From contig NZ_CP139141.1 in assembly GCF_034059295.1 (NCBI RefSeq), positions 4,137,001 through 4,201,000 of the forward strand: a DNA stretch of 64,000 nt, read 5' to 3'. The position numbers and the translations under genes were made by a program. A model generated the notes under the pieces. It saw nothing but the letters and a program-made list of their open reading frames with translations, was not told the origin of the DNA and did no database searches. This DNA comes from Pseudomonas sp. HR96 (GTDB lineage Bacteria > Pseudomonadota > Gammaproteobacteria > Pseudomonadales > Pseudomonadaceae). Below are positions 1-64,000 of the stretch, in pieces (the stretch's first letter is position 1; every line of letters begins with the position of its first letter).

Positions 1-62
1 GGCAGTTCCCTGCGATGCAAAGGGTGGTGCGATGTGGCGGAGCTTGAAGCCAAGCGGTGGAT

Positions 63-88
63 AATAAAAAGCCGGCCTTGCGGCCGGC
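63..88 (-). terminator. Rho-independent terminator after etfA
   Basis: A perfect 7-bp GC stem (GCCGGCC at 71-77, GGCCGGC at 82-88) encloses a 4-nt loop. Read on the minus strand it is followed by an uninterrupted run of five T residues and then ATT. It lies 24 nt past the etfA stop codon and so ends the etfB-etfA transcript. Confidence 0.9.
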
Positions 89-111
89 TTCGGTGATTCC
101 CCGGGAGGCAA

Positions 112-1056
112 TCAGACCAGTTTTTCGAGCTCGGGCACAGCCTCGAACAGATCCGCCACCAGGCCGTAGTCGGCCACCTGGAAGATCGGCGCTTCTTCGT
201 CCTTGTTGATCGCAACGATCACCTTGGAGTCCTTCATGCCCGCCAGGTGCTGGATGGCACCGGAAATGCCGACGGCGATGTACAGCTGCGGCGCGACGAT
301 CTTGCCGGTCTGGCCGACCTGCATGTCGTTGGGCACGAAGCCCGCGTCGACGGCGGCGCGCGAGGCACCGACGGCAGCGCCAAGCTTGTCGGCCAGGGCG
401 TACAGGTGCTTGAAGTTGTCACCGTTCTGCATGCCACGGCCGCCGGATACGACGATCTTGGCGGCGGTCAGTTCAGGGCGATCGGACTTGGCCAGCTCTT
501 CGCCCACGAAGGACGACTTGCCGACATTGTGCGCAGCAGCCACGGCTTCAACGGCAGCCGAACCACCTTCGGCGGCGACGGCGTCAAAACCCGTGGCGCG
601 CACGGTGATGACCTTGATGGGCGCGGTCGATTGCACGGTGGCAATGGCGTTGCCGGCATAGATCGGACGCTTGAAGGTGTCGGCCGATTCCACCGAAACG
701 ATCTCGGAGATCTGGTCGACGTCCAGCTGGGCAGCCACGCGCGGCAGGATGTTCTTGCCGTTGGCGGTGGCAGCGGCCAGCACGTGGCTGTAGCCCGAGG
801 CCAGCTCGACGACCAGCGGCGCGACGTTCTCGGGCAGCTGGTGCGCGTAGGCGGCGTTGTCGGCCACCAGCACTTTGGCCACGCCGGCGATTTTCGCGGC
901 AGCCTGGGCCACGCTGTCGACGCCCTGGCCGACGACCAGCACGTGCACGTCGCCGCCGATTTTGGCAGCAGCCGCGACGGTGTTGAGGGTGGACGGTGCA
1001 ACGGCGGTGTTGACCTGCCCTTCGGTTACATAATCAGCGATAACCAGAATAGTCAT
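112..1056 (-). CDS. etfA: Electron transfer flavoprotein, alpha subunit (FAD-binding)
   Basis: Encodes 314 residues, the usual EtfA length. EtfA pairs with EtfB to form the soluble heterodimer that collects electrons from acyl-CoA and other flavin dehydrogenases and passes them to the membrane ETF:ubiquinone oxidoreductase. The C-terminal third carries the conserved FAD-binding signature: SGGRGM near residue 203, [10 protein letters not shown] near 231, then QVGQTGK and GISGAIQH. The gene follows etfB by only 2 nt, so the two are co-transcribed leftward, and a strong terminator follows. The partner oxidoreductase is transcribed divergently from the same control region. Identification rests on recognisable family sequence. 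Confidence 0.97.
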
Positions 1057-1058
1057 GA

Positions 1059-1808
1059 TCAGATCACCTTCGCTTCGTTTTTCAGTTTCTCGACCAGTTC
1101 AGCCACCGACTTGACCTTGATGCCAGCGCTGCGTACAGCCGGCGCCTCGACCTTCAGCGTCTTGTTGGTGGAAGCCACCGACACGCCCAGCGCTTCAGGG
1201 GTGACGGTTTCCAGCGGCTTCTTCTTGGCCTTCATGATGTTGGGCAAGGAAGCGTAGCGTGGCTCGTTCAGGCGCAGGTCAGTGGTGACGATGGCCGGCA
1301 GGTTCAGGGCCACGGTCTGCAGGCCGTCGTCGACTTCGCGCGTGACGTTGACCTTGTCGCCGTTGACTTCGACCTTGGAGGCGAAGGTGCCCTGGGCGTA
1401 GCCGCTCAGTGCCGCCAGCATCTGGCCGGTCTGATTGTTGTCGCTGTCGATCGCCTGCTTGCCGAGAATCACCAGCTGCGGCTGCTCCTTGTCGACCACG
1501 GCCTTGAGCAGCTTGGCCACCGCCAGTGAGGTCAGCTCTTCGCCGTGCTCGATCAGGATGGCGCGGTCGGCACCCAATGCCAGAGCGGTGCGCAGTTGCT
1601 CCTGAGCGGTGGCCGGGCCTACGGTGACCACGACGATCTCGCTGGCCACGCCCTTCTCTTTCAGGCGCACGGCCTCTTCGACGGCGATCTCGCAGAACGG
1701 GTTCATCGACATCTTGACGTTGGCCAGGTCGACGCCGGAGTTGTCCGCCTTGACGCGAACCTTGACGTTGTAATCAACCACTCGTTTGACAGCTACAAGA
1801 ACCTTCAT
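1059..1808 (-). CDS. etfB: Electron transfer flavoprotein, beta subunit
   Basis: The gene gives 249 residues from the ATG at 1808 ([17 protein letters not shown]), matching the family length and typical N-terminus. A longer reading from 1934 adds 42 residues of non-family sequence and is rejected. Family motifs include [16 protein letters not shown] and the adenine-nucleotide/AMP-binding stretch [14 protein letters not shown]. EtfB binds AMP and forms the domain that docks with partner dehydrogenases. The purine-rich stretch GAGGAAT precedes the start. It is first in a two-gene operon with etfA and divergent from ETF-QO, consistent with a fatty-acid oxidation electron path. Confidence 0.97.
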
Positions 1809-2118
1809 GGATTCCTCGTTACTTTCCGGTGAAAAGAAAGTCGCCCGCAGGCGTCGTTCGTTGGCCCAAGGGCACCTGTAAAAACGCGGCAGGCCGTGCG
1901 TGAAGGGGGTCGCCCCGTGTAAACTCCACGACAATAGTGTCCGAAACTTGCCGACAGCGGCCTTGGCCTTGCTTTTACAGGGGCTCCTGGCTGTCGCGAA
2001 TGAGCAATGTCATACGCAAAACCGACCGTATCTTGACCGCATCACTACAGCGGGTCAATACGCGGAACCCACCGGTCACGCCCTTGCCCACTGCGGTTTA
2101 CCTGCCCTGCGGATAATT
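1809..2118. other. Divergent etf control region, left part
   Basis: Non-coding stretch between etfB and the PsrA-like box. It must hold the leftward etfBA promoter, but I could not find a convincing -35/-10 pair on the minus strand. No RNA gene or repeat was recognised. Confidence 0.5.
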
Positions 2119-2132
2119 CAAACAAACGTTTG
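2119..2132. promoter_or_regulatory. PsrA-type operator (CAAAC-N4-GTTTG)
   Basis: The sequence CAAACAAACGTTTG is a perfect match to the Pseudomonas PsrA consensus as I remember it, (G/C)AAAC-N2-4-GTTT(G/C). PsrA is a TetR-family repressor that senses long-chain fatty acyl signals, and etf genes are, from memory, among its targets in P. aeruginosa. The box ends 2 nt upstream of the -35 hexamer of the ETF-QO promoter, a position suited to repression or to shared control of both divergent units. The match is seen directly; PsrA binding is inferred. Confidence 0.75.
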
Positions 2133-2134
2133 TA

Positions 2135-2163
2135 TTGGACCCTCCCGGTGGTGTAGATATAAT
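2135..2163 (+). promoter_or_regulatory. Sigma70-type promoter of the ETF-QO gene
   Basis: The -35 TTGGAC (2135-2140) and a consensus -10 TATAAT (2158-2163) are separated by exactly 17 bp. Predicted transcription starts near 2170, about 85 nt before the GTG start codon. Confidence 0.8.
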
Positions 2164-2255
2164 GCGCCGCCTGAGCAAAAGCGCCCGCATGCCTGCGTGC
2201 GACGCTGGTGACACCCATTAGAAAAAGGCCTGATGAGCCTGGTAGGAGAAAACCT

Positions 2256-3920
2256 GTGGAACGCGAATTTATGGAATTCGACGTGGTCATCGTCGGGGCA
2301 GGCCCCGCTGGCCTGTCTGCCGCCTGCCGCCTGAAGCAGAAGGCCGCCCAAGCCGGCAGCGAAATCAGCGTCTGCGTGGTGGAAAAAGGCTCCGAAGTGG
2401 GTGCGCACATCCTCTCCGGCGCCGTGTTCGAGCCGCGCGCCCTCGACGAGCTGTTCCCCGACTGGAAAGAACTCGGCGCGCCGCTCAACACCCCGGTCAG
2501 CCGTGACGACATCTATGTGCTCAAGAGCGCCGACAGTGCCAGCAAGGTGCCGGATGCCTTCGTCCCGCACACCATGCACAACCACGGCAACTACATCATC
2601 TCACTGGGCAACCTGTGCCGTTGGCTGGCCCAGCAGGCCGAGAACCTGGGCGTGGAGATCTACCCCGGCTTCGCCGCCCAGGAAGCGCTGATCGACGAGC
2701 AGGGCGCGGTGCGCGGCATCGTCACCGGCGACATGGGCGTGGACCGCGAAGGCCACCCCAAGGACGGCCTGTACACCCCCGGCATGGAACTGCGCGGCAA
2801 GTACACACTGTTTGCCGAAGGCTGCCGCGGGCACATCGGCAAGCAGCTGATCAAGCGCTACAACCTGGACAGCGACGCCGACGCCCAGCACTACGGCATC
2901 GGCCTCAAGGAAATCTGGGACATCGACCCGGCCAAGCATCAACCGGGCCTGGTGGTACACACCGCCGGCTGGCCGCTGGAAATCATGGGCCACGAAAACA
3001 CCGGGGGCTCGTTCCTCTATCACCTGGAAAACAACCAGGTGGTGGTCGGCCTGATCGTCGACCTGTCCTACGCCAACCCGTACCTGTCGCCGTTCGACGA
3101 GTTCCAGCGGCTCAAGCACCACCCGGTGATCAGCCAGTACCTGGAAGGCGGCAAGCGCGTCAGCTACGGCGCCCGGGCCATCTGCAAAGGCGGCCTGAAC
3201 TCGCTGCCCAAAATGGTCTTTGCCGGCGGCGCGCTGATCGGCTGCGACCTGGGCACCCTGAACTTCTCCAAGATCAAGGGCAGCCACACCGCCATGAAGT
3301 CCGGCATGCTCGCCGCCGACGCGGTGGCCGAGGCATTGGCCGCCGGCCGTGAGGGCGGCGACCTGCTCAGCGGCTATGTCGACGCCTTCAAGGCCAGCTG
3401 GCTGCATGACGAACTGTTCGCCAGCCGCAACTTCGGCCCGGCCCTGCACAAGTGGGGCGCGCTGCTCGGTGGCGCGTTCAACTATGTCGACCAGAACTGG
3501 TTCAAGGGCAAGCTGCCCTTCACCCTGCACGACACCAAACCCGACTACGCCTGCATGAAGCTGGCGAGCGAGTCGAAAAAGATCGACTACCCCAAACCCG
3601 ACGGCAAGCTGAGCTTCGACAAGCTGAGCTCGGTGTTCCTCTCCAGCACCAACCATGAGGAAGAACAGCCCTGCCACCTCAAGTTGACCGACCCGAGCAT
3701 TCCGATCAGCAAGAACCTGCCGCTGTACGACGAACCGGCGCAACGCTACTGCCCGGCCGGGGTGTATGAGGTGGTAACGCAGGAGGACGGCGAGAAACGC
3801 TTCCAGATCAACGCGCAGAACTGCGTGCACTGCAAGACCTGCGACATCAAGGACCCTTCGCAGAACATCACCTGGGTAGCGCCGGAAGGCTCGGGCGGGC
3901 CAACCTACCCGAATATGTAA
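2256..3920 (+). CDS. Electron transfer flavoprotein:ubiquinone oxidoreductase
   Basis: This membrane-associated flavoprotein with an iron-sulfur cluster takes electrons from reduced EtfAB and reduces ubiquinone. From the chosen GTG start (read MEREFMEFDVVIVGAG) the protein has 554 residues, the normal bacterial length. The GTG lies 7 nt after AGGAG (2244-2248), whereas an ATG at 2208 lacks a ribosome site and adds non-family residues. Visible features are the N-terminal FAD dinucleotide-binding motif GAGPAG, the mid-protein motif GGALIGCDLGTLN, and the C-terminal ferredoxin-like cysteine cluster CVHCKTCDIKDPSQNI that binds the 4Fe-4S centre. It is divergent from etfBA with a PsrA-like box between them. 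Confidence 0.96.
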   Translation: MEREFMEFDVVIVGAGPAGLSAACRLKQKAAQAGSEISVCVVEKGSEVGAHILSGAVFEPRALDELFPDWKELGAPLNTPVSRDDIYVLKSADSASKVPDAFVPHTMHNHGNYIISLGNLCRWLAQQAENLGVEIYPGFAAQEALIDEQGAVRGIVTGDMGVDREGHPKDGLYTPGMELRGKYTLFAEGCRGHIGKQLIKRYNLDSDADAQHYGIGLKEIWDIDPAKHQPGLVVHTAGWPLEIMGHENTGGSFLYHLENNQVVVGLIVDLSYANPYLSPFDEFQRLKHHPVISQYLEGGKRVSYGARAICKGGLNSLPKMVFAGGALIGCDLGTLNFSKIKGSHTAMKSGMLAADAVAEALAAGREGGDLLSGYVDAFKASWLHDELFASRNFGPALHKWGALLGGAFNYVDQNWFKGKLPFTLHDTKPDYACMKLASESKKIDYPKPDGKLSFDKLSSVFLSSTNHEEEQPCHLKLTDPSIPISKNLPLYDEPAQRYCPAGVYEVVTQEDGEKRFQINAQNCVHCKTCDIKDPSQNITWVAPEGSGGPTYPNM

Positions 3921-3936
3921 GCCAACCGGCCTGCGG

Positions 3937-3964
3937 CCCCTCCCCCGCTGGAAGTGGGGAGGGG
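3937..3964. terminator. Hairpin CCCCTCCCC/GGGGAGGGG after ETF-QO
   Basis: A 9-bp perfect inverted repeat with a 10-nt loop starts 17 nt after the ETF-QO stop. It has no T run, so it may act as a weak or bidirectional terminator. It resembles hairpins at 11334-11368, 13472-13495 and 14467-14493, suggesting a recurrent intergenic family. Confidence 0.5.
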
Positions 3965-4016
3965 TCGAAGACCCCGAGAGGCCTTACAACATGGCGATTA
4001 TGGCAAATGTGCAGCG

Positions 4017-4766
4017 CTAGTTCTTGAAGATAGCCTCGATAGCAAGTTTCATCTGCTGCTTGAAACCGTTGAAACTGGGCATATCAACCCTGTCTACGTC
4101 CACCTCTTGCGCCAAGGCCACTAAATCATCGCGGGTCACCCCCTGCAGGCCCAGGAGCTGAGCCAAATGAAGCTTCGGCGAACGATGCTCGGAATCCTGA
4201 TTGCCCGCGAGACTGGATTCAAGCAGATGGCAATGTTGGTACGGCGGCTTTCTAGCATGGCATATGAACCATGCCTCGGACGTAGGTTTTGGAATCATGG
4301 CCACACCACTCATGCTCTGGATTTCAAACCCTTTGGCCACGCCGCTGACGATGATGCCTTGCAAGTCGGGGGTTTTGCGCAAAAGCGCTTGAGTGCCGTC
4401 AGTATCATGAAAGTACACACAAAGATTCGCGTCGCGCTCCAATGCGAGCTTACTTAAAGCCCATGCACCTTTTGCATGCTCCACACCACCGCGCCCGTTG
4501 TGATGCGTCTGGAACAGGTTGGGCTTGAGCGTCTTGGTGACCCGCGAACGCTCGCCTCGGCTGACAAGGTAAGTAGGGATTGGAATATCTGCATTCCAGT
4601 CATACAGTTCCTGATACCAAGCTGGCGAATAGAGACGGATCAACTTGTAGATCAGAACGAGGGCAGGACCAGGCTGAATGTCTGCCCCCTCACTGACCGC
4701 CAATTCTCTGCGCGAGACGCCAATATCCGTAACGCCCTCGCCGCTGACAGCAATTGCCCGAATCAT
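4017..4766 (-). CDS. TOPRIM/DUF4276-like protein, partner of an OLD-type ATPase
   Basis: A 249-residue protein of unknown exact function. It shows three features expected of a TOPRIM-like nuclease fold: an N-terminal GEG motif with a candidate catalytic Glu at residue 10 (VSGEGVTD, compare VEGxTE in DUF4276), an acidic HDTDG motif at 120-124 after a hydrophobic strand, and KPTSEAWF at 160-167, resembling the IEAW motif of DUF4276. It overlaps the upstream ATPase gene by 4 nt (ATGA), so translation is coupled and the products are probably partners. The arrangement recalls ATPase + TOPRIM defence pairs such as PARIS (AriA/AriB). The composition is visibly A/T-richer than that of its housekeeping neighbours, suggesting transfer. 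The function is inferred. Confidence 0.6.
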   Translation of the reverse strand: MIRAIAVSGEGVTDIGVSRRELAVSEGADIQPGPALVLIYKLIRLYSPAWYQELYDWNADIPIPTYLVSRGERSRVTKTLKPNLFQTHHNGRGGVEHAKGAWALSKLALERDANLCVYFHDTDGTQALLRKTPDLQGIIVSGVAKGFEIQSMSGVAMIPKPTSEAWFICHARKPPYQHCHLLESSLAGNQDSEHRSPKLHLAQLLGLQGVTRDDLVALAQEVDVDRVDMPSFNGFKQQMKLAIEAIFKN

Positions 4767-5941
4767 TCGCTCCGCTCTCGCCTCAGACGCAAAATTTCTT
4801 CGGCCTCTTCAGCGATGACTGATTGGGGAATGTCAATCATGGCCTCTCCTGGAGACAGAGAGTCGAGTTTGCGCGAAGCAGAAGGGACATCGAATAGACG
4901 AATCGCCCGTGTTACGCCATCAGCGCGCTTATAGACAAACACAATTGCCTGCCGCGCCAGCTCATCGGTCAAGAAATTCAAGACCACCGGGGAGTGGGTA
5001 GTAACCAGACTCTGCTTGGGCGACTCAATCAAAGCATCGACCAGCATTTGAGTGACTTCGGAATTCACACCATTTTCAATTTCGTCATAAAGCAAAAATG
5101 AGTTCACGCTGAAGCGTTGTGCCGAGATAGCAAGGAGACGCATGAAACCATCATTGATGTGACGAGCTTCAGTTTTCAAGCTTTCCCCATTACCAATAGA
5201 TTCCTCGATCTCAATTTTTATCCATCCCCCCGCTACTGAGGAAGTATGAATGCCGATCAACTGCGGATAGTAGCGACGTAGGTCCAGAACAATTGATTGC
5301 CTTTGCTCTGAAGACAATCCATGGAGAAACGCAGAAAGCTTTTCCCCGCCCAGCCCAATGTCCGGCAGCTCCCCAGCTCGGGAGCGTTCACGCAAGAGGT
5401 TAGGCGCCAGCAGATCAAGCGAGCGAAAACCACTGATGAAATTTCGAATCGCCAACAACTCTGGGCCCAAGACCTCTGGCCTGATCTGAGAAAAAACCGT
5501 GCCAAGAAAGTTGAAATCCACTGACCTTGGCTCACCGTCGTCAAGGCGGTAGCTTCTTTCGTTCGCATGAAATATAGTGACGGGATCCTCATCGGAATAA
5601 CGACTAATATTCTCGAACGTGCAAGCCATCTTCGTGCGATTGAATCGGGCCAACCAGAAATAATACTCCCTCCCTATCCTAAATTTGACCTGAAAGGTAA
5701 TAGACTGCTTTCTACCCGGTTTGAACGTCAAATCGGCGGCCTTCCAACCCCGAGCACTCAACCATCGATCAGGCGCCCCCTGAAACAAACTGGCTATAAA
5801 ATCAAAGAGCTGAAGTATTGTACTTTTGCCGGCACCATTGAAACCTACCAAGCAAGTGAACTCTGCAACACGCAAATCAAACTCAACCAGCGACTTAAAG
5901 TTATCGACATAGACCGATTCAACTTCTTGCTCTCGCCGCAT
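4763..5941 (-). CDS. AAA/ABC-type (OLD-like) ATPase, candidate defence ATPase
   Basis: A protein of 392 residues from the ATG at 5941 (MRREQEVESVYVDNFKSL). A longer reading starting near 6088 adds non-family sequence. The N-terminus shows the typical FKSL...F start of SMC/RecF/OLD-like ATPases. Walker A GFNGAGKS lies at residues 33-40. The C-terminal half holds a Walker B-like FLLYDEIENGV and the H-loop TTHSPVVLNFL, as in AAA_21/AAA_15 family proteins. The gene is followed with a 4-nt overlap by the TOPRIM-like gene. It lies downstream of, and in the same direction as, iclR with about 170 nt between. The base composition is lower in GC than the flanks. Such ATPases commonly gate a nuclease partner in phage defence; that role is inference here. 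Confidence 0.75.
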   Translation of the reverse strand: MRREQEVESVYVDNFKSLVEFDLRVAEFTCLVGFNGAGKSTILQLFDFIASLFQGAPDRWLSARGWKAADLTFKPGRKQSITFQVKFRIGREYYFWLARFNRTKMACTFENISRYSDEDPVTIFHANERSYRLDDGEPRSVDFNFLGTVFSQIRPEVLGPELLAIRNFISGFRSLDLLAPNLLRERSRAGELPDIGLGGEKLSAFLHGLSSEQRQSIVLDLRRYYPQLIGIHTSSVAGGWIKIEIEESIGNGESLKTEARHINDGFMRLLAISAQRFSVNSFLLYDEIENGVNSEVTQMLVDALIESPKQSLVTTHSPVVLNFLTDELARQAIVFVYKRADGVTRAIRLFDVPSASRKLDSLSPGEAMIDIPQSVIAEEAEEILRLRRERSE

Positions 5942-6115
5942 TTCTATATCTCGTCCGCCACCACTTGCACTGAATTTCGAAAAAGACCAACATGTCGGGC
6001 CAAGGTCTTCTCGCTCAGCCCGCACAATAGCACATGGCTCCCAGCCAAAAAATGCTGGCAAGAGAGGTGCACGGAATGAGCTAGTCAAAGTCCGAAACGA
6101 CGGCCCTTTTACAGG

Positions 6116-6871
6116 TCACCCTCCCCCCAGCTCCCCGCTGATCCGCGCCGCCGCTTCCTGCGCCACCGGCACCAGGCCCTGCATCTTTTCCAGCGACATG
6201 TACGGCACCGTACTGGCAATGCTCAGCGCGGCGACGATCTGCCCGCTGGCGTCGCGGATCGGGGCGGCCACGCAGCGGATCGACGGCTCGTTGTCTTCCA
6301 GGTCGAAGGCATAGCGGCCGGTGACGTAATCGAGCATGCGCGCCTGCACTGCTTCCCAGCTCTGGGCCGGTTGACACAGCTCGTACAGCCGATGCCACTC
6401 CTGCGGGCTGCTGTCGAGCAGCAGCGCCTTGCCGATGCCGGTGCGCAGCAGGGGCATGCGATGGCCAACCCGCGAGCGCATTTCCGGGCCGTTGCGCCCC
6501 GGCAGCTTGTGCAGGTACAGCACTTCGTCGCCGTCGCGCACGGCCAGGTGAATGGTGTCGCCGGTCAGCGCCGAGAGCCGATCGAGAAAGGGCGTGGCCA
6601 GGGCAGCGAGCGGTACTTCCTCGCGCGCCTGAAAGCCCAGCTCGATCAGCCGGGGCCCCAGCAGATAGCCCACTTGCGGCATCACCCGCAGGTAGCGCTC
6701 GTCGACCAGGCAGCTGGCCAGGCGGTGGGTGGTGCTGCGGGTGGTGCCGATGCGCCGGGCGATCTCCTTGAGGTCGCGGGCACCGGCGGCCACCGCCTGG
6801 ATCACCGCCAGACCGCGCAGCAGGGTCTGGGTACCCGTGGGGGCGGCGGGCGTTGCGGCATCATCCTGCAT
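6116..6871 (-). CDS. IclR-family transcriptional regulator, probably of the galactonate operon
   Basis: A 251-residue protein with the IclR layout. An N-terminal winged helix-turn-helix (about residues 14-75, including DLKEIARRIGTTRSTTHRLA) is followed by a C-terminal effector-binding domain that contains GIGKALLL and the late cysteine-free motif SIRCVAAPIRD. The gene is the last member of a leftward run dgoK-dgoA-dgoD-dgoT, 47 nt after dgoT, so it very likely senses galactonate or a breakdown product and controls that operon. E. coli uses a GntR-type DgoR for the same job, so an IclR-type regulator is a replacement. The ligand is inferred from context only. Confidence 0.85.
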   Translation of the reverse strand: MQDDAATPAAPTGTQTLLRGLAVIQAVAAGARDLKEIARRIGTTRSTTHRLASCLVDERYLRVMPQVGYLLGPRLIELGFQAREEVPLAALATPFLDRLSALTGDTIHLAVRDGDEVLYLHKLPGRNGPEMRSRVGHRMPLLRTGIGKALLLDSSPQEWHRLYELCQPAQSWEAVQARMLDYVTGRYAFDLEDNEPSIRCVAAPIRDASGQIVAALSIASTVPYMSLEKMQGLVPVAQEAAARISGELGGG

Positions 6872-6918
6872 AGCGTGAACCTTGGGCGTGATAAGGCAGA
6901 AAAGCCGACATTATGCAG

Positions 6919-8229
6919 TCACAGCTCGATGCGCTCCACCTTGCCCACCAGCAGGATGTACGACAGCGCGCCGATCAGCGCCACCACGGCGATGTAGGTG
7001 ATGGCCGGCGCGAACGAGTCACCGCTGGCGAGAAAGCCGATCACCAGCGGCGTGGTGATCGCCGCCAGGTTGCCGATGAAGTTGAACATGCCCCCGGTCA
7101 GACCCAGCAGCCGCGCCGGGGCCAGGGTCGAGACCAGCGACCAGGTGATGGATGCCAGGCCGTTGCCGAAGAACGCCACCGCCAGGCAGGTGATCACCAG
7201 CGCGGTCGAATTGACGTAGTTGGCGCCAATGATGCTGGTCGAAATCAGCAGGCCGCCAATGATCGGCAGCTTGCGCGCCAGGCCCACGCTGGCGCCGCGA
7301 CGAATCAGCCAGTCGGAGAAGAACCCCGAGCACAGCACGCCGACGAAGGCCGCCAGAAACGGCAGCGAGGCCAGCAGCCCGGACTTGATGAAGTCCATGC
7401 CGCGGTATTTCACCAGGTAGGTGGGGAACCAGGTGAGAAAGAACCACAGCGTCGAGTTCAGGCAGAACTGGCCAATGTAGATACCCCACAGCTTGCGCTG
7501 GGTGAGCACGATGCCCAGGTCCTTCCAGCTGAAGCCAGCCTTGACCGCCCGGGCGCTGGTCTGCATGTCGACCAGGCCGCCGCCTTCGCTTATCAGCTGG
7601 ATTTCAGCCTCGTTGGCGCCTTTGAAGTCGCGGGGCTCGCGGTACACCAGGTACCACAGCACGGCCCAGAGAATGCCCAGCACGCCGGTGGCGACGAACA
7701 CCATGTGCCAGCCGAACGCGTGCTGCAGCCAGGCCAGCACCGGCGTCAGAAAGGCCAGGCCGACGAACTGGCCGGAGGTGTACACGCCCACCGCCGTGGC
7801 CCGCTCGCGCTCGGGGAACCAGGTGGTGACCACCCGGCTGTTGATCGGATAGGCCGGCGCCTCGAGGGCGCCCACGGCCAACCGCAGGACGAACAGGCCG
7901 ATGAAACTGCCGACGAAGCCCAGCATCACCGTGGCCACCGACCACAGCAGCAAGGCCACGCTGTAGAGAATGCGCGGTGGCACGCGGTCGACCAGCCAGC
8001 CGCCGGGAATCTGCATCGCCGCGTAGGTCCAGCCGAACGCCGAGAACACCAGGCCGACATGGATCGGGTCGATGGCCAGGTCGCTGGTCAGCGCGGGCGC
8101 CGCGATCGACAGGTTGCTGCGGTCCAGGTAGTTGATCACCACGGTAATGAACAACAGCACCATGATGAAAAAACGCTTGCGGCTGGGCGTCGCCAGAGTG
8201 GCGGCGCCGGCCAGGGTGTGGGTGGACAT
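6919..8229 (-). CDS. dgoT: MFS transporter, D-galactonate/sugar-acid importer (DgoT-like)
   Basis: A 436-residue major facilitator of the anion:cation symporter (ACS) family with about 12 hydrophobic segments. Conserved features include NYLDRSNLSIAAP in the first helix region, DRVPPR in the loop after helix 2, and WFPERERATA, typical of ACS sugar-acid transporters. The ATG at 8229 is preceded by AGAGGT at a good distance; an upstream in-frame TTG (8235) is not needed. It sits between dgoD and iclR, so D-galactonate is the likely substrate. Location is the inner membrane. Confidence 0.85.
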   Translation of the reverse strand: MSTHTLAGAATLATPSRKRFFIMVLLFITVVINYLDRSNLSIAAPALTSDLAIDPIHVGLVFSAFGWTYAAMQIPGGWLVDRVPPRILYSVALLLWSVATVMLGFVGSFIGLFVLRLAVGALEAPAYPINSRVVTTWFPERERATAVGVYTSGQFVGLAFLTPVLAWLQHAFGWHMVFVATGVLGILWAVLWYLVYREPRDFKGANEAEIQLISEGGGLVDMQTSARAVKAGFSWKDLGIVLTQRKLWGIYIGQFCLNSTLWFFLTWFPTYLVKYRGMDFIKSGLLASLPFLAAFVGVLCSGFFSDWLIRRGASVGLARKLPIIGGLLISTSIIGANYVNSTALVITCLAVAFFGNGLASITWSLVSTLAPARLLGLTGGMFNFIGNLAAITTPLVIGFLASGDSFAPAITYIAVVALIGALSYILLVGKVERIEL

Positions 8230-8287
8230 GGTCAACCTCTTTTTATAATGGATGTCGCCAGCACGCGGTGTCTCGCAGGCAGGTGCA

Positions 8288-8341
8288 GGACCGAGCTTGC
8301 TCGGGAAAGGGGATGAACCGATTCCCTAGCACGCTCGGTCC
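8288..8341. repeat. Inverted repeat between dgoD and dgoT
   Basis: GGACCGAGC (8288-8296) is exactly complementary to GCTCGGTCC (8333-8341), and the flanking AGGTG/CACCT extends the pairing imperfectly. It could form a hairpin in the dgoD-dgoT message and set differential expression. It may also be a degenerate repetitive palindrome. Confidence 0.55.
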
Positions 8342-8360
8342 CACACCTACAAAGCGCCTG

Positions 8361-9509
8361 TCACCACTCGGCGAAGCTGCCGTCGGCATGGCGCCAGATC
8401 GGGTTGCGCCAGCGGTGGCCGATGGCCGCGCGCTCTTTCACGTACTCTTCGTTGATCTCGATACCCAGGCCCGGGCCGTTGGGAATCTTGACGAAGCCGT
8501 CCTGGTAATCGAACACCTCGGGCTTCTTCACATAGTCGAGCAGGTCGTTGCTCTCGTTGTAGTGAATGCCCAGGCTCTGCTCCTGGATGAAGGCGTTGTA
8601 GCAGACCGCGTCCAGTTGCAGGCAGGCTGCCAGGGCGATCGGGCCCAACGGGCAATGCAGGGCCAGGGCCACGTCATAGGCTTCGGCCATGTTGGCGATC
8701 TTGCGGGTCTCGGTGATGCCGCCGGCGTGCGAGGCGTCCGGCTGGATGATGTCGACGTAGCCTTCGCTGAGGATGCGCTTGAAGTCCCAGCGCGAGTACA
8801 GGCGCTCGCCCAGGGCGATCGGCGTGTTGGTCAACGGCGCCAGCTCCTTGAGCGCTTCGTAGTTTTCACTGAGCACCGGCTCTTCGATGAACATCAGCTT
8901 GAACTCATCGAGCTCCTTCATCAGCACCTTGGCCATGGGTTTGTGCACGCGGCCATGGAAGTCCACACCGATGCCCACATGCGGGCCCACCGCGTCACGC
9001 ACGGCGGCGACATTGGCCAGGGCCAGGTCGACCTTGGCGTGGCTGTCGAGAAACTGCAGCTCCTCGGTGCCGTTCATCTTCACCGCAGTGAAGCCACGGG
9101 ACACGGCCTCCTTGGCGGCGCGAGCGGTGTCGGCCGGGCGGTCGCCGCCGATCCATGAATACACGCGGATGCGATCACGCACCTGGCCGCCCAGCAGGTC
9201 GCTGACCGACACGCCCAGGGCCTTGCCCTTGATGTCCCACAGCGCCTGGTCGATGCCGGCCAGGGCGCTCATGTGGATCGCACCACCGCGGTAGAAGCCG
9301 CCGCGGTAGAGCACAGTCCAGATGTCCTCGATGTTGCGCGGGTCCTTGCCGATCAGGTAGTCGGCCAGCTCTTCGACGGCGGCGGCCACGGTGTGCGCAC
9401 GGCCTTCGACCACCGGCTCGCCCCAGCCCGTCACGCCTTCATCGGTTTCGATCTTCAGGAAGCACCAGCGCGGCGGCACGATATAGGTGGTCAGTTGGGT
9501 GATTTTCAT
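8361..9509 (-). CDS. dgoD: D-galactonate dehydratase
   Basis: A mandelate racemase/enolase-superfamily enzyme that dehydrates D-galactonate to 2-keto-3-deoxygalactonate. It has 382 residues, the same as E. coli DgoD, starting [15 protein letters not shown] at the ATG at 9509. Motifs seen are [11 protein letters not shown] near the N-terminus, [14 protein letters not shown] (metal-binding Asp and catalytic His), [27 protein letters not shown] and [12 protein letters not shown] with the second catalytic His, ending [12 protein letters not shown]. It is co-oriented with dgoA and dgoK upstream and dgoT downstream. Confidence is high because the motif series follows the DgoD subfamily closely. Confidence 0.95.
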
Positions 9510-9568
9510 GGTCTGGACTCTCACTAGTGTCTTGTTCTTGTTTCAGCAGGACGCGATGTCGCTGTCAT

Positions 9569-10189
9569 TCAATGCAGGCTTTTCCACGCGGCCACATAAG
9601 CCTTGGCCCGCTCGGCCACTTCGGCGACGCCCAGGCCCGGCTTGTACAGCCCTGAACCCAGGCCGAAGCCGGCCACGCCGGCTTCGATGAACGGCTGCAT
9701 GTTGTCCGGACTGATGCCGCCCACCGGAATCAGCTGCGTGCCCTTGGGCAGCACCGCGAGCAGGGCCTTGACCACACCGGGGTTGAGCATTTCGGCGGGA
9801 AACAGCTTGAGCACGTCGGCGCCTTCAGCCAGGGCGGCAAAGGCCTCGGTGGGGGTCGCCACACCGGGCGCCAGCAGCAGGCCGGCGGCCTTGGCGGCGC
9901 GCAGCACACGGGCATCGCTGTGGGGCATGACGATCAGCTGGCCGCCAGCGGCCTTGACCTGCTCGACCTGTTCGGGGGTCAGCACGGTGCCCGCGCCGAT
10001 CAGGCAATCGGCGGGCAGGCTGTCGCGCAGGATGCGGATGCTGTCATAGGGTTGCGGCGAGTTGAGCGGCACCTCGATCACGCGGAAACCGGCGGCGTAC
10101 AACGCTTCGCCGATGGCGCCCGCCTCTTCGGGGCGCAGGCCGCGCAGGATGGCGATCATGCCATTGCTGGCCAGGGCTTGCTTGAGCAT
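9569..10189 (-). CDS. dgoA: 2-dehydro-3-deoxy-6-phosphogalactonate aldolase
   Basis: A class I KDPGal/KDPG aldolase that splits 2-keto-3-deoxy-6-phosphogalactonate into pyruvate and glyceraldehyde 3-phosphate. From the ATG at 10189 (MLKQALASNGMIAILRG) it has 206 residues, the family norm; the open frame extends upstream into the opposite frame of dgoK and is not used. Visible are Glu39 in VIEVPLNSP, GAGTVLTPEQV, and the Schiff-base lysine K128 in VLKLFPAE, then PVGGI and a phosphate-binding GFGLGSGLY. It starts 14 nt after the dgoK stop, preceded by AGGACC. Confidence 0.95.
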   Translation of the reverse strand: MLKQALASNGMIAILRGLRPEEAGAIGEALYAAGFRVIEVPLNSPQPYDSIRILRDSLPADCLIGAGTVLTPEQVEQVKAAGGQLIVMPHSDARVLRAAKAAGLLLAPGVATPTEAFAALAEGADVLKLFPAEMLNPGVVKALLAVLPKGTQLIPVGGISPDNMQPFIEAGVAGFGLGSGLYKPGLGVAEVAERAKAYVAAWKSLH

Positions 10190-10203
10190 GGAAAGGTCCT
10201 TGA

Positions 10204-11199
10204 TCAGTGGTCGGTAAGATCGGTAACCAGCCCGGCGGCCAGCGCCAGGCTCCAGAGGCCGCGTTCGGTGGCCTGTGCGGCCACGTCCACGGCGGGAAAT
10301 TCGCAGGCCTGCAGCGCACGGCGGTAGCGCTCGCAGAGCTGGTCGTTGCCGATCAGCATCACCTCCGGCAGCCGCGTGCTCTTGCTGCGAGCACGCAGCA
10401 CTTCGCCGAGCGAGCGCAGTTCGTGGCCGATCAGCAGGCCGGAGAGGTAGTCGGGTTGCGCACGGCCCGGCAATTGCCCGGTGAGGCCCAGGGTGCGCGC
10501 GCTGAACACGGTGGACAGCGGGCCGATGTCGCCGTCGCAGCTCTGCGCCACCTGCACGCCGCGCTCGAACGCGACGCTGTCGAAGGCGCCACTGCGCTCC
10601 TGGGTACGGCCGAGAATGGTATGAGCGGACAAGGCGGCGAAGATTTCGCCGGTCATGAAGGTGTCGAAGTGGACGATGCGGCCCTCCACCACGCTCACCC
10701 ACTTGGAGTGGCTGCCGGGCAGGCCGATCAGCAGGGCGTCGTTGCGACTGTCGGCCGGCAGGCCTTGCAGCAAGCCGAGCACCTGGGTCTCTTCACCACG
10801 CATCACGTTGGGCAAGGCGCTGTTCTGCACCACCCCGGGCACCACCTGCAGGGTCACACCACTGACGCTGTGCACCGGCACCATGGCCGCACTGAGGTCG
10901 GCGACCCGCGCCGGGGTGGCGCAGTACGGCGCCTGCACCCAACCCTGGGCGCTGCCAACCATGCCGCAGGCAATCACCGGCAAGCCGGGCTGGGCCCGCA
11001 GCCAGTCGCCACAGGCTTCGTCGAAGGCCAGCTCGAAGCCGTCGGCGCACGGCTGGCCGTTGACTTCCCGAGGCTGGCTGGGCAGCTGCATGATGCCGTA
11101 GCCCAGCGCTCGCTGCTCCAGCACCTGGCCACCGGCCCCCAGCTTGTAGGCCCGCAGGGACGAAGTGCCCCAGTCGAGCGCGATCAATTGCGCCTGCAT
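10204..11199 (-). CDS. dgoK: 2-dehydro-3-deoxygalactonokinase
   Basis: A 331-residue sugar-acid kinase that phosphorylates 2-keto-3-deoxygalactonate with ATP, between the DgoD and DgoA steps. The N-terminal phosphate-binding motif LDWGTSSLRAY is characteristic of DgoK (ASKHA fold), and GLPGSHSKWV, FDTFMTGEIF and LIGHELRS are further family stretches. It is the first gene of the operon, with its own sigma70-like promoter and an A/T-rich upstream region likely to hold operator sites. Confidence 0.93.
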   Translation of the reverse strand: MQAQLIALDWGTSSLRAYKLGAGGQVLEQRALGYGIMQLPSQPREVNGQPCADGFELAFDEACGDWLRAQPGLPVIACGMVGSAQGWVQAPYCATPARVADLSAAMVPVHSVSGVTLQVVPGVVQNSALPNVMRGEETQVLGLLQGLPADSRNDALLIGLPGSHSKWVSVVEGRIVHFDTFMTGEIFAALSAHTILGRTQERSGAFDSVAFERGVQVAQSCDGDIGPLSTVFSARTLGLTGQLPGRAQPDYLSGLLIGHELRSLGEVLRARSKSTRLPEVMLIGNDQLCERYRRALQACEFPAVDVAAQATERGLWSLALAAGLVTDLTDH

Positions 11200-11244
11200 C
11201 GCTTCACCTTGTCTTGTTGTTGGATGGGTCGATGTGCAGGGCAG

Positions 11245-11274
11245 ACTATAAACCTGAAGCGGGGATTATCTCAA
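11245..11274 (-). promoter_or_regulatory. Promoter of the dgo operon
   Basis: On the minus strand, TTGAGA (11269-11274) and TATAGT (11245-11250) are separated by 18 bp, each a 5/6 match to the sigma70 hexamers. The start codon of dgoK lies about 45 nt downstream. The bases just upstream (11275-11315) are A/T-rich and could carry regulator sites; none was assigned. Confidence 0.6.
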
Positions 11275-11315
11275 TATGTAAATTTGGTGTTCATATAGTG
11301 GGATTAGATAAAGGC

Positions 11316-11385
11316 AAAAACTCGGGGCTTTGCCCCTCCCACGAGCTGGTCAGCGGACGTGGGAGGGTGCGAAGCGCCCGAGTTT
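11316..11385 (-). terminator. Terminator of the MHS-type MFS gene, overlapping its 3' end
   Basis: A long stem pairs AAACTCGGG (11318-11326) with CCCGAGTTT (11377-11385), with an inner stem CCCTCCCAC/GTGGGAGGG. On the minus strand it ends in a TTTTT run. The right arm is inside the last codons of the MFS gene, so the final residues are encoded by terminator sequence. It insulates the dgo promoter from read-through. Confidence 0.85.
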
Positions 11386-12642
11386 CTGACTGTACAACCG
11401 CACGGTCAGCACCCCCACCCCACCCATCACCGCGCAATACCCCACACACACCCAGGGGCTCCACGGCATCAGGGCGATCAGCAGCAGCGGCGTGGTGCTG
11501 GCCCATAACGCATAGGCGACGTTGTAGGTGAACGAGATGCCCGACACGCGAATCCGCGCGGGAAACAACCCGACCATCACCGACGGCACCACGCCGACCA
11601 CACCGCAGCCCAGCCCGGCCAGGGCATAGGCCAGCCCCGGCCAGCCCCAGCCGCCGATCAGGTTGGCGTACAGCAAGCCGACACCGACCGGCAGTAGCAG
11701 GCTATACACCAACAGGGCGCGCCAGGCGCCGATGCGGTCGACCAGCAGGCCAGCCAGCACGCAGCCGATATTCAGGAAGACGATGCCCAGGCTGCTCAAG
11801 GCAAAGGTATGGCTGGCGGTCATGCCAAATCGCTGCTGCATGACCGTCGGGGTGATCACCACCAACACCACCACCGCCGAGGTCAGCACGCAAGTCAGCA
11901 GCACCGCCGGCAGCAGGGATGCCCGATGCTCGCGCAGCACCGTGCGCAGAGAGAACTCCACCACCGCCTCGCGGCGTTCGCGCAAGGCCAGAAACACCGG
12001 CGTTTCGCTGAGCCAGCGGCGCAGGTACACGCCGATCAGGCCGAACACGCCGCCGAGCAGGAACGGTACGCGCCAGGCGTAGTCGAGAATCTCCTGGGGG
12101 GTGAACAGCTGGGCCAGGGCCGTGGCGGTCAACGCGCCGATCAGGTAACCGAAGGTCAACCCGGCCTGCAAAAAGCCCAGGGCGTAACCACGACGTTCGG
12201 CCGGCACATGCTCGGCGACGAACACCCAGGCACTGGGCACCTCACCCCCCACCGCCGCGCCCTGCAGGATGCGCAGGGCCAGCAGCACCAGGGGCGCGAC
12301 ATAGCCAATCTCGGCGTAGGTCGGCATGACCCCGATCAGCAGGCAGGGCAAGGCCATCATCAGGATGCTCAGGCTGAACACCCGCTTGCGGCCCAGATGG
12401 TCGGCGAAATGTGCCATCAGGATGCCGCCCAGCGGGCGCGCCAGGTAACCCGTGACGAAGATCCCGAAGCTCTGCAGCAGGCGCAGCCACTCGGGCATCT
12501 GCGGCGGGAAGAATAGTTGGCTCAAGGTCAGCGCGAAGAACACGAAGATGATGAAATCGTAGATTTCCAGCGCACCGCCCAGGGCGGCAAGGCCGAGGGT
12601 CTTGTGGTCGGGCCGCGACAGCAGCAGGGGTTTGGCAGTCAT
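11350..12642 (-). CDS. MFS transporter, metabolite:H+ symporter (MHS) family
   Basis: A 430-residue inner-membrane transporter starting at the ATG at 12642 (MTAKPLLLSRPDHKTLG). A longer reading from 12696 is not supported by a ribosome site. It has the MHS/ProP-like pattern: EIYDFIIFVFFA in helix 1, RPLGGILMAHFADHLGRK (the MFS loop 2-3 signature) and GGEVPSAWVFVAEH in helix 5. About 12 hydrophobic stretches are present. The substrate is unknown; MHS proteins carry organic acids or osmolytes. It is divergent from a PaaI-type thioesterase and separated from dgoK by a terminator, so it is not part of the dgo operon. Confidence 0.85.
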   Translation of the reverse strand: MTAKPLLLSRPDHKTLGLAALGGALEIYDFIIFVFFALTLSQLFFPPQMPEWLRLLQSFGIFVTGYLARPLGGILMAHFADHLGRKRVFSLSILMMALPCLLIGVMPTYAEIGYVAPLVLLALRILQGAAVGGEVPSAWVFVAEHVPAERRGYALGFLQAGLTFGYLIGALTATALAQLFTPQEILDYAWRVPFLLGGVFGLIGVYLRRWLSETPVFLALRERREAVVEFSLRTVLREHRASLLPAVLLTCVLTSAVVVLVVITPTVMQQRFGMTASHTFALSSLGIVFLNIGCVLAGLLVDRIGAWRALLVYSLLLPVGVGLLYANLIGGWGWPGLAYALAGLGCGVVGVVPSVMVGLFPARIRVSGISFTYNVAYALWASTTPLLLIALMPWSPWVCVGYCAVMGGVGVLTVRLYSQKLGRFAPSHVR

Positions 12643-12703
12643 GGCAGGCCTGCGCACCTTCTCGATGTTTTCGGCCGCGCAGGATAACAAACGCATGGCC
12701 CGG

Positions 12704-12731
12704 TTGATTTATATTTTGACCGACATATTAT
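12704..12731 (+). promoter_or_regulatory. Candidate promoter of the thioesterase gene
   Basis: TTGATT (12704-12709) and TATTAT (12726-12731) are spaced by 16 bp in the only A/T-rich part of the divergent region. Transcription would begin about 26 nt before the ATG at 12764. Confidence 0.5.
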
Positions 12732-12763
12732 TGAGTTCTCCCTCCTCCCATCGGAATCCGTCC

Positions 12764-13294
12764 ATGTCCAGCACCGCCCGCGACGACCTCCTCGCCCAAT
12801 GGCATGCCGCCGAACAGGCCATCCGCGAGCGCCTCGGCGCGCCTGGCAGCCTCAGCCTGGCCGAGGTCAGCGCACTGAGCCCGGCGCAGTTCTTCGAAGG
12901 CATCAGCCGCGGCGAACTGCCCTCGCCGCCGATCAACACGCTGATGGATTTCGTGCCGGTGCAATGGAGCGAAGGATTGTTCATCTTTCAGGGCAATCCC
13001 GACGGCCGCCATTACAACCCGCTAGGCAGCGTGCATGGCGGCTACGCCGCGACCCTGCTCGATTCGTGCATGGGCTGCGCGATCCATACCCGCCTCAAGC
13101 AGGGCCAGGGCTACACCACGCTGGATTTGCGCATCAGCTACGTGCGCGCACTGACCGAGCTGACCGGGCCGGTGCGGGCTGAAGGCAAGGTGGTGCACCT
13201 GGGCCGCTCCACCGCGCTGGCCGAGGGCCGCATCTATGATGTGGACGGCAAGTTGTATGCGACCGGGAGTACGACCTGCATGATTTTTTCCTGA
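12764..13294 (+). CDS. PaaI-family hotdog thioesterase
   Basis: A 176-residue cytosolic acyl-CoA thioesterase candidate. The hotdog signature HYNPLGSVHGGYAATLLD (about residues 84-101) includes the HGG substrate/catalytic loop of the PaaI/YbgC group, and YTTLDLRISYVRAL and GRIYDVDGKLYATG follow as expected strands. The ATG at 12764 is chosen because upstream codons back to 12602 are promoter DNA overlapping the divergent MFS gene. The substrate is not predictable from sequence. Confidence 0.85.
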   Translation: MSSTARDDLLAQWHAAEQAIRERLGAPGSLSLAEVSALSPAQFFEGISRGELPSPPINTLMDFVPVQWSEGLFIFQGNPDGRHYNPLGSVHGGYAATLLDSCMGCAIHTRLKQGQGYTTLDLRISYVRALTELTGPVRAEGKVVHLGRSTALAEGRIYDVDGKLYATGSTTCMIFS

Positions 13295-13327
13295 TTTGAA
13301 CGTCAGGGGCGTTGCCCCGAGGAGTGG

Positions 13328-13355
13328 GCTCGCCAGCTTCGGCGGCTCCTACGCC
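13328..13355 (+). repeat. REP palindrome unit
   Basis: Matches the core GCTCGCCAGCTTCG-CGGCTCCTACGCC shared with units at 13550, 13601, 50350, 50399 and 50507. Typical Pseudomonas REP: short, GC-rich and confined to intergenic DNA. Confidence 0.85.
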
Positions 13356-13423
13356 AAAATGGAGCGCACCCCAGGGCGGCGCAGCTAATCCGATTTGTGC
13401 CCGTCACCCCGCCCCAGTCGTAT

Positions 13424-13449
13424 CGCTCGCCAGCTACGCCGGCTACGCC
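13424..13449 (+). repeat. Degenerate REP unit
   Basis: Reads GCTCGCCAGCTACGCCGGCT then ACGCC. It is the same core with substitutions and a 3-nt shortening in the CTCCTACG part, so probably a decayed copy. Confidence 0.65.
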
Positions 13450-13471
13450 GACCGTGTGAGCGACTGCAGAT

Positions 13472-13512
13472 GGTGTGGGAGGGGGCAAAGCCCCCGAGAG
13501 GCCGCAGGCCGG
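13472..13512. repeat. GTGTGGGAGGGGGC hairpin element
   Basis: GGGGGC (13481-13486) pairs with GCCCCC (13490-13495) around AAA, and the adjacent GAGAGGCCGCAGGCC can form a second small stem. It shares GTGGGAGGGG and CCCCGAGAGGCC wording with the hairpins near 3937, 11316 and 14467. Confidence 0.6.
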
Positions 13513-13549
13513 TTTGATTTGTGGCTTGGCGGGGAAATGCGCCGCGGCC

Positions 13550-13625
13550 CTCGCCAGCTTCGCCGGCTCCTACGCCAAATCGGGTTGCCTGCACGGCAGC
13601 TGTAGGAGCCAGCGCAGCTGGCGAG
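13550..13625. repeat. Inverted REP pair (BIME-like)
   Basis: A forward REP core at 13550-13576 is followed 24 nt later by an inverted copy at 13601-13625 (TGTAGGAGCCAGCGCAGCTG then GCGAG). The pair lies immediately beyond the mgtC stop codon and may stabilise or terminate that transcript. With the units above it accounts for most of the 334-nt gap between the thioesterase and mgtC genes. Confidence 0.85.
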
Positions 13626-13628
13626 AGA

Positions 13629-14345
13629 TCAATCGGTGGTAATCGGGCTCCAGAACGCCTGGATGACCAATGGCGTCGTCCCCAGCCGGGCCACCAGGGC
13701 ATCCAGTTCATCACCGTCCACCGAGGTCACCGCCAGGGTCGCTTCGATCTCCACGTCGTCCTCGCCAAAGCCGTGCACATCGACGTCCTGGGCCGGGTAG
13801 TTGCTGCGCTCCAGTTCACCTTCAAGCATGGCGCGCACAAAGCGCTGATGGTGGCGATGGCAGATGACGTAGACCTTGTTGGTCACCTCGGCCGAGATCA
13901 CGTCCAGCGGCTGGCGGTTGATGCTGTTGACGATCGGCCGCAGCAAGGTGTTGGCCGCCAGCACGAACACCGTGCCCAGCACCGCCTCGGCGATCAGGTC
14001 GGCACCGGCACAGGCACCTACCGCCGCCGACGCCCATAAGGTGGCGGCGGTGTTGAGGCCGCGTACATTGGCGCCTTCGCGCATGATCACCCCGGCGCCG
14101 AGAAAGCCAATGCCCGACACCACATAGGCCACCACCCGCACCGCACCGGTGGCACCGTCGAGCAGCACCGCCATGTCGACGAAGATCGCCGCGCCCAGCG
14201 CCACCAGCACGTTGGTGCGCAAGCCGGCGGTGCGTTGTCGATACTGGCGTTCGAGGCCGATCAGGCCGCCGAGGATAAAGGCAGCGACGAGGCTGACGAG
14301 GGTGTCGAGAAAGGTCGCGGGGTCGAATCGGGCGATGGCTTGCAT
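13629..14345 (-). CDS. MgtC/SapB-family inner-membrane protein
   Basis: A 238-residue protein with four or five hydrophobic segments in its first ~140 residues. It carries the MgtC hallmarks GGLIGLERQYRQRTAGLRTN (about 26-45) and GIGFLGAGVIMREG (about 78-91), followed by NTAATLWASAAVG. The C-terminal ~90 residues form a soluble ACT-like domain, as in MgtC. In other bacteria MgtC proteins act under low Mg2+ and modulate F-type ATPase or membrane potential. No leader or Mg2+ sensor motif was seen in the short upstream region. Confidence 0.9.
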   Translation of the reverse strand: MQAIARFDPATFLDTLVSLVAAFILGGLIGLERQYRQRTAGLRTNVLVALGAAIFVDMAVLLDGATGAVRVVAYVVSGIGFLGAGVIMREGANVRGLNTAATLWASAAVGACAGADLIAEAVLGTVFVLAANTLLRPIVNSINRQPLDVISAEVTNKVYVICHRHHQRFVRAMLEGELERSNYPAQDVDVHGFGEDDVEIEATLAVTSVDGDELDALVARLGTTPLVIQAFWSPITTD

Positions 14346-14466
14346 AGGCCTGCTCCTTGAGGGGAGCAGGTCGTATACGCAATTGCGGGAATGGGGTGTA
14401 GCGGGGAATTGCTACGAGGTATGACCGAGAACACAGGGCCGAAGATCAAACCGGCCCGGCGCGTGC

Positions 14467-14493
14467 CCCCTCCCACGGATGGTGTGGGAGGGG
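14467..14493. terminator. Hairpin beyond gdhB (CCCCTCCCAC/GTGGGAGGGG)
   Basis: A perfect 10-bp stem with a 7-nt loop ends 6 nt past the gdhB stop. There is no T run on the minus strand, so it may act as a Rho-assisted or 3'-stabilising structure. Confidence 0.6.
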
Positions 14494-14499
14494 TCATGC

Positions 14500-17400
14500 T
14501 CAGCTGTTGGACTGCCCGCTCAAGGCCAGATCCATCAGCTCCCGGTTCGCCACCGCATACATGGCGTAGTCGGTCCCGGTGGCTGCCCTGAGGTCATCGA
14601 GCATGGCCTTCCAGCGCACCACCATGGTCTTGTGCTGTTCCAGCCACAGGTCCAGGCGCGCCTCGATGTCCTGCGGGGCATCGGCCATTTTCAGCACCGA
14701 GATGGTGATCGAGCGCTGCTGCAGGTCGATGTCGTCGCGAAAGGCCTCGCGGGCCAGGGCTTGCCAGTTGTTTTCCACCGGCAGGCTGCTGATCTGCTGC
14801 AGGTACCAGGTCAGCTCCAGCTTGCTGCCCACGGCGAAGAACGCCTTGGCCACGTCGGCGGCGTTCTGCCCGGTGACGTCGGAGGCTTCGATGATCGGCA
14901 GCAGGGTGTACAGGTGGCTGGTGCCGGCCACCATGCGCGCCAGCAGCTCCGGCACACCGGCTTCGACGTAGCCCTGGTAGCGTTCCTGCCAGCGCTCGCG
15001 GGTCGGGCCTTCGAGCAGCTCGTCGAGCTTGAGCCCCAGGGCGGCGATGTGCGGGCCGAAGTGGGCGACGTCGCGCCCGGCGTCCAGCTCGTTGCGGCGG
15101 CTGCGCAGGAACCAGCGGGTGGCGCGTCGACCCAGGCGCATCAGTTCGTCCATCAAGGCCAACTGCACCTCGGCGGAGACCTGGTAGTCCAGCGCCTCGA
15201 TCTGGCGGAACCAGTGCGGCAGGTGGAAGATGTCGCGCACGATCACGTAGGCGCCGGCGACGTTGGCCGGGCTCATGCCGGTCGACTCTTTCAGCCGCTG
15301 GACAAAGGTGATGCCCATGTTATTGATCAGGTCGTTGGCGATCTGCGTGCTGACGATCTCGCGCTTGAGGCGATGGCGGCGCATCGGCTCGGCATACTTG
15401 CTGGCCAGCGACGGCGGGAACGCGGTTTCCATGTCGCGCGCCAGGTAGTCGTCGTCCGGCACGGCCGAGGACAGCAGCGCCTCGTTGAGGTCGATCTTGC
15501 TGTAGGAGATCAGCACCGACAGCTCGGCGCGGGTCAGCCCCTGCTGGCTCGCCAGGCGCTCGGTGATCTGCTCCTCGGACGGCAGGAACTCGATGGCGCG
15601 GTCCAGTTTGCCGCGGCCTTCGAGGTCGGCCATCAGGCGGCGATACTCGGCGATGCGCTCGTAGGCGCGGCGCGCCGCCAGCGACAGGGCCTGGGTCTGC
15701 TTGTAGTTGTTGCCCAGCACCAGGTTGCCCACCTCGTCGGTCATGCTGCCGAGCAGCAGGTTGCGCTGCTTCTCGGTCATGTCGCCGGCCTGCACCGCTT
15801 CGTTGAGCAGGATCTTGATGTTGACCTCGTGGTCGGAGCAGTCGACCCCCGCCGCGTTGTCGATGAAATCGGTGTTGGTGGCGCCGCCAAGCAGGCCGAA
15901 CTCCACCCGGCCCAGCTGGGTCATGCCCAGGTTGCCGCCTTCACCCACCACCTTGCAGCGCAGCTCGTTGCCGTTGACGCGCAGGGCGTCGTTGGCCTTG
16001 TCGCCGACGTCGCTATGGCTCTCGTCACTGGCCTTGACATAGGTGCCGATGCCGCCGTTCCAGAGCAGGTCGACCGGTGCCTTGAGCAGCGCATTGAGCA
16101 GCTCGGTCGGGGTCAGCTTGTCGGCCTTGATGTCGAAGCGTGCCTTCATCTGCGGGCTGATGGCGATGCTCTTGGCGCTGCGCGGGAAGATCCCGCCGCC
16201 TTCGCTCATGAGCGCCGTGTTGTAGTCGCTCCACGCCGAGCGCGGCAGGTCGTACAGGCGCTGACGCTCGGCGAAGCTGGCGGCCGGCTCGGGGTTGGGG
16301 TCGATGAAGATGTGCAGGTGGTTGAACGCCGCCACAAGTTGCAGCTTGTCGGACATCAACAGGCCGTTGCCGAACACGTCGCCGGCCATGTCGCCGATGC
16401 CGACCACGGTGATGCTGTCTTGCTGGACATTGATGCCGCGCTCGCGGAAGTGGCGCTGCACGCCGACCCACGCGCCCTTGGCGGTGATGCCCATCTTCTT
16501 GTGGTCATAGCCGGCCGAGCCGCCGGAGGCGAAGGCGTCGCCCAGCCAGAAGCCGTAGTCGATGGCGATGCCGTTGGCGATGTCGGAGAAGGTCGCGGTG
16601 CCCTTGTCGGCGGCCACCACCAGGTACGGGTCGTCGCCGTCGTGACGGATGACGTTGGCCGGTGGCACCACGCCGCCGTCCTTGAGGTTGTCGGTGATGT
16701 CGAGCAGGCCGCTGATGAAGATCCGGTAGCAGGCGATGGCCTCGTTCTGGATGTCATCGCGGCTACCGCCCAGTGGCAGGCGGCGCGGCAGGAAGCCGCC
16801 CTTGGCGCCGACCGGGACGATCACCGAGTTCTTCACGTGCTGGGCCTTCACCAGGCCGAGCACTTCGGTGCGGTAGTCTTCTTCGCGGTCCGACCAGCGC
16901 AGCCCGCCGCGGGCGACGTTGCCGAAGCGCAGGTGCACACCTTCAATGCGCGGCGAATAGACGAAGATCTCGAACTTGGGCACAGGCTTTGGCAGCTCGG
17001 GAATCAGCTTGGGGTTGAACTTGAAGCTGAAGTACGACTTGCTCTGGCCGTTGGCGTCCGGCTGATAGAAGTTGGTGCGCAGGGTGGCCTTGATCAGGTC
17101 CAGGTAGCGGCGCAGGATGCGGTCCTCGTTGAGCACCTGAACGTCGTCCAGTGCCGAGAGAATCGCGATTTCCAGGCGTTGCTGCATGTCGCCGAGGTCG
17201 TCGCCGACCAGCTTGCGGGCCAGGTAGAAGCGCGTCTTGAACAACCGGGTCAGCTCGCGGGCGATGTCGGTGTGGTTGTTCAGGGTGCTGGCGATGTAAC
17301 CCAGGTCGAAGCCCAGGCGGATCTGCTTCATATAGCGCGCGTAGGCGCGCAGCAGCGCGACGTCGCGCCATGGCAGGCCGGCGGTCAGCACCAGGCGGTT

Positions 17401-19356
17401 GAAGGCGTCGTTTTCGGCGTCGCCGCGCACGATGTGCACGAAGGCGTCCTGCAGGGTGTCGTTGAGCTGCTGGATGTCCAGCTTCAGGCCTTCGCTGTAG
17501 GTGAAGGCGAAGTCGTGAATCCAGTATTCGCGGCCATCACGGTGGCGCAGGCGGTACGGGAATTCACCGAGCACGCGCAGGCCGAGGTTCTCCAGGATCG
17601 GCAGCACGTCGGACAGCGCCAGCGGCGTGTCGGCGTGGTACAGCTTGCAGTGCAGCTGGCGTTCGCCACCCTGGGTCAGCGGCTGATAGAAGCTCATCAC
17701 CAGCGGCCGGCTGCTGGAGAGGTTGAGCAGGTGCTGAATGTCGACCACCGCCGAGTGCGCGGCAAAGCGCTCGCGGTAACCGGCCGGGAAGCCTTTCGGG
17801 AAGTCGGCCAGCACCGCGGTGCCCTGGGCCTCGCCAAAGGTTTCGACGGTCAGCGAGTTGTAGTCGTCCTTCCACGAGCGGCAGGCCTGCACCACTTCGT
17901 TTTCCAGCTGCTGGGGGTCGATGTCGATGCGGTTCTTCGGGTCCACCCGCAGAATCAGCTGCACGCGGGCCAGCACCGACTCGGAGAAAGAGGTCCAGAA
18001 TTCGCAGTCGCTGGCCTTGAGGCGCTCCATCAGCACCTGCTGGATTTTCTGCCGCACTTCGGTGGAATAGATGTCCCGCGGCACGTAGGCCAGGCAGTAG
18101 CAGAAGCGCCCGTAGGGGTCCTTGCGCAGGAACACGCGGATCTTGTTGCGCTCCTGGATCTGCACGATCGACATCACCGTGCTGAAAAGCTCGTCGACCG
18201 GAGTCTGGAACAGGTCGTCGCGGGGCAGCACCTCTACCACCTGGGCCAGCTCCTTGCCCAGGTGCGCCCTGGCGTCGAAGCCCGAGCGGCGCTCGACTTC
18301 GGCGACCTTGCGGCGGATATACGGGATCTGGCGCACGCTCTCGCCGTACACCGCCGAGGTGTACAGGCCCATGAAGCGGCATTCCTTGACCACCTTGCCG
18401 TCGGCGTCGATCTGCCGTACCGAGACGTAGTCCGGGTAGGCCGGGCGATGCACGCGGCTGGGGTGCGCGGCCTTGGCGAAGGACAGCAGCATCGGCTCCT
18501 GCAGGTAGGTGACCGCGTAGTCTTCTATATGCAGCTCTTCGTGGGTCAGGCCCGCACGCAGCAGGCGAGTCAAGCCCAGGAAGGACGACTCGTCGTACTG
18601 CAGGTGGCCGCCATCGGCCTCGTGGCTGACCACGAATTCTTCATAGCCGAGGAAGGTGAAGTGGTTGTCGACCAGCCACTCGAGGAAGGTCTTGACCTCC
18701 GATCGCTCCTGGGGGTCGACGGCGTAGGCGGTGCCGTCGACCAACGCCAGCAGCTCGTGGACCTTGGCTTTCATCGGCTCGAAGTCAGCCACGGCCACCC
18801 GCACCTCCACCAGCACCTGCTCCAGCTCGCGAGCCAGGGCGCTGAGGTCGGCGGCGCTGGCGCAGCGGTCGATCTCCAGGTACATCAACGACTCTTGCAG
18901 GATGCCCTCGCCGGCCGAACCCTTGGGCAGCACCTCAAGCAGTTCGCCGCCGGGGCCGCGGCGCACGCTGAGCACGGTAGTCTGCAGGGTGTGGATACTG
19001 TAGCCGCGACGATTGAGCTCGGTGCGCACCGAGTCGACCAGAAACGGCAGGTCGTGGTGCAGCACCTCGACGGCGGTGTGGGTAGACTGCCAGCCGTGGC
19101 GCTCGTAGTCGGGGTTGTACACGCGCACCTGTGGCTGGGCGTGGTTGAAACGCTCCAGCAGGCGCCACGCCGAAAGGGTGCAGCCGGCGAGGTCGGAGAG
19201 CCGACGCTGGGTCAGCTCGTCGAGGGAAATGATGCCGAAGAACTGGTCGGCGAACAGCGCCACTTGTGGCAGTGCCTGTTCACTGATGTGCTGGGCCAGG
19301 GCCGCTTGCAGTTGGTGCTGGAAGTCGGCCTTGCTGGCTGCCGTGAAAAACGCCAT
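14500..19356 (-). CDS. gdhB: NAD-specific glutamate dehydrogenase, large (180-kDa class)
   Basis: A 1,618-residue enzyme of the large NAD-GDH class that oxidises glutamate to 2-oxoglutarate and ammonium, used in Pseudomonas for arginine/glutamate catabolism. Length and start (MAFFTAASKADFQHQL) fit the family. The N-terminal ~700 residues are the regulatory/ACT-like part. The catalytic core carries VPVGAKGGFLPRRLP, GLRWSDREEDYRTEVLGL, GIGDMAGDVFGNGLLMSDK (nucleotide-binding region) and LLWNGGIGTYVKASDE. It is a lone gene with its own upstream region and a hairpin after the stop. A long open frame on the opposite strand is only a codon-bias shadow. Confidence 0.97.
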   Translation of the reverse strand: MAFFTAASKADFQHQLQAALAQHISEQALPQVALFADQFFGIISLDELTQRRLSDLAGCTLSAWRLLERFNHAQPQVRVYNPDYERHGWQSTHTAVEVLHHDLPFLVDSVRTELNRRGYSIHTLQTTVLSVRRGPGGELLEVLPKGSAGEGILQESLMYLEIDRCASAADLSALARELEQVLVEVRVAVADFEPMKAKVHELLALVDGTAYAVDPQERSEVKTFLEWLVDNHFTFLGYEEFVVSHEADGGHLQYDESSFLGLTRLLRAGLTHEELHIEDYAVTYLQEPMLLSFAKAAHPSRVHRPAYPDYVSVRQIDADGKVVKECRFMGLYTSAVYGESVRQIPYIRRKVAEVERRSGFDARAHLGKELAQVVEVLPRDDLFQTPVDELFSTVMSIVQIQERNKIRVFLRKDPYGRFCYCLAYVPRDIYSTEVRQKIQQVLMERLKASDCEFWTSFSESVLARVQLILRVDPKNRIDIDPQQLENEVVQACRSWKDDYNSLTVETFGEAQGTAVLADFPKGFPAGYRERFAAHSAVVDIQHLLNLSSSRPLVMSFYQPLTQGGERQLHCKLYHADTPLALSDVLPILENLGLRVLGEFPYRLRHRDGREYWIHDFAFTYSEGLKLDIQQLNDTLQDAFVHIVRGDAENDAFNRLVLTAGLPWRDVALLRAYARYMKQIRLGFDLGYIASTLNNHTDIARELTRLFKTRFYLARKLVGDDLGDMQQRLEIAILSALDDVQVLNEDRILRRYLDLIKATLRTNFYQPDANGQSKSYFSFKFNPKLIPELPKPVPKFEIFVYSPRIEGVHLRFGNVARGGLRWSDREEDYRTEVLGLVKAQHVKNSVIVPVGAKGGFLPRRLPLGGSRDDIQNEAIACYRIFISGLLDITDNLKDGGVVPPANVIRHDGDDPYLVVAADKGTATFSDIANGIAIDYGFWLGDAFASGGSAGYDHKKMGITAKGAWVGVQRHFRERGINVQQDSITVVGIGDMAGDVFGNGLLMSDKLQLVAAFNHLHIFIDPNPEPAASFAERQRLYDLPRSAWSDYNTALMSEGGGIFPRSAKSIAISPQMKARFDIKADKLTPTELLNALLKAPVDLLWNGGIGTYVKASDESHSDVGDKANDALRVNGNELRCKVVGEGGNLGMTQLGRVEFGLLGGATNTDFIDNAAGVDCSDHEVNIKILLNEAVQAGDMTEKQRNLLLGSMTDEVGNLVLGNNYKQTQALSLAARRAYERIAEYRRLMADLEGRGKLDRAIEFLPSEEQITERLASQQGLTRAELSVLISYSKIDLNEALLSSAVPDDDYLARDMETAFPPSLASKYAEPMRRHRLKREIVSTQIANDLINNMGITFVQRLKESTGMSPANVAGAYVIVRDIFHLPHWFRQIEALDYQVSAEVQLALMDELMRLGRRATRWFLRSRRNELDAGRDVAHFGPHIAALGLKLDELLEGPTRERWQERYQGYVEAGVPELLARMVAGTSHLYTLLPIIEASDVTGQNAADVAKAFFAVGSKLELTWYLQQISSLPVENNWQALAREAFRDDIDLQQRSITISVLKMADAPQDIEARLDLWLEQHKTMVVRWKAMLDDLRAATGTDYAMYAVANRELMDLALSGQSNS

Positions 19357-19743
19357 CTGTGGTACTCCGCTTGAGCTTTGTTTTTGAGTGAAGCGTCGCG
19401 TGTGTCCCGCGGGGTCGATTCATTCCGATGAAGGGGTGTTGGCTACCAACATTAGACGATCTGCCGCCACAGGCTGGGTGAACGCCCGAAATAGAGACCT
19501 GGCCAGGTGTAACGGGCAGTGGCGAAAGGTTTCTACCGGGGGGAAAGGCGTCCCTCCACCGGGCAGCTTAACGACAGACGGTCACCGCCTGCTTGCGATG
19601 CGGCGACATATTCGGTCGAAGTGGAGTTGTCGTACCAGTTTGCGGGCATATTGCAGATAAATCCTTACACGACCGGGCATATCTTTGTGCCGTGCCATCA
19701 TGGCAAAATCAGCGCTTCCCTTCTCTCTCCCGGACCTTGCGCC
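19357..19743. other. Divergent region gdhB / 120-aa gene
   Basis: No gene or RNA was recognised in these 387 nt. A small perfect dyad TGTTGG-CTA-CCAACA (19437-19451) lies 81 nt upstream of gdhB and could be an operator. No convincing core promoter could be assigned by eye. Confidence 0.4.
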
Positions 19744-20106
19744 ATGCAACTGACCGCCGTCGAACTGATCGCCAACCCCTGTGACGATGAAGAAGACAAC
19801 ATGGCCCTGCTGTGCTGCCTGGGCCTGACCGGCGAGTCGCTGCTGCTCACGCGCTTCCCCGACGAAGACGAAGTCGGCCTGGCGCTGGACATCGAAGACG
19901 AACCCTACCTGCTGCGCGACCTCAAGGTGACCCTGAGCCCGGAGAAGCTGCTGATCGAAGTGGCGGCCGGCGACCGCGAAGCGCTGCGTGGCAGTGAGTA
20001 TCTCGAAGTGCTGCATGGCACCGATCCGGCGGACTTGCCGGAGGTGCTGGAAACCTTGGTGAATATCCTCAAGGACACCGGAGTGCTGGTCAATCAGGTG
20101 GGGTGA
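19744..20106 (+). CDS. Small acidic conserved-type protein of unknown function
   Basis: A 120-residue protein from the ATG at 19744 (MQLTAVELIANPCDDEED). It is strongly acidic, without signal peptide or membrane segment. Codon use is like that of neighbouring housekeeping genes, with third-position G/C preference, which supports real coding. Earlier in-frame ATGs (19519) are rejected because that stretch is low-quality coding and overlaps the gdhB control region. I do not recognise a characterised family; it resembles small hypotheticals found next to gdhB in Pseudomonas, from memory only. Confidence 0.75.
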   Translation: MQLTAVELIANPCDDEEDNMALLCCLGLTGESLLLTRFPDEDEVGLALDIEDEPYLLRDLKVTLSPEKLLIEVAAGDREALRGSEYLEVLHGTDPADLPEVLETLVNILKDTGVLVNQVG

Positions 20107-20114
20107 CGGGCCCG

Positions 20115-20161
20115 GCTTGAGGTTCAATAGGGCCACGCGGGGCCTTGCTTGAGGTTCAATA
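20115..20161. repeat. 15-bp direct repeat GCTTGAGGTTCAATA (two copies)
   Basis: Perfect copies lie at 20115-20129 and 20147-20161. The second leads directly into the left arm of the long inverted repeat. A related string GTTCAATATGGC-ACCACC recurs at 57610-57635, indicating a dispersed family. Confidence 0.8.
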
Positions 20162-20167
20162 TGGCTA

Positions 20168-20362
20168 CCACCGGCCGCCCGCGCGGCCTATCGCGGGCTT
20201 CGCGCGCTCCCACGTTTGTTTCGAACGTGCCGTTCCAGGGGCATCGCCTATGACCGAATTTGATGTTCGGGGCAATCCTGGGTAATGGCGGCTGGATGCA
20301 TGCGCCCGAAACCAACAAGGAGCGCGCGAAGCCCGCGATCAGGCCGCGCGGGCGGCCGGTGG
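20168..20362. repeat. Long near-perfect inverted repeat (43/44 bp arms)
   Basis: The left arm 20168-20210 (CCACCGGCCGCCCGCGCGGC onward) is the exact reverse complement of 20319-20362 apart from one single-base gap (CCTATCGC versus CCTGATCGC). The arms enclose 108 nt with a smaller dyad ACGTTTGTTTCGAACGT. There is no room for a transposase. It could be a MITE-like element, a strong bidirectional terminator between two convergent genes, or a repetitive extragenic element. Confidence 0.85.
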
Positions 20363-20387
20363 TGGGCCTGGTCAGTCCAAAGGCCGG

Positions 20388-20657
20388 CTAGACCCTGCCT
20401 TCATTGATCGCCTCGATCCTGCGCGCCACCTCCTGGGCCGTCAGGCCTGCCGCGCCGGGCCCCTGGAAGTAGACGCGGCCGCTGCGCGAATACACGCTCA
20501 GAATCAGGCCATCGACGAAACAATACAGCAGGTTGCCGCCGCCCTGGTCATGGCGCTCGGGGGCGAAGCTGTGGATAAAGGGCAGCAAATGGTGCAGCTG
20601 CGCGCAGGTCATGGGCGCCAGCGGCATGAACGGTTTGTACAGGGTGGGTGGAATCAC
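20388..20657 (-). CDS. Small protein of unknown function (89 aa)
   Basis: An 89-residue cytosolic protein. The start is a GTG at 20657 (read MIPPTLYKPFMPL), 6 nt after a strong AGGAG site. This favours a real gene despite the rare start. No signal peptide; it contains LLYCFVDGLILSVYSRSGRVYF, which looks like two paired beta strands. It lies 93 nt beyond the last injection-system gene in the same direction, but with its own A/T-rich leader, so it may be independent. I do not recognise the family. Confidence 0.65.
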   Translation of the reverse strand: MIPPTLYKPFMPLAPMTCAQLHHLLPFIHSFAPERHDQGGGNLLYCFVDGLILSVYSRSGRVYFQGPGAAGLTAQEVARRIEAINEGRV

Positions 20658-20749
20658 GGTGTGCTCCTGCGTAGTGATTGAACCACTACGCTAGCGGGGC
20701 CGTGACGGGGCAGGTAATCGGAAAATTCCTACAATTGTTTCAGAACCAG

Positions 20750-22255
20750 TCACCACAACCGATCGAATGGCACCCAATCCACCGCCAGCACCCGGCGCAA
20801 CCACGGCAGGTCCACACGCTGCCAAGGCCATTCGAGCCGGCGCAGCAGGACGTCCACCGAGCTGGCCTCGATGCGCACCTCGAACAGTGCCTCCCAGTGC
20901 GAAAGATAGCCCTCTCGACGCAGAAACCATTCACGAAACAACTCGACACCTAGTCGGTTCAGGTCGCGGTTGGGCTCGATGACGTCACGCAGCCACTGCT
21001 CGTAGTACGCGAGGGTCTCGTCGTCCGGTGGCGGCTCGGGGTCCAGGCGCAGCGCCAGCGGCAGGTCGCACAGCGCCAGCAGCAGCGACGGCGGCCGCTC
21101 GGGCTGGCCAGGCTCGATGCCGAGGTCTTCGCCAAGCAACCAGCACAACTGGCGCGCAGCCTGTACCTTGGCGGCCTGGTCGATGAATTCGCCGTCGTCC
21201 ATCATGCCCAGGGTGGTCAGCCACTCACGCAGGAACGGCCACAGCAGGATCATGCCGGCGTGGCGCACGAGCGACGGCTCGATTGCCTTGGCCTTGGCAG
21301 GTGGCGCATCAGGGCGAGGGCCTGGCGGCTCGACGGGATTCTTCGCCAGCGGCGGTAGCCGCGGCAACGCAGGGGTCTGCGCAGGCAACACCGGGTCAGC
21401 GCGGCGCTCAGGCGTTTCACGCTCGGCGACGAAATTCCAGGTACGCGGCAGCCGCCCGCCCGCCCCCGGGAGGCCGCGCACGGCCTGGTCCCAGCCGATA
21501 CCGGCCGGCGTGCCCGGCACATGCGTCCTGCCCGGCACCGCACCTCTGGAAGCCTGCGGCGTAAAATGCCGGCGGGCGTAGACCAATGCGGCAGCGAACA
21601 GCTCATCACTCATGAGCATTGCTGCCCCCGTGCCCGCCCCGTCCACTTGCCCTTCACGCAGCTGCTCGGCCAGGGCCTGCAAGGTGGCCGCTTGAAAGAC
21701 CTGCACCAGGCGTCCGACGATGCTCGCTTGCAAGCACCAGCGCGCGACCTCGGGCAACCAGCGCATCGGGTCGGCGAGCAGGCTCTCGAGCAACCAGCTG
21801 TCGAGGCTGGCGGCTTGAGCTCGGTCGATTTCGGCGCGCGCGTGATCGGTAATGTCGGCGGGCCGCAAGCGGCGCCGCCCGTCCTGACCGAGCGGTGATT
21901 GCAGGCTGATGGCCTCCAGCAAGTCCTGTGGCCGGCGGGTTGCCGCCTGCGCGGAGGACGCGATGTCCGCCGTGCCGATCTGCGCCAGCAGCGCCTGATA
22001 CACCCCCCGCGCGAGCGCCTCACCCAGGCGCTGGTGAAAATGCTCCAGCGGTAACTCGCCTAGATCCACGTTCAACTGCGCGATGTGGATGTCCTTGGCA
22101 AACCCGGCCATGACCCTGTCGAACACTTCGGCCAACTCATCGAGCACTTCGTGGCAGGCCTCCCGCAGCTGCCGACCGATGGCATCGCTGTGCGCTCCCG
22201 GCGCGGTCACCTGCAACTGCAGCTCGGCGATTCGGTGCCCGGTTGGGGCACTCAT
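20750..22255 (-). CDS. CIS tape-measure protein (Afp14 position-shifted, CIS_TMP-like)
   Basis: A 501-residue protein from the ATG at 22255, which overlaps the preceding stop by 4 nt. The N-terminal ~90 residues match the CIS tape-measure pattern: an amphipathic HRIAELQLQV strand, a helical stretch, then HIAQLNVDLGELPLEHFHQR, the characteristic 'LxLDLGxLP' motif. The central part is Pro/Arg-rich, and the C-terminus again has LDPEPPPDDE and tryptophan-rich helices. Tape-measure proteins set tube length. At 501 residues it is much shorter than the >2,000-residue Afp14, implying a shorter particle if one residue spans ~1.5 angstrom; this is inference. It is last in the operon rather than before the ATPase. 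Confidence 0.75.
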   Translation of the reverse strand: MSAPTGHRIAELQLQVTAPGAHSDAIGRQLREACHEVLDELAEVFDRVMAGFAKDIHIAQLNVDLGELPLEHFHQRLGEALARGVYQALLAQIGTADIASSAQAATRRPQDLLEAISLQSPLGQDGRRRLRPADITDHARAEIDRAQAASLDSWLLESLLADPMRWLPEVARWCLQASIVGRLVQVFQAATLQALAEQLREGQVDGAGTGAAMLMSDELFAAALVYARRHFTPQASRGAVPGRTHVPGTPAGIGWDQAVRGLPGAGGRLPRTWNFVAERETPERRADPVLPAQTPALPRLPPLAKNPVEPPGPRPDAPPAKAKAIEPSLVRHAGMILLWPFLREWLTTLGMMDDGEFIDQAAKVQAARQLCWLLGEDLGIEPGQPERPPSLLLALCDLPLALRLDPEPPPDDETLAYYEQWLRDVIEPNRDLNRLGVELFREWFLRREGYLSHWEALFEVRIEASSVDVLLRRLEWPWQRVDLPWLRRVLAVDWVPFDRLW

Positions 22256-23235
22256 GACCGGGAATTGCGCGTGGTTGGGGGTGCGATGCTGCGCAACTGG
22301 CGGATGTCCACCTCCTCGGCCACGAGCAACGCCGCGCCGTCGATCTCGCCGAGCTTGGGTTGGCTCTTCCACGTCGCCAATTCATCAGCCACCTTGGTGC
22401 ACAAATCAGCCGCCAGTGCCCCGCTGACCGCCAACTTGACCTCGACCCTCGGTGCCTCGGAGCCGGCGTCAGGCCTTGGTGGCAACAAGACACACTCGAA
22501 CAGTAGCCGACTCAACTGCGCACGCTCGAGCTCAGTGATTTCGGATTGCGCCTGCATGGCCGCCAGCAGATGCGCGGCCAGCACCTGCTCAGCCAACAGC
22601 AGCAAATCACCCATCGGCTTGTTGCCCATGCCCAGTTGCGTGGAGCGCACCAGGTGCACCGGCGCGGTGATCTCGGTCAAGCCCACGGAAAGCGTGACCG
22701 CATAGCCGAACGCCAAGCGGGGCTTGTCCCCCAACGCCTGCCAGAAATTGCCAAGGCTGTTGAGCCCCTCCTCGGGAGGAATGACCTCGGTGATGGACCC
22801 TGGCAAGTTCGGCAGCGAACGATTGTTGATCAATGCATTGAGCATCGAATTGTTGATTATCATCATGTCGCTATCGGCCTGCCCTGAGTTCTCGCCGCCT
22901 GCCTTGGCCGCCCAGTAGGTCAGCAGATACGCGAAGCGCACATTCACCCGCCGCGCGCTCAGGCGTCCATTGGGCTCCGCGTAGGACAGCAGTGAGGAAC
23001 GCACCTCGAGGTTTTCGTGCACCTTGTAGAGAAACGCGTAGACCGTCGCCGAATCAGGCAGCTGATTGTCGACCGGCAGATCGAAACGTACCGGAAAGGG
23101 TGTCACGGCACGGCCGTCGTCCTCCCCCTCGGGAGAGATATCCACCTTGGGCAGATACTCCCCGAGTATGGCGGCAATGGCAGCGTTCAAATCAATGAGT
23201 GAATGGTCCTGATTCGCGAAGGGGTAGTCTGGCAT
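22252..23235 (-). CDS. DUF4255 tube-terminator/cap protein (Afp16-like)
   Basis: A 327-residue protein from the ATG at 23235 (MPDYPFANQDHSLIDLNAAI), preceded by AGGGAG. The first ~190 residues follow the DUF4255 plan: a short helix (SLIDLNAAIAAILGEYL), strands around VRFDLPV, ATVYAFLYKVHENLEVRS with R-S-L, RVNVRFAYLLTYWA, and then GDKPRLAFGYAVTLSVGLT. Afp16-type proteins cap the tube and sheath end and fix particle length. The remainder is a more variable C-terminal extension ending near the ATGA overlap with the tape-measure gene. Confidence 0.85.
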   Translation of the reverse strand: MPDYPFANQDHSLIDLNAAIAAILGEYLPKVDISPEGEDDGRAVTPFPVRFDLPVDNQLPDSATVYAFLYKVHENLEVRSSLLSYAEPNGRLSARRVNVRFAYLLTYWAAKAGGENSGQADSDMMIINNSMLNALINNRSLPNLPGSITEVIPPEEGLNSLGNFWQALGDKPRLAFGYAVTLSVGLTEITAPVHLVRSTQLGMGNKPMGDLLLLAEQVLAAHLLAAMQAQSEITELERAQLSRLLFECVLLPPRPDAGSEAPRVEVKLAVSGALAADLCTKVADELATWKSQPKLGEIDGAALLVAEEVDIRQLRSIAPPTTRNSRS

Positions 23236-23262
23236 GGTGCGTTCTCCCTGCAAGGTCGATCG

Positions 23263-25344
23263 CTACAGGACAATCCTGCCGATCTTGGTCATTTCCCGAT
23301 GCAGCGCCCGGCGCAAGTGCCGAGCCTCGATACACGGCGCGTGGTCCTGCGCCGCCAGCCAGGTGGCCAGCAGAGCCGCGTTGCGGATATTCGCACCGGT
23401 GATTTCATAGCGCCGAGCCAGCTCCGCCAAATCGACGTCTGCGGCCAGTACTGCCGCCGTTGGCCAGATCGTTCGCCATAACTGCTCGCGCGAGGTGGCA
23501 TCGGGTTGCGCGAAGCGCGTGGCGAAGGTCAGACGGCGGTTGAAGGCCTCATCGAGATTGGCGCGGTTGTTGGTGGAGAGAATCACCAGACCGTTGAAGT
23601 TCTCCAGCCGTTGCAGCAGGTAGGACACTTCGATGTTGGCGTGGCGATCGTGGGCGTCCTTGGTTTCGCTGCGTTTGCCGAACAGGGCGTCGGCCTCGTC
23701 GAAAAACAGCACGCCGCAGTCCTGCTCGGCGAGATCGAAGACCCGCGCCAGGTGCTTCTCGGTTTCGCCGATGTACTTGTTGACCACCGTCGACAGGTCG
23801 ATCTTGATCAGGTCCACCTGCAGCTCATGGGCAATGGCCTCGGCGGCCATGGTCTTGCCGGTGCCCGAGTCGCCGAAGAACAACGCGCTGATGCCCTCGC
23901 CGTAGGCGATCTTGTGCGCAAAGCCGCTGGTCAGGGCCTGTTGCCGATGTTGCACGGCGGCCAGAATTTCCTGCAGTTGCACCGCCAGCGGCGGGTCCAG
24001 CACCAGATCGGCGAGGCCGCGACGCGGCTCGATGCGCTGCGCCAGGGTGCCGAAGTCCTGCTGCGCGCGCAGGCGCAGGGCGCGGTTCAAGTCTTCGGCG
24101 GCCAGCGCCGGCGCCAGGCGCTTGCGCCGGTAAAGCTCGGCCTCGTGCAAAGCGCCATCGAGGCTGTGCGCATCCAGGGAAAAGCGCCGCACCAGGCTCG
24201 CCGTGTCGATGTCGTCCGCGGCCTGCCAGTGCGCCAGGCGCCCACGCAGCAAAGCCTCGTCGTCACGCGCGCTGCGCTCGGGCAGCGCCAGCACCAGGTG
24301 CGGGCGCTCGCCCAGGCGGGTGGCCGGCTGGTGCAGCGAACTCAGGCTGGCCACCGCGCCAGTGTGCTGGGCCAGGCGTGCGCAAAGCCGCGCGAACAGG
24401 ATCTTGCGCTCGCTCTTGAGCTCGTGAGCGGCGTCCAGCAACAACACCGCGTCACGCATGCGCACTTCGCGCAGCACCAACAGCAGCAGCGCCCAGGCGT
24501 CAGTGTCCGCTTCAGGCAACAGCGCCAGGTCGAGCAGCAGCACCGCACGCCCCAGCCGGCCTGCGGCGTGTGCCAGCACCTCGCCCCTACTGTCACCGCC
24601 GCGCCCGCGCAGTACCAGCCAAGGTGGCGCGCCGGTCACCTCGCCAGCGAGGTCCTGGGCCAGGCCGTGGGACCACAACAACAATTCGGCGCTCAACTGC
24701 GGCGGCACCGTTACCAGGCGAGCGCAAGCTTCCCATTCAAGGGGGGCAATGTCCTGGCCGAGGAGGAACGCCTGCACCCCCGGGTCGATCTGCAACAACG
24801 ATGCTCCGGCCTGCCCCGCTGGCGGACTGCGCAATTGCAACAAGCCGTGGCGCAGCAAGGGGCCCTGAGGCACCAGCAACGCCCGCGCGGCTGCCTGCGC
24901 GACCAGGCCTTCGGCCAGCAGCGACAATGCGCATTCCACGCTCAGCTGGTTTTTCTGCAGATCCATCTGCAGGCAGGCCAATACCGTGCTGTAGCGGCCG
25001 TCCAGCGCCAACAGCGAGCAAAGGAGCAACAGGTCGCGCTCCATAGGTTCGAGAGCGAAGCGTTGTACCACCTGCTCGACACGATCATGCGAGCCGTGCA
25101 GATGCTCGGCAGCCGCATCGAGGTCCAGTTCGGCGCGCCATTGGGCGATGCCGAAGCATTGCTGGACCCACGGCAACAGCTCGTCGAGCAGGCGCTGGAC
25201 GTCGGTCGGGACGGCGCCTGCGGGGAGCGCGGCAAGGACTTGCTCCAGGCGGGCCTGGAGGGTCTGGTCGAGGGGTTCCAGATGCAGGAGCAGCGTGGTG
25301 AGTGGCTGCTCAACCGGCCTGTCGCTATTGATCTGTCCGTTCAT
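23263..25344 (-). CDS. AAA+ ATPase of the injection system (Afp15-like)
   Basis: A 693-residue protein. The N-terminal ~420 residues are a poorly conserved helical region, and the C-terminal AAA+ module has Walker A GDSGTGKT at about 490-498, Walker B VLFFDEADALFGKR near 545-555, sensor-1 like VILSTNNRANLDEAF and arginine-finger candidates RRLTFATRF. Afp15-like ATPases are needed for eCIS assembly but are not homologous to ClpV recycling ATPases. The ATG at 25344 follows AGGAGGGG closely. It ends 27 nt before the DUF4255 gene starts. Confidence 0.92.
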   Translation of the reverse strand: MNGQINSDRPVEQPLTTLLLHLEPLDQTLQARLEQVLAALPAGAVPTDVQRLLDELLPWVQQCFGIAQWRAELDLDAAAEHLHGSHDRVEQVVQRFALEPMERDLLLLCSLLALDGRYSTVLACLQMDLQKNQLSVECALSLLAEGLVAQAAARALLVPQGPLLRHGLLQLRSPPAGQAGASLLQIDPGVQAFLLGQDIAPLEWEACARLVTVPPQLSAELLLWSHGLAQDLAGEVTGAPPWLVLRGRGGDSRGEVLAHAAGRLGRAVLLLDLALLPEADTDAWALLLLVLREVRMRDAVLLLDAAHELKSERKILFARLCARLAQHTGAVASLSSLHQPATRLGERPHLVLALPERSARDDEALLRGRLAHWQAADDIDTASLVRRFSLDAHSLDGALHEAELYRRKRLAPALAAEDLNRALRLRAQQDFGTLAQRIEPRRGLADLVLDPPLAVQLQEILAAVQHRQQALTSGFAHKIAYGEGISALFFGDSGTGKTMAAEAIAHELQVDLIKIDLSTVVNKYIGETEKHLARVFDLAEQDCGVLFFDEADALFGKRSETKDAHDRHANIEVSYLLQRLENFNGLVILSTNNRANLDEAFNRRLTFATRFAQPDATSREQLWRTIWPTAAVLAADVDLAELARRYEITGANIRNAALLATWLAAQDHAPCIEARHLRRALHREMTKIGRIVL

Positions 25345-25374
25345 GCGCCCCTCCTGTGCACGGGGCAGGTATGC

Positions 25375-26094
25375 CTACTGGTCTTCATAAGGCAGCTTCA
25401 TGATGAAGACCAATGCGTAATAAGGCAGCTCGATGTCCACCGCATGGTCGTGACTTCGTTCCTGATGATGGACGGTATGGCCATGTGGGTCACTACTGCC
25501 TGACTGGCTGGTGTATGGCACCACAGCAGGGCTGAGCGTTGTCCCGCTGCTCGTGATTAAAGCTGTCGCCACCGAGTTGGTAAGCTCCTTGCCATGCATA
25601 TCTTCCCAATGGTCGTCTTCCTCGAACGTCAAAAGGAGAAGGGTAGGGACAACCCCCTTGAATCTCGGTAAAAACAGACCCGCCTCGTGCTGGTGAGCAG
25701 GCATCTGCTCTGGCGTCAACGTATGCAAACCGACGCTGATCTCGAGGTTGATATCCACTGCCGAAGTCTGTGTGATCACTCTTCCAGGTTCCAGCGGTCC
25801 GACGGTGGACGGTAGGTGCTGACCCGGTGCGCAGCCGACAATGAAACGGCGGCGCAGATCGGGCGCTCCGTTCTCTCCATCGCAGATGACCCAACCGAGG
25901 GGCGCCTCGGCACCGGAGAACATCATGATCATCCCCGGCTCGAACAGGCGAGGCCCGGTATTGGCCATATCGATCAGATCGGCAAAATCCTTATCACTGG
26001 GCACGGTTTGTGGCCCAAAGCGCGGTTTCAACTGGGCTGCGGATTGTCGTTGAGACGATGCGGCACCTTGCATTTTTTTCGCTGTTCTGGCCAT
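25375..26094 (-). CDS. Short collar/fibre protein B with HxH motifs (Afp13 position)
   Basis: A 239-residue paralogue of the next gene. It has an N-terminal DFADLIDMANTGPRLFEPG docking-like segment, a phage tail-collar motif PLGWVICDGENGAPDLRRRF (about 82-101), and then an HxH-rich C-terminus: PAHQHEAG, DPHGHTVHH, SHDHAVDI, ending YYALVFIMKLPY. HxH motifs in trimeric phage fibre tips coordinate iron along the three-fold axis; the same role is inferred. It is a good candidate for a receptor-binding tip but very short compared with Afp13. The start follows GGAGGAG. Confidence 0.75.
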   Translation of the reverse strand: MARTAKKMQGAASSQRQSAAQLKPRFGPQTVPSDKDFADLIDMANTGPRLFEPGMIMMFSGAEAPLGWVICDGENGAPDLRRRFIVGCAPGQHLPSTVGPLEPGRVITQTSAVDINLEISVGLHTLTPEQMPAHQHEAGLFLPRFKGVVPTLLLLTFEEDDHWEDMHGKELTNSVATALITSSGTTLSPAVVPYTSQSGSSDPHGHTVHHQERSHDHAVDIELPYYALVFIMKLPYEDQ

Positions 26095-26138
26095 CGGTGC
26101 AACTCCTCCAGACGCTTGACAGGGCTTGGTCGTGTGGT

Positions 26139-26873
26139 TCAGCTGTAAGGCAGCTTCATGATGAAGGCCAAGGCGTAATACGGAGGTTTGATGGTCAGCG
26201 CATGCTGGTGCTGGGGGGTGTCCACGCTGACTGTGTGGTTATGCCCTTGCACCTCGTCACTACCAATCGGTCCCGTCATCGGCATCAGCTTGTTGTTGGT
26301 CGGCTCCACGCTCAACAGATGCCCGTTACTGATCGTCATCCCAAAGCCCACGGAGGAGTACGAGCCATAGGCAAAAGATTGCTCGAGAGGGTTAACCGTC
26401 CCAGTAGGAGAAGGAGCGAATCGAACCCCCATACTGTGTTTGTGCGCCGGAATTTGCGCCTCGGTCAGTTGCGTGTCGCCCAGCGTCACGCTGACTTCTG
26501 CCGTGGCCAGCTCGGTCTGCACGTCGAGCTTCAAGTTGGCGCCCTCGCCTGACAACGGTGTGGCAGCAGACTCCGTTGGGCCGCCGGGCTGGCGGCCGAT
26601 CAGAAAGCGCTTTTCCAGGTTGGGCGCACCGGCAGCTGCAGCCGCAGCGGAGCTGTCACAGAACACCCAGCCATCGGGCAACTCTGCCACCGAGCCGATA
26701 AACATCACAATCATTCCAGGGGTGAACCCGTGGGGCGCGGCATTGGCCATATCGATCAAGTTGGCAAAATCTGCCGCCGTTGGAATGCTTCCCGGCAGAA
26801 AGCGTTGTTTCAGGTCGGCTGCCGAGGGTATCCGAACACTGTTTTTAGTCACGTTCCTGGGTAACTTGGCCAT
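26139..26873 (-). CDS. Short collar/fibre protein A with HxH motifs
   Basis: A 244-residue protein from the ATG at 26873 (MAKLPRNVTKNSVRIPSAAD), preceded by GGGAG; a longer frame to 27002 overlaps the upstream baseplate gene. It shares with the adjacent paralogue the segment DFANLIDMANAAPHGFTPGM, the collar motif LPDGWVFCDS..APNLEKRF and the C-terminal end YYALAFIMKLPY. Three HxH sites (PAHKHSMG, GHNHTVSV, PQHQHALT) suggest a metal-pinned trimeric needle. The two genes look like a tandem duplication that diverged mainly in the loop region before the C-terminal HxH pairs, as expected for host-range modules. Confidence 0.8.
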   Translation of the reverse strand: MAKLPRNVTKNSVRIPSAADLKQRFLPGSIPTAADFANLIDMANAAPHGFTPGMIVMFIGSVAELPDGWVFCDSSAAAAAAGAPNLEKRFLIGRQPGGPTESAATPLSGEGANLKLDVQTELATAEVSVTLGDTQLTEAQIPAHKHSMGVRFAPSPTGTVNPLEQSFAYGSYSSVGFGMTISNGHLLSVEPTNNKLMPMTGPIGSDEVQGHNHTVSVDTPQHQHALTIKPPYYALAFIMKLPYS

Positions 26874-26916
26874 TCGCTGCAACTCCCGCCTGAATGATGG
26901 ATCAATCCGCCTGCTG

Positions 26917-29673
26917 TCAGTCAGCCGGCACATAGAACAATTCTTCGCTGCTGATAAAGGCCTCGTCCCATGGCGCGTCCGATTGCGCTTGCGTCGCCAC
27001 ATAGCGCGCGCCGATACCGTAGTTACCCGCAGGGGTCAGACCGATACTCAGTGCCTCGAGCAGTTGATAAGCCCGATCACCCAACGCCTGCAGATTGCTT
27101 TGCCACGCGGCGTAGTTGATGGCGAAGTCGTCAAAGGCGTTATCTTCCAGCCAGTGCATGTGCACCGTGATATGCGCGGGCACTTCAGCGCGTACCACTT
27201 CCTCGAACCAGGTTGCTTGCAGTTCCGGTTCATTGGCGTCTTTCAAGGTGGCACGGCGAAAGATGGCGCTAAGGGTGAAAGAGAACGCGTCAGGTATCTC
27301 ATCCCTGAGAATGTACCAACTGTACTTGGCGAAATCGGTCGGCAAGGTGTCTGCACCTTGCGGCGCCACGACGATGCTGCCCTGGAGTGGCTCGATATGG
27401 GTGACCACAGCCTGCACGTCAGCGAAGACCCCGGCGTCAGCTTCACGGGCGCCGCCCAACTCGCTGCGCAAGGCGATGACAATCTTGTCGCCGACCGCGA
27501 TCTCCAGCGGATAGGGTTCAATCGTCAGGCGCTTGCTGCCGTCCGGCACGCCTAGCTGATTGCCGTAGATCAAACGAAAGCTCATGTCCGACAGCCATTC
27601 GACACTGTTCTTCCAGGTGACCGTGTTGGCTGGCGCATCGACGATACGCATGAAATTGGTTCGCAGTTGCTGGTGATCTTCTGCGCGCACCTCGAAGGCA
27701 TTGTTCAAGACGCGGCTGATCATCACCTGCTTGAGCGTCACCGCCGAGTTGTTACCGGTAGCCGGAACCGTTATATCGATCAACTGCCCAACCTTGAGCA
27801 ACTGCACGCCGGTTGAACTCAAGGTCAGTAGCCAGGGGCTGACATCAGTGCCCGTTGCTGTGCTGACCTGCTGCGGCGTGTCGTAAGCCGGATCGGGTTT
27901 GGCTGGCAACAACGCGCGATGTTCGATCAGATAGAACGGCAGACGGCCCATATCCACCGGCTCATCGAACAACTGCGCGCCAAAGCCCAGACGCGCCGCG
28001 ATACGCTGCTGCAGCGCCGAGACCGAATCGATGCGCAAACTGGCGCGGCTGTAGTTGATATCGGTGATGTGGCGCAGGTAGCCCTGCTGCACTTGCAGGT
28101 AATCCTCCGCACCGGCAGGCGACAACGAGAGGGTGCGGTCGGCGCGGTTTTCGCCAAAGTAGCTCAGCAGGTAATCAACGATCGCCAGTTCCTTTTCCGC
28201 GCTGTGATGCAGCGGCTCGGCATAATCATGCAAGGCCGGTTTGTATGGGCGGTGAACCTGGTCCGGTACTGTCTCCAGGTCGAACGGCCAGCGGTACTCG
28301 CCCCACACCAGGTTGTCGCCGCGGCGTTCGAAGGAGAGCAGGTCCGGCAGTTGCGCGAGCAGACTGCACGCGTCCACCAACCCCTGTTCGAACGGCAGCA
28401 GAAATCGATGCAACTGGATCTCCTGCACGATGGGCGTTTCTTCGTGCAGGCCATAGCACGCTGGCAGCCGTTGACCGGCCCAATAGTATTTCGCCGGTTT
28501 GCGCCAACGACCGAACGGGACGACCACCTGGCTGTCATCGTAGCGAGGCTCTGCCTTGAGCTTGGCTTTGACCTCCTCGCCCGTCAGCGAGACCTGCTGT
28601 CCGCGCTTGAACAACTTGACGACGGCTGCGTTCGCCAACCGGGAAAACGGGTCCGCACCCCACAGGCGAATGTACGTGCCTGCCCCCCTTTGCAAGGTCC
28701 AGACCGGCGGCTGGGCAGCGCTTGCCCCCAGATGACGGATGGCGGCCACGCCGTCTATCTGCAGAACCACTGCGGCAAGCGCCTCGATAGTGAGCGACTG
28801 GGCCGTTGGGTAGTCGAGTTCGGGCGGCATCCGCGTCATCCAGCCATGCTTGAGTCGGGGCCCCTGGAAGACTTCGTCGTTGGTAAAGCCCAGCTCATGC
28901 ATTTGCGCCAGCGGGATATGCGACGCTTGTGGACTGACCAACGCCTTGCCTGCTTCATAGATCTGCGCCATGACCCGAGCGGGATCGGTGCAATCGTCCT
29001 CGAGGTCGACGATCATGTGGATGTCGGCGTCCTGAGGGGCTACCCAGACAACCTCACGCACCGCCTCACACAGGTTGCGGTTGTTCTGCAGCCACTCCTC
29101 CAGCACGGGCTCCGCCTCTGCCCGGCTCACCGCGTCGCTCGGTTCCACATACAGACGATAGGTCCCGGCCACCCTCAAGGTCTGATAATCACCCGCGTCT
29201 GCGCCAGGTTTCTTGAACAGCATTTTCTTGGTGCCCGGCTCGTAGTAATACTCGAACTGGTCCTGCGCGGTATCCCGATGTAACTGCACGTTGCGAAACA
29301 GAAAGCCCGTATCGCTGCCTGGCGTGCCATCAACGGTGTGAAGATCCAGCAACCCCCGGCGAAAATCATCCTCGGTCACCGGTCCGCAGGTCAGGGCCCG
29401 ATCCGGCCCGAAGCCCTCGATGAAAATGCCGCTCTGCTCGCCCTGATCCTGCGGCGTGAGCATGTCCACCAGCGGCAGGCTGTGCCGATAGCCGACATCG
29501 GACACCGCATAGGCCAGGGCCTGCAGCAGCGTCACCCCGGGGTCGTGCTCGCCCTTGTCGGTCCACACCTTGCCGGCCAGTCGTTGCACCTCGGCCAAGG
29601 CTTGTTGGTACAGGGCGTCGAAATTGATGCGCTCGTCGATTTCGGCGAGGCTCAGCGGGCTCTGGATGCTCAT
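26917..29673 (-). CDS. Large baseplate wedge protein (Afp12-like)
   Basis: A 918-residue protein. The N-terminus has the wedge motif DKGEHDPGVTLLQALAYAVS (about 39-58), typical of Afp11/Afp12 and gp6-like baseplate proteins, followed by DVGYRHSLPLVDMLTP. The mid part has repeated strands (YIRLWGADPFSRLA, VVVPFGRWRKPAKYYWAGQ), and the C-terminal ~130 residues include ELQATWFEEVVRAEVPAHIT and VHMHWLEDNAFDDF, as in Afp12 proteins. It is preceded by AAGGAG and sits between the Afp11-like protein and the short fibre proteins, the canonical position. No propeller insertion is seen here. Confidence 0.85.
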   Translation of the reverse strand: MSIQSPLSLAEIDERINFDALYQQALAEVQRLAGKVWTDKGEHDPGVTLLQALAYAVSDVGYRHSLPLVDMLTPQDQGEQSGIFIEGFGPDRALTCGPVTEDDFRRGLLDLHTVDGTPGSDTGFLFRNVQLHRDTAQDQFEYYYEPGTKKMLFKKPGADAGDYQTLRVAGTYRLYVEPSDAVSRAEAEPVLEEWLQNNRNLCEAVREVVWVAPQDADIHMIVDLEDDCTDPARVMAQIYEAGKALVSPQASHIPLAQMHELGFTNDEVFQGPRLKHGWMTRMPPELDYPTAQSLTIEALAAVVLQIDGVAAIRHLGASAAQPPVWTLQRGAGTYIRLWGADPFSRLANAAVVKLFKRGQQVSLTGEEVKAKLKAEPRYDDSQVVVPFGRWRKPAKYYWAGQRLPACYGLHEETPIVQEIQLHRFLLPFEQGLVDACSLLAQLPDLLSFERRGDNLVWGEYRWPFDLETVPDQVHRPYKPALHDYAEPLHHSAEKELAIVDYLLSYFGENRADRTLSLSPAGAEDYLQVQQGYLRHITDINYSRASLRIDSVSALQQRIAARLGFGAQLFDEPVDMGRLPFYLIEHRALLPAKPDPAYDTPQQVSTATGTDVSPWLLTLSSTGVQLLKVGQLIDITVPATGNNSAVTLKQVMISRVLNNAFEVRAEDHQQLRTNFMRIVDAPANTVTWKNSVEWLSDMSFRLIYGNQLGVPDGSKRLTIEPYPLEIAVGDKIVIALRSELGGAREADAGVFADVQAVVTHIEPLQGSIVVAPQGADTLPTDFAKYSWYILRDEIPDAFSFTLSAIFRRATLKDANEPELQATWFEEVVRAEVPAHITVHMHWLEDNAFDDFAINYAAWQSNLQALGDRAYQLLEALSIGLTPAGNYGIGARYVATQAQSDAPWDEAFISSEELFYVPAD

Positions 29674-29698
29674 GTCACTCCTTCTGCGCCTAGGCGTC

Positions 29699-32600
29699 TT
29701 ATTCGGCCGAAAAGGTCAGGATGGGGATTACGCCACTGTGCTCGTCGAGGTCCTCACCGACCGCAGGGATAACCAGTCTGGTGACCCTGACCACGTCCGG
29801 CTGGCGCAGGATCAAGGCCAGCAGCGCGTAGTAATCCAGCGGGCCGCCATTACGCACCGTGCTGGTGTCGTCAAATGCCCAGGGCATGTAGTGGCGCGCC
29901 AGCGCCGTCTGTACCTGCTGCAAGGCATAGTCGTGGTTGATGTCAGTGGCGAATACGATGTCCATGGTGACGCGGGTGTCTACGTACACCGGGTTGATCA
30001 GACGCACCTGCAGCCAGGGCGAAGTCCGCCCCACCAGCCATTCGGTCATTTGTGCCAGGTGCGACGGGCTGAACACCGGGCGCAGCGGGTCTTGATTGTC
30101 CTGTGCGCCATGCGCCGGTATCACCACCATGGTCAACTCCCGCACACCGTCGTCGACTATCAGGGGAGCCTTGGCCGCAATGATCTGCGCGACATCGGTG
30201 AACTGAGCCAACAGCAGACCGACGATTTCCTGCGCGGTCAGGCCGCGGCCACGATTGGCCAGGCGGGCCGCGCAGCGCTCGATGAACGCGTCGGTGGTTT
30301 CGGCCGCCCGACCGCCTTGCGAAGGCCAAGGCTGCGTGACCGAGGCCAGGCCCTCGATCGGCTCCAGCGTATCGCGCACGCTGTTGGCCGGGGTGCTGCC
30401 GGCGAAATCGCTGGCGGCCTGGGGGTTGTCGAAGTTGCGAATGGCCAGGCCGGCATTGGCCGTCAGGCCGCAAATCAACGGGTATAGGTTGATGTCGGAG
30501 TCGGGCTCTGCAGGCTGCAAGCCGCTGATGGCGGCACGCAACCAGATGCGGCCTGTTGGCATGACCCTGGAGTCCAGGGTCGCATCGGCAGGCAACTGAG
30601 CGGTCCATAGACCCGAAAGAAACAACCCTTGGGTGCGGTCGTTCACCGCTCCTGCCAGACCTTTCCAGACATCGCCCGTGGCCAGATAGCTCCACTCGAT
30701 GAGGTAAGACTGCGGGCTCTGCAAGCGCCAGCACAGGGAAAGCGTCTGCCGGGCCGCAGCGTTGTTGAAACCCAGGTAGAGATAGGCATTCTTTCCTTCG
30801 GCGGGCTGAGGCCAATGGAGCGCAGCGGCAGCCGCGGGACTGGCCCAGCCGGAAAAGGGGGTCGGATAATAGACTTTTTCCGGGGCAGCGTTGATCTCGC
30901 CGCTGGTCGATGGCGGGGCAGCGGAGTCGGGCTCGGGGCCGGTGACAGCGATGGAGTCCACCAGCTGCAGATTCTTCCCAGCCAGGTTGCTCAACCTGAG
31001 CAGCGGATGGGCGTCGTTGAAGCCGTCCAGCCCAGCGGGGGGCGATGCGTGCAAAGGCGCATCAGGTGCCAGATTCAGCGTGCGCGAGCTCTGCGTACTG
31101 GTGACGGAGACATCCACCCATTGGCCATTGCTGCTGACGGCCGCAGCAATCTCGGCAGGCTCCACATCCTGGCCAAAACCGACCGTTATCAGGCCAATGC
31201 CGGTAGCGCTGGTCAATGCTGAAGACACCAGAATGCTGCTGGTTCGTTGATACTGCGGCTGATCATTTGCGAAGAGTCGCATCCCCTCGGGGGGCCAAGG
31301 CACATTTGCCATCAGGTCATAGGCAACCAGGGCGCGGACATTTTCAGCATCTGGGTTGAATCGCACCCAGCGCAGATCCGTCCACTGTGCATGATTGGCC
31401 AGTACCGCCTCCTGCAGTCGATACTCGCGCACACTCCCTGTCTCGTTGCGCCCGCCATCGAGCAACGTGCCGGCCGGTATCAGCACCTGTTGCACGTCCG
31501 CCTGCGGGATGAACGAGACGATCACCTGGTCTGGCTGCGCCGGCTTCTCCTTGAGCCCCAGCTGCTTGCGGTAATACAGCTGGCGATGGTTGCGCGGCAG
31601 GCGGTTGAGCAGCCAGCGCGGCGTTTCCATCATGCGCCAGTAAGCCAGCATGAGGGCCTGGTGGGGCAGCAGATCAGGAGCTTCGTCGGTGAGGCCGTGA
31701 TCGTAGAACTGTTGCAGGGAGGTTGGGGTGACCGGGCGCTCGGTGCGCCCTTGTGCGCCGAAAAAGGCTTCGGACCAGGAGTGGGTATAGGGAAAGTTGC
31801 TATAGACGTAAACAACCCCGTTCGCCGTGCCGTTCGACTTCATTGCGTAAGGCGCCGACACGGCAACCGTCTCGCTGTCGCCGCTCATGCAGACTTGAGT
31901 TCCGAACAGGGAACCAGGCCAAGGTGACGGGGGGAGAATGATTCGACGACCAATCACTTCATCTTTGAACAGTCGCACGCTGTAGACGGCGCCCGCGTTG
32001 TTCCCCGTCAGGTCGCTTTGCGGCAAGCCGATCAATACATAAGTGCCGTCATCGCTGATTGCCAAATCACTGCCAAAGCCATCTCCACCCGGAAACGTCG
32101 AAGCCAGAATACTGGTCTTGGTACTCCACAGCTCCGCCCAATGGTAAACGTGAACGCCGGAATTGCCCCTGATGAGCAGGTGATGGCCAGGCCCCGAAAG
32201 TTTCACAGCGGTACCGAATTGGTCCCCCACTCGGGGCGTTGGCGCATACAAGGTAGTGCGCCTGACAGGCTCAGGCTCCCACGTCTGGCCTGATCGCTCG
32301 AAGATATGCACGGCTCCGGCAACTCCAATCCCCTCCTGGACGGCTTGCGGTTCACCGACGACCAGAACACTGCCATCTGCACTCAGGCTCAGGGCAGCAC
32401 CGAACTTCGAGCTGCCGCTTTGGTCGGTCCCGAGAGTACGCCGCTGCCAGTTATCATTGCGGCTGTAGACATGGACAAGCCCCAGAGATGGCTGTGCGTC
32501 GACCAATGTTGTGCCGTCTGCCGAAAGCGACAGCCGCCCTGAGTTGCCGAACTCTTCGGGCGTGCCCCCGGGGGGGAGTTCAAGGGTCGTTTCTGTCTCC

Positions 32601-33076
32601 CACTCGTTGTCTACACAGCGGTAGATGAAGACCTTGCCTGTAGGCTGCCCCTCACCATTACTTGACAGGGGACTGCCCAGCGCTACGACGCTGCCATCTG
32701 CATTAACCGCCAGCCCACTCCCCAAAAGAGATACAGACTCATAAAAGTAATGCGTTCGTTTCCAACCGGCAGGATCGCGGCGGTAGAAATAAACGGTGTT
32801 AGGCACCATCATTGTACCTACCAAAAGCGCTTGCCCATCGGCGCTGATTTTCATCTCCGCGCCGAACCGAGAAGACAGCTCATTTCTCGGCGACTCAATC
32901 GTCTGCATTTCCCCAGCCAAACCCGCCGCCAGCGGCACAACCCCCAAGTTCTCGCTGCTGTCCAACTCCACCTCGAACGGCACCTTATCCACATACCCGC
33001 GCCACTCCTCCAACCGCTGCTCAAGGCTGCGATCATCCAGCACGAACGGCAGTACCCCATCGCTTTCAATCGTCAT
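29699..33076 (-). CDS. Baseplate J-like protein (Afp11-like) with inserted seven-repeat propeller
   Basis: A 1,125-residue protein. After an N-terminal segment of ~55 residues comes an inserted FG-GAP-like propeller (about 60-430). Its seven repeats begin near residues 71, 118, 176, 225, 287, 334 and 391, each of the form FGxxLxxSxDGxxLxVGx followed by VxVY. The remainder (about 450-1125) is the Afp11/baseplate J body: YWRMMETPRWLLNRLP, VQQVLIPAGTLLDGG, FIERCAARLANRGRGLTAQE (the usual 'LRHKxRAxTxxDYE' region), and a C-terminal TRVTMDIVFATDINHDYAL. Ordinary Afp11 proteins lack this propeller. Its repeats match those in two sheath proteins of the same operon. Confidence 0.85.
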   Translation of the reverse strand: MTIESDGVLPFVLDDRSLEQRLEEWRGYVDKVPFEVELDSSENLGVVPLAAGLAGEMQTIESPRNELSSRFGAEMKISADGQALLVGTMMVPNTVYFYRRDPAGWKRTHYFYESVSLLGSGLAVNADGSVVALGSPLSSNGEGQPTGKVFIYRCVDNEWETETTLELPPGGTPEEFGNSGRLSLSADGTTLVDAQPSLGLVHVYSRNDNWQRRTLGTDQSGSSKFGAALSLSADGSVLVVGEPQAVQEGIGVAGAVHIFERSGQTWEPEPVRRTTLYAPTPRVGDQFGTAVKLSGPGHHLLIRGNSGVHVYHWAELWSTKTSILASTFPGGDGFGSDLAISDDGTYVLIGLPQSDLTGNNAGAVYSVRLFKDEVIGRRIILPPSPWPGSLFGTQVCMSGDSETVAVSAPYAMKSNGTANGVVYVYSNFPYTHSWSEAFFGAQGRTERPVTPTSLQQFYDHGLTDEAPDLLPHQALMLAYWRMMETPRWLLNRLPRNHRQLYYRKQLGLKEKPAQPDQVIVSFIPQADVQQVLIPAGTLLDGGRNETGSVREYRLQEAVLANHAQWTDLRWVRFNPDAENVRALVAYDLMANVPWPPEGMRLFANDQPQYQRTSSILVSSALTSATGIGLITVGFGQDVEPAEIAAAVSSNGQWVDVSVTSTQSSRTLNLAPDAPLHASPPAGLDGFNDAHPLLRLSNLAGKNLQLVDSIAVTGPEPDSAAPPSTSGEINAAPEKVYYPTPFSGWASPAAAAALHWPQPAEGKNAYLYLGFNNAAARQTLSLCWRLQSPQSYLIEWSYLATGDVWKGLAGAVNDRTQGLFLSGLWTAQLPADATLDSRVMPTGRIWLRAAISGLQPAEPDSDINLYPLICGLTANAGLAIRNFDNPQAASDFAGSTPANSVRDTLEPIEGLASVTQPWPSQGGRAAETTDAFIERCAARLANRGRGLTAQEIVGLLLAQFTDVAQIIAAKAPLIVDDGVRELTMVVIPAHGAQDNQDPLRPVFSPSHLAQMTEWLVGRTSPWLQVRLINPVYVDTRVTMDIVFATDINHDYALQQVQTALARHYMPWAFDDTSTVRNGGPLDYYALLALILRQPDVVRVTRLVIPAVGEDLDEHSGVIPILTFSAE

Positions 33077-33125
33077 GTCGATCCATCCTGCGAATAATGG
33101 CGTGGCTTGCAGGTGCGCCAGGCGT

Positions 33126-33551
33126 TCAGCCCACCGTCACAAACTTTTGCTGTGTGATGAAACTACCCGTGCCAACGCGCGGCACGTTGAACATCGGGTC
33201 GTTGGGCGTCTGCGAGGATTGGGTCGCGGGCCTTGTCCCAGTGAACTCTGCCGTGAACTGCGTTCCCATCAGCAACACGCCAACGCCCATGACCTTGCAC
33301 CAGGACGGCTGCTGATCGGGTTTCAACGTCTTGATGATCGCGTTACCCGCTCCCTCCGAGGGATACGTCTCGGTAAAATACGGCCCTGGCGCAGTCACGC
33401 TGGAGATGTCGGTGACCAGGCATACAGGCTTGCCATTGACTGTCGGCCGCCAGCCCGTCGCGCGTATCGGTACGGGAGAGCGCATTACCTTCGCATCGGC
33501 AAAGGTCGGGTCGAACTTGACCCCGTCGGTATCACAGACCAGCTCTTTCAT
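33126..33551 (-). CDS. PAAR-like spike-tip protein (Afp10 position)
   Basis: A 141-residue, beta- and Gly/Pro-rich protein overlapping the preceding gp25-like gene by 4 nt (ATGA). It contains GKPVCLVTDISSV, similar to the 'GxPVCxVGD' turn of PAAR/DUF4150 proteins, CKVMGVGVLLMGTQF in the middle, and a C-terminal NVPRVGTGSFITQQKFV. PAAR proteins cap the spike and sharpen it; they can also anchor effectors. Identification relies on position (between gp25-like and Afp11-like genes) and this weak motif. Confidence 0.6.
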   Translation of the reverse strand: MKELVCDTDGVKFDPTFADAKVMRSPVPIRATGWRPTVNGKPVCLVTDISSVTAPGPYFTETYPSEGAGNAIIKTLKPDQQPSWCKVMGVGVLLMGTQFTAEFTGTRPATQSSQTPNDPMFNVPRVGTGSFITQQKFVTVG

Positions 33552-33967
33552 ATGTGCCTCCGCGCCAGACCTTCATTAAGGTCGAGGTCCCAATTCAGCG
33601 CGCCTTCGAAATCGGCGTTGCGCACCCGATACTGCACCCGCACCTTGAGCAGGCTGGGCCGGTTGGGGTCCTGTTGCACCTGCACGCTGCTGACCAGCAC
33701 CCGCGGTTCGTCGCGCTCGACGCTTTCGGTGATGCGCGCGGTCAGGCGGCTGACCAGGCCGTCGGTGACGTTCTCGAACATTAACGGCGTCAGGTCGCTG
33801 CCGAACTCCGGGCGCATCACCCGCTCGCCGGCCTGGGTGCTGAAGATGATCCGCAGGCTCTGCTCGATGTCGGCCAGGTCCACTGCCATCTTTGCCCCTT
33901 GCGCCACGCTGAAAGCCACCGGGAAGGCCCAGCCACGACCCAGCACACCACTGTTGTCGGGTTTCAT
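33548..33967 (-). CDS. gp25-like baseplate wedge protein (Afp9-like)
   Basis: A 139-residue GPW/gp25-family protein from the ATG at 33967 (MKPDNSGVLGRGWAFPV), preceded by GAGGTG. The hallmarks are the N-terminal GRGWAFPV, DIEQSLRIIFSTQAGERVMRPEFG (about 32-55; the conserved ILxTxxGERVMxPxFG motif) and RVLVSSVQVQQD. It joins sheath to baseplate in contractile machines. The frame upstream to 34330 runs across the spike gene in another reading frame and is not used. Confidence 0.93.
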   Translation of the reverse strand: MKPDNSGVLGRGWAFPVAFSVAQGAKMAVDLADIEQSLRIIFSTQAGERVMRPEFGSDLTPLMFENVTDGLVSRLTARITESVERDEPRVLVSSVQVQQDPNRPSLLKVRVQYRVRNADFEGALNWDLDLNEGLARRHI

Positions 33968-33975
33968 CCTGCACC

Positions 33976-35526
33976 TCAGGTCTGTTTGAAATCGACGGCC
34001 TGGCCGACGATGGTGGTTTTTTGGGTGCCCTTGACCAGCAGCTCGTCCAGCGCGACCACGCTGACTTTTTTCGGGCTCTCGAGGCTGACGCCCTCGGCGT
34101 CCAGCACCAGCTCGCCCTGCCCCAACACCCGCAAACCGCGGGCGACCGGTGCGCCGGTCTTCGGAAAGTAGGCCGCTGGCACCGGCTTGCGTGCGCTGTA
34201 CAGTGAACCGACGATCACCGGGTAGCTGAGGTCGCCGTCGAGAAACTGCAGGAGCACTTCGTCGCCGACCTCGGGGAACAGATAGAGCCCCGATTGCATG
34301 CTGGCCAGAGGTGAAGCCAGGCGTGCCCACAATGGGTCCGGCCCGATGGCGGGAATCTTCACCGCCACCTGGAAGTTGGGATCGGCCGGTTGCGGATAGT
34401 TCAGCACCACACCGATGTGGCTGGTGGCAACGTTCGAATGGGGCGTGATGACGTCGCTCAGTGGCCGCTCCAGGCCCACCCCGACGCTGGTGGTCCAGCC
34501 CTTGGCGTCACCGACATGGCGAATCGAGGTGATGGGCGCAGTGCCGTCCAGGCGTGGGCCAACGCCAATGATGGTGGCCATCTTCGCCAGTTGGTAACCC
34601 AGATGCGCGGAGCTGCCGTCGAAAGTCACCGTGCCCTGCACAGCCTCCAGTTGCCGGGCCATCTGCATGCCATCGGCCAGCGCCTGCTGGGCCAAAGGCC
34701 GCAAAGGCGCGGAGCGGCTGACGCTCAACCCGCGGTCAGCAATCATGGGCAGGTCGTAGGCGTTCAGTGAGAGCAAGCCGAATGGCAGATTGCTGCCCAT
34801 TTTCGGCGCAGGCGCCATCATCTGCTCGGCCACGCTCCAGGCCGTGGTCGAGACCTTGTCGCGGCCCTCGTCGGCGAAGCGCCAGTCGAGCGCTCGGACG
34901 CCCTGGCTGCTGAAGGTCAGATGGTTGACCACCAGCGCGCCGGCGGCCGAGACGACCCCCGGCACCGGTACGCTGGGCGGCTCGATGCGATAGCCTTCCA
35001 CGGTCGGCACACACCAGGCACGATTGGCCGCCACCCGGGCGCGCACGAAGTGCCAGTCGCTCTGGTCGTGCTGCACCAGTTGTACATGGTCGGCGGTGAG
35101 CCCTACGGTGACCGCCTCGAGCAGGCCAAAGGAACCGATCCGGTCGGCCAGCACCTGCATCACGATCAGGTTGTCGGTCATGATCGGCGGCGAGCCGGGG
35201 CCGCCGAACACGCGTGATTCACGGCCCAAGGTCAAGGCGAACAACCAGTGACGCAGGGTCAAGGTGATGCGCAGGGTCTGCAGGCGCAAAGACACTTGCT
35301 GGCGGGTGACGACGCCTTTGAACACCGCCTTGCCCTCGAGTTTGAGGGTCACATCGACACCGCTACGAGTGGCCTCGAGGTTTTTCTGGTTGGCGGCGCT
35401 GTGGGTCACATCGAACACCACCACCGCGTACGGGATGGCATTGATGGCGTATTCGATCTCGAAACTCTGCAGGTCGAAATCGGGCAGCTCCACGAGGCTG
35501 TTGGCGAAATAGCATTTCAGGCTCAT
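33976..35526 (-). CDS. Spike/hub protein, gpD-gpV fusion (Afp8/VgrG-like)
   Basis: A 516-residue protein from the ATG at 35526, which forms a 4-nt overlap with the previous stop and has GAGGA at a usable distance. The N-terminal ~330 residues follow the phage late-control D/gp27-like hub (LPDFDLQSFEIEYAINAIPY, AVVVFDVTHSA, GVVTRQQVSLR). The following ~100 residues are the gpV/gp5-like OB fold with YLFPEVGDEVLLQFLDGDLS and PVIVGSLYSARKPVPA, and a short beta-helical spike ends the protein. It forms the trimeric puncturing spike at the tube tip. Confidence 0.92.
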   Translation of the reverse strand: MSLKCYFANSLVELPDFDLQSFEIEYAINAIPYAVVVFDVTHSAANQKNLEATRSGVDVTLKLEGKAVFKGVVTRQQVSLRLQTLRITLTLRHWLFALTLGRESRVFGGPGSPPIMTDNLIVMQVLADRIGSFGLLEAVTVGLTADHVQLVQHDQSDWHFVRARVAANRAWCVPTVEGYRIEPPSVPVPGVVSAAGALVVNHLTFSSQGVRALDWRFADEGRDKVSTTAWSVAEQMMAPAPKMGSNLPFGLLSLNAYDLPMIADRGLSVSRSAPLRPLAQQALADGMQMARQLEAVQGTVTFDGSSAHLGYQLAKMATIIGVGPRLDGTAPITSIRHVGDAKGWTTSVGVGLERPLSDVITPHSNVATSHIGVVLNYPQPADPNFQVAVKIPAIGPDPLWARLASPLASMQSGLYLFPEVGDEVLLQFLDGDLSYPVIVGSLYSARKPVPAAYFPKTGAPVARGLRVLGQGELVLDAEGVSLESPKKVSVVALDELLVKGTQKTTIVGQAVDFKQT

Positions 35527-36308
35527 TCCCATTCCTCACGCAGTGCGGTGCCCGCCTCAACCAGATTCGCACCCTCTTCATGACCTGGCACAATGATTAG
35601 CAAGTCGCCGGCTTCGAAGTCGTCGAAGTTGTCAAAATAGTTGGCACGCACGGTGTTGAGCATCAGCAACAGATCAGTGATACCCACCAGCCCCAACGCC
35701 AGATTGAACAGCAACGCCAGGTCGGGAAATCTGGGCAGGCTCGGAGGCCCCCCCGCCACCCATGCGGGCGCCAAGGTCACCGCGCCAACAATGTGCAGTC
35801 TGACATGCGCGCGTTGCGGGATACCGTTGGCATCGAACAGTGAATAGGAGGCGGAGAAGTCCGAGGCTCGGCCGACGAAGTATTGGTACTTCTGCCACTT
35901 GAAACAGCCCCAATCCACCTTCAGGTATGGCGGCTCTGCCCTACCACTCCCCAGCGCGGCGAACTGCATGATCGGCTTGTGGATGAGCAGGCCGAGTTCG
36001 GCGACCGCCTCGTCGACCCGCTTTTCATTGCCCATCAGTGTGGAATCGAAAATCAGCTGCAGCGTCAAGGTGCCAGGATCGGCCTCTCTGAATTGCATTG
36101 TCTGGTCCGCAGCGCCGACCGTGTCACTGAGCTCATATTGGCTCTTGTAGGCGAGGACGATGCTTGCCGGGTTGTAGGGGACATCCATGCCCCCGACCTC
36201 ATCCAGCACAGCACAGTCCTTGGTCTTGAAGGCAGATATGCGCATCTTCGACGAATCGAGCATGCCGAAACCGGGCAGCGGAACGGAGCTCATGCCAGGG
36301 ATGTTCAT
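35523..36308 (-). CDS. CIS tube adaptor protein with LysM-like end (Afp7-like)
   Basis: A 261-residue protein. The N-terminal part shows the CIS_tube adaptor pattern (VPYNPASIVLAYKSQYE, then TLTLQLIFDSTLMG and PPYLKVDWGCFKWQKYQYF), as in Afp7 and gp53-like proteins. The C-terminal ~50 residues include NYFDNFDDFEAGDLLIIVPG, a LysM-like module common in baseplate hub proteins. It overlaps both neighbours by 4 nt. It links the tube initiator to the spike hub. Confidence 0.87.
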   Translation of the reverse strand: MNIPGMSSVPLPGFGMLDSSKMRISAFKTKDCAVLDEVGGMDVPYNPASIVLAYKSQYELSDTVGAADQTMQFREADPGTLTLQLIFDSTLMGNEKRVDEAVAELGLLIHKPIMQFAALGSGRAEPPYLKVDWGCFKWQKYQYFVGRASDFSASYSLFDANGIPQRAHVRLHIVGAVTLAPAWVAGGPPSLPRFPDLALLFNLALGLVGITDLLLMLNTVRANYFDNFDDFEAGDLLIIVPGHEEGANLVEAGTALREEWE

Positions 36309-36529
36309 AGGTAGGCCTCACGCAGTGCGGCTCGAACCCTGCGATTGAATTGATGGTCGTCAGCGGTGGCGGTGTCGCCGCGCGCGAGGGTGGGCCGTAA
36401 CTTATCGATGGCCTCGCGCAGCGCACTGTCCAGCTCCTCACGCAGCGCAGCGACCCACTGCGGTTGATCCTCGCCGACGACGCCGACGCGCACTTCGACA
36501 TTCAATTTTTCAATGGTCAGATTGCTCAT
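36305..36529 (-). CDS. Small protein at the Afp6 position
   Basis: A 74-residue, charged protein (MSNLTIEKLNVEVRVGVVGE) overlapping both neighbours by 4 nt. It starts with a short strand, IEKLNVEVRV, similar in character to DUF5908/Afp6 small proteins, followed by a helical stretch EELDSALREAIDKL and ending in RRVRAALREAYL. Position between tube 2 and the Afp7-like gene supports an Afp6 role. The sequence match is weak. Confidence 0.6.
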   Translation of the reverse strand: MSNLTIEKLNVEVRVGVVGEDQPQWVAALREELDSALREAIDKLRPTLARGDTATADDHQFNRRVRAALREAYL

Positions 36530-36999
36530 GTCATCGCCCCCATCATCGACATATCGCGGTAGGCGAATTCGAAGGAATTGATTAGAAACTGGTTACTGTT
36601 GGCGTTCAGCCCCGAGGTGCTCCAGCGCACTGGCGTGGCATCGATCAGGCTCCAGGTCGCCACCGGGGTCTGGGTTTCATCCAGCGCCATGATGGTCATG
36701 TCGATGCCGAACAGGCGGAACGAACCCAGGCCCTGCTGCAGGATGGTGGTCAGTGGCGTGCGCACGATCACCCCACGCTGCAGGGTGACATTGCCATGGC
36801 TTACCTGCAGGGGCAGGTGCAGCATGCCGACGTTGCGTCCACCCTCCACCCGCTTGTCCACGGCCATGCTCTGCGACAGCCCGTCGACGCTCTGGAACTC
36901 GGCGTCCATGGGGTCCGGCACGCCCGGCAGGTAAGACAGCAGCTTGAAATAGAAGCGCACCCGAAAGCGGTGCGACAGCATCGGTGGGAAGTCGATCAT
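36526..36999 (-). CDS. Second inner-tube protein (Afp5-like, gp19 fold)
   Basis: A 157-residue Hcp/gp19-like tube protein. It has the strand-rich pattern FRVRFYFKLLSYLPGVPDPM, AEFQSVDGLSQSM and GGRNVGMLHLPLQVSHGNVT (the family 'G.....LPG....g.itLkRG'-like region), then LQRGVIV and a C-terminal NSFEFAYRDM. Afp5-type proteins initiate the tube on the baseplate. It overlaps the last sheath gene by 4 nt. Confidence 0.9.
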   Translation of the reverse strand: MIDFPPMLSHRFRVRFYFKLLSYLPGVPDPMDAEFQSVDGLSQSMAVDKRVEGGRNVGMLHLPLQVSHGNVTLQRGVIVRTPLTTILQQGLGSFRLFGIDMTIMALDETQTPVATWSLIDATPVRWSTSGLNANSNQFLINSFEFAYRDMSMMGAMT

Positions 37000-38306
37000 G
37001 ACAGCGTACTCCGCGAAGTGATGGCTCGGCTTTCGCCGGTGTCGGGCACATCGTTCATGTTCAGGGTCACCGTCAGCCGAATGAACTCGGCCGGGTAATA
37101 CAGCGCCACCAGCACGTTGATGAGCAACCGACCCTCGATGACGTCTTCACGGGTCATGCTCTCGCCCACGCCGATCTGCACCTGGTAGGCCAGTTCTTCC
37201 TCCTGCCCGGCCAGGCCACCGGACTGCCAAAGGCGGCGTAGCCACATGCCCAGGCCGGACTTGAGCATCAGCCAGGTGATTTCGTTGTTGGGCTCGAACA
37301 CCGAAGCGGCGGCCCGGGCGCGGAGGTTGTTCTGGATGTAGGTGGCCAGCCGGCGAGTCTGCACGTACAGCCCGGGGTCGCCGAGCACCGGCCGGGCCAG
37401 GGTACGGCAGCCCCAGAGTTTCGTGCCGCGGCCGATGAAGGAGCGGATCAGGTTGATAGAAACGCCGTCGGCACTGAACAACCGCTCGCCGTCGCGGTAG
37501 CCGTATTCGGGCTTGAGGATGCTCTTGATATCGGGGCCATTGGCCGGGGCTTTCCATACACCGATATTGCGGTCGGTCAGCTGGATCTGTGCGCAGACTA
37601 CGCCGCAGGGAGCGATGGCAAGGGTCGTGCTGTGTACCAGACTGCGGTCGACGGCGTAATCGCCGAGCAGCCATGGCCACCACGCAGCGCCATGCGAGGC
37701 ACCGTCCGGTAGCGCGTCTTGCAGCCAGCTGCTGCAGGCCAGCGCGCCGGTCAAACTGCGCGGCGCGTCGAGCACCGCGAACAGGCGCGGGTAGCATTCG
37801 CAGGCGGCCAGGGCATTGGCCCAGGCAGTTTGCAGATAAGCCGCCTCATCGTCGGCGAACAACGCCAGGTCGGGGATCGCGACCAGGGTGATGTCGGCGA
37901 TTCGATCGATGCGCGCGAACAAATCCCCGCCGCTGAGGCGTTCAGGCAGATCGGTAACGGCGCTGGCGGCCGCCTCGCTGAAGGTGCCAACCGAGCAGAC
38001 GAAGCAGCCGAGCCCACCGTTGTCGAAATAGTGTCGCAGGGTGTAGTAAAGGCCGCAGCGGTCAGAACGCTTGTCTGCGACCATGGGGGCCGCGCCGAAC
38101 AACTGCTGGAATTCGGCGAGGTCGGCGATCGGCTGCGGCATCGCGCCTTCAACGGCCCTGGCCGGGCTGGGCAGCGGCACCTTCTCGGTGAAACCGATGA
38201 ACACCGGCACTGCCGACGGTACTTCGTAACGGCGCGCGCGCAACGTGACCTGCTGGTACTCGTACCCCGGTTGCAGGTCGCTCGATAGCAAAGAGTGGGC
38301 TGGCAT
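36996..38306 (-). CDS. Sheath-family protein 7 (Afp4-like)
   Basis: A 436-residue divergent sheath paralogue. It keeps the sheath pattern AVPVFIGFTEKV, RHYFDNGGLGCFVCSVG (about 91-107), LWGCRTLARPV and FEPNNEITWLMLKSGLGMWL (C-terminal sheath helix), then GMWLRRLWQSGGLAG and LLINVLVALYYPAEFIRLT. The N-terminus lacks the usual PGVYxEE opening, so its N-terminal arm may be altered. It matches the Afp4 position just before the second tube gene. Afp4-type sheath proteins contact the baseplate. Confidence 0.9.
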   Translation of the reverse strand: MPAHSLLSSDLQPGYEYQQVTLRARRYEVPSAVPVFIGFTEKVPLPSPARAVEGAMPQPIADLAEFQQLFGAAPMVADKRSDRCGLYYTLRHYFDNGGLGCFVCSVGTFSEAAASAVTDLPERLSGGDLFARIDRIADITLVAIPDLALFADDEAAYLQTAWANALAACECYPRLFAVLDAPRSLTGALACSSWLQDALPDGASHGAAWWPWLLGDYAVDRSLVHSTTLAIAPCGVVCAQIQLTDRNIGVWKAPANGPDIKSILKPEYGYRDGERLFSADGVSINLIRSFIGRGTKLWGCRTLARPVLGDPGLYVQTRRLATYIQNNLRARAAASVFEPNNEITWLMLKSGLGMWLRRLWQSGGLAGQEEELAYQVQIGVGESMTREDVIEGRLLINVLVALYYPAEFIRLTVTLNMNDVPDTGESRAITSRSTLS

Positions 38307-38348
38307 GGTCTGTCCTTGGCGTAGGTGACGCCGGCACGATGGGCAAAT

Positions 38349-39719
38349 TCAGCTTGGATCGGCCGACGCCAGGGCGCTGGTCAACTGTTCGGTGAAGACG
38401 ATTTCGATGAACTCCAGCGCGCGCACCGGCGCCATGCCGACCCGCACGACCAACAGTCCGCTGTCGATTTGCGCGGCGGTCATGCTCACGCCCGCGCCGA
38501 CTTGCACGTAGAAGGCTTCGTCGCTGGTTGCCCCGTGCAAGCCGCCCTCGCGCCACAGCCGTTGCAGGTAGCTGCGCAAGGCATTGCGTACGGCGCTCCA
38601 GGTGGTCTCGTTGTTGGGCAGAAACACTGCAAAGCGCAGCGCCTGACGCAGATCCCGGGCGGCAGCATCGAACAGCCGGCTGACCGCCACGTTGAGCCAG
38701 GGCGAGCTGAGCGGGTCGACCATGGTGCGTGCGCCCCAGACCCGCACACCTTCCTCAGGGAAGTCCTTGAGGGCATTGATACGGTTGGCCATCAGGCGCA
38801 TCTGCACACTGGCGCTACCAGGGTTGTGCAGCCCGCTGACCTTGTTCAGCAGCACCCCGGCGGGCGCAGCCCACACGCCTTTGCGACGGTCGATCTGGCA
38901 GTAGACGCCGGCGACCGCAGCGCTGGCATTGAGGGCCACCACCGGGTAGTTGACCTTGAACCACTCGTCTACTGCGCGGCGCAGTTCAAGGTACCGCAGC
39001 GGTTCAGTGGCGCGCAGGTCAGCCAGGGTGCGCGCAGGAAGGTCGTCTGCAGGCGGCAGGCTGACCTGATCATCGGCGGGCAGCACCTCGTAGGGAGTGA
39101 CCACGCCAGGGTGGTACACCGCCGTGCGTTGCGCCGTGGTGGTCGGGCGCGTCACGCCGTCGGCACTGTTGGCGATCAACAGGCCGCCACCTGTCTCTTG
39201 CAGCAGCGGTTCGAGGGCGGCGTACACCACCGCTTCCGTGCCGTCCTGCTCGGTGTAGCAGTACAGGCTGATCTCGGCACAGCGGGCAATTCGCGAAGGC
39301 AATGCCAGCAGCGCGTCGCCATCATCGAGGGCGGGCACGGGCAGCACATAGCAACGACCGCCACCATTGTCGAAATAGTGCCGCACGGCGAACGCGCCGA
39401 GCGCTCTGTCGGTACTCACCCGTGGCGTCGGGTCGAGGGTGACCGTCGCCCGCATCGCTGCGCTGAAGCGCCGCTGGAAATGCACATAGCTGGTGATGGC
39501 GATGCAGGTTTCGCTGCTCGCCAAGGTTCCGTCCAGTTCATGGAAGCGGCCGATGAACACCGGGATCGCCGTGGCGCCGGCGTTGATGCTCAGCGTCGCC
39601 AGGGCGCTCTCTTCCAGGTACAGGCCGGGCACGGCGTGGGCATCGGTGAGCGCCAGCGAGTCCACTGCCAGCTGGCCGGCCCCGCCCAGAGGGCGAGTGT
39701 GCAGCGTCGATTCGGCCAT
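38349..39719 (-). CDS. Sheath-family protein 6
   Basis: A 456-residue sheath paralogue. The ATG at 39719 (MAESTLHTRPLGGAGQL) is 1 nt after the preceding stop and has GGGGGT upstream. Typical sheath sequence: VPGLYLEESALATLSINAGA, ATAIPVFIGRF, RHYFDNGGGRCYVLPVPA, VWGARTMVDPLSSPWLNVAV, SRLFDAAARDLRQALRFAVF, LPNNETTWSAVRNALRSYL, and a C-terminal ALEFIEIVFTEQL. It is similar in layout to proteins 3-5 and so probably a product of tandem duplication. Confidence 0.93.
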   Translation of the reverse strand: MAESTLHTRPLGGAGQLAVDSLALTDAHAVPGLYLEESALATLSINAGATAIPVFIGRFHELDGTLASSETCIAITSYVHFQRRFSAAMRATVTLDPTPRVSTDRALGAFAVRHYFDNGGGRCYVLPVPALDDGDALLALPSRIARCAEISLYCYTEQDGTEAVVYAALEPLLQETGGGLLIANSADGVTRPTTTAQRTAVYHPGVVTPYEVLPADDQVSLPPADDLPARTLADLRATEPLRYLELRRAVDEWFKVNYPVVALNASAAVAGVYCQIDRRKGVWAAPAGVLLNKVSGLHNPGSASVQMRLMANRINALKDFPEEGVRVWGARTMVDPLSSPWLNVAVSRLFDAAARDLRQALRFAVFLPNNETTWSAVRNALRSYLQRLWREGGLHGATSDEAFYVQVGAGVSMTAAQIDSGLLVVRVGMAPVRALEFIEIVFTEQLTSALASADPS

Positions 39720-39720
39720 G

Positions 39721-41058
39721 CTAGACCCCCGCCAGCTGCTGGCTGAACAGCACTTCGATGAACTCGGCAGGGCGCACGGCCGCCATCCCGACCCGTACGA
39801 CGAGTTCGCCGCCAAGGACCTGCTCCTCGGTCATGCTCAACCCCGCCCCAACCTGCACGTAATACGCCTCCTCGGCATTGCGACCGATGAGCCCGCCGTT
39901 GCGCCAAAGGTTGTACAGGTAGCCGCTGATCGCACCACGCACGGCGTTCCAGGTCATTTCGTTGTTGGGCAGGAACACCGCGAACTGCAACGCCCGCTGC
40001 ATGTCCCGCGCGGCGGCGTCGAACAGTCGGCTGACCGGAATGTGCAGCCACAAGGGCGTGGCCGGATCGACGCAGGTACGGGTACCCCAGACCTTGACGC
40101 CTTCGCCGGGAAACGGCTTGAGCGCGTTGATGCGGTTGGCCATGAGCTTCATCTGCACGCTGGGCGAGACCCGTTCGGCGAGGTCGCTCACCGCATTCAG
40201 GCTGACGCCGGCAGGCGCCTTCCACACGCCTTGCTGGCTGTCGATGCGGCAGTACACGCCGGCGATCGCCGGGCTGGCCTTGAGGGTGACCTGCGGGTAG
40301 TCGGTCTTGAGTTTCTCGTCGACTGCCTTGCTCAGCCTTTTGTAGTCGGCAGGCTGGTAGCGCTTGACCAGATCGAGGGTCAGGCGCTCGGTCTCAAGGC
40401 CTGGAATGGTCAGGCCAGTGACCACGATCGAGCGGTCGTCCAGGCGCGAGGAATAGTTCGTCAACAGCGCCGGGTAATAAGTGGCGGTACGCTGCGCGGG
40501 GGTGGTCGGGCGCAGCACGCCGTCAGGGCTGTCGGCAATCAGGAAGCCGTCGCCGGTTTTGTTCAACAGGGTATTCAGCGCGTTGTAGATCGGGTCCAGA
40601 CCCTCGGTGAATTCCGTGGTGCAGTACAGACTGATCTGGGGTTGGTGCGCCAGTATGGCCGCCAGGTTGGCGGTTACCGGCGGCGTAGCCACTGGCAGGA
40701 TGAAGCAGCGGCCGCCGCCATTGTCGAAATACAGGCGCAGGGAGCGTGAGCCAAGTTCCTGGGTGACCGTGACGGTGGCCGCCCCGGCGGCGACAGTGAT
40801 CGTTGCCGACTCGGCAAAGCGCCGCTGGAAGTCGAAGTAGCTGTCGATGGCAATGCAGGCATTGGTACTGGCCGGGGTGCCGTCGAGATTGCGGAAGCTG
40901 CCGATGAACACCGGGATGGCGGTGGCGCCGGCGGGGATGCTGAGAAGCGGGTCGTTGCTTTCTTCGGCGTAGACGCCGGGAGCCTGGACCGAGCTGACGC
41001 GCCTGGGTGCGGCGTCCGTTGGCCGATCGCTGCTGGCATTGTCGATTTCACTGATCAT
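39721..41058 (-). CDS. Sheath-family protein 5
   Basis: A 445-residue sheath paralogue starting at the ATG at 41058 (MISEIDNASSDRPTDAAPRR); a few in-frame upstream codons (GTG, ATG) are alternatives because AGGAG lies 10 nt before. Core motifs: QAPGVYAEESNDPLLSIPAG, TAIPVFIGSF, LYFDNGGGRCFILPVA, VWGTRTCVDPATPLWLHI, VSRLFDAAARDMQRALQFAV, LPNNEMTWNAVRGAISGYLY, AAVRPAEFIEVLFSQQL. The same 'NDPLLSIPAGATAIPVFIG' string appears in protein 4, whose C-terminal domain is its closest relative by eye. Confidence 0.93.
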   Translation of the reverse strand: MISEIDNASSDRPTDAAPRRVSSVQAPGVYAEESNDPLLSIPAGATAIPVFIGSFRNLDGTPASTNACIAIDSYFDFQRRFAESATITVAAGAATVTVTQELGSRSLRLYFDNGGGRCFILPVATPPVTANLAAILAHQPQISLYCTTEFTEGLDPIYNALNTLLNKTGDGFLIADSPDGVLRPTTPAQRTATYYPALLTNYSSRLDDRSIVVTGLTIPGLETERLTLDLVKRYQPADYKRLSKAVDEKLKTDYPQVTLKASPAIAGVYCRIDSQQGVWKAPAGVSLNAVSDLAERVSPSVQMKLMANRINALKPFPGEGVKVWGTRTCVDPATPLWLHIPVSRLFDAAARDMQRALQFAVFLPNNEMTWNAVRGAISGYLYNLWRNGGLIGRNAEEAYYVQVGAGLSMTEEQVLGGELVVRVGMAAVRPAEFIEVLFSQQLAGV

Positions 41059-41085
41059 CACATTCACGCTCCTGTCGCGCTGCAC

Positions 41086-43692
41086 TCACGCCGTCGCCAA
41101 CATCTGGCTGAACACCACTTCGATGAACTCCACCGGCCGCAACGCCGCCATACCCACATGCACGATCATCCGGCCTTCGAGGATGTCGTCGTCGCTCATG
41201 GTCAGGCCGCGGCCGATCTGCACGTAGTACGCCTCCTCGGCCGTGGCGCCGAGCAGGCCGCCGTCGCGCCAGAGCTTGTCGAGGTAGTTGCGGATGGCCG
41301 CGCCGACGGCGGTCCAGGTGCTGGCATTGTTCGGCAGGAACACCGCAAATTGCATGGCTCGACGAATATCGCGGGCGGCAGCGTCGAACAGGCGGCTGAC
41401 GTTGATGTGCAGCCACAACGGCGTCTCTGGGTCTTCGAGGGTACGCGCCCCCCAGACCTGGGCACCCTCATTGGCACTGAAACGGATGCGGTTGATGTTG
41501 TGCTCCATCAGCTCCAGCGGCTTGAAGTCAGCTGGCTGGACCAGCCCGCGCACGTTGTTCAACTGCATGCCGCCGGGGGCTTTCCACACGCCACGCTGGG
41601 CATCGGTACGGCAGTAGACGCCGGCCACGGCGGCGCTGGCGAGCAGCTTGACGTTGGGGTAGTTGGCCTGGTGCCAGTCGTCGAGCGCCTTATTGATGCG
41701 TATGTAGGTGGCCTTGTCGTCGGCCTTGATCAGGTCCAGGGTAATGCGGGCGCCTTCGGCAGGAGGAGCGCCGATGAAGGTGTGGCCCTGGACCGTGACG
41801 TCGCGGTCTGCCGAGCGCCCACTGTAGGCAGTGCTCAGGGCGGGGCTATACACCGCCGTGCGTTGCGCCGTGGTGGTCGGTACGGTGACCCCATCGACGC
41901 TGTCCGCAATCAGGAAGCCGTCGCCGACGTTGCGCAGCAAAGGGTCCAGCGCCGAGTACAGATCCTGCTGGTTGCCGTCATCCTCGGTGCAGACGAACAA
42001 AGTGATCTGCGGGAAACGCCGAATCTTGGCAGGGATCGCCATCAATTCCGTGGCGTCGGCCGGGTTTTTGATCGGCAGGATGAAGCAGCTGCCGCCGCCG
42101 TTGTCGAAGTAGAGTTGCAGGGCGCGGGAGCCGCGGGCAGCCGTGTGCTCGATTGCGATGCTGCCATTTGCTGCAAGCGTGACCAGGGTACTTTGCGAGG
42201 CGCCGAAGCGCCGGTTGAAGTCGGTGAAGCTGCTGACCTCGATGCAGCTGGCGTTACTCAGGAGATCGGCTTGCTGGTCGCGGAATACGCCGATGAAGAC
42301 CGGGATGGCCGTGGCCCCGGCGGGGATGCTGAGCAGGGGGTCGTTGCTTTCGATGGCGTAAACGCCGGGGACGCCGCCTGTGGGGCTTGGATTCCCCTCT
42401 CCCTCTTCAGGTCCCTCAGGTTCCTCAGGTCCCCCGGGCTCTTCAGGTCCCCCGGGCTCTTCAGGCTCTTCAGGCTCTTCAGGTTCGCCGTAGAGGTAAA
42501 CCTTACTGGCGACAGGCGTATCGTTCGACCTCAGGGCACCAGTCGCACCGATCGCCACCAAGCGACCGTCGGCACTCATGCTTAGGCTACGACCGTAATG
42601 GCCGTATGCCACTGGGCCAGCCACCGCAGTCTTGGCCTGGTCCCTCCACAAAAACTCATAAATGAAGCCGTATTCGTAATTGACGTTCGATCTCGTCTCG
42701 CCGTAGCTTCCTATCAACAATACGTCGCCTTCATCATCAAAGGCCAGTGCATCACCCATGTGCGCATAGGGTTCCGTGTTACCAGGAATCATTCGAGGAC
42801 CTAGGGCGACCCAGAGCTCGTCACTCAGTTGAAAACAGTAGACCGCCCCCCAGTCCGGCCCTCGACTATGGCTCACGCCCACAGCTCCTACCGCCAAGCG
42901 ATTTGCAGGCCCGTTCAACAGCACGTTGGAGCCGAATCGATCATTGCTTCGATCGGGCTCGCCGGCATCGTCTGACTCGTCGGCAAACAAGATCGACGAG
43001 GGCGCCGACGCCCAGTCTTGCGACGTGTTGGTGAACACCAGCACACGTCCAGCACTTTCCAGAAGCTCGGTAGTAAAGCCTGGATGACCAATCGCAAGCA
43101 CGCCGCCCGCTGCATCCAGGCTGACCGAGAAGCCAAACTCGGTACCGGACTCGACATCAAGCGCAGCTATTGGCCACTCGACGATATCGCTGCCTCCTGT
43201 GAACACATATGCGGTATCAGCGCCGGGTGCCCCCACCGCGAGAACTTCACCATCGAGCGACAATGCCAGTGACGATCCAAACCGGTCGCCTGGCGTACTG
43301 GATTCTGGATGCACAGTAGCTTCAGGGCGCCAAATGCCGGCACTGCGGCGGTACAGGTAGACGGCGCCAGGGGTGTCTTGCTCAGCATGGGCACCCACTG
43401 CAATCAAGCTGCCGTCGCCGCTGGTAGCCACGCTGATGCCAAAGCCCACACCGTTTTCCGGTACCAGTACTTGTACAAGGTCCCATGTGCCGGCTTTGGG
43501 CACGTAGATCTCGACTTGATTAAGCTCGATAGCCGCAACTACCAACACATAGCCGTCGGTACTGATGTGTACGGCATTACCGTACTCGCACGAAGGAGTC
43601 TCCCCTTCGGGTACGGTGAGTGTCTGTACCAGGGTCGGCAGAGTAAAGGTCGATACCTTCGGCTTGAGCGCCTTGCGACGAGCTAGGGCCAT
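41086..43692 (-). CDS. Sheath-family protein 4: seven-repeat FG-GAP-like propeller fused to a sheath
   Basis: An 868-residue fusion. Residues ~37-400 hold seven repeats starting near 37, 84, 138, 186, 253, 312 and 366 (for example FGSSLALSLDGEVLAVGAPG, the literal FG...GAP motif), each followed by VYLY/VYxF strands: the pattern of an integrin-alpha-like seven-bladed beta-propeller. An acidic Pro-Glu-Gly linker (about 403-435) joins it to a complete sheath domain (441-868) with VPGVYAIESNDPLLSIPAGA, LYFDNGGGSCFILPIK, VWGARTLEDPETPLWLHINV, FAVFLPNNASTWTAVG and RPVEFIEVVFSQML. The frame is continuous. The propeller would project from the sheath, perhaps as an adhesin or ligand. This function is inference; the domain count is direct reading. 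Confidence 0.88.
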   Translation of the reverse strand: MALARRKALKPKVSTFTLPTLVQTLTVPEGETPSCEYGNAVHISTDGYVLVVAAIELNQVEIYVPKAGTWDLVQVLVPENGVGFGISVATSGDGSLIAVGAHAEQDTPGAVYLYRRSAGIWRPEATVHPESSTPGDRFGSSLALSLDGEVLAVGAPGADTAYVFTGGSDIVEWPIAALDVESGTEFGFSVSLDAAGGVLAIGHPGFTTELLESAGRVLVFTNTSQDWASAPSSILFADESDDAGEPDRSNDRFGSNVLLNGPANRLAVGAVGVSHSRGPDWGAVYCFQLSDELWVALGPRMIPGNTEPYAHMGDALAFDDEGDVLLIGSYGETRSNVNYEYGFIYEFLWRDQAKTAVAGPVAYGHYGRSLSMSADGRLVAIGATGALRSNDTPVASKVYLYGEPEEPEEPEEPGGPEEPGGPEEPEGPEEGEGNPSPTGGVPGVYAIESNDPLLSIPAGATAIPVFIGVFRDQQADLLSNASCIEVSSFTDFNRRFGASQSTLVTLAANGSIAIEHTAARGSRALQLYFDNGGGSCFILPIKNPADATELMAIPAKIRRFPQITLFVCTEDDGNQQDLYSALDPLLRNVGDGFLIADSVDGVTVPTTTAQRTAVYSPALSTAYSGRSADRDVTVQGHTFIGAPPAEGARITLDLIKADDKATYIRINKALDDWHQANYPNVKLLASAAVAGVYCRTDAQRGVWKAPGGMQLNNVRGLVQPADFKPLELMEHNINRIRFSANEGAQVWGARTLEDPETPLWLHINVSRLFDAAARDIRRAMQFAVFLPNNASTWTAVGAAIRNYLDKLWRDGGLLGATAEEAYYVQIGRGLTMSDDDILEGRMIVHVGMAALRPVEFIEVVFSQMLATA
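42388..42486. repeat. In-frame short tandem repeat in the linker of sheath protein 4
   Basis: The plus strand shows repeats of CTCTTCAGG (9 nt, Pro-Glu-Glu on the coding strand) and an 18-nt unit CCCCCGGGCTCTTCAGGT occurring twice. All units are multiples of 9 nt, so copy-number change would lengthen or shorten the PEE/PGG linker without a frameshift. Confidence 0.75.
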
Positions 43693-43739
43693 GACGGTCC
43701 ATCTCCTGATTCCAGTGTAGGGTTATCGGCATTCAGGCA

Positions 43740-46316
43740 TCAGCCTGCTTGCAGCACCTGGCTGAACACCACCTCGATAAACTCCACCGGGCGCAGCGCG
43801 GCGAGGCCGACATGGACGATCAAACGGCCTTCGAGGAGGTCTTCGGCGCTCATGGTCTCGTTGCCGATCTGCACGTAGTAGGCCTCGTCGCTGGTGGCGC
43901 CGCGCAGGCCGCCGTCGCGCCAGAGCTGATACAGGTAGGCATTGATGGCATTGCGCACGGTGTTCCAGGTGATGGCGTTGTTGGGCATGAACACCGCCAC
44001 TTGCAGGGCGCGCTTGATGTCGCGGGCGGCGGCGTCGAACAGGCGGCTGACGTTGATGTGCAGCCACAGCGGCAGCTCGGGCGCCTCCTGGGTGCGTGCC
44101 CCCCACACCCGGACGCCCTCGCCGGGTGCGTCGTAGAGGCGGTTGATACGGTTCTCGATCAGCTTGTCGACCACCGCCAGCTTGGGCCGTGGGTACAGCG
44201 CGCGAACGTTGTTGAGCGAAGGGCCGGCCGGCGCGTGCCAGATGCCGAGGTTGGCGTCCGTGCGGCAGTACACTCCCGCGACGGCGGCGCTGGCGAGCAG
44301 GCGCACGACGCCCTTTTCGGCGTAGTGCGTGTCCAGGGCCTCGCTGATGGTCTCGTAGAGGTCCTGGTCCTGGGCCTTGACCTGCGCCAGGGTGACGCGC
44401 TCATCGTTCTCGGACTCGAAGCCGACCACGTCGATGTCTTCGTCGGCAGCCCGGGCTGAATAAGCGGTTTCCAGCGCCGGGTAATAGACCGCCGTGCGTT
44501 GATCGGTGGTGGTCGGACGATGCTCGCCATCGTAGGAATCGGCGATCAGAAAACCGTCGCCGACGTTGCGCAGCAAGGGGTCGAGGGCATCGCAGGCCGG
44601 GTGGTATTTATCGGTCTCGGTGTCCAGGCGTTCGGTGACCACGTACAAGGTGATGTCGGGGCAGCGTCTGATCTTGCTCACCATCGCCGCCAACTCGGTC
44701 GGGTTGGTCTGGTCGTGCAACGGCAGGATGTAGCAGCGGCCACCGCCGTTGTCGAAGTACAGCTGCAAGGCCAGGGAGCCGAGGTCGGCGGTGTCTTCGA
44801 CGCCGGGGACACCGTTGGTCAAGGTGACGGTGGTCGATTGGGACGGTCCGTAGCGGCGGCGGAAGTCGCTGAAATTGGCGATTTCGATGCAGGACCCGTT
44901 GCTCAGAAGCTCGCCGAACTTGTCGCGGAACACCCCGATGAACAGCGGGATGGCAGTGACGCCGGCAGGGATGGCCAACAGGGGTTGGTTGCTTTCGAGG
45001 GCGTAGACGCCGGGGACCGTGCGATTGGATTGGTTATCACTGCCCTCGTCCGCAGGAGGCTGCGACTCGCCGAAAAGGTAGACCTTGCTTACATCGGGCT
45101 TTTTAGGCTCCCCGATATGCAACATGGTGCCAGTCGAACTGACAGCTGCACACTCACCGTTCGCACTCAAAGCAACTGCATGTCCAAAGTGCGAGTGCGC
45201 GGGAAGCGTGGCAACAGTAGGTGCGGTGAATAGGGTTCTAGCACTTCCCCAAACGCACCAGTAGGCGAGGCCATATTTCCCGCTGTAATTGGTAGTACCG
45301 GCGCCTGGCGCACCAATCAGCAACAGCTCACCATCATGGGTGATTGCCAACGCTCTACCAAAATGTGGCGTCCGATCGATATGCTGGCCGACCTGAGGAG
45401 CAGATGTAGCTGCCCAGGAGCCATCTTCGGCGAGCTGGAAGAAATACACTGCTCCGTAGTTCAGATACGTGTCACTAGTACTCCCCCTTACTCCATCTGC
45501 TCCCACGACCAGACGGTCACCAACTCCAGACAATGCGACCGTATAACCGAACAGATCGTTGGCAAAACCATCAGGATCGCTAGCATGACCGACCTGTTGA
45601 GCCAACAGTTCAGTCCCTTCCTGTGTCCATGCACCTGATGTCTTGGTGAACACCAGTACCCGACCTGCTTGTTCCACATCATGGGTGTTCGCCCCAGGAT
45701 GCCCCACTGCCAGTACCGTTCCATCAGCATTCAAACTCACCGAGCGCGCAAAATCCTGGCCGGCGGTCTCGCCTTCAATTTCAAATTCAGACGCCGAAAA
45801 GTTTCCGCCTATGGATTTGTACACATAGAAGGCACCCTTGGTGCCCAAGGCCTGCGGCGCACCGACAGCCAGCGTCAGGCCATCGCTGGCCATCGACAAT
45901 GCAGCGCCAAATCCGTCGCCTGTCTCATCCTGGCTTAGCGTTGCAAGCAGGCTCCATGCTTCACCTCGGCGCCTATAGACATAGACCGCACCGGCCTCTT
46001 CGGCGCCAATATGCGCGCCCACTGCAATCAAGCTGCCGTTACGGTTGACCGCCACCGTCGCACCAAACTCGGTCCCCTCGGCACAATTGAGCTCACTGTG
46101 CGGGCGCCAATCGCCCTCATCCGAGACATACACCGACACTCGATTACTTTCCCTGGCACCGATCACCAGCACCGAACCATCGGCGCTGATCTGCAGCGAA
46201 CTGCCAAACTCGGCATCCGCCTCGATATCTTCAGGAGCCACCAACGGCGCCTGAGCGCTCAGCGCAGGCAAGGTTACGGCGGTACGCTTAGCAACAACCT
46301 GGCGGGCATGGGCCAT
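43740..46316 (-). CDS. Sheath-family protein 3: seven-repeat propeller fused to a sheath
   Basis: An 858-residue protein (ATG at 46316, 10 nt after GGAG; an upstream TTG at 46325 is too close to the site). Its propeller repeats begin near residues 37, 84, 136, 189, 256, 319 and 377, for example FGAALSMASDGLTLAVGAP. The first two positions match those of the neighbouring fusion exactly. A short polar linker SQPPADEGSDNQSN leads to a sheath domain (about 434-858) with VPGVYALESNQPLLAIPAG, LYFDNGGGRCYILPLHD, VWGARTQEAPELPLWLHINV, VFMPNNAITWNTVRNAINAY and RPVEFIEVVFSQVL. The two fusion genes are adjacent paralogues with very different linkers, implying that the propeller was acquired before duplication. 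Confidence 0.88.
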   Translation of the reverse strand: MAHARQVVAKRTAVTLPALSAQAPLVAPEDIEADAEFGSSLQISADGSVLVIGARESNRVSVYVSDEGDWRPHSELNCAEGTEFGATVAVNRNGSLIAVGAHIGAEEAGAVYVYRRRGEAWSLLATLSQDETGDGFGAALSMASDGLTLAVGAPQALGTKGAFYVYKSIGGNFSASEFEIEGETAGQDFARSVSLNADGTVLAVGHPGANTHDVEQAGRVLVFTKTSGAWTQEGTELLAQQVGHASDPDGFANDLFGYTVALSGVGDRLVVGADGVRGSTSDTYLNYGAVYFFQLAEDGSWAATSAPQVGQHIDRTPHFGRALAITHDGELLLIGAPGAGTTNYSGKYGLAYWCVWGSARTLFTAPTVATLPAHSHFGHAVALSANGECAAVSSTGTMLHIGEPKKPDVSKVYLFGESQPPADEGSDNQSNRTVPGVYALESNQPLLAIPAGVTAIPLFIGVFRDKFGELLSNGSCIEIANFSDFRRRYGPSQSTTVTLTNGVPGVEDTADLGSLALQLYFDNGGGRCYILPLHDQTNPTELAAMVSKIRRCPDITLYVVTERLDTETDKYHPACDALDPLLRNVGDGFLIADSYDGEHRPTTTDQRTAVYYPALETAYSARAADEDIDVVGFESENDERVTLAQVKAQDQDLYETISEALDTHYAEKGVVRLLASAAVAGVYCRTDANLGIWHAPAGPSLNNVRALYPRPKLAVVDKLIENRINRLYDAPGEGVRVWGARTQEAPELPLWLHINVSRLFDAAARDIKRALQVAVFMPNNAITWNTVRNAINAYLYQLWRDGGLRGATSDEAYYVQIGNETMSAEDLLEGRLIVHVGLAALRPVEFIEVVFSQVLQAG

Positions 46317-46359
46317 GGTGATCAATCTCCAATCGACTATGAATCACAAACCAATGGCA

Positions 46360-47652
46360 TCACGCCGCCGACAACACCTGACTGAACACCACCTCGATAA
46401 ACTCCGCCGGCCGCAACGCCGCCATCCCTACGTTCACATTCAAGATTCCTTCGAGCACGTCTTCATCGGTCATCGTCAGCCCATGGCCGACCTGTACGTA
46501 GTAGGCCTCCTGCGCGGTGCTGCCCTTGAGCCCGCCCTGGCGCCAGATGTTGTACAGGTAGGCGTCGATGGCCGTGCGCACGGTGGCCCAGGTGGCGCCG
46601 TTGTTGGGCATGAACACGGCCACGCGCATGGCGCTGCGGATGTCGCGGGCGGCGGCGTCGAACAGGCGCATGACCTGGATGTGCAGCCACAGCGGCGTGC
46701 TCGGCGCGACCATGGTGCGTGCGCCCCATACCCGCACGCCCTCGCCGGCAAAGGCCTTGATCGCGTTGATGCGGTTTTCCAGCAACTTGTCGAGGACACC
46801 CGTAGTGACCGGGCGCTCGACGCCGCTGACGTTGTTCAGCGAAGCGCCGGCGGGGGCTTGCCAGGGGCCGCGGTTGGCGTCGGTGCGGCAGTACACGCCG
46901 GCGATGGCGGGGCTGGCGGGCAGGTGCACAGGGTTGGCGGCGGCGTAGGCTTCCAGGTGCTGGAAGATCTGGCCATAGAGTGCTTCGTTGCTGGTTTTCA
47001 AAGAATCCAGCGTGACCGGTGAAGCCGCCCCGTCGATGGTCACCTTCAACTCGTCATCAGCGGGCCTTGGGCTGTACTGGGTGATCAGGCCTGGATAGTA
47101 GACGGCGGTACGTTGCGCGACGGTAGCGGGTTTCTCGTCACCGTTCTTTGAGTCAGCGATCAGGAAGAGACCACCCATTTCCTGTTGCAGCCTGCTCAGT
47201 GATTCATACACCGCCTTCGAAGTCGCAGTGGAGACCGTCGCGCACATCAAGGTGATATCGCTGTAGCGTTCGATGATCTCCGGCGCACCGAGAAGGTCTG
47301 CCTCCACCTTGAATGGCAGGATGTAGCAACGACCGCCGCCGTTGTCGAAATACAGCTGGATGCAGCGCCAGTTGATGTCCAGCGCACCGGTGACAGCTGC
47401 CAAGGTCCAGGCGCCAGGCTGGCCCACCACTGACGTCACCGCCAAGGTCGCCTCGGTCGGCGTCGAAAACTGCTCGGTGAAATCAAACCAGCTGGCCACT
47501 TCGATGCACTTGCCCAGCGCGATCGCCACGCCGTCCTTGCCCTTGAAATTACCGATGAACACCGGCACTGCGGTCGCGCCGGAGGGCACTGAGAGCAAGG
47601 GCAGGTTGCTTTCTTCGACGTAGACGCCGGGCACGGTATAGGTAACTGGCAT
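46360..47652 (-). CDS. Sheath-family protein 2
   Basis: A 430-residue stand-alone sheath protein with the standard layout: YTVPGVYVEESNLPLLSVPS, ATAVPVFIGNF, LYFDNGGGRCYILPFK, VWGARTMVAPSTPLWLHIQV, LFDAAARDIRSAMRVAVFMP, NNGATWATVRTAIDAYLYNI and AALRPAEFIEVVFSQVLSAA. A strong GAGGA site precedes the ATG. It closely resembles the sheath domains of proteins 3-5 and lacks the propeller, and is likely a major or alternative sheath subunit. Confidence 0.94.
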   Translation of the reverse strand: MPVTYTVPGVYVEESNLPLLSVPSGATAVPVFIGNFKGKDGVAIALGKCIEVASWFDFTEQFSTPTEATLAVTSVVGQPGAWTLAAVTGALDINWRCIQLYFDNGGGRCYILPFKVEADLLGAPEIIERYSDITLMCATVSTATSKAVYESLSRLQQEMGGLFLIADSKNGDEKPATVAQRTAVYYPGLITQYSPRPADDELKVTIDGAASPVTLDSLKTSNEALYGQIFQHLEAYAAANPVHLPASPAIAGVYCRTDANRGPWQAPAGASLNNVSGVERPVTTGVLDKLLENRINAIKAFAGEGVRVWGARTMVAPSTPLWLHIQVMRLFDAAARDIRSAMRVAVFMPNNGATWATVRTAIDAYLYNIWRQGGLKGSTAQEAYYVQVGHGLTMTDEDVLEGILNVNVGMAALRPAEFIEVVFSQVLSAA

Positions 47653-47702
47653 GATCGATTCCTCGGGCGGAGCGCATCAGTGAATGAGCAGGCAGGCGGC
47701 AC

Positions 47703-48920
47703 TCAAGCGGCGGGCATGTTCATGATCTGGGTGAAGCGCAGCACGATGAACTCGGCGGGTCGGGTGATCGCCAGACCGACATGAATGATCATCTTGCCTT
47801 CGAGCAGGTCCGCCTGAACCATGGTTTCGTCGAGCCCGACCTGAACGAAGAAGGCCTCGTTCTCGGTGCCGCCCATCAGGCCGCCCTGCTCCCAGATGCG
47901 TCGCAGGTAGCTGGTGATGGCACCTCTGGCGCGTTGCCAGGTCGGCTGGTGGTTGGGCTCGAAGATCAACGGGCGCAGGGCCTTGCGGATATCCTTTTGC
48001 GCGTTGAGCATCAGCCGCCGCACGGGGATGTATTTGTTTTCAGGTGTGTTGTCGCGCGTGCGCACGCCCCAGATCACCGACGGCCGCCCCGGGAAGGCGC
48101 GGATCATGTTCAGCGCTGGCTCCATGTAGTCGGCCTGGTCGCTGTCGCTGATGTGGATCAACGGCGTGACGCCTCCGCGCAGGTCGAAGTTGGCGGCGGC
48201 ATGCCAAGGGCCATGCAGCCCATCGGTTTCGCAGATGGCCCCGGCGACGGCGGCGCTGGGTGGAATTTTGTTCTCGCCTGCCCAGCTCGCCTCCAGCCAT
48301 GGGTAGAAGGCCGCGATATTGGGACCTTCAGGGAAGCCAGTCGGGAGGGGCAGTGGGCCGACGGGGCCGTCGAGCAGCCCAAAGCGGGTCTGGAAAGGCT
48401 TCTCGCACAGCGCTGCGATTTCCCCCGCGAGGGCCGCAGGCCCTGTACCGGCTTGGACCACCAGGGTGATGTCTTCGCGAGACTCGATTTCCTCCGCCCA
48501 GCCCTCGCCGGTGGAAACGGTATAAAACAGCCCGCCACCGTTATCCAGGTAGGTCTTGACCGCCAGGTGCAGGACATTCCCGCGGTCCAGCACGAATTCG
48601 CTGCCATCGGCAGGGCCGAATTCGCGGGTGAATGTCACCCAGTTGGGAATGCGGTGGACGATCGCGTCATTATCCAGCACCTGCGCGCCATCAGTCCCCG
48701 CAGCCGGCTGTGCAGCCTCGGCCACCCCTTTGCGGGACTTGGCCTTGCCCTTCTTGTCCGGTTTGCTTTGCTCGTTCTCTGCCGGCCCATCGAGCAACGA
48801 TCCGGTCGGATGCGCATACAGGAACGCCGGCACTGCGCTGGCGCCGCTGGCGACCGTGAGAAAGGTACCGGGTGCTTCCCAAACATAGACGCCGGGTGTG
48901 GGTTTGGTCATTGTGGTCAT
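47703..48920 (-). CDS. Sheath-family protein 1 (Afp2-like)
   Basis: A 405-residue sheath paralogue, more divergent than proteins 2-6: PTPGVYVWEAPGTFLTVASG, SAVPAFLYAHPTGSLL, TYLDNGGGLFYTVSTGEGWA, VIWGVRTRDNTPENKYIPVR, RLMLNAQKDIRKALRPLIFE, PNHQPTWQRARGAITSYLRR and a C-terminal TRPAEFIVLRFTQI. A Lys-rich hydrophilic insert (about 48-70: ENEQSKPDKKGKAKSRKG) follows the first strand and could be surface-exposed. It directly follows the tube gene, the Afp2 place. It is the simplest candidate for the major sheath. Confidence 0.93.
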   Translation of the reverse strand: MTTMTKPTPGVYVWEAPGTFLTVASGASAVPAFLYAHPTGSLLDGPAENEQSKPDKKGKAKSRKGVAEAAQPAAGTDGAQVLDNDAIVHRIPNWVTFTREFGPADGSEFVLDRGNVLHLAVKTYLDNGGGLFYTVSTGEGWAEEIESREDITLVVQAGTGPAALAGEIAALCEKPFQTRFGLLDGPVGPLPLPTGFPEGPNIAAFYPWLEASWAGENKIPPSAAVAGAICETDGLHGPWHAAANFDLRGGVTPLIHISDSDQADYMEPALNMIRAFPGRPSVIWGVRTRDNTPENKYIPVRRLMLNAQKDIRKALRPLIFEPNHQPTWQRARGAITSYLRRIWEQGGLMGGTENEAFFVQVGLDETMVQADLLEGKMIIHVGLAITRPAEFIVLRFTQIMNMPAA

Positions 48921-48975
48921 GAATGCGCATCCTGAGGACGAGGAACGTGGCGAACGATTGGCAATCGGGCGAAGA

Positions 48976-49428
48976 TCAATCGACGAACGTCAAATCGAAT
49001 CGGTCGGCGGCAAAGTTGATGGTTTCAACATAGAAGGCCGCATTGGTGGCATCGAAAGTTGCCGCCGTGACCCCGGTCGGAAAACAATTGATCATCGTGT
49101 AGCTCAAGAACACCGTGGTGCCTTGCTCGTCGGTCAGGTCGACGGTGACGTCCTTCTTCTCGATGCGGTTCATGCGAGAATCGGCGAACCACTTCCAGAA
49201 ATAATTGCGCGGCGCAACCAGCGCACGGCCCAGCGAAAAGTCCATATCGCTCAGCAGCCCCGGCGCCCGCCAGATACCGCCGCGGCCGTCGCGATAGGTC
49301 ACCGCCGCGCGGCTTGGCGAGGGCGGGGTGATGGTCGAACAGGAGAGCACTTCACTGCCGAAGCGCACGATGAAACGCGCTGTCTGCAAGGGGGAGGTTT
49401 TTTCGACTTCTTCGGCGGTTTGGGCCAT
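48976..49428 (-). CDS. Inner-tube protein 1 (Afp1-like)
   Basis: A 150-residue Hcp/gp19-fold tube protein from the ATG at 49428 (MAQTAEEVEKTSPLQTARFI), with GGAG upstream. A longer reading to 49482 has no support. Tube motifs include ARFIVRFGSEVLSC, APGLLSDMDFSLGRALVAPR, YFWKWFADSRMNRIEKKDVT (typical gp19 family 'FxxWxxxxxxgxxxrkdvtv'), then NCFPTGVTAATFDATNAAFY and VETINFAADRFDL. First gene of the operon and highly expressed in such systems, in keeping with its many copies per particle. Confidence 0.93.
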   Translation of the reverse strand: MAQTAEEVEKTSPLQTARFIVRFGSEVLSCSTITPPSPSRAAVTYRDGRGGIWRAPGLLSDMDFSLGRALVAPRNYFWKWFADSRMNRIEKKDVTVDLTDEQGTTVFLSYTMINCFPTGVTAATFDATNAAFYVETINFAADRFDLTFVD

Positions 49429-49482
49429 GTCAGCAACTCCGCAATGAATTGACCGGAAACTTCCGGGGCAGGTCACAAGCAA

Positions 49483-49720
49483 CTTTCATGGTCAAAGTTA
49501 GTTGCGATGCCGGGCACTGACAAGGCCCCCGGGGCGAAATAATTGAAAGCTTTCTTACAATTAACACCGGGTGAATCCTGAACAAAAATCACAACTTTGA
49601 AAGTAAATTTTCGTTACTCTATCCGTGACATTCGGCGCGGCCACCCGCGCCCTCACCGGGCTGCAGGCCGAGCGGGCAAAAACGTGACCGAGCGGTCGAT
49701 TTCACACGCCCCGGTCATTT
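49483..49720. promoter_or_regulatory. A/T-rich leader and promoter region of the injection operon
   Basis: No gene. The stretch 49540-49625 is much A/T-richer than the rest and contains a short dyad (GAAAGCTTTC, 49546-49555). It must include the leftward promoter of the operon. No clean sigma70 pair was visible, so a stress-type or activator-dependent promoter is possible. A 66-codon open frame at 49702-49902 is judged accidental. Confidence 0.5.
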
Positions 49721-49748
49721 ATGTAGTGACCTGAAAATATCACTACAT
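49721..49748. promoter_or_regulatory. Perfect 9-bp dyad ATGTAGTGA-N10-TCACTACAT
   Basis: Perfect arms at 49721-49729 and 49740-49748, half-site centres 19 bp apart (about two helical turns), as expected for a dimeric regulator. It lies in the divergent region between the injection operon and the 109-aa gene, 5 bp before a -35 hexamer for the rightward promoter. The regulator is unknown. Confidence 0.7.
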
Positions 49749-49753
49749 TTTTC

Positions 49754-49782
49754 TTGACGACCCCTTCAGCCTTTAGCATGAT
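49754..49782 (+). promoter_or_regulatory. Sigma70-like promoter for the 109-aa gene
   Basis: TTGACG (5/6) at 49754-49759 and CATGAT (4/6) at 49777-49782 with a 17-bp spacer. The leader to the ATG at 49972 would be about 180 nt. Confidence 0.5.
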
Positions 49783-49971
49783 GGCCCCGTCTCCCCGATC
49801 GGGAGCACTGGCAAAAGGTATTGCGCAGGGCCTGGCGAATAGCCGCTTCCTGCCATGTGTTCTGCCCACAAGGCACATTGATTCCGCCTTCGAGCCGCCC
49901 ATCTACGGCTCTTGAATGCCATGTTTGCGATGCACCACAGACAGATCAATTCACGCTAAAGGGGCTCCACC

Positions 49972-50301
49972 ATGAACTTGAATCAACAACCGACCATCAA
50001 CGACCTGGCCCGCCTGTTCGCCGCGCGCAAGGACACCCTCGACAGCCACATCCTGTGGGTCTGCGCAAGCGGCGAGGTGAAGATCGAACCCTTGACCCCG
50101 CATGCGGCCGAGGATGATTTCCAACAGAGCCGCCCGACCATGCGCGCGCGCCTGCGCACCTACCGCCGCGGTGCTGGCTATGTGGGCCGCAAGGCCGCCG
50201 CCGACCACGATTTTCTTGGCCGGGTGTTGCATACGTTGAACAGCGAATGGCCGGCGGTACGCCAGGCGGACGGCGTTCGGGTTGTCGACAAATATTGCTG
50301 A
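49972..50301 (+). CDS. Small basic protein of unknown function (109 aa)
   Basis: A 109-residue protein, MNLNQQPTINDLARLFAARK, preceded by AAGGGG at 7 nt. It has a short N-terminal helix, then strands LWVCASGEVKIEPLT and a basic RARLRTYRRGAGYVGRKAA segment, and no signal peptide. It is divergent from the injection operon and shares its control region with the dyad above. I do not recognise the family, so any regulatory link to the injection system is speculation from context. Confidence 0.7.
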   Translation: MNLNQQPTINDLARLFAARKDTLDSHILWVCASGEVKIEPLTPHAAEDDFQQSRPTMRARLRTYRRGAGYVGRKAAADHDFLGRVLHTLNSEWPAVRQADGVRVVDKYC

Positions 50302-50349
50302 TGCTATCGCGGCAGGTAGTAAATAAACCTAGGCATTCGGTGTTGCTCC

Positions 50350-50425
50350 GCTCGCCAGCTTCGCCGGCTCCTACGCCACCTGTGGCATCACCCGGATTGG
50401 CGTAGGAGCCGGCGCGGCTGGCGAG
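50350..50425. repeat. Inverted REP pair (BIME-like)
   Basis: A forward core at 50350-50377 (GCTCGCCAGCTTCGCCGGCT then CCTACGCC) and its inverted copy at 50399-50425 are separated by 21 nt. Same family as the 13.3-13.6 kb cluster. Confidence 0.9.
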
Positions 50426-50506
50426 GGCAACACCTCGCTATCTGGGTGGATCATCTGCTGGTATCGCGGCCCATGGCCAATCAAGCCTGGCGTCCGGGGC
50501 CGCCCC

Positions 50507-50534
50507 GCTCGCCAGCTGCGCCGGCTCCTACGCC
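50507..50534 (+). repeat. REP palindrome unit
   Basis: Forward core with one change (CCAGCTGCGCC). With the pair just upstream it fills most of the 374-nt gap before the MoxR gene; the flanks CCACCTGTGGC are also shared between copies (50376 and 50533). No promoter for the MoxR operon could be assigned with confidence. Confidence 0.9.
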
Positions 50535-50675
50535 ACCTGTGGCCATCGCGGACTTGCCATTTCACCCACCGATTCCTAACCACCCCCTGAATGGATTAAA
50601 GTAGTGGCCCCCGGCCAAGTACCCAGACGCACGCTCTCCCAAGTGCGCGGGCCTTCCTTTCAGGAACCCTCATCG

Positions 50676-51635
50676 ATGGAACATCGTGAAGCGCTAATCG
50701 CGCTGCGAACCTTTCTTTCCACGCAGATCCTCGGCCAGGAAAAGCTCGTCGAGCGCCTGCTCATCGTGCTGCTCGCCGACGGCCATATGCTGGTGGAAGG
50801 CGCGCCGGGGCTGGCCAAGACCAAGGCCATCAAGGAGCTGGCCGAGGGCGTCGAGGCACAGTTCCATCGCATCCAGTTCACCCCCGACCTGCTGCCCGCC
50901 GACATCACCGGCACCGAGATCTATCGCCCGGAAACCGGCAGCTTCGTGTTCCAGCAAGGGCCGATCTTCCACAACCTGGTGCTCGCCGACGAAATCAACC
51001 GGGCGCCAGCCAAGGTGCAATCGGCGCTGCTCGAAGCCATGGCCGAGCGCCAGGTCAGCGTCGGGCGCAGCACCTACAACCTGTCGCCGCTGTTTCTGGT
51101 GATGGCCACGCAGAATCCCATCGAGCAGGAGGGCACCTATCCCCTGCCCGAGGCCCAGCTCGACCGCTTCCTGATGCACGTGAAAATCGGCTTCCCGGAC
51201 GCCGCCGTCGAGCGGCGTATCCTGCAACAGGCGCGGGGCGAGGCGCTCAACGGCGAGACCAAGCCGGAAAAACGCGTCAGCCAGCAGGCGATCTTCGCCG
51301 CGCGCAAGGAGATCCTCGGCCTTTATATGGCCGACGCGGTTGAGGAGTACCTGGTGCAGCTGATCATGGCCACGCGCACGCCCAGCAAGTTCGACTCGGA
51401 AATGGCCGAGTGGATCGCCTATGGCGCCAGCCCGCGCGGCTCGATCGCTCTGGACCGCTGCGCGCGCGCCCACGCCTGGCTGGCCGGGCGCGACTTCGTC
51501 AGCCCCGAGGACATCCAGGCGGTGCTGTTCGACGTGTTGCGCCATCGCATCATCCTGTCATTCGAGGCCGAAGCGGCCGGAATCGATCAGGACCGCGTAG
51601 TGCAGCGCATCCTCGACGTCGTGGCCGTGGCCTGA
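50676..51635 (+). CDS. MoxR-family AAA+ ATPase
   Basis: A 319-residue AAA+ chaperone-type ATPase from the ATG at 50676 (MEHREALIALRTFLSTQILG). Walker A EGAPGLAKTK (42-49), Walker B LVLADEINRAPAKVQSALLE, sensor 1 MATQNPIEQEGTYPLPEAQL and arginine-finger region DRFLMHVKIG are all typical. MoxR proteins work with VWA-domain partners to mature or remodel metal-enzyme or envelope complexes. It heads a six-gene operon with DUF58, DUF4381, two VWA proteins and BatD, with overlapping or nearly overlapping genes. Confidence 0.93.
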   Translation: MEHREALIALRTFLSTQILGQEKLVERLLIVLLADGHMLVEGAPGLAKTKAIKELAEGVEAQFHRIQFTPDLLPADITGTEIYRPETGSFVFQQGPIFHNLVLADEINRAPAKVQSALLEAMAERQVSVGRSTYNLSPLFLVMATQNPIEQEGTYPLPEAQLDRFLMHVKIGFPDAAVERRILQQARGEALNGETKPEKRVSQQAIFAARKEILGLYMADAVEEYLVQLIMATRTPSKFDSEMAEWIAYGASPRGSIALDRCARAHAWLAGRDFVSPEDIQAVLFDVLRHRIILSFEAEAAGIDQDRVVQRILDVVAVA

Positions 51636-51638
51636 GGC

Positions 51639-52622
51639 ATGAGCCCTAGCGAAGCACTGCCCGCCGCCCCTGGCATCCGCGTGACCCTGGCCGACTTGAT
51701 CGAGATGCGCCATCGCGTGCGCGAAGTGCAGCTGTTTTCCACACCCGCGCAGCGCAGCCCGTTGATCGGCCTGCACCATTCCAAGCTGCGCGGGCGCGGC
51801 GTCGACTTCGACCAGGTGCGCGTGTACCAGGCCGGCGACGACGTGCGCAGCATCGACTGGCGCGTTACCGCGCGCACCCAGGAGCCGCACACCAAGCTGT
51901 TCCACGAGGAGCGCGAGCGGCCGATCTTCATTCTGGTCGAACAAAGCCGGCGGCTGTTCTTCGGCTCGGGGCTGGCCTTCAAGTCGGTGCTGGCCGCGCA
52001 GGCGGCCGCGCTGATCGGCTGGGCCGCGCTGGGCCACAACGATCGCATCGGCGGCCTGGTGTTCGGCGACGGCGAACACTACGAGATCAAGCCGCGACGC
52101 AGCAAGCAGAGCCTGCTGCAACTGCTCAACCGCCTGGTGCGGGTCAATCAGAGCCTGCACAGCGAAGCCAGACCGGAGGCCGATGCCCTGGGCATGGCCC
52201 TGCGCCGAGCCCGCGAAGTGCTGCGCCCCGGCAGCCTGGCCATCATCATCTGTGACGAGCGCGCATTGGTGGACGCCGCCGAGCAGCAATTGAGCCTGCT
52301 GTCGCGTCACTGCGACCTGCTGTTATTGCCGCTCAGCGACCCCCTCGACCACGCCCTGCCGGCAGCCGGCCTGCTGCGGTTCGAGGAGCGCCAGGCACAC
52401 CTGCAGCTCGATACCCTCAACGCCGAGCTGCGCCAGGCCTACCGCGCCCAGGGTGAGGCGCGGATTCTGCGCTGGGAGATGCTGGCGCAGAAGCTGCGCA
52501 TCCTGCTGATGCCGCTGAGCACGCAGAGCTCGATGATCGAGCAGCTGCGCGAGTACCTGAATGCCGGTGCTCCCGGCAAGCACTCTTCAGGGAGCAAACA
52601 CAGTCCGGGCAAGCAACCATGA
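51639..52622 (+). CDS. DUF58 domain protein
   Basis: A 327-residue protein starting 3 nt after the MoxR stop. The DUF58 signature is clear: GRGVDFDQVRVYQAGDDVRS and IDWRVTARTQEPHTKLFHEE (about 54-92), followed by a VWA-like fold with ILVEQSRRLFFGSG. It is a soluble partner of MoxR ATPases. It overlaps the next gene by 4 nt. Confidence 0.92.
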   Translation: MSPSEALPAAPGIRVTLADLIEMRHRVREVQLFSTPAQRSPLIGLHHSKLRGRGVDFDQVRVYQAGDDVRSIDWRVTARTQEPHTKLFHEERERPIFILVEQSRRLFFGSGLAFKSVLAAQAAALIGWAALGHNDRIGGLVFGDGEHYEIKPRRSKQSLLQLLNRLVRVNQSLHSEARPEADALGMALRRAREVLRPGSLAIIICDERALVDAAEQQLSLLSRHCDLLLLPLSDPLDHALPAAGLLRFEERQAHLQLDTLNAELRQAYRAQGEARILRWEMLAQKLRILLMPLSTQSSMIEQLREYLNAGAPGKHSSGSKHSPGKQP

Positions 52623-53116
52623 GCTCGCTGCAGCAGTTGCAGCCGCTGATCGCCCCGCCGGCGATCGGCCTGTGGCCACCGGCGCCCGGTTGGTGGGCCT
52701 TGCCGGTGCTGCTCGGCGCACTCGGCTGGGCGGCCTGGCACTGGCGCGCGCAGCTGCGCTGGCGTCGAAAGGACGCTGCAGCCGCCGAGCAACCGCTCGA
52801 CCCGGTGCGCAGCGAAGCCCTTGCCGAACTGGCCATGATGCCGCGCCCCTACAACGGCGCGCCGGCCGGCGCCTGGCTGCAGCAGATCAACGCGCTGCTC
52901 AAACGCCTGTGCCGCAGCCATTACCCCAACAGCCACAGCCATACCCTCAATGGCCGGCAATGGCTGGCGTTCCTCGACAACCGCTGCCCGGCCGCCGGCC
53001 TGACGCACTGGATGATCCTGGTCGAAGGCGTGTACAAGCCTGAGTGCAAACTCGATGACAAGGCCATCCTGGGCCTCAGTCAGGCGGTGGACACCTGGAT
53101 TCGCAAACATGTTTGA
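52619..53116 (+). CDS. DUF4381 membrane protein
   Basis: A 165-residue protein with one N-terminal membrane segment (WWALPVLLGALGWAAWHW, about 25-42) after PLIAPPAIGLWPPAPG, the DUF4381 hallmark. The cytosolic remainder has INALLKRLCRSHYPN and ALNG-like RQWLAFLD motifs. Its start overlaps DUF58 by 4 nt and its end overlaps the VWA gene by 8 nt. Function unknown; always found in MoxR-VWA operons. Confidence 0.88.
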   Translation: MSSLQQLQPLIAPPAIGLWPPAPGWWALPVLLGALGWAAWHWRAQLRWRRKDAAAAEQPLDPVRSEALAELAMMPRPYNGAPAGAWLQQINALLKRLCRSHYPNSHSHTLNGRQWLAFLDNRCPAAGLTHWMILVEGVYKPECKLDDKAILGLSQAVDTWIRKHV

Positions 53117-54209
53117 GTTCGCCTGGCCCTGGCTGTTCGCCCTGCTGCCCTTGCCCTGGCTGCTGCGCCTGGTGCTGCCGGCAGCCGACAGCGGCGAGGC
53201 GGCGCTCAAGGTGAGCTTTCTCGCCGACCTCGAGCAATTGAGCAAGCGCCGCGCCCGGGTCGGCCTGCCCGCCTGGCAGCAGCAGGCGCGCTTCGTGCTC
53301 GTGTGGCTGTTGCTGCTCAGCGCCGCCGCGCGCCCGCAGTGGCTCGGCGAGCCATTGCCGATAGCCGCCAGTGGCCGCGACCTGCTGGTGGCGGTGGACG
53401 TCTCGGGCTCGATGGACTACCCCGACATGCACTGGCAAAACGACGACATCAGCCGCCTGAGCCTGGTCAAGCACCTGCTCGGCGACTTTCTCGAACAGCG
53501 CATGGGCGATCGAGTGGGGCTGATCCTGTTCGGCACCAAGCCCTACCTGCAAGCACCGCTGACTTTCGACCGGCACACCGTGCGCCAGTGGCTGGACGAC
53601 GCCGCCGTCGGCATCGCCGGCAAGAACACCGCCATCGGCGATGCCATCGGCCTGGCGGTCAAGCGCCTGCGCCAGCGTCCGGCGCAGAGCCGGGTGTTGA
53701 TCCTGGTCACCGACGGCGCCAACAACGGCGGGCAGATCCACCCGCTGACCGCCGCGCGGCTGGCCGCCCAGGAGCACGTGCGCATCTACACCATCGGCCT
53801 GGGCGCCGACCCGCAGGACAGCGGCGGTCTGGGCGTGCTCGGGGTCAACCCGGACCTGGACCTGGATGAAGCCAGCCTCAAGGAGATCGCCAGCCTCACC
53901 GGCGGCGGCTACTTCCGCGCCCGCGACGGCGATCAGCTGCAAAAGATCGGCGCCACCCTCGACCTGCTCGAGCCGGTCGCCCAGCAGCCGACCCGCGCCC
54001 GCCCGGTGCAGGAATTGTACTTCTGGCCGCTGGCCCTGGCCCTGCTCGGCAGCGCCTTGCTGGCGGTGCGTGAGCGTTGGCCGGACAACCTGCTGCGCCG
54101 CCTCTACGAGCGCCTGCCGGGCCGTCGCCGGCTGCTCGACGCTGCGTTGCTGGCGACCCCGGACTGGCACGCGCGGCTCGAGCGGCTGCGCCTGCGGAGA
54201 CGGCGATGA
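53109..54209 (+). CDS. VWA-domain membrane protein (BatA-like)
   Basis: A 366-residue protein from the ATG at 53109. A short N-terminal hydrophobic segment (WPWLFALLPLPWLLRLVLP), a second helix near 62-72, then a VWA domain with an intact MIDAS DVSGSMD at 97-103, TDGANNGGQ and a final membrane segment FWPLALALLGSALLAV. It overlaps both neighbours. The MIDAS suggests metal-dependent partner binding, regulated by the MoxR ATPase. Confidence 0.92.
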   Translation: MFEFAWPWLFALLPLPWLLRLVLPAADSGEAALKVSFLADLEQLSKRRARVGLPAWQQQARFVLVWLLLLSAAARPQWLGEPLPIAASGRDLLVAVDVSGSMDYPDMHWQNDDISRLSLVKHLLGDFLEQRMGDRVGLILFGTKPYLQAPLTFDRHTVRQWLDDAAVGIAGKNTAIGDAIGLAVKRLRQRPAQSRVLILVTDGANNGGQIHPLTAARLAAQEHVRIYTIGLGADPQDSGGLGVLGVNPDLDLDEASLKEIASLTGGGYFRARDGDQLQKIGATLDLLEPVAQQPTRARPVQELYFWPLALALLGSALLAVRERWPDNLLRRLYERLPGRRRLLDAALLATPDWHARLERLRLRRRR

Positions 54210-55966
54210 ACGCCCTGTTTGGCGGCCTCTGGCCGCACTGGTATCGCCCCCTGGCGCTGTTGCTGGTGCCCCTGCTCGGCTGGCTGCTATGGCAGCTATG
54301 GCACCGGCAACGGCGCGCCGGTCGCTGGCAGATGATCCTGCCGCCGACCTTTCATGCCGCCCTGCTCACCGGCGGCAGCGGGCGCAGCAGCCGCCTGCCG
54401 TGGGTCGTGCTCGGCCTGGCCTGGACCCTGGCGGTGCTGGCGCTGCTCGGGCCCAGCTGGCAGCGCGTGGAACAAACCGCGCAAAAGCCGGCCGACCCGC
54501 TGGTGGTGATGCTCGAACTGACCCCCGAGATGCTCGCCACCGACGTGCAGCCCAACCGCCTGGAACTGGCCCGGCGCAAGCTGCTCGACCTGCTGCACCA
54601 GCGCCGTGACGCACAGACCGCCATCGTCGTGTACGCCGGCAGTGCCCATGTGCTGGTGCCGCTGTCCGACGACCTGGCCACCAGCGCCAACCTGCTCGCC
54701 GCGCTCAAGCCATCGATCATGCCCCAGCCCGGCCACCGCGCCGACCTGGCGGTGCGCAAGGCGCTGGCGCTGCTCGACCAGGGCGCGCTGGGCCAGGGTC
54801 GGCTGCTGCTGATCGGCTCGCAGCTCGACGAAAAAGAGCGCGAGGCGATTCGCCAGAGCCTCGGCAGCCGCTCACCGCGCCTGTTGATGCTGGGCATCGG
54901 CACCCGCGAGGGCGCGCCGGTGAAACAGGAGAACGGCGAATTCCTGCAGGACAGCCAAGGCGCGATCCTGGTCGCGCAGCTGGACAGCCCAAGCCTCAAG
55001 AGTTTCGTCAGCGACCTGGGCGGCGACTTCCGCGCCGCCCGCAGCGACGACCTGGACCTGCGCGAACTGGGCCTGTACGACAACCCCCGCTCGTTGCGCG
55101 GCAACGGCCAGACCCTGCAACTGGACAGCTGGGCCGACCAGGGTTACTGGCTGCTGCTGCCGGTGTTGCTGCTGGCCGCCTGTGCCGGCCGGCGTGGCTG
55201 GCTGCTGGGCCTGCCGCTATTGTTGCTCGGTGCGCCGCAGCCCAGCTATGCGGCGAGCTTCATCGACCTGTGGCTGCGCCCCGATCAGCAGGGCCAGCAG
55301 ATGCTCGACCAGCAGCGCCCGGCCGAAGCCGCACGGCGCTTCGCCAACCCGCAGTGGCAGGGCTTGGCACTGTACGAGGCCGGCGACTTCAACGGCGCCG
55401 CCAGCCGCTTCGCCCAGGGCAACAGCGCCGCCGACCACTACAACCGCGGCAACGCCCTGGCTCGCGCCGGCCAGCTGGAAGCGGCGCTGGACGCCTACGA
55501 GCAGGCGCTGGATCGTCAGCCGGACCTGGCCCAGGCGCTGCAGAACAAGGCTTTGGTCGAGCAGATTCTCGACGAGCAGCGCCGCGCCGAACAGGCGGCC
55601 AAGGCCACCGACCGCGCGCATGACGATGACAAACTGGCCGGTGCCAGCAGCGGGGGCGCCCCCGGCAGTGAAGCCAGCAGTGGCAAAAGTGACGCCGCGC
55701 AGGCCGTCAACCCAACAGAGCACTCGCCGCCAAGCGGCAAACCCGGCGATAATCCCCCGCCTCACGCCAGGCAGCAGGCCCCGGGCCGTGGCGGCGACGA
55801 CGACAGCACCACCCGCGCGCCGCAACGCCCGGCCGGCGGCAGCCTGGATGCCGAGCAGCAACAGGCGCTGGAGCAATGGCTGCGCCAGGTGCCCGACGAC
55901 CCCGCCGAGCTGCTGCGGCGCAAATTCTGGTACGAACTTCAGCAAAGTCAGGACACCACCCGATGA
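54206..55966 (+). CDS. VWA/TPR membrane protein (BatB-BatC fusion-like)
   Basis: A 586-residue protein from the ATG at 54206 (4-nt overlap). Two N-terminal membrane helices, a VWA-type domain in which the MIDAS is degenerate (MLELTPEML replaces DxSxS), a central hydrophobic helix (YWLLLPVLLLAACAG) and a periplasmic TPR (YNRGNALARAGQLEAALDAY, about 411-430). It ends in a long polar Gly/Ser/Pro/Asp linker with EQWLRQVPDDPAELLRRKFW at the C-terminus. This combines what are separate BatB and BatC genes in other bacteria. Confidence 0.9.
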   Translation: MNALFGGLWPHWYRPLALLLVPLLGWLLWQLWHRQRRAGRWQMILPPTFHAALLTGGSGRSSRLPWVVLGLAWTLAVLALLGPSWQRVEQTAQKPADPLVVMLELTPEMLATDVQPNRLELARRKLLDLLHQRRDAQTAIVVYAGSAHVLVPLSDDLATSANLLAALKPSIMPQPGHRADLAVRKALALLDQGALGQGRLLLIGSQLDEKEREAIRQSLGSRSPRLLMLGIGTREGAPVKQENGEFLQDSQGAILVAQLDSPSLKSFVSDLGGDFRAARSDDLDLRELGLYDNPRSLRGNGQTLQLDSWADQGYWLLLPVLLLAACAGRRGWLLGLPLLLLGAPQPSYAASFIDLWLRPDQQGQQMLDQQRPAEAARRFANPQWQGLALYEAGDFNGAASRFAQGNSAADHYNRGNALARAGQLEAALDAYEQALDRQPDLAQALQNKALVEQILDEQRRAEQAAKATDRAHDDDKLAGASSGGAPGSEASSGKSDAAQAVNPTEHSPPSGKPGDNPPPHARQQAPGRGGDDDSTTRAPQRPAGGSLDAEQQQALEQWLRQVPDDPAELLRRKFWYELQQSQDTTR

Positions 55967-57594
55967 TTCGCCGCGTCAGCGCCTGTTTGATCTGCTGCCT
56001 GTTGGCCCTGCTGGCCTTGCCCAGCCAGGCGGCGACCCTCGTGGCGAGCGTTGATCGCACGCGCCTGGGCGCCGGCGAGACGGTGGAGCTGACCCTGCAG
56101 AGTAACGACGTCACCCAGTTCGGCAAGCCGGACCTGACCGCTCTGGACCTGGACTTCGAGGTGCGCGACACCCGCCAGGTCAATCGCCCCGCCACCCTCG
56201 ACACCGACGCCCAGGCCACCACACGCTGGATGATCACCTTGCTGCCACGCCACACCGGGACCGTCAGCATCCCGCCGTTGCAGCTGGGCGACGCCAAAAG
56301 CCAGGCCATCACCCTGCAGGTGCTGGTGGGCGATGACGCCGATGCCAACAACCTGGCACCGGTGTTCATCGACGCCAGCCTGGACGCCGACAGCGTCTAC
56401 GTCCAGGCCCAGGCGGTGCTCACCGTGCGCATCTACCACTCGGTGGCGCTGTACGACGACAGCAAGCTCTCGCCGTTGCAGATCACCGACGCCCGCACCG
56501 AGCAGCTGGGCGAGCCCAGGACCTACGAAAAGCTGATCAAGGGCGTGCGCCACGGGGTCATCGAGCTGCGCTTCGCCATCTACCCGCAACGCAGCGGCGA
56601 GCTGATGATTCCGGCGCAGGTGTTCAGCGCGACGCTGGCCGATCTTGCCGATGGCGACGCCACCCCGCGCCCCGGCAAGGTGCTGCGGGTCACGTCGGCG
56701 CAGATCCCGCTGAACGTGCGCCCGCGCCCCGCCGCCTGGCCCAGCGACGCGCAGTGGCTGCCGGCGCGCAGCCTGAGTCTCAGCGAAAGCTGGAACCCGG
56801 AGCCGGCGCAGAGCCAGGTGGGCGACTCGCTGACCCGTACCCTGAGCCTCAAGGCCGACGGCCTGTCCAGCGCGCAACTGCCACCGCTGCCCGCCACCAA
56901 CGTCAACGGCCTGCGTCGCTACCCCGACCAGCCGCAGCTGAACAACCTGGCCAGCGAGCGCGGGCTGATCGGCAGCCGCGACGAGCGCGAAGCGCTGGTG
57001 CCGACCCGCAGCGGCAACATCGACCTGCCGCCGGTGGAGGTGGTGTGGTGGAACACCCATGAAGACCACCTGGAACGCAGCAGCCTGCCGGCGCGCAGCC
57101 TGCGCGTGGTGGACAACCCGACCCTGGCGGTGGAAACCCCGGTCGCCGACAGCGCCGCACCGGCGCCAAACGCCCTGCTGTGGCCGTGGAAGGTGGCCAC
57201 CGTGTTGTTCGCCTTCACCACTCTGCTGGGCTTTCTGCTGTGGTGGCGCGCCCGCTCGCTGCCGGCGGTGCAGCGCACCGCGCAGACCGGCCCCAGCCCG
57301 CGCAGCCTGATGGACGACATCAAGCGCGCCTGCCAGGCCAACGACACCTATGCCACCCGCCAGGCCATCGACGCCTGGGCCCGCCAGCAACCGGAAACCC
57401 TGGCCGACATGGCCGCGCGCTTCGTGCCGCTGTCCGATGCCCTGGACGGCCTCAACGGCGCCCTGTACAGCGAGGCCGGGCAGTTCTGGCAGGGCGGCGA
57501 CCTGTGGCGCGCGATCAATGCCATCCCGCGGGTCGAGCGCCAGACCCTGCAGGTGGGCGACAATGGCGGGCTGCCGCCGTTGTATCCGAAGTAG
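55963..57594 (+). CDS. BatD-like exported protein
   Basis: A 543-residue protein from the ATG at 55963 (4-nt overlap). It has a clear signal peptide (MIRRVSACLICCLLALLALP, cleaved after SQAA) and beta-rich Ig-like repeats: VASVDRTRLGAGETVELTLQ opens the domain as in BatD/aerotolerance proteins. A C-terminal membrane helix (about 405-428) and a short cytosolic tail follow. It is last gene of the MoxR-VWA operon and likely forms the periplasmic part of the complex. Confidence 0.9.
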   Translation: MIRRVSACLICCLLALLALPSQAATLVASVDRTRLGAGETVELTLQSNDVTQFGKPDLTALDLDFEVRDTRQVNRPATLDTDAQATTRWMITLLPRHTGTVSIPPLQLGDAKSQAITLQVLVGDDADANNLAPVFIDASLDADSVYVQAQAVLTVRIYHSVALYDDSKLSPLQITDARTEQLGEPRTYEKLIKGVRHGVIELRFAIYPQRSGELMIPAQVFSATLADLADGDATPRPGKVLRVTSAQIPLNVRPRPAAWPSDAQWLPARSLSLSESWNPEPAQSQVGDSLTRTLSLKADGLSSAQLPPLPATNVNGLRRYPDQPQLNNLASERGLIGSRDEREALVPTRSGNIDLPPVEVVWWNTHEDHLERSSLPARSLRVVDNPTLAVETPVADSAAPAPNALLWPWKVATVLFAFTTLLGFLLWWRARSLPAVQRTAQTGPSPRSLMDDIKRACQANDTYATRQAIDAWARQQPETLADMAARFVPLSDALDGLNGALYSEAGQFWQGGDLWRAINAIPRVERQTLQVGDNGGLPPLYPK

Positions 57595-57609
57595 GTTGTA
57601 TGTCGAGCT

Positions 57610-57635
57610 GTTCAATATGGCCACCACCGGCCGCC
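57610..57635. repeat. Dispersed repeat fragment GTTCAATATGGC-ACCACCGG
   Basis: Twenty-five of 26 bases match 20153-20178, which is the junction of the direct repeat and the long inverted repeat near 20.2 kb. It lies in the 62-nt gap between batD and sbcD. Confidence 0.75.
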
Positions 57636-57656
57636 ATACCTTGTTAGGACCCCCCA

Positions 57657-58895
57657 ATGCGCTTGTTCCACACCTCCGACTGGCACCTGGGCCAGACCCT
57701 GCACGGCCAGGAGCGGGACCACGAACACGCGTGCTTCCTGCAATGGCTGTTGCGCCAACTCAAGGAGCAGCGGCCTGATGTGCTGCTGATCGCCGGTGAT
57801 GTGTTCGATACGGTCAACCCGCCGGTCAAGGCGCAGGAGCGCCTGTACAACTTCATCGTCGATGCCCATGAACAGCAGCCGCAGCTGACCATTGTGATGA
57901 TCGCCGGCAACCACGACTCCGGCTCGCGAATCGAGCTGCCGGCGACCCTGATGCGCCGCCTGCGCACCCACGCGCTGGGTCGCGTGTCGTGGCTCGACGA
58001 CGGCGTGCTCGACAGCGAGCGCCTGCTGCTGCCGCTGCCCGACGCCAACGGCGCCATCGCTGGCTGGTGCCTGGCCCTGCCCTTCCTGCGCCCGGCCGAA
58101 GTCACCGGCCAGCACCTGGGCGACGACTACCTGCAAGGCATCGGCCGGGTCCACGACATGCTCATCGCTGCCGCCCAGGCCAGGCGCCAGCCGGGTCAGG
58201 CGCTGATAGCCATCAGCCATGCGCACATGGCCGGTGGCAGCGTGTCGCTGGATTCGGAGCGCAACCTGATCGTCGGCAGCGCCGAGGCCCTGCCCGCCAG
58301 CCTGTTCGGCAGCGACATCGGTTACGTCGCCCTCGGCCACCTGCATAAACCGCAGCGGGTCAACGGCGAGGAACGCATCCGCTACAGCGGCTCGCCGCTG
58401 CCGCTGTCGTTCGCCGAAATCGACTACCCGCACCAGATCCTCGACGTGCGCTTGGACGGCGAAACCCTGGCCAGTGTCGAAACCCTGCGCGTGCCGCGCG
58501 CCGTCGAACTGCTGCGGGTCGGCCCGCTGCCGCTGGCCGAGGTGCTGGCCAGGCTGGCCGAACTGCCCGAGCTCGACCTGCTGGCCGAGCTTTTGCAACA
58601 ACCCTGGCTGGAGGTGCGCGTGCGCCTCGACGAGCCGCAACCGGACCTGCGCCAGCAGATCGAGCTGGCCCTGCAGAACAAGGCCGTACGCCTGGTGCGC
58701 ATTGCCGCCGAATACGCCGGCAAGGCCGACGCCAGCGACGCCGAAAGCCAACTGCTGGAACTCGGCCAGTTGAGCCCCTTCGACCTGTTCGGTCGCGCCT
58801 GGCAGGATGCCTACGGCAGCGAGATCGACGCCCAGGTCCTGAGCGACTTCGCCCTGCTGCTGCAGGACGTGCAGATGGAAGACCCCACCGCATGA
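57657..58895 (+). CDS. sbcD: SbcD exonuclease subunit
   Basis: A 412-residue metallophosphoesterase of the Mre11/SbcD family. It has all five metal-binding motifs: HTSDWHLGQ (4-12), LLIAGDVFD (43-51), IAGNHDSGSR (82-91), ISHAHMAGG and ALGHLHKPQ. With SbcC it forms the complex that cleaves hairpins and processes double-strand ends. Long palindromes such as that at 20.2 kb are its substrates. It overlaps sbcC by 4 nt. Confidence 0.96.
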   Translation: MRLFHTSDWHLGQTLHGQERDHEHACFLQWLLRQLKEQRPDVLLIAGDVFDTVNPPVKAQERLYNFIVDAHEQQPQLTIVMIAGNHDSGSRIELPATLMRRLRTHALGRVSWLDDGVLDSERLLLPLPDANGAIAGWCLALPFLRPAEVTGQHLGDDYLQGIGRVHDMLIAAAQARRQPGQALIAISHAHMAGGSVSLDSERNLIVGSAEALPASLFGSDIGYVALGHLHKPQRVNGEERIRYSGSPLPLSFAEIDYPHQILDVRLDGETLASVETLRVPRAVELLRVGPLPLAEVLARLAELPELDLLAELLQQPWLEVRVRLDEPQPDLRQQIELALQNKAVRLVRIAAEYAGKADASDAESQLLELGQLSPFDLFGRAWQDAYGSEIDAQVLSDFALLLQDVQMEDPTA

Positions 58896-61800
58896 AGATT
58901 CTTGCCATCCGCCTGAAGAACCTCGCTTCACTGGCCGGCCCCTTCGAGCTGGACTTCACCGCAGAACCTTTGGCCAGTGCCGGCCTGTTCGCCATCACCG
59001 GCCCCACCGGCGCCGGCAAGAGCACTCTGCTCGACGCCCTGTGCCTGGCGCTGTTCGGCGCTGTGCCGCGGCTCAACCAGACCGGGCGCGACGCCAAGGT
59101 ACCCGACGGCGACGGCGAAATCGCCACGGGCGACCCGCGCACGCTGTTGCGCCGGGGCACCGGCACAGGCTTTGCCGAGGTCGACTTCGTCGGCATCGAC
59201 GGGCACCGCTACCGCGCCCGCTGGGAGGCCAACCGCGCCCGCGACAAGGCTGGCGGCAAGCTGCAGCCGAGCAAGCAGAGCCTGCTGGACCTGGACAGTG
59301 AGCAGGTGGTCGCCAGCCAGAAACGCGAATATGAAATCGAGCTGGAAAAGCGCCTGGGCCTCAACTTCGCGCAGTTCACCCGCGCCGTGCTGCTGGCGCA
59401 GAGCGAATTCAGCGCCTTTCTCAAGGCCAACGACAACGAGCGCAGCGAGTTGCTGGAGAAACTCACCGACACCGCGCTCTACACCCAGCTGGGCAAGCGC
59501 GCCTTCGAGAAGAGCCGCGACGCGGAAAAGGCCGTCAAGGAGCTGCGTGACAGGGCCGGCGGCATCGCCCCGCTGGCCGTCGAGGCCCGCGATGCACTCG
59601 ATGCGCAATACGCCGCTGCCCTGCTCGACTACAAGGCGCAGCAGGCCGCGCTGCGTCAGCTCGAACAGCAAGTGCAACGGCAACAGGAAGGCCAGCGGCT
59701 GACCGAGGCCAGCCAGGCCGCCGCCACGCAACTGGCCGAAGCCGAGCAAGGCTGGCAAGCCTTGGCCGAAGCCCGAGTCGAGCTGCTGCAACTGGAGCAA
59801 TTGGCCCCGCAGCGGCACCTGTTCGAACGCCGCGAACAGGCACATCGACAGTGGCAGCCGCTGGCCGGGCAGATCGCTCTCCAGCAGCGCCAGCAGGCCG
59901 AGCTGCAACAACGCCAGGTCGATCTGCAGACGCGCCAGAGCAACGCCAGCGCCACACTGGCTCAGGCCCTCGAAGTGCAAAACGATAGCGAGCCGCTGCT
60001 GCGCCAGGCGTTCGCCCAACAGGCGGAATCCACCCGCCTGGCCGCGCAGACGGCTGAGGCCCAAGCCGCCGTGCACAACGCGCAGCACGACTGCGAGCAA
60101 GGCCAGGCGCAGTTGCAAGACTTGCAGCAGCGCCAGCAGGCCAGCACCGAGCAACTGGAGCAGATCGCCACGCAACTGGCGGCCAGCCAGCCACTGGCCG
60201 GCCTGGGCGACGCCTGGGACGTGCATCGGCGCGTGCTGCAGCAAGGCGTGGCCCTCAGCGGCCGGCTGCGCCAGGGACGCCACGAGTTACCGGCGCTGGA
60301 GCAGCGCGCCGGCGAGCAGTCACGCCAGGTCCAGCAGCTTGAGCAGCAATGGCAGGCGCTGCATGCCGAGGCGCAGGTCAGCCCGCAGCAGTTGGGCGAG
60401 CGCCTGCAGGAGAGCACCGCCCAACTGCACGAGCAACGCTTGCACGTGCGCGGCTTCGAAGAGCTGCAACGGCACTGGCTGCGCCTCGACGACCTGGCCC
60501 AGCAGCAACGCGAGCTGGCCGATCAGCAGCGCCAGCTGGCCGAACAACGCGAGCAGCGCACCGCCGAAGGCTTGCAGGTCAAGCAGCAGCATCAACAGGC
60601 CGAGCAAGCCCTGGCGGTCACCGTGCAGCTGCTGGGCCGCCAGCGCCTGGCGCGCAGCGCCAGCGTCGAACAACTGCGCGCGCAGTTGCAGGACGACCGG
60701 GCCTGCCCGGTGTGCGGCAGCCTGGAGCATCCCTATCACCTGCCCGAAGCGCTCAACGCGGCGCTTGGCGAGCACGACGACAGCGAGGAAGCGGCCGCCC
60801 GCTTGCAGGTCGAACGACTGGCCACGCGGCTGACCGAATTGCGCGTCGAAGTCAGCACCCTGGTCGAACAGCAAAAGCGCAACCACCAACAGGAGCAGGC
60901 CTTCGCCGAGTTGCAGACAAGCCTGTCGGCGGCCCTGCACGCCCACCCGCAGTATCCGCAACTGCCCGACAGCGAACAGGCGATCTGGCTTGGCAACCGC
61001 CTGCAGGAGGCCGGCCGCGAGATCGCGGCGCTGGAGTCGACGCAGCAACGCCTGCTGGCCGTGCAGCAGCAGGCCACACGCCTGCAGTTGCACATCCAGC
61101 AGGCCCGTGAGGCCAGCCAGGCCGCCAGCGCCGCGCTCAACGAACAGCAACGGCAGTTGCTCGGCGACCAGCAACGCCTGGACGAAGACCTCGAAGGCTT
61201 CGTCGCGCTGTTGCCCGCCGCGACCTTGCAGGGTTTGCGCGAAGAGCCGACCGCGACCTTCATGGCCCTGGACCAGCAATTGGCGGCACGCCTGCAACAG
61301 CTCGACAGCCAACGTGAGGAGCAACGAGCCGCCAGCGAACGTCAGCGCAGCATCGATCAGCTCGCCACACAGCAAGCGGCGTTGCAACAACGCCTCGCAC
61401 AGGTTCGCCAGCAACACACGACACTGGCTGCGCAACGCGCCACCGTCGCCGCCACGCTGGCCAGCCTGCTGGGCGAGCATGCTGACGCCGAGCATTGGCA
61501 AAGCGCCCTGCAAGGCCGCGTGCAGACCTGCCGCGAGGAAGAAGCCGCCAGCGCCCAGGGCCTGCAGGACACCCGCACGCAGAGTGCCCTGCTGGCCAGC
61601 GAGCTCAAGGCGAGCGAGCAGCACCAGGCGGATTTGGGCAAGACCGTGCAGGCGCTGGATGAGAGCATCGCGCTGTGGCGCAGCGGCCATCCGCAGCTCG
61701 ATGACGCGGGCCTGGCACGCCTGCTGACCCTCGGCGCCGACGCGCTCGAGCAGCGTCGCCTGCAGGTGCAGCAGGCCGAACGTGCCATCGAACAGGCGCG

Positions 61801-62527
61801 GGTGCTGCTGGCTGAACGCCAACAACGCCAACAGGCCCATCAGGCAGGCGTCGGCACAGACGTTCAGGAAGAGCAACTGCACAGCCAACTGCTTGCCACC
61901 CAGCAAGCCTGCGCGGCAGGTGAAGAGCGCTGCGCCGACCTGCGTGCACAGCTCAGCGAAGACCAGCGCCGCGTCGACGCCAACGCCCAGCTGCAACACG
62001 GCATCGACGCCGCACAGCGCGAATACCTGCGCTGGGCACGGATCAGCGAGGTGATCGGCAGCCAGAGCGGCGATCGCTTTCGCAAGATCGCGCAGGCCTG
62101 CAACCTCGACCTGCTGGTGCACCACGCCAACGTGCAGCTGCGCCAACTGGTGCGCCGCTACCGGCTCAAGCGCGGCGGCAGCCTGCTCGGCCTGCTGGTG
62201 CTGGACACCGAGATGGGCGACGAGCTGCGCTCGGTGCATTCACTCTCGGGAGGTGAAACCTTTCTGGTATCGCTGGCGCTGGCGTTGGGGCTGGCCTCGA
62301 TGGCGTCGAGCACCTTGAAGATCGAGTCATTGTTCATCGACGAGGGCTTCGGCAGCCTCGACCCCGAATCCCTGCAACTGGCCATGGACGCGCTGGACGG
62401 CCTGCAGGCGCAGGGGCGCAAGGTGGCGGTGATTTCCCATGTGCAGGAGATGCACGAGCGCATCCCGGTGCAGATTCAGGTCAAGCGCCTGGGTAATGGG
62501 TTGAGTGCAGTGCAGGTGGTCGGCTGA
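58892..62527 (+). CDS. sbcC: SbcC ATPase subunit
   Basis: A 1,211-residue Rad50-like protein. Walker A ITGPTGAGKSTLLD (about 35-48), long Gln/Leu-rich coiled coils, the zinc hook ACPVCG near residue 606, then the second coil, the signature SLSGGETFLVSLALALG and Walker B LFIDEGFGSLD near the C-terminus. It dimerises through the hook and drives SbcD. Gln-rich coils are normal for Pseudomonas SbcC. Confidence 0.96.
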   Translation: MKILAIRLKNLASLAGPFELDFTAEPLASAGLFAITGPTGAGKSTLLDALCLALFGAVPRLNQTGRDAKVPDGDGEIATGDPRTLLRRGTGTGFAEVDFVGIDGHRYRARWEANRARDKAGGKLQPSKQSLLDLDSEQVVASQKREYEIELEKRLGLNFAQFTRAVLLAQSEFSAFLKANDNERSELLEKLTDTALYTQLGKRAFEKSRDAEKAVKELRDRAGGIAPLAVEARDALDAQYAAALLDYKAQQAALRQLEQQVQRQQEGQRLTEASQAAATQLAEAEQGWQALAEARVELLQLEQLAPQRHLFERREQAHRQWQPLAGQIALQQRQQAELQQRQVDLQTRQSNASATLAQALEVQNDSEPLLRQAFAQQAESTRLAAQTAEAQAAVHNAQHDCEQGQAQLQDLQQRQQASTEQLEQIATQLAASQPLAGLGDAWDVHRRVLQQGVALSGRLRQGRHELPALEQRAGEQSRQVQQLEQQWQALHAEAQVSPQQLGERLQESTAQLHEQRLHVRGFEELQRHWLRLDDLAQQQRELADQQRQLAEQREQRTAEGLQVKQQHQQAEQALAVTVQLLGRQRLARSASVEQLRAQLQDDRACPVCGSLEHPYHLPEALNAALGEHDDSEEAAARLQVERLATRLTELRVEVSTLVEQQKRNHQQEQAFAELQTSLSAALHAHPQYPQLPDSEQAIWLGNRLQEAGREIAALESTQQRLLAVQQQATRLQLHIQQAREASQAASAALNEQQRQLLGDQQRLDEDLEGFVALLPAATLQGLREEPTATFMALDQQLAARLQQLDSQREEQRAASERQRSIDQLATQQAALQQRLAQVRQQHTTLAAQRATVAATLASLLGEHADAEHWQSALQGRVQTCREEEAASAQGLQDTRTQSALLASELKASEQHQADLGKTVQALDESIALWRSGHPQLDDAGLARLLTLGADALEQRRLQVQQAERAIEQARVLLAERQQRQQAHQAGVGTDVQEEQLHSQLLATQQACAAGEERCADLRAQLSEDQRRVDANAQLQHGIDAAQREYLRWARISEVIGSQSGDRFRKIAQACNLDLLVHHANVQLRQLVRRYRLKRGGSLLGLLVLDTEMGDELRSVHSLSGGETFLVSLALALGLASMASSTLKIESLFIDEGFGSLDPESLQLAMDALDGLQAQGRKVAVISHVQEMHERIPVQIQVKRLGNGLSAVQVVG

Positions 62528-62563
62528 AGGGATCGGGGGCGGCGCCCCTCCCACCAGGCGGCG

Positions 62564-62743
62564 TTACAGCTGGGTCTTGTGATCCAGCGCCGCATAGAAG
62601 TTGGCGCTTTTCTGCAGGTAGCTCTGGGTGTAGGTAGCGACCTGGGTTTTCTTCTCGCTGGCGACCTGGGCGGCGTGCGCCGGCAGGGCCACGGTGGCGG
62701 AAACGGCAGAAGCGGCGATGATGCTGAAGAGGTTGAAGTTCAT
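62564..62743 (-). CDS. Small exported protein of unknown function (59 aa)
   Basis: A 59-residue protein from the ATG at 62743 (MNFNLFSIIAASAVSATVAL). It has a signal peptide cleaved after PAHA and leaves a mature peptide of ~35 residues ending YAALDHKTQL. The longer frame to 62854 lacks a ribosome site. No family recognised. Confidence 0.6.
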   Translation of the reverse strand: MNFNLFSIIAASAVSATVALPAHAAQVASEKKTQVATYTQSYLQKSANFYAALDHKTQL

Positions 62744-62914
62744 GTCGGCGTGCCTCGAAGTCTGGGGTGAGTGACCTGCCCGTGTGGGCCATGGGTCGAA
62801 CTTACGCCCGCTCCCGGCGATGCAAAAATGCTTTGCGCCGTTATCGATTATCACCGCGATCGATAGTGCGCGCCGGCTACCGCCTGCGGGGGCCGACGCG
62901 CGCTGGCGCTGGCC

Positions 62915-64000
62915 TTATTTGCCCGCGAGGAACTTGAGGTCCGACGGGGTATCGATGTCGAACTTCTGCACCGTCTCGCCCAGCTTGCCGGTCTTGGCGT
63001 CATGGCGGACCACGACGATCTGGCTGCTCTTCTGGTTGGCGATCAGCAGGAACTTGCCGCTGGGGTCGAAGGTGAATTCGCGCGGCTCCTTGCCTTCCAC
63101 CGAGCGACGCTGGATCTCCTTGAGCTGGCCGTTTGCGGCGACCGCGTAGGCGATCAGCTCGTTGGTATTGCCACGGTTGGTGGCGTAGAGGAACTTGCCA
63201 TCGGGCGACAGGTGGATGGCGCCGCCGCCCTTGCCTTCCTGCGGCTTGCCCTTGGCCATGTCGAGCAGCTGCTTCTGGATCAGGAAGCCGTCGCTGCGCA
63301 CATCGAACACAGCGACCTGGGCGGCCATCTCCAGGGTCAGGTAGGCGTGCTTGCCGTCCTTGCTGAAGGTCAGGTGACGCGGGCCGCTGCCGGGGGCGAG
63401 GATGACTTCGGGGGTCTTGGCGGCGGTCAGTGGGTGCGCGGCGTTCTTCGGGTCGAATTTGTACAGGAAGATCCGGTCGGCACCCAGGTCCTGCAGGTAG
63501 ACGTCATGGCCGTTCGGCGCCGAGACCACGGAGTGCACATGGGAGCTGGCCTGGCGCTCGGGGTTGACCTTGCTCGCCTCATGAGCCTCCTGCTGGATGA
63601 CCTCGCCCAGCTCGCCATTGGCCTTGACCGGCAACACGCTCAGGCGCCCGCCCGGGTCGGGATGCACGGCGTAGTTGGAGACGAACAGGTAGCCCTCGCC
63701 CTTGGCCAGGCTGGAGTGGGTGGGCTCGTCGCCTTTGCTGTCGACCTCGTTGATCGGGCTGATGGCATGGCTGGCGTCGATGGCGAAGCTGCTGACGCGA
63801 CCGACCACGTCGGCCTGGCCGGGGCCGTTCTCGTTGACCGCGAACAGGTGCTTCTGGTCATGGGACAAGGTCAACCACGAAGGGTTTTCACTTTTCACGG
63901 TCTGCGTAGGCTGCGCGGCGATCTGCCCGGTCTGGCTGTCGAAGGCGTAGCGGTAGATGCCCTGGCTGGTGCCGGCGGTGTAGGTACCGACCAGCAGGTC
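62915..64000 (-). CDS. Lactonase-family beta-propeller protein, 5' end outside the window
   Basis: The reading frame stays open from 62915 through the right edge; the last codons in the window (LLVGTYTAGTSQGIYRYAF) are the typical start of the lactonase family (PF10282; 6-phosphogluconolactonase-like). The 361 visible residues show the repeating strands of a seven-bladed propeller: NPSWLTLSHDQKHLFAVNEN, HSVVSAPNGHDVYLQDLGAD, GSGPRHLTFSKDGKHAYLTL, GGAIHLSPDGKFLYATNRGN and REFTFDPSGKFLLIANQ. A probable signal peptide lies outside. Most members have unproven substrates, so a specific lactonase activity is not claimed. Confidence 0.85.
   Translation of the reverse strand, partial: DLLVGTYTAGTSQGIYRYAFDSQTGQIAAQPTQTVKSENPSWLTLSHDQKHLFAVNENGPGQADVVGRVSSFAIDASHAISPINEVDSKGDEPTHSSLAKGEGYLFVSNYAVHPDPGGRLSVLPVKANGELGEVIQQEAHEASKVNPERQASSHVHSVVSAPNGHDVYLQDLGADRIFLYKFDPKNAAHPLTAAKTPEVILAPGSGPRHLTFSKDGKHAYLTLEMAAQVAVFDVRSDGFLIQKQLLDMAKGKPQEGKGGGAIHLSPDGKFLYATNRGNTNELIAYAVAANGQLKEIQRRSVEGKEPREFTFDPSGKFLLIANQKSSQIVVVRHDAKTGKLGETVQKFDIDTPSDLKFLAGK

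Follow-up and report, generated by a model that had tools for sequence, protein, structure and literature searches.

Target recognition by contractile injection machines is credited to their tail fibres. The closest described counterparts of the extracellular contractile injection system (eCIS) analysed here are the PVC of Photorhabdus (6j0n, 9qgl/9qgp) and the AFP of Serratia (6rao, 6rbn), which have their main parts in common with it, known in our case from genes. In the PDB, a Pvc3-type sheath protein occupies six chains of the PVC entry 6j0n, presumably as one ring, and twelve chains across two PlPVC1 entries, while Afp3 is found in five AFP entries, the helical trunk (6rbn, 6rc8) among them. 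Pvc11 likewise occupies six chains of 6j0n. The Pvc3-type sheaths of PVC and AFP are 440 to 466 aa long and Pvc11/Afp11 607 to 905 aa, in each case too short for a propeller beside the protein's own match, whereas the cluster described below encodes propeller-bearing Pvc3-type sheaths of 858 to 868 aa and a propeller-bearing Pvc11 of 1125 aa.

The window, a 64,000-nucleotide stretch of the genome of Pseudomonas sp. HR96 (contig NZ_CP139141.1), holds on its minus strand a cluster (20750-49482) that, judged by its genes, is a PVC/AFP-type eCIS set with tubes, sheath types 2, 3 and 4, spike, tip, gp25, Pvc11, Pvc12, fibre, AAA ATPase, tape measure and cap. It begins with an inner tube protein (gp19/Pvc1-like, 48976-49482), followed by seven sheath genes: one of Pvc2 type (47703-48920; a long branch in the sheath tree, clade support 99/95), five tandem copies of Pvc3 type (46360-47652; S_B, 43740-46316; S_A, 41086-43692; 39721-41085; 38349-39815), and one of Pvc4 type (36996-38306). 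Two of the five Pvc3-type copies, S_A and S_B, bear a propeller; the other sheath proteins have none. Exactly three sheath frames were present in the fetched stretch of 38 of 56 related loci, compared with the seven counted here (36996-48920). Further along lie a second tube protein of the gp19 family (36526-36999, Pvc5-like by position), a CIS_tube protein (35523-36308, Pvc7-like by position), the spike/hub (Pvc8-like, 33976-35532), a gp25-like baseplate protein (Pvc9-like, 33548-34330), the spike tip (CIS_spike_tip, Pvc10-like, 33126-33551) and the Pvc11-type baseplate protein (29699-33076). The Pvc12-like baseplate protein (26917-29673) matched Pvc12 of 6j0n_P with an E value of 1e-178 and gave no propeller match; both it and Pvc11 match their PVC/AFP counterparts. 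The set is completed by two fibre genes, an AAA ATPase (23263-25344, Pvc15-like by position), a cap protein (Pvc16_N, 22252-23253) and a tape measure protein (CIS_TMP, Pvc14-like, 20750-22372).

The two fibres, of 287 aa (26139-27002) and 239 aa (25375-26094), each combine a PlPVC1 fibre tip, matching residues ~260-434 of the 434-aa fibre 9qgo_A, with an N-terminal fibre docking end that matches residues ~21-55 of the fibre construct 8on5. Their lengths leave little room for the middle of the PlPVC1 fibre, and the particle thus probably has two short fibres. No effector family was found among the Pfam-scanned ORFs of the cluster and its flanks (19519-20750 and 49483-51639).

The spacing of the flanking genes suggests that the cluster arrived as an insertion. 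A marker within the gene at 14500-19356, which we take to encode NAD-glutamate dehydrogenase, lies a computed 35.2 kb from the DUF58 gene at 51639, a distance that was 4.0 to 8.3 kb in 16 of 18 congeners, 16.5 kb in one and ~490 kb in another. A 1631-aa open frame on the plus strand (14479-19374), which runs antisense to the 1618-aa minus-strand frame of this dehydrogenase gene, has no Pfam match and is probably a by-product of GC-rich coding. Outside the eCIS cluster, the window also encodes a lactonase-type seven-bladed propeller protein (62915-63898, minus strand; PF10282, E 1.7e-94).

An earlier note on this DNA had described two sheath proteins with an N-terminal FG-GAP propeller, and the open reading frames, the Pfam matches and the S_A model all bear this description out. 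S_A (868 aa) consists of an N-terminal propeller (~16-403), an acidic Pro/Glu/Gly linker of ~40 residues and a Pvc3-type sheath domain (~442-868). In S_B, 858 aa long from its ATG or 861 aa if an upstream TTG is the start, the propeller (~35-416) is joined by a linker of ~17 residues to the sheath domain (~434-858). Both proteins belong to FG-GAP_2 (PF14312), with repeated units and scores above the curated cut-off of 23: S_A matched with E 3.4e-23 and 82 bits and S_B with E 7.9e-25 and 87.2 bits, each in five stretches and far beyond chance. A Phage_sheath_1C match follows C-terminally in both, in agreement with the claim that a full sheath domain comes after the propeller. Reading the sequences ourselves, we recovered the seven repeats per protein that had been reported, the first two of each starting at residues 37 and 84. 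The repeats had also been said to carry the literal FG-GAP motif, and here the wording was too strong: FG opens 4 of the 7 units in S_A (the rest being YG, YG and MG) and 6 of 7 in S_B (the rest FA), and GAP is present in 1 of 7 and 2 of 7, respectively. Our own reading also found a sequence resembling a ribosome-binding site upstream of each of these adjacent open frames.

A check proposed at the outset, structure prediction followed by comparison with integrin alpha, came out in favour of the propeller. In the predicted S_A model, residues 16-403 have a propeller-like strand pattern and the seven-bladed fold of the integrin alpha propeller; a structure search returned integrin-alpha propellers as the best match, other seven-bladed propellers being matched as well. 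The remainder of the model matches Pvc3-type sheaths, namely Pvc3 (E 2e-74), the PlPVC1 Pvc3-type protein (E 4e-81) and Afp3 (E 3e-70). Residues 420-453 of the linker have a pLDDT below 50, and the linker looks flexible in the model, whose pTM of 0.55 does not fix the relative orientation of the two domains. The likeness to integrins is one of fold: identity to the integrin alpha beta-propeller is ~19%, and the propellers of S_A and S_B are joined to a sheath, whereas that of integrin alpha is joined to leg domains. The integrin alpha propeller carries calcium-binding loops of the form D-x-[DN]-x-[DN]-G. This loop was found in none of 11 eCIS propellers and none of seven bacterial FG-GAP proteins, in a search run without an integrin positive control. 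Those seven bacterial FG-GAP_2 proteins, some of which are labelled 'integrin' by their sources, are 25 to 34% identical to the eCIS propellers over the aligned parts.

A third propeller of the cluster, which the earlier note had passed over, is inserted near the N-terminus of Pvc11 (~57-430; FG-GAP_2, 61.3 bits), the only gene of its type in the cluster. All five FG-GAP_2 matches in the 5.87-Mb genome (E up to 0.001) fall in S_A, S_B and Pvc11. With a mean pLDDT of 63.7 the Pvc11 model is weak, and no integrin chain was among the best 50 structure matches listed for its propeller, which speaks neither for nor against integrin likeness there. At 28 to 29% identity to S_A and S_B and 25 to 32% to the seven free FG-GAP proteins, the Pvc11 propeller is no closer to the former than to the latter, so that the argument that one cassette was used for both sheath and baseplate is weak for this genome; in the propeller tree the Pvc11 propeller was left unplaced.

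Sequence searches recovered further fusions. P0003 (partial, 632 aa) and P0121 (829 aa) have a propeller followed by a sheath, as in S_A and S_B, while P0002 (855 aa) has the reversed order, with the sheath N-terminal and the propeller C-terminal. P0240 and P0241 are Pvc11 proteins whose propeller occupies an internal loop. We took P0002 and P0241 to lie on one contig, both coming from a source whose longest contig measures 76,408 bp. Precomputed annotation placed both domains only in P0001 (S_B) and P0002 among the matches listed in one search (120 of 964), P0003 being cut off, and only in P0001 and P0121 among those listed in a second (120 of 160), where P0002 was not among the matches listed. 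Since these searches scored the candidates with the most shared words, the census is incomplete. With a Collimonas protein described below, the total is six sheath-propeller fusions on five contigs or genomes. The stop-free frames and the similar fusions on the P0003, P0121, P0002 and Collimonas contigs led us to reject an assembly or gene-calling artefact.

When 56 Pvc11 loci of named genomes were gathered with Pvc11 as the query and scanned for propellers with a home-made profile, only that of Collimonas humicola (L032) had a sheath propeller. The propeller is thus not a common feature of these sheaths, nor are the repeats a standard eCIS sheath domain, a possibility the earlier note had raised against its own reading. 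C. humicola has one propeller on a sheath protein and two on Pvc11, a 1761-aa stop-to-stop frame, at an N-terminal site and in the internal loop; all five FG-GAP_2 matches of its genome lie within these two eCIS genes. Its fused sheath gene (L032:6424-9114) lies amid the baseplate genes, between those for spike and gp25, and its reading frame seems to be shifted close to the C-terminus. A 239-aa fibre-like frame is present there too. In two Mycetohabitans loci (L064 and L071), the C-terminal part of a ~1630-aa Pvc11 (L064:9713-14602, L071:9719-14602) weakly resembles a propeller, a further propeller position, with none of the three sheath frames in either locus carrying one. An FG-GAP-like unit is visible at this end in both loci, and in L064, the one run against Pfam, the same end gave weak WD40-type matches below the curated cut-offs.

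Every sheath-propeller locus with a readable Pvc11 has a propeller on that protein as well (3/3: the window, Collimonas L032 and P0002/P0241). The Mycetohabitans loci, with a propeller-like part on Pvc11 and bare sheaths, indicate that a baseplate propeller can occur alone, which counts against strict coupling. The attachment sites vary between the two ends of the sheath and between N-terminal, internal or both positions in Pvc11, so that what is conserved is the presence of the domain and not one particular joint. Genome scans yielded little more. A first scan of a genome collection with the three N-terminal fusions as query found no relative, and scans with a fusion profile found no further fusion in sets of 57, 148 (round Collimonas), 398 (genus) and 369 (class) genomes, which overlap and each include the centre genome, with at most six candidates scored per genome in the set of 148 and at most two in those of 398 and 369. 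Long sheath frames in the class scan (e.g. 863, 882 and 912 aa) matched only in their sheath part. On a 34,700-bp contig filed under a fungus (Apophysomyces sp. BC1034), P0247 is a 1940-aa protein that unites tube, hub, tip, gp25 and Pvc11 segments; the DNA may stem from an endosymbiont and the long chain may be an artefact of gene calling.

A tree of 38 sheath sequences, from which the partial P0003 was left out, resolved three groups that we named after their Photorhabdus members, and all five propeller fusions placed in it are of Pvc3 type. S_A is sister to S_B (100/98); P0121 clusters with the unfused copies at 39721 and 38349 (97/96); and the Collimonas fusion pairs with an unfused copy from its own genome (98/96), P0002 lying beside the two (95/90). 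The reversed domain order of P0002 implies at least two separate fusions, and the tree suggests three or four, with losses remaining possible. In alignment A4, propeller segments of two rows were misaligned over the sheath, and these 2 of 31 rows were removed for A5; an alignment that took in free FG-GAP proteins as well (A3), in which propellers seemed to be placed on sheath columns, was discarded.

Of 34 outside FG-GAP proteins, the propeller tree included the 7 whose match formed one stretch longer than ~300 residues. The propellers of P0002 and P0241 are 83% identical and form a supported pair (98/92), and the Collimonas sheath propeller is nearest, among the propellers compared, to the one in the internal loop of the Collimonas Pvc11 (49%; 100/98). 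Such close kinship within one source suggests that cassettes were copied between sheath and baseplate genes, and the two kinds of propeller may perhaps share a ligand; these sequences are compatible with a single origin of all eCIS propellers but do not establish it. Between S_B and P0003, the propellers are 65% identical over 397 residues and the sheaths 66% over the 44% held by P0003, so that by these alignments the two domains are conserved to a similar degree.

By sequence and prediction, two of the five Pvc3-type sheath paralogs and Pvc11 each bear a seven-bladed FG-GAP propeller on a tether or loop. We propose, with a probability of roughly 0.58, that these are exposed, multivalent adhesion domains of the lower sheath and baseplate that aid the fibres before firing. 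Between sheath and tube there is probably too little space for a domain of ~40 kDa, and with tethers of ~12 to 40 residues the propellers would be displayed on the outside, around the lower sheath and baseplate of the assembled particle. Assuming one ring of six for each of S_A and S_B and six copies of Pvc11, a particle would carry at least 18 propellers, and more if the sheath rings recur up the trunk as Afp3 does. The decorated sheath imagined in the earlier note is accordingly backed as far as the fusion of propellers to sheath goes; its extent is less certain because, with Pvc3-type protein in six chains of PVC and Afp3 also in the trunk, each gene may supply one ring or many. The propellers would bind many copies of a ligand on the target, or on matrix, supplementing the two short fibres, and this multivalent hold would engage the baseplate before firing. 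Alg11 offers a precedent by analogy: the cage of AlgoCIS has two putative carbohydrate-binding modules, proposed as a second receptor contact after the fibres (PMC8894135, PMC13314943). A bolder form of the proposal, which we put forward tentatively as less likely than not, is that a sub-group of these machines gained a second recognition system on the machine body through repeated fusion of propeller cassettes to sheath and baseplate: at least 18 integrin-like propellers would have to engage a ligand at lower sheath and baseplate before firing, the fibres being reduced to short tips. The Mycetohabitans loci make this form somewhat less likely.

Several points weigh against adhesion. The fibre tips are retained, so that a binding device is already present, and beta-propellers serve as scaffolds too. 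The ends of the sheath protein help to link its subunits, which makes outside display an assumption. PMC8894135 describes this linkage as a 'handshake'. If both sheath ends share in it, N- and C-terminal fusions might place their propellers near the same spot.

The scaffold property underlies the best-surviving alternative, which we nevertheless consider unlikely: a propeller collar on the lower sheath and Pvc11 would clamp baseplate, sheath and folded-back fibres, setting the firing threshold and binding the machine and not a target. The co-occurrence of sheath and Pvc11 propellers in all three readable loci suits such a collar, as do the six Pvc3-type chains in PVC baseplate entries and the folding of AFP and PVC fibres back onto the sheath (PMC8894135, in the part available). 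A fixed joint, however, would hardly permit the domain to shift among N-terminus, C-terminus and internal loop, the S_A linker appears flexible in the model, and only one of the 56 related loci has a sheath propeller. Decidedly improbable, to our minds, is a tethering role away from any target, in which the propellers would fasten particles to the surface of the producer, to matrix or to one another in an array. Relatives do use baseplate add-ons in arrays and for membrane anchoring (PMC8894135; PMC8894136), but in those systems arrays were put down to the gp7-like part of Alg12 and anchoring in the membrane to a cage site of Alg11 homologues, and Pvc12 of the present cluster has no propeller match. 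That the fusions are functionless accretions on redundant paralogs, with the particle built from unfused copies, is scarcely credible despite the seven sheath genes, the apparent frame defect in Collimonas and the rarity of fusions in the scans, given two adjacent open frames, each preceded by a sequence resembling a ribosome-binding site, a propeller conserved like its sheath, separate fusions in differing orders and another propeller on the sole Pvc11.

Adhesion by sheath and baseplate propellers, which we favour, bears on the question of how binding leads to firing. A binding-type domain placed on both parts, in an order that varies among bacteria, offers a natural test of whether contacts of the body and baseplate enter into recognition, and if the fused proteins enter the particle, a sheath subunit can bear a domain of ~40 kDa at either end. 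FG-GAP proteins have not been described with contractile injection in the literature searched, a body that leaves most subscription papers outside its scope, and nothing on sheath propellers turned up there. Extracellular contractile injection, sheath and beta-propeller coincided in that literature only in a Geobacter transcriptome, with one mention of each, while the papers that name integrin alongside such injection systems and a sheath were an effector study and a base-editing study.

Compared with PVC and AFP, the fibres of this cluster are shorter. The nearest parallel to its Pvc11 is in the AlgoCIS of Algoriphagus, where the Pvc11 homologue also contains a putative ligand-binding domain, according to the available part of PMC8894135. 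The domain of Alg11 has a carbohydrate-binding fold and belongs to a closed cage round the spike, inserted at the tip of domain III, whereas the window Pvc11 has its seven-bladed propeller at another site, close to the N-terminus. In P0240, P0241 and Collimonas, the internal propeller comes where the variable middle of Pvc11 stops, which would be roughly the place at which the AlgoCIS cage domain ends. On the sheath, Alg2 of AlgoCIS has outward extra domains III and IV and, in the text available, no N-terminal propeller of the kind that S_A and S_B carry.
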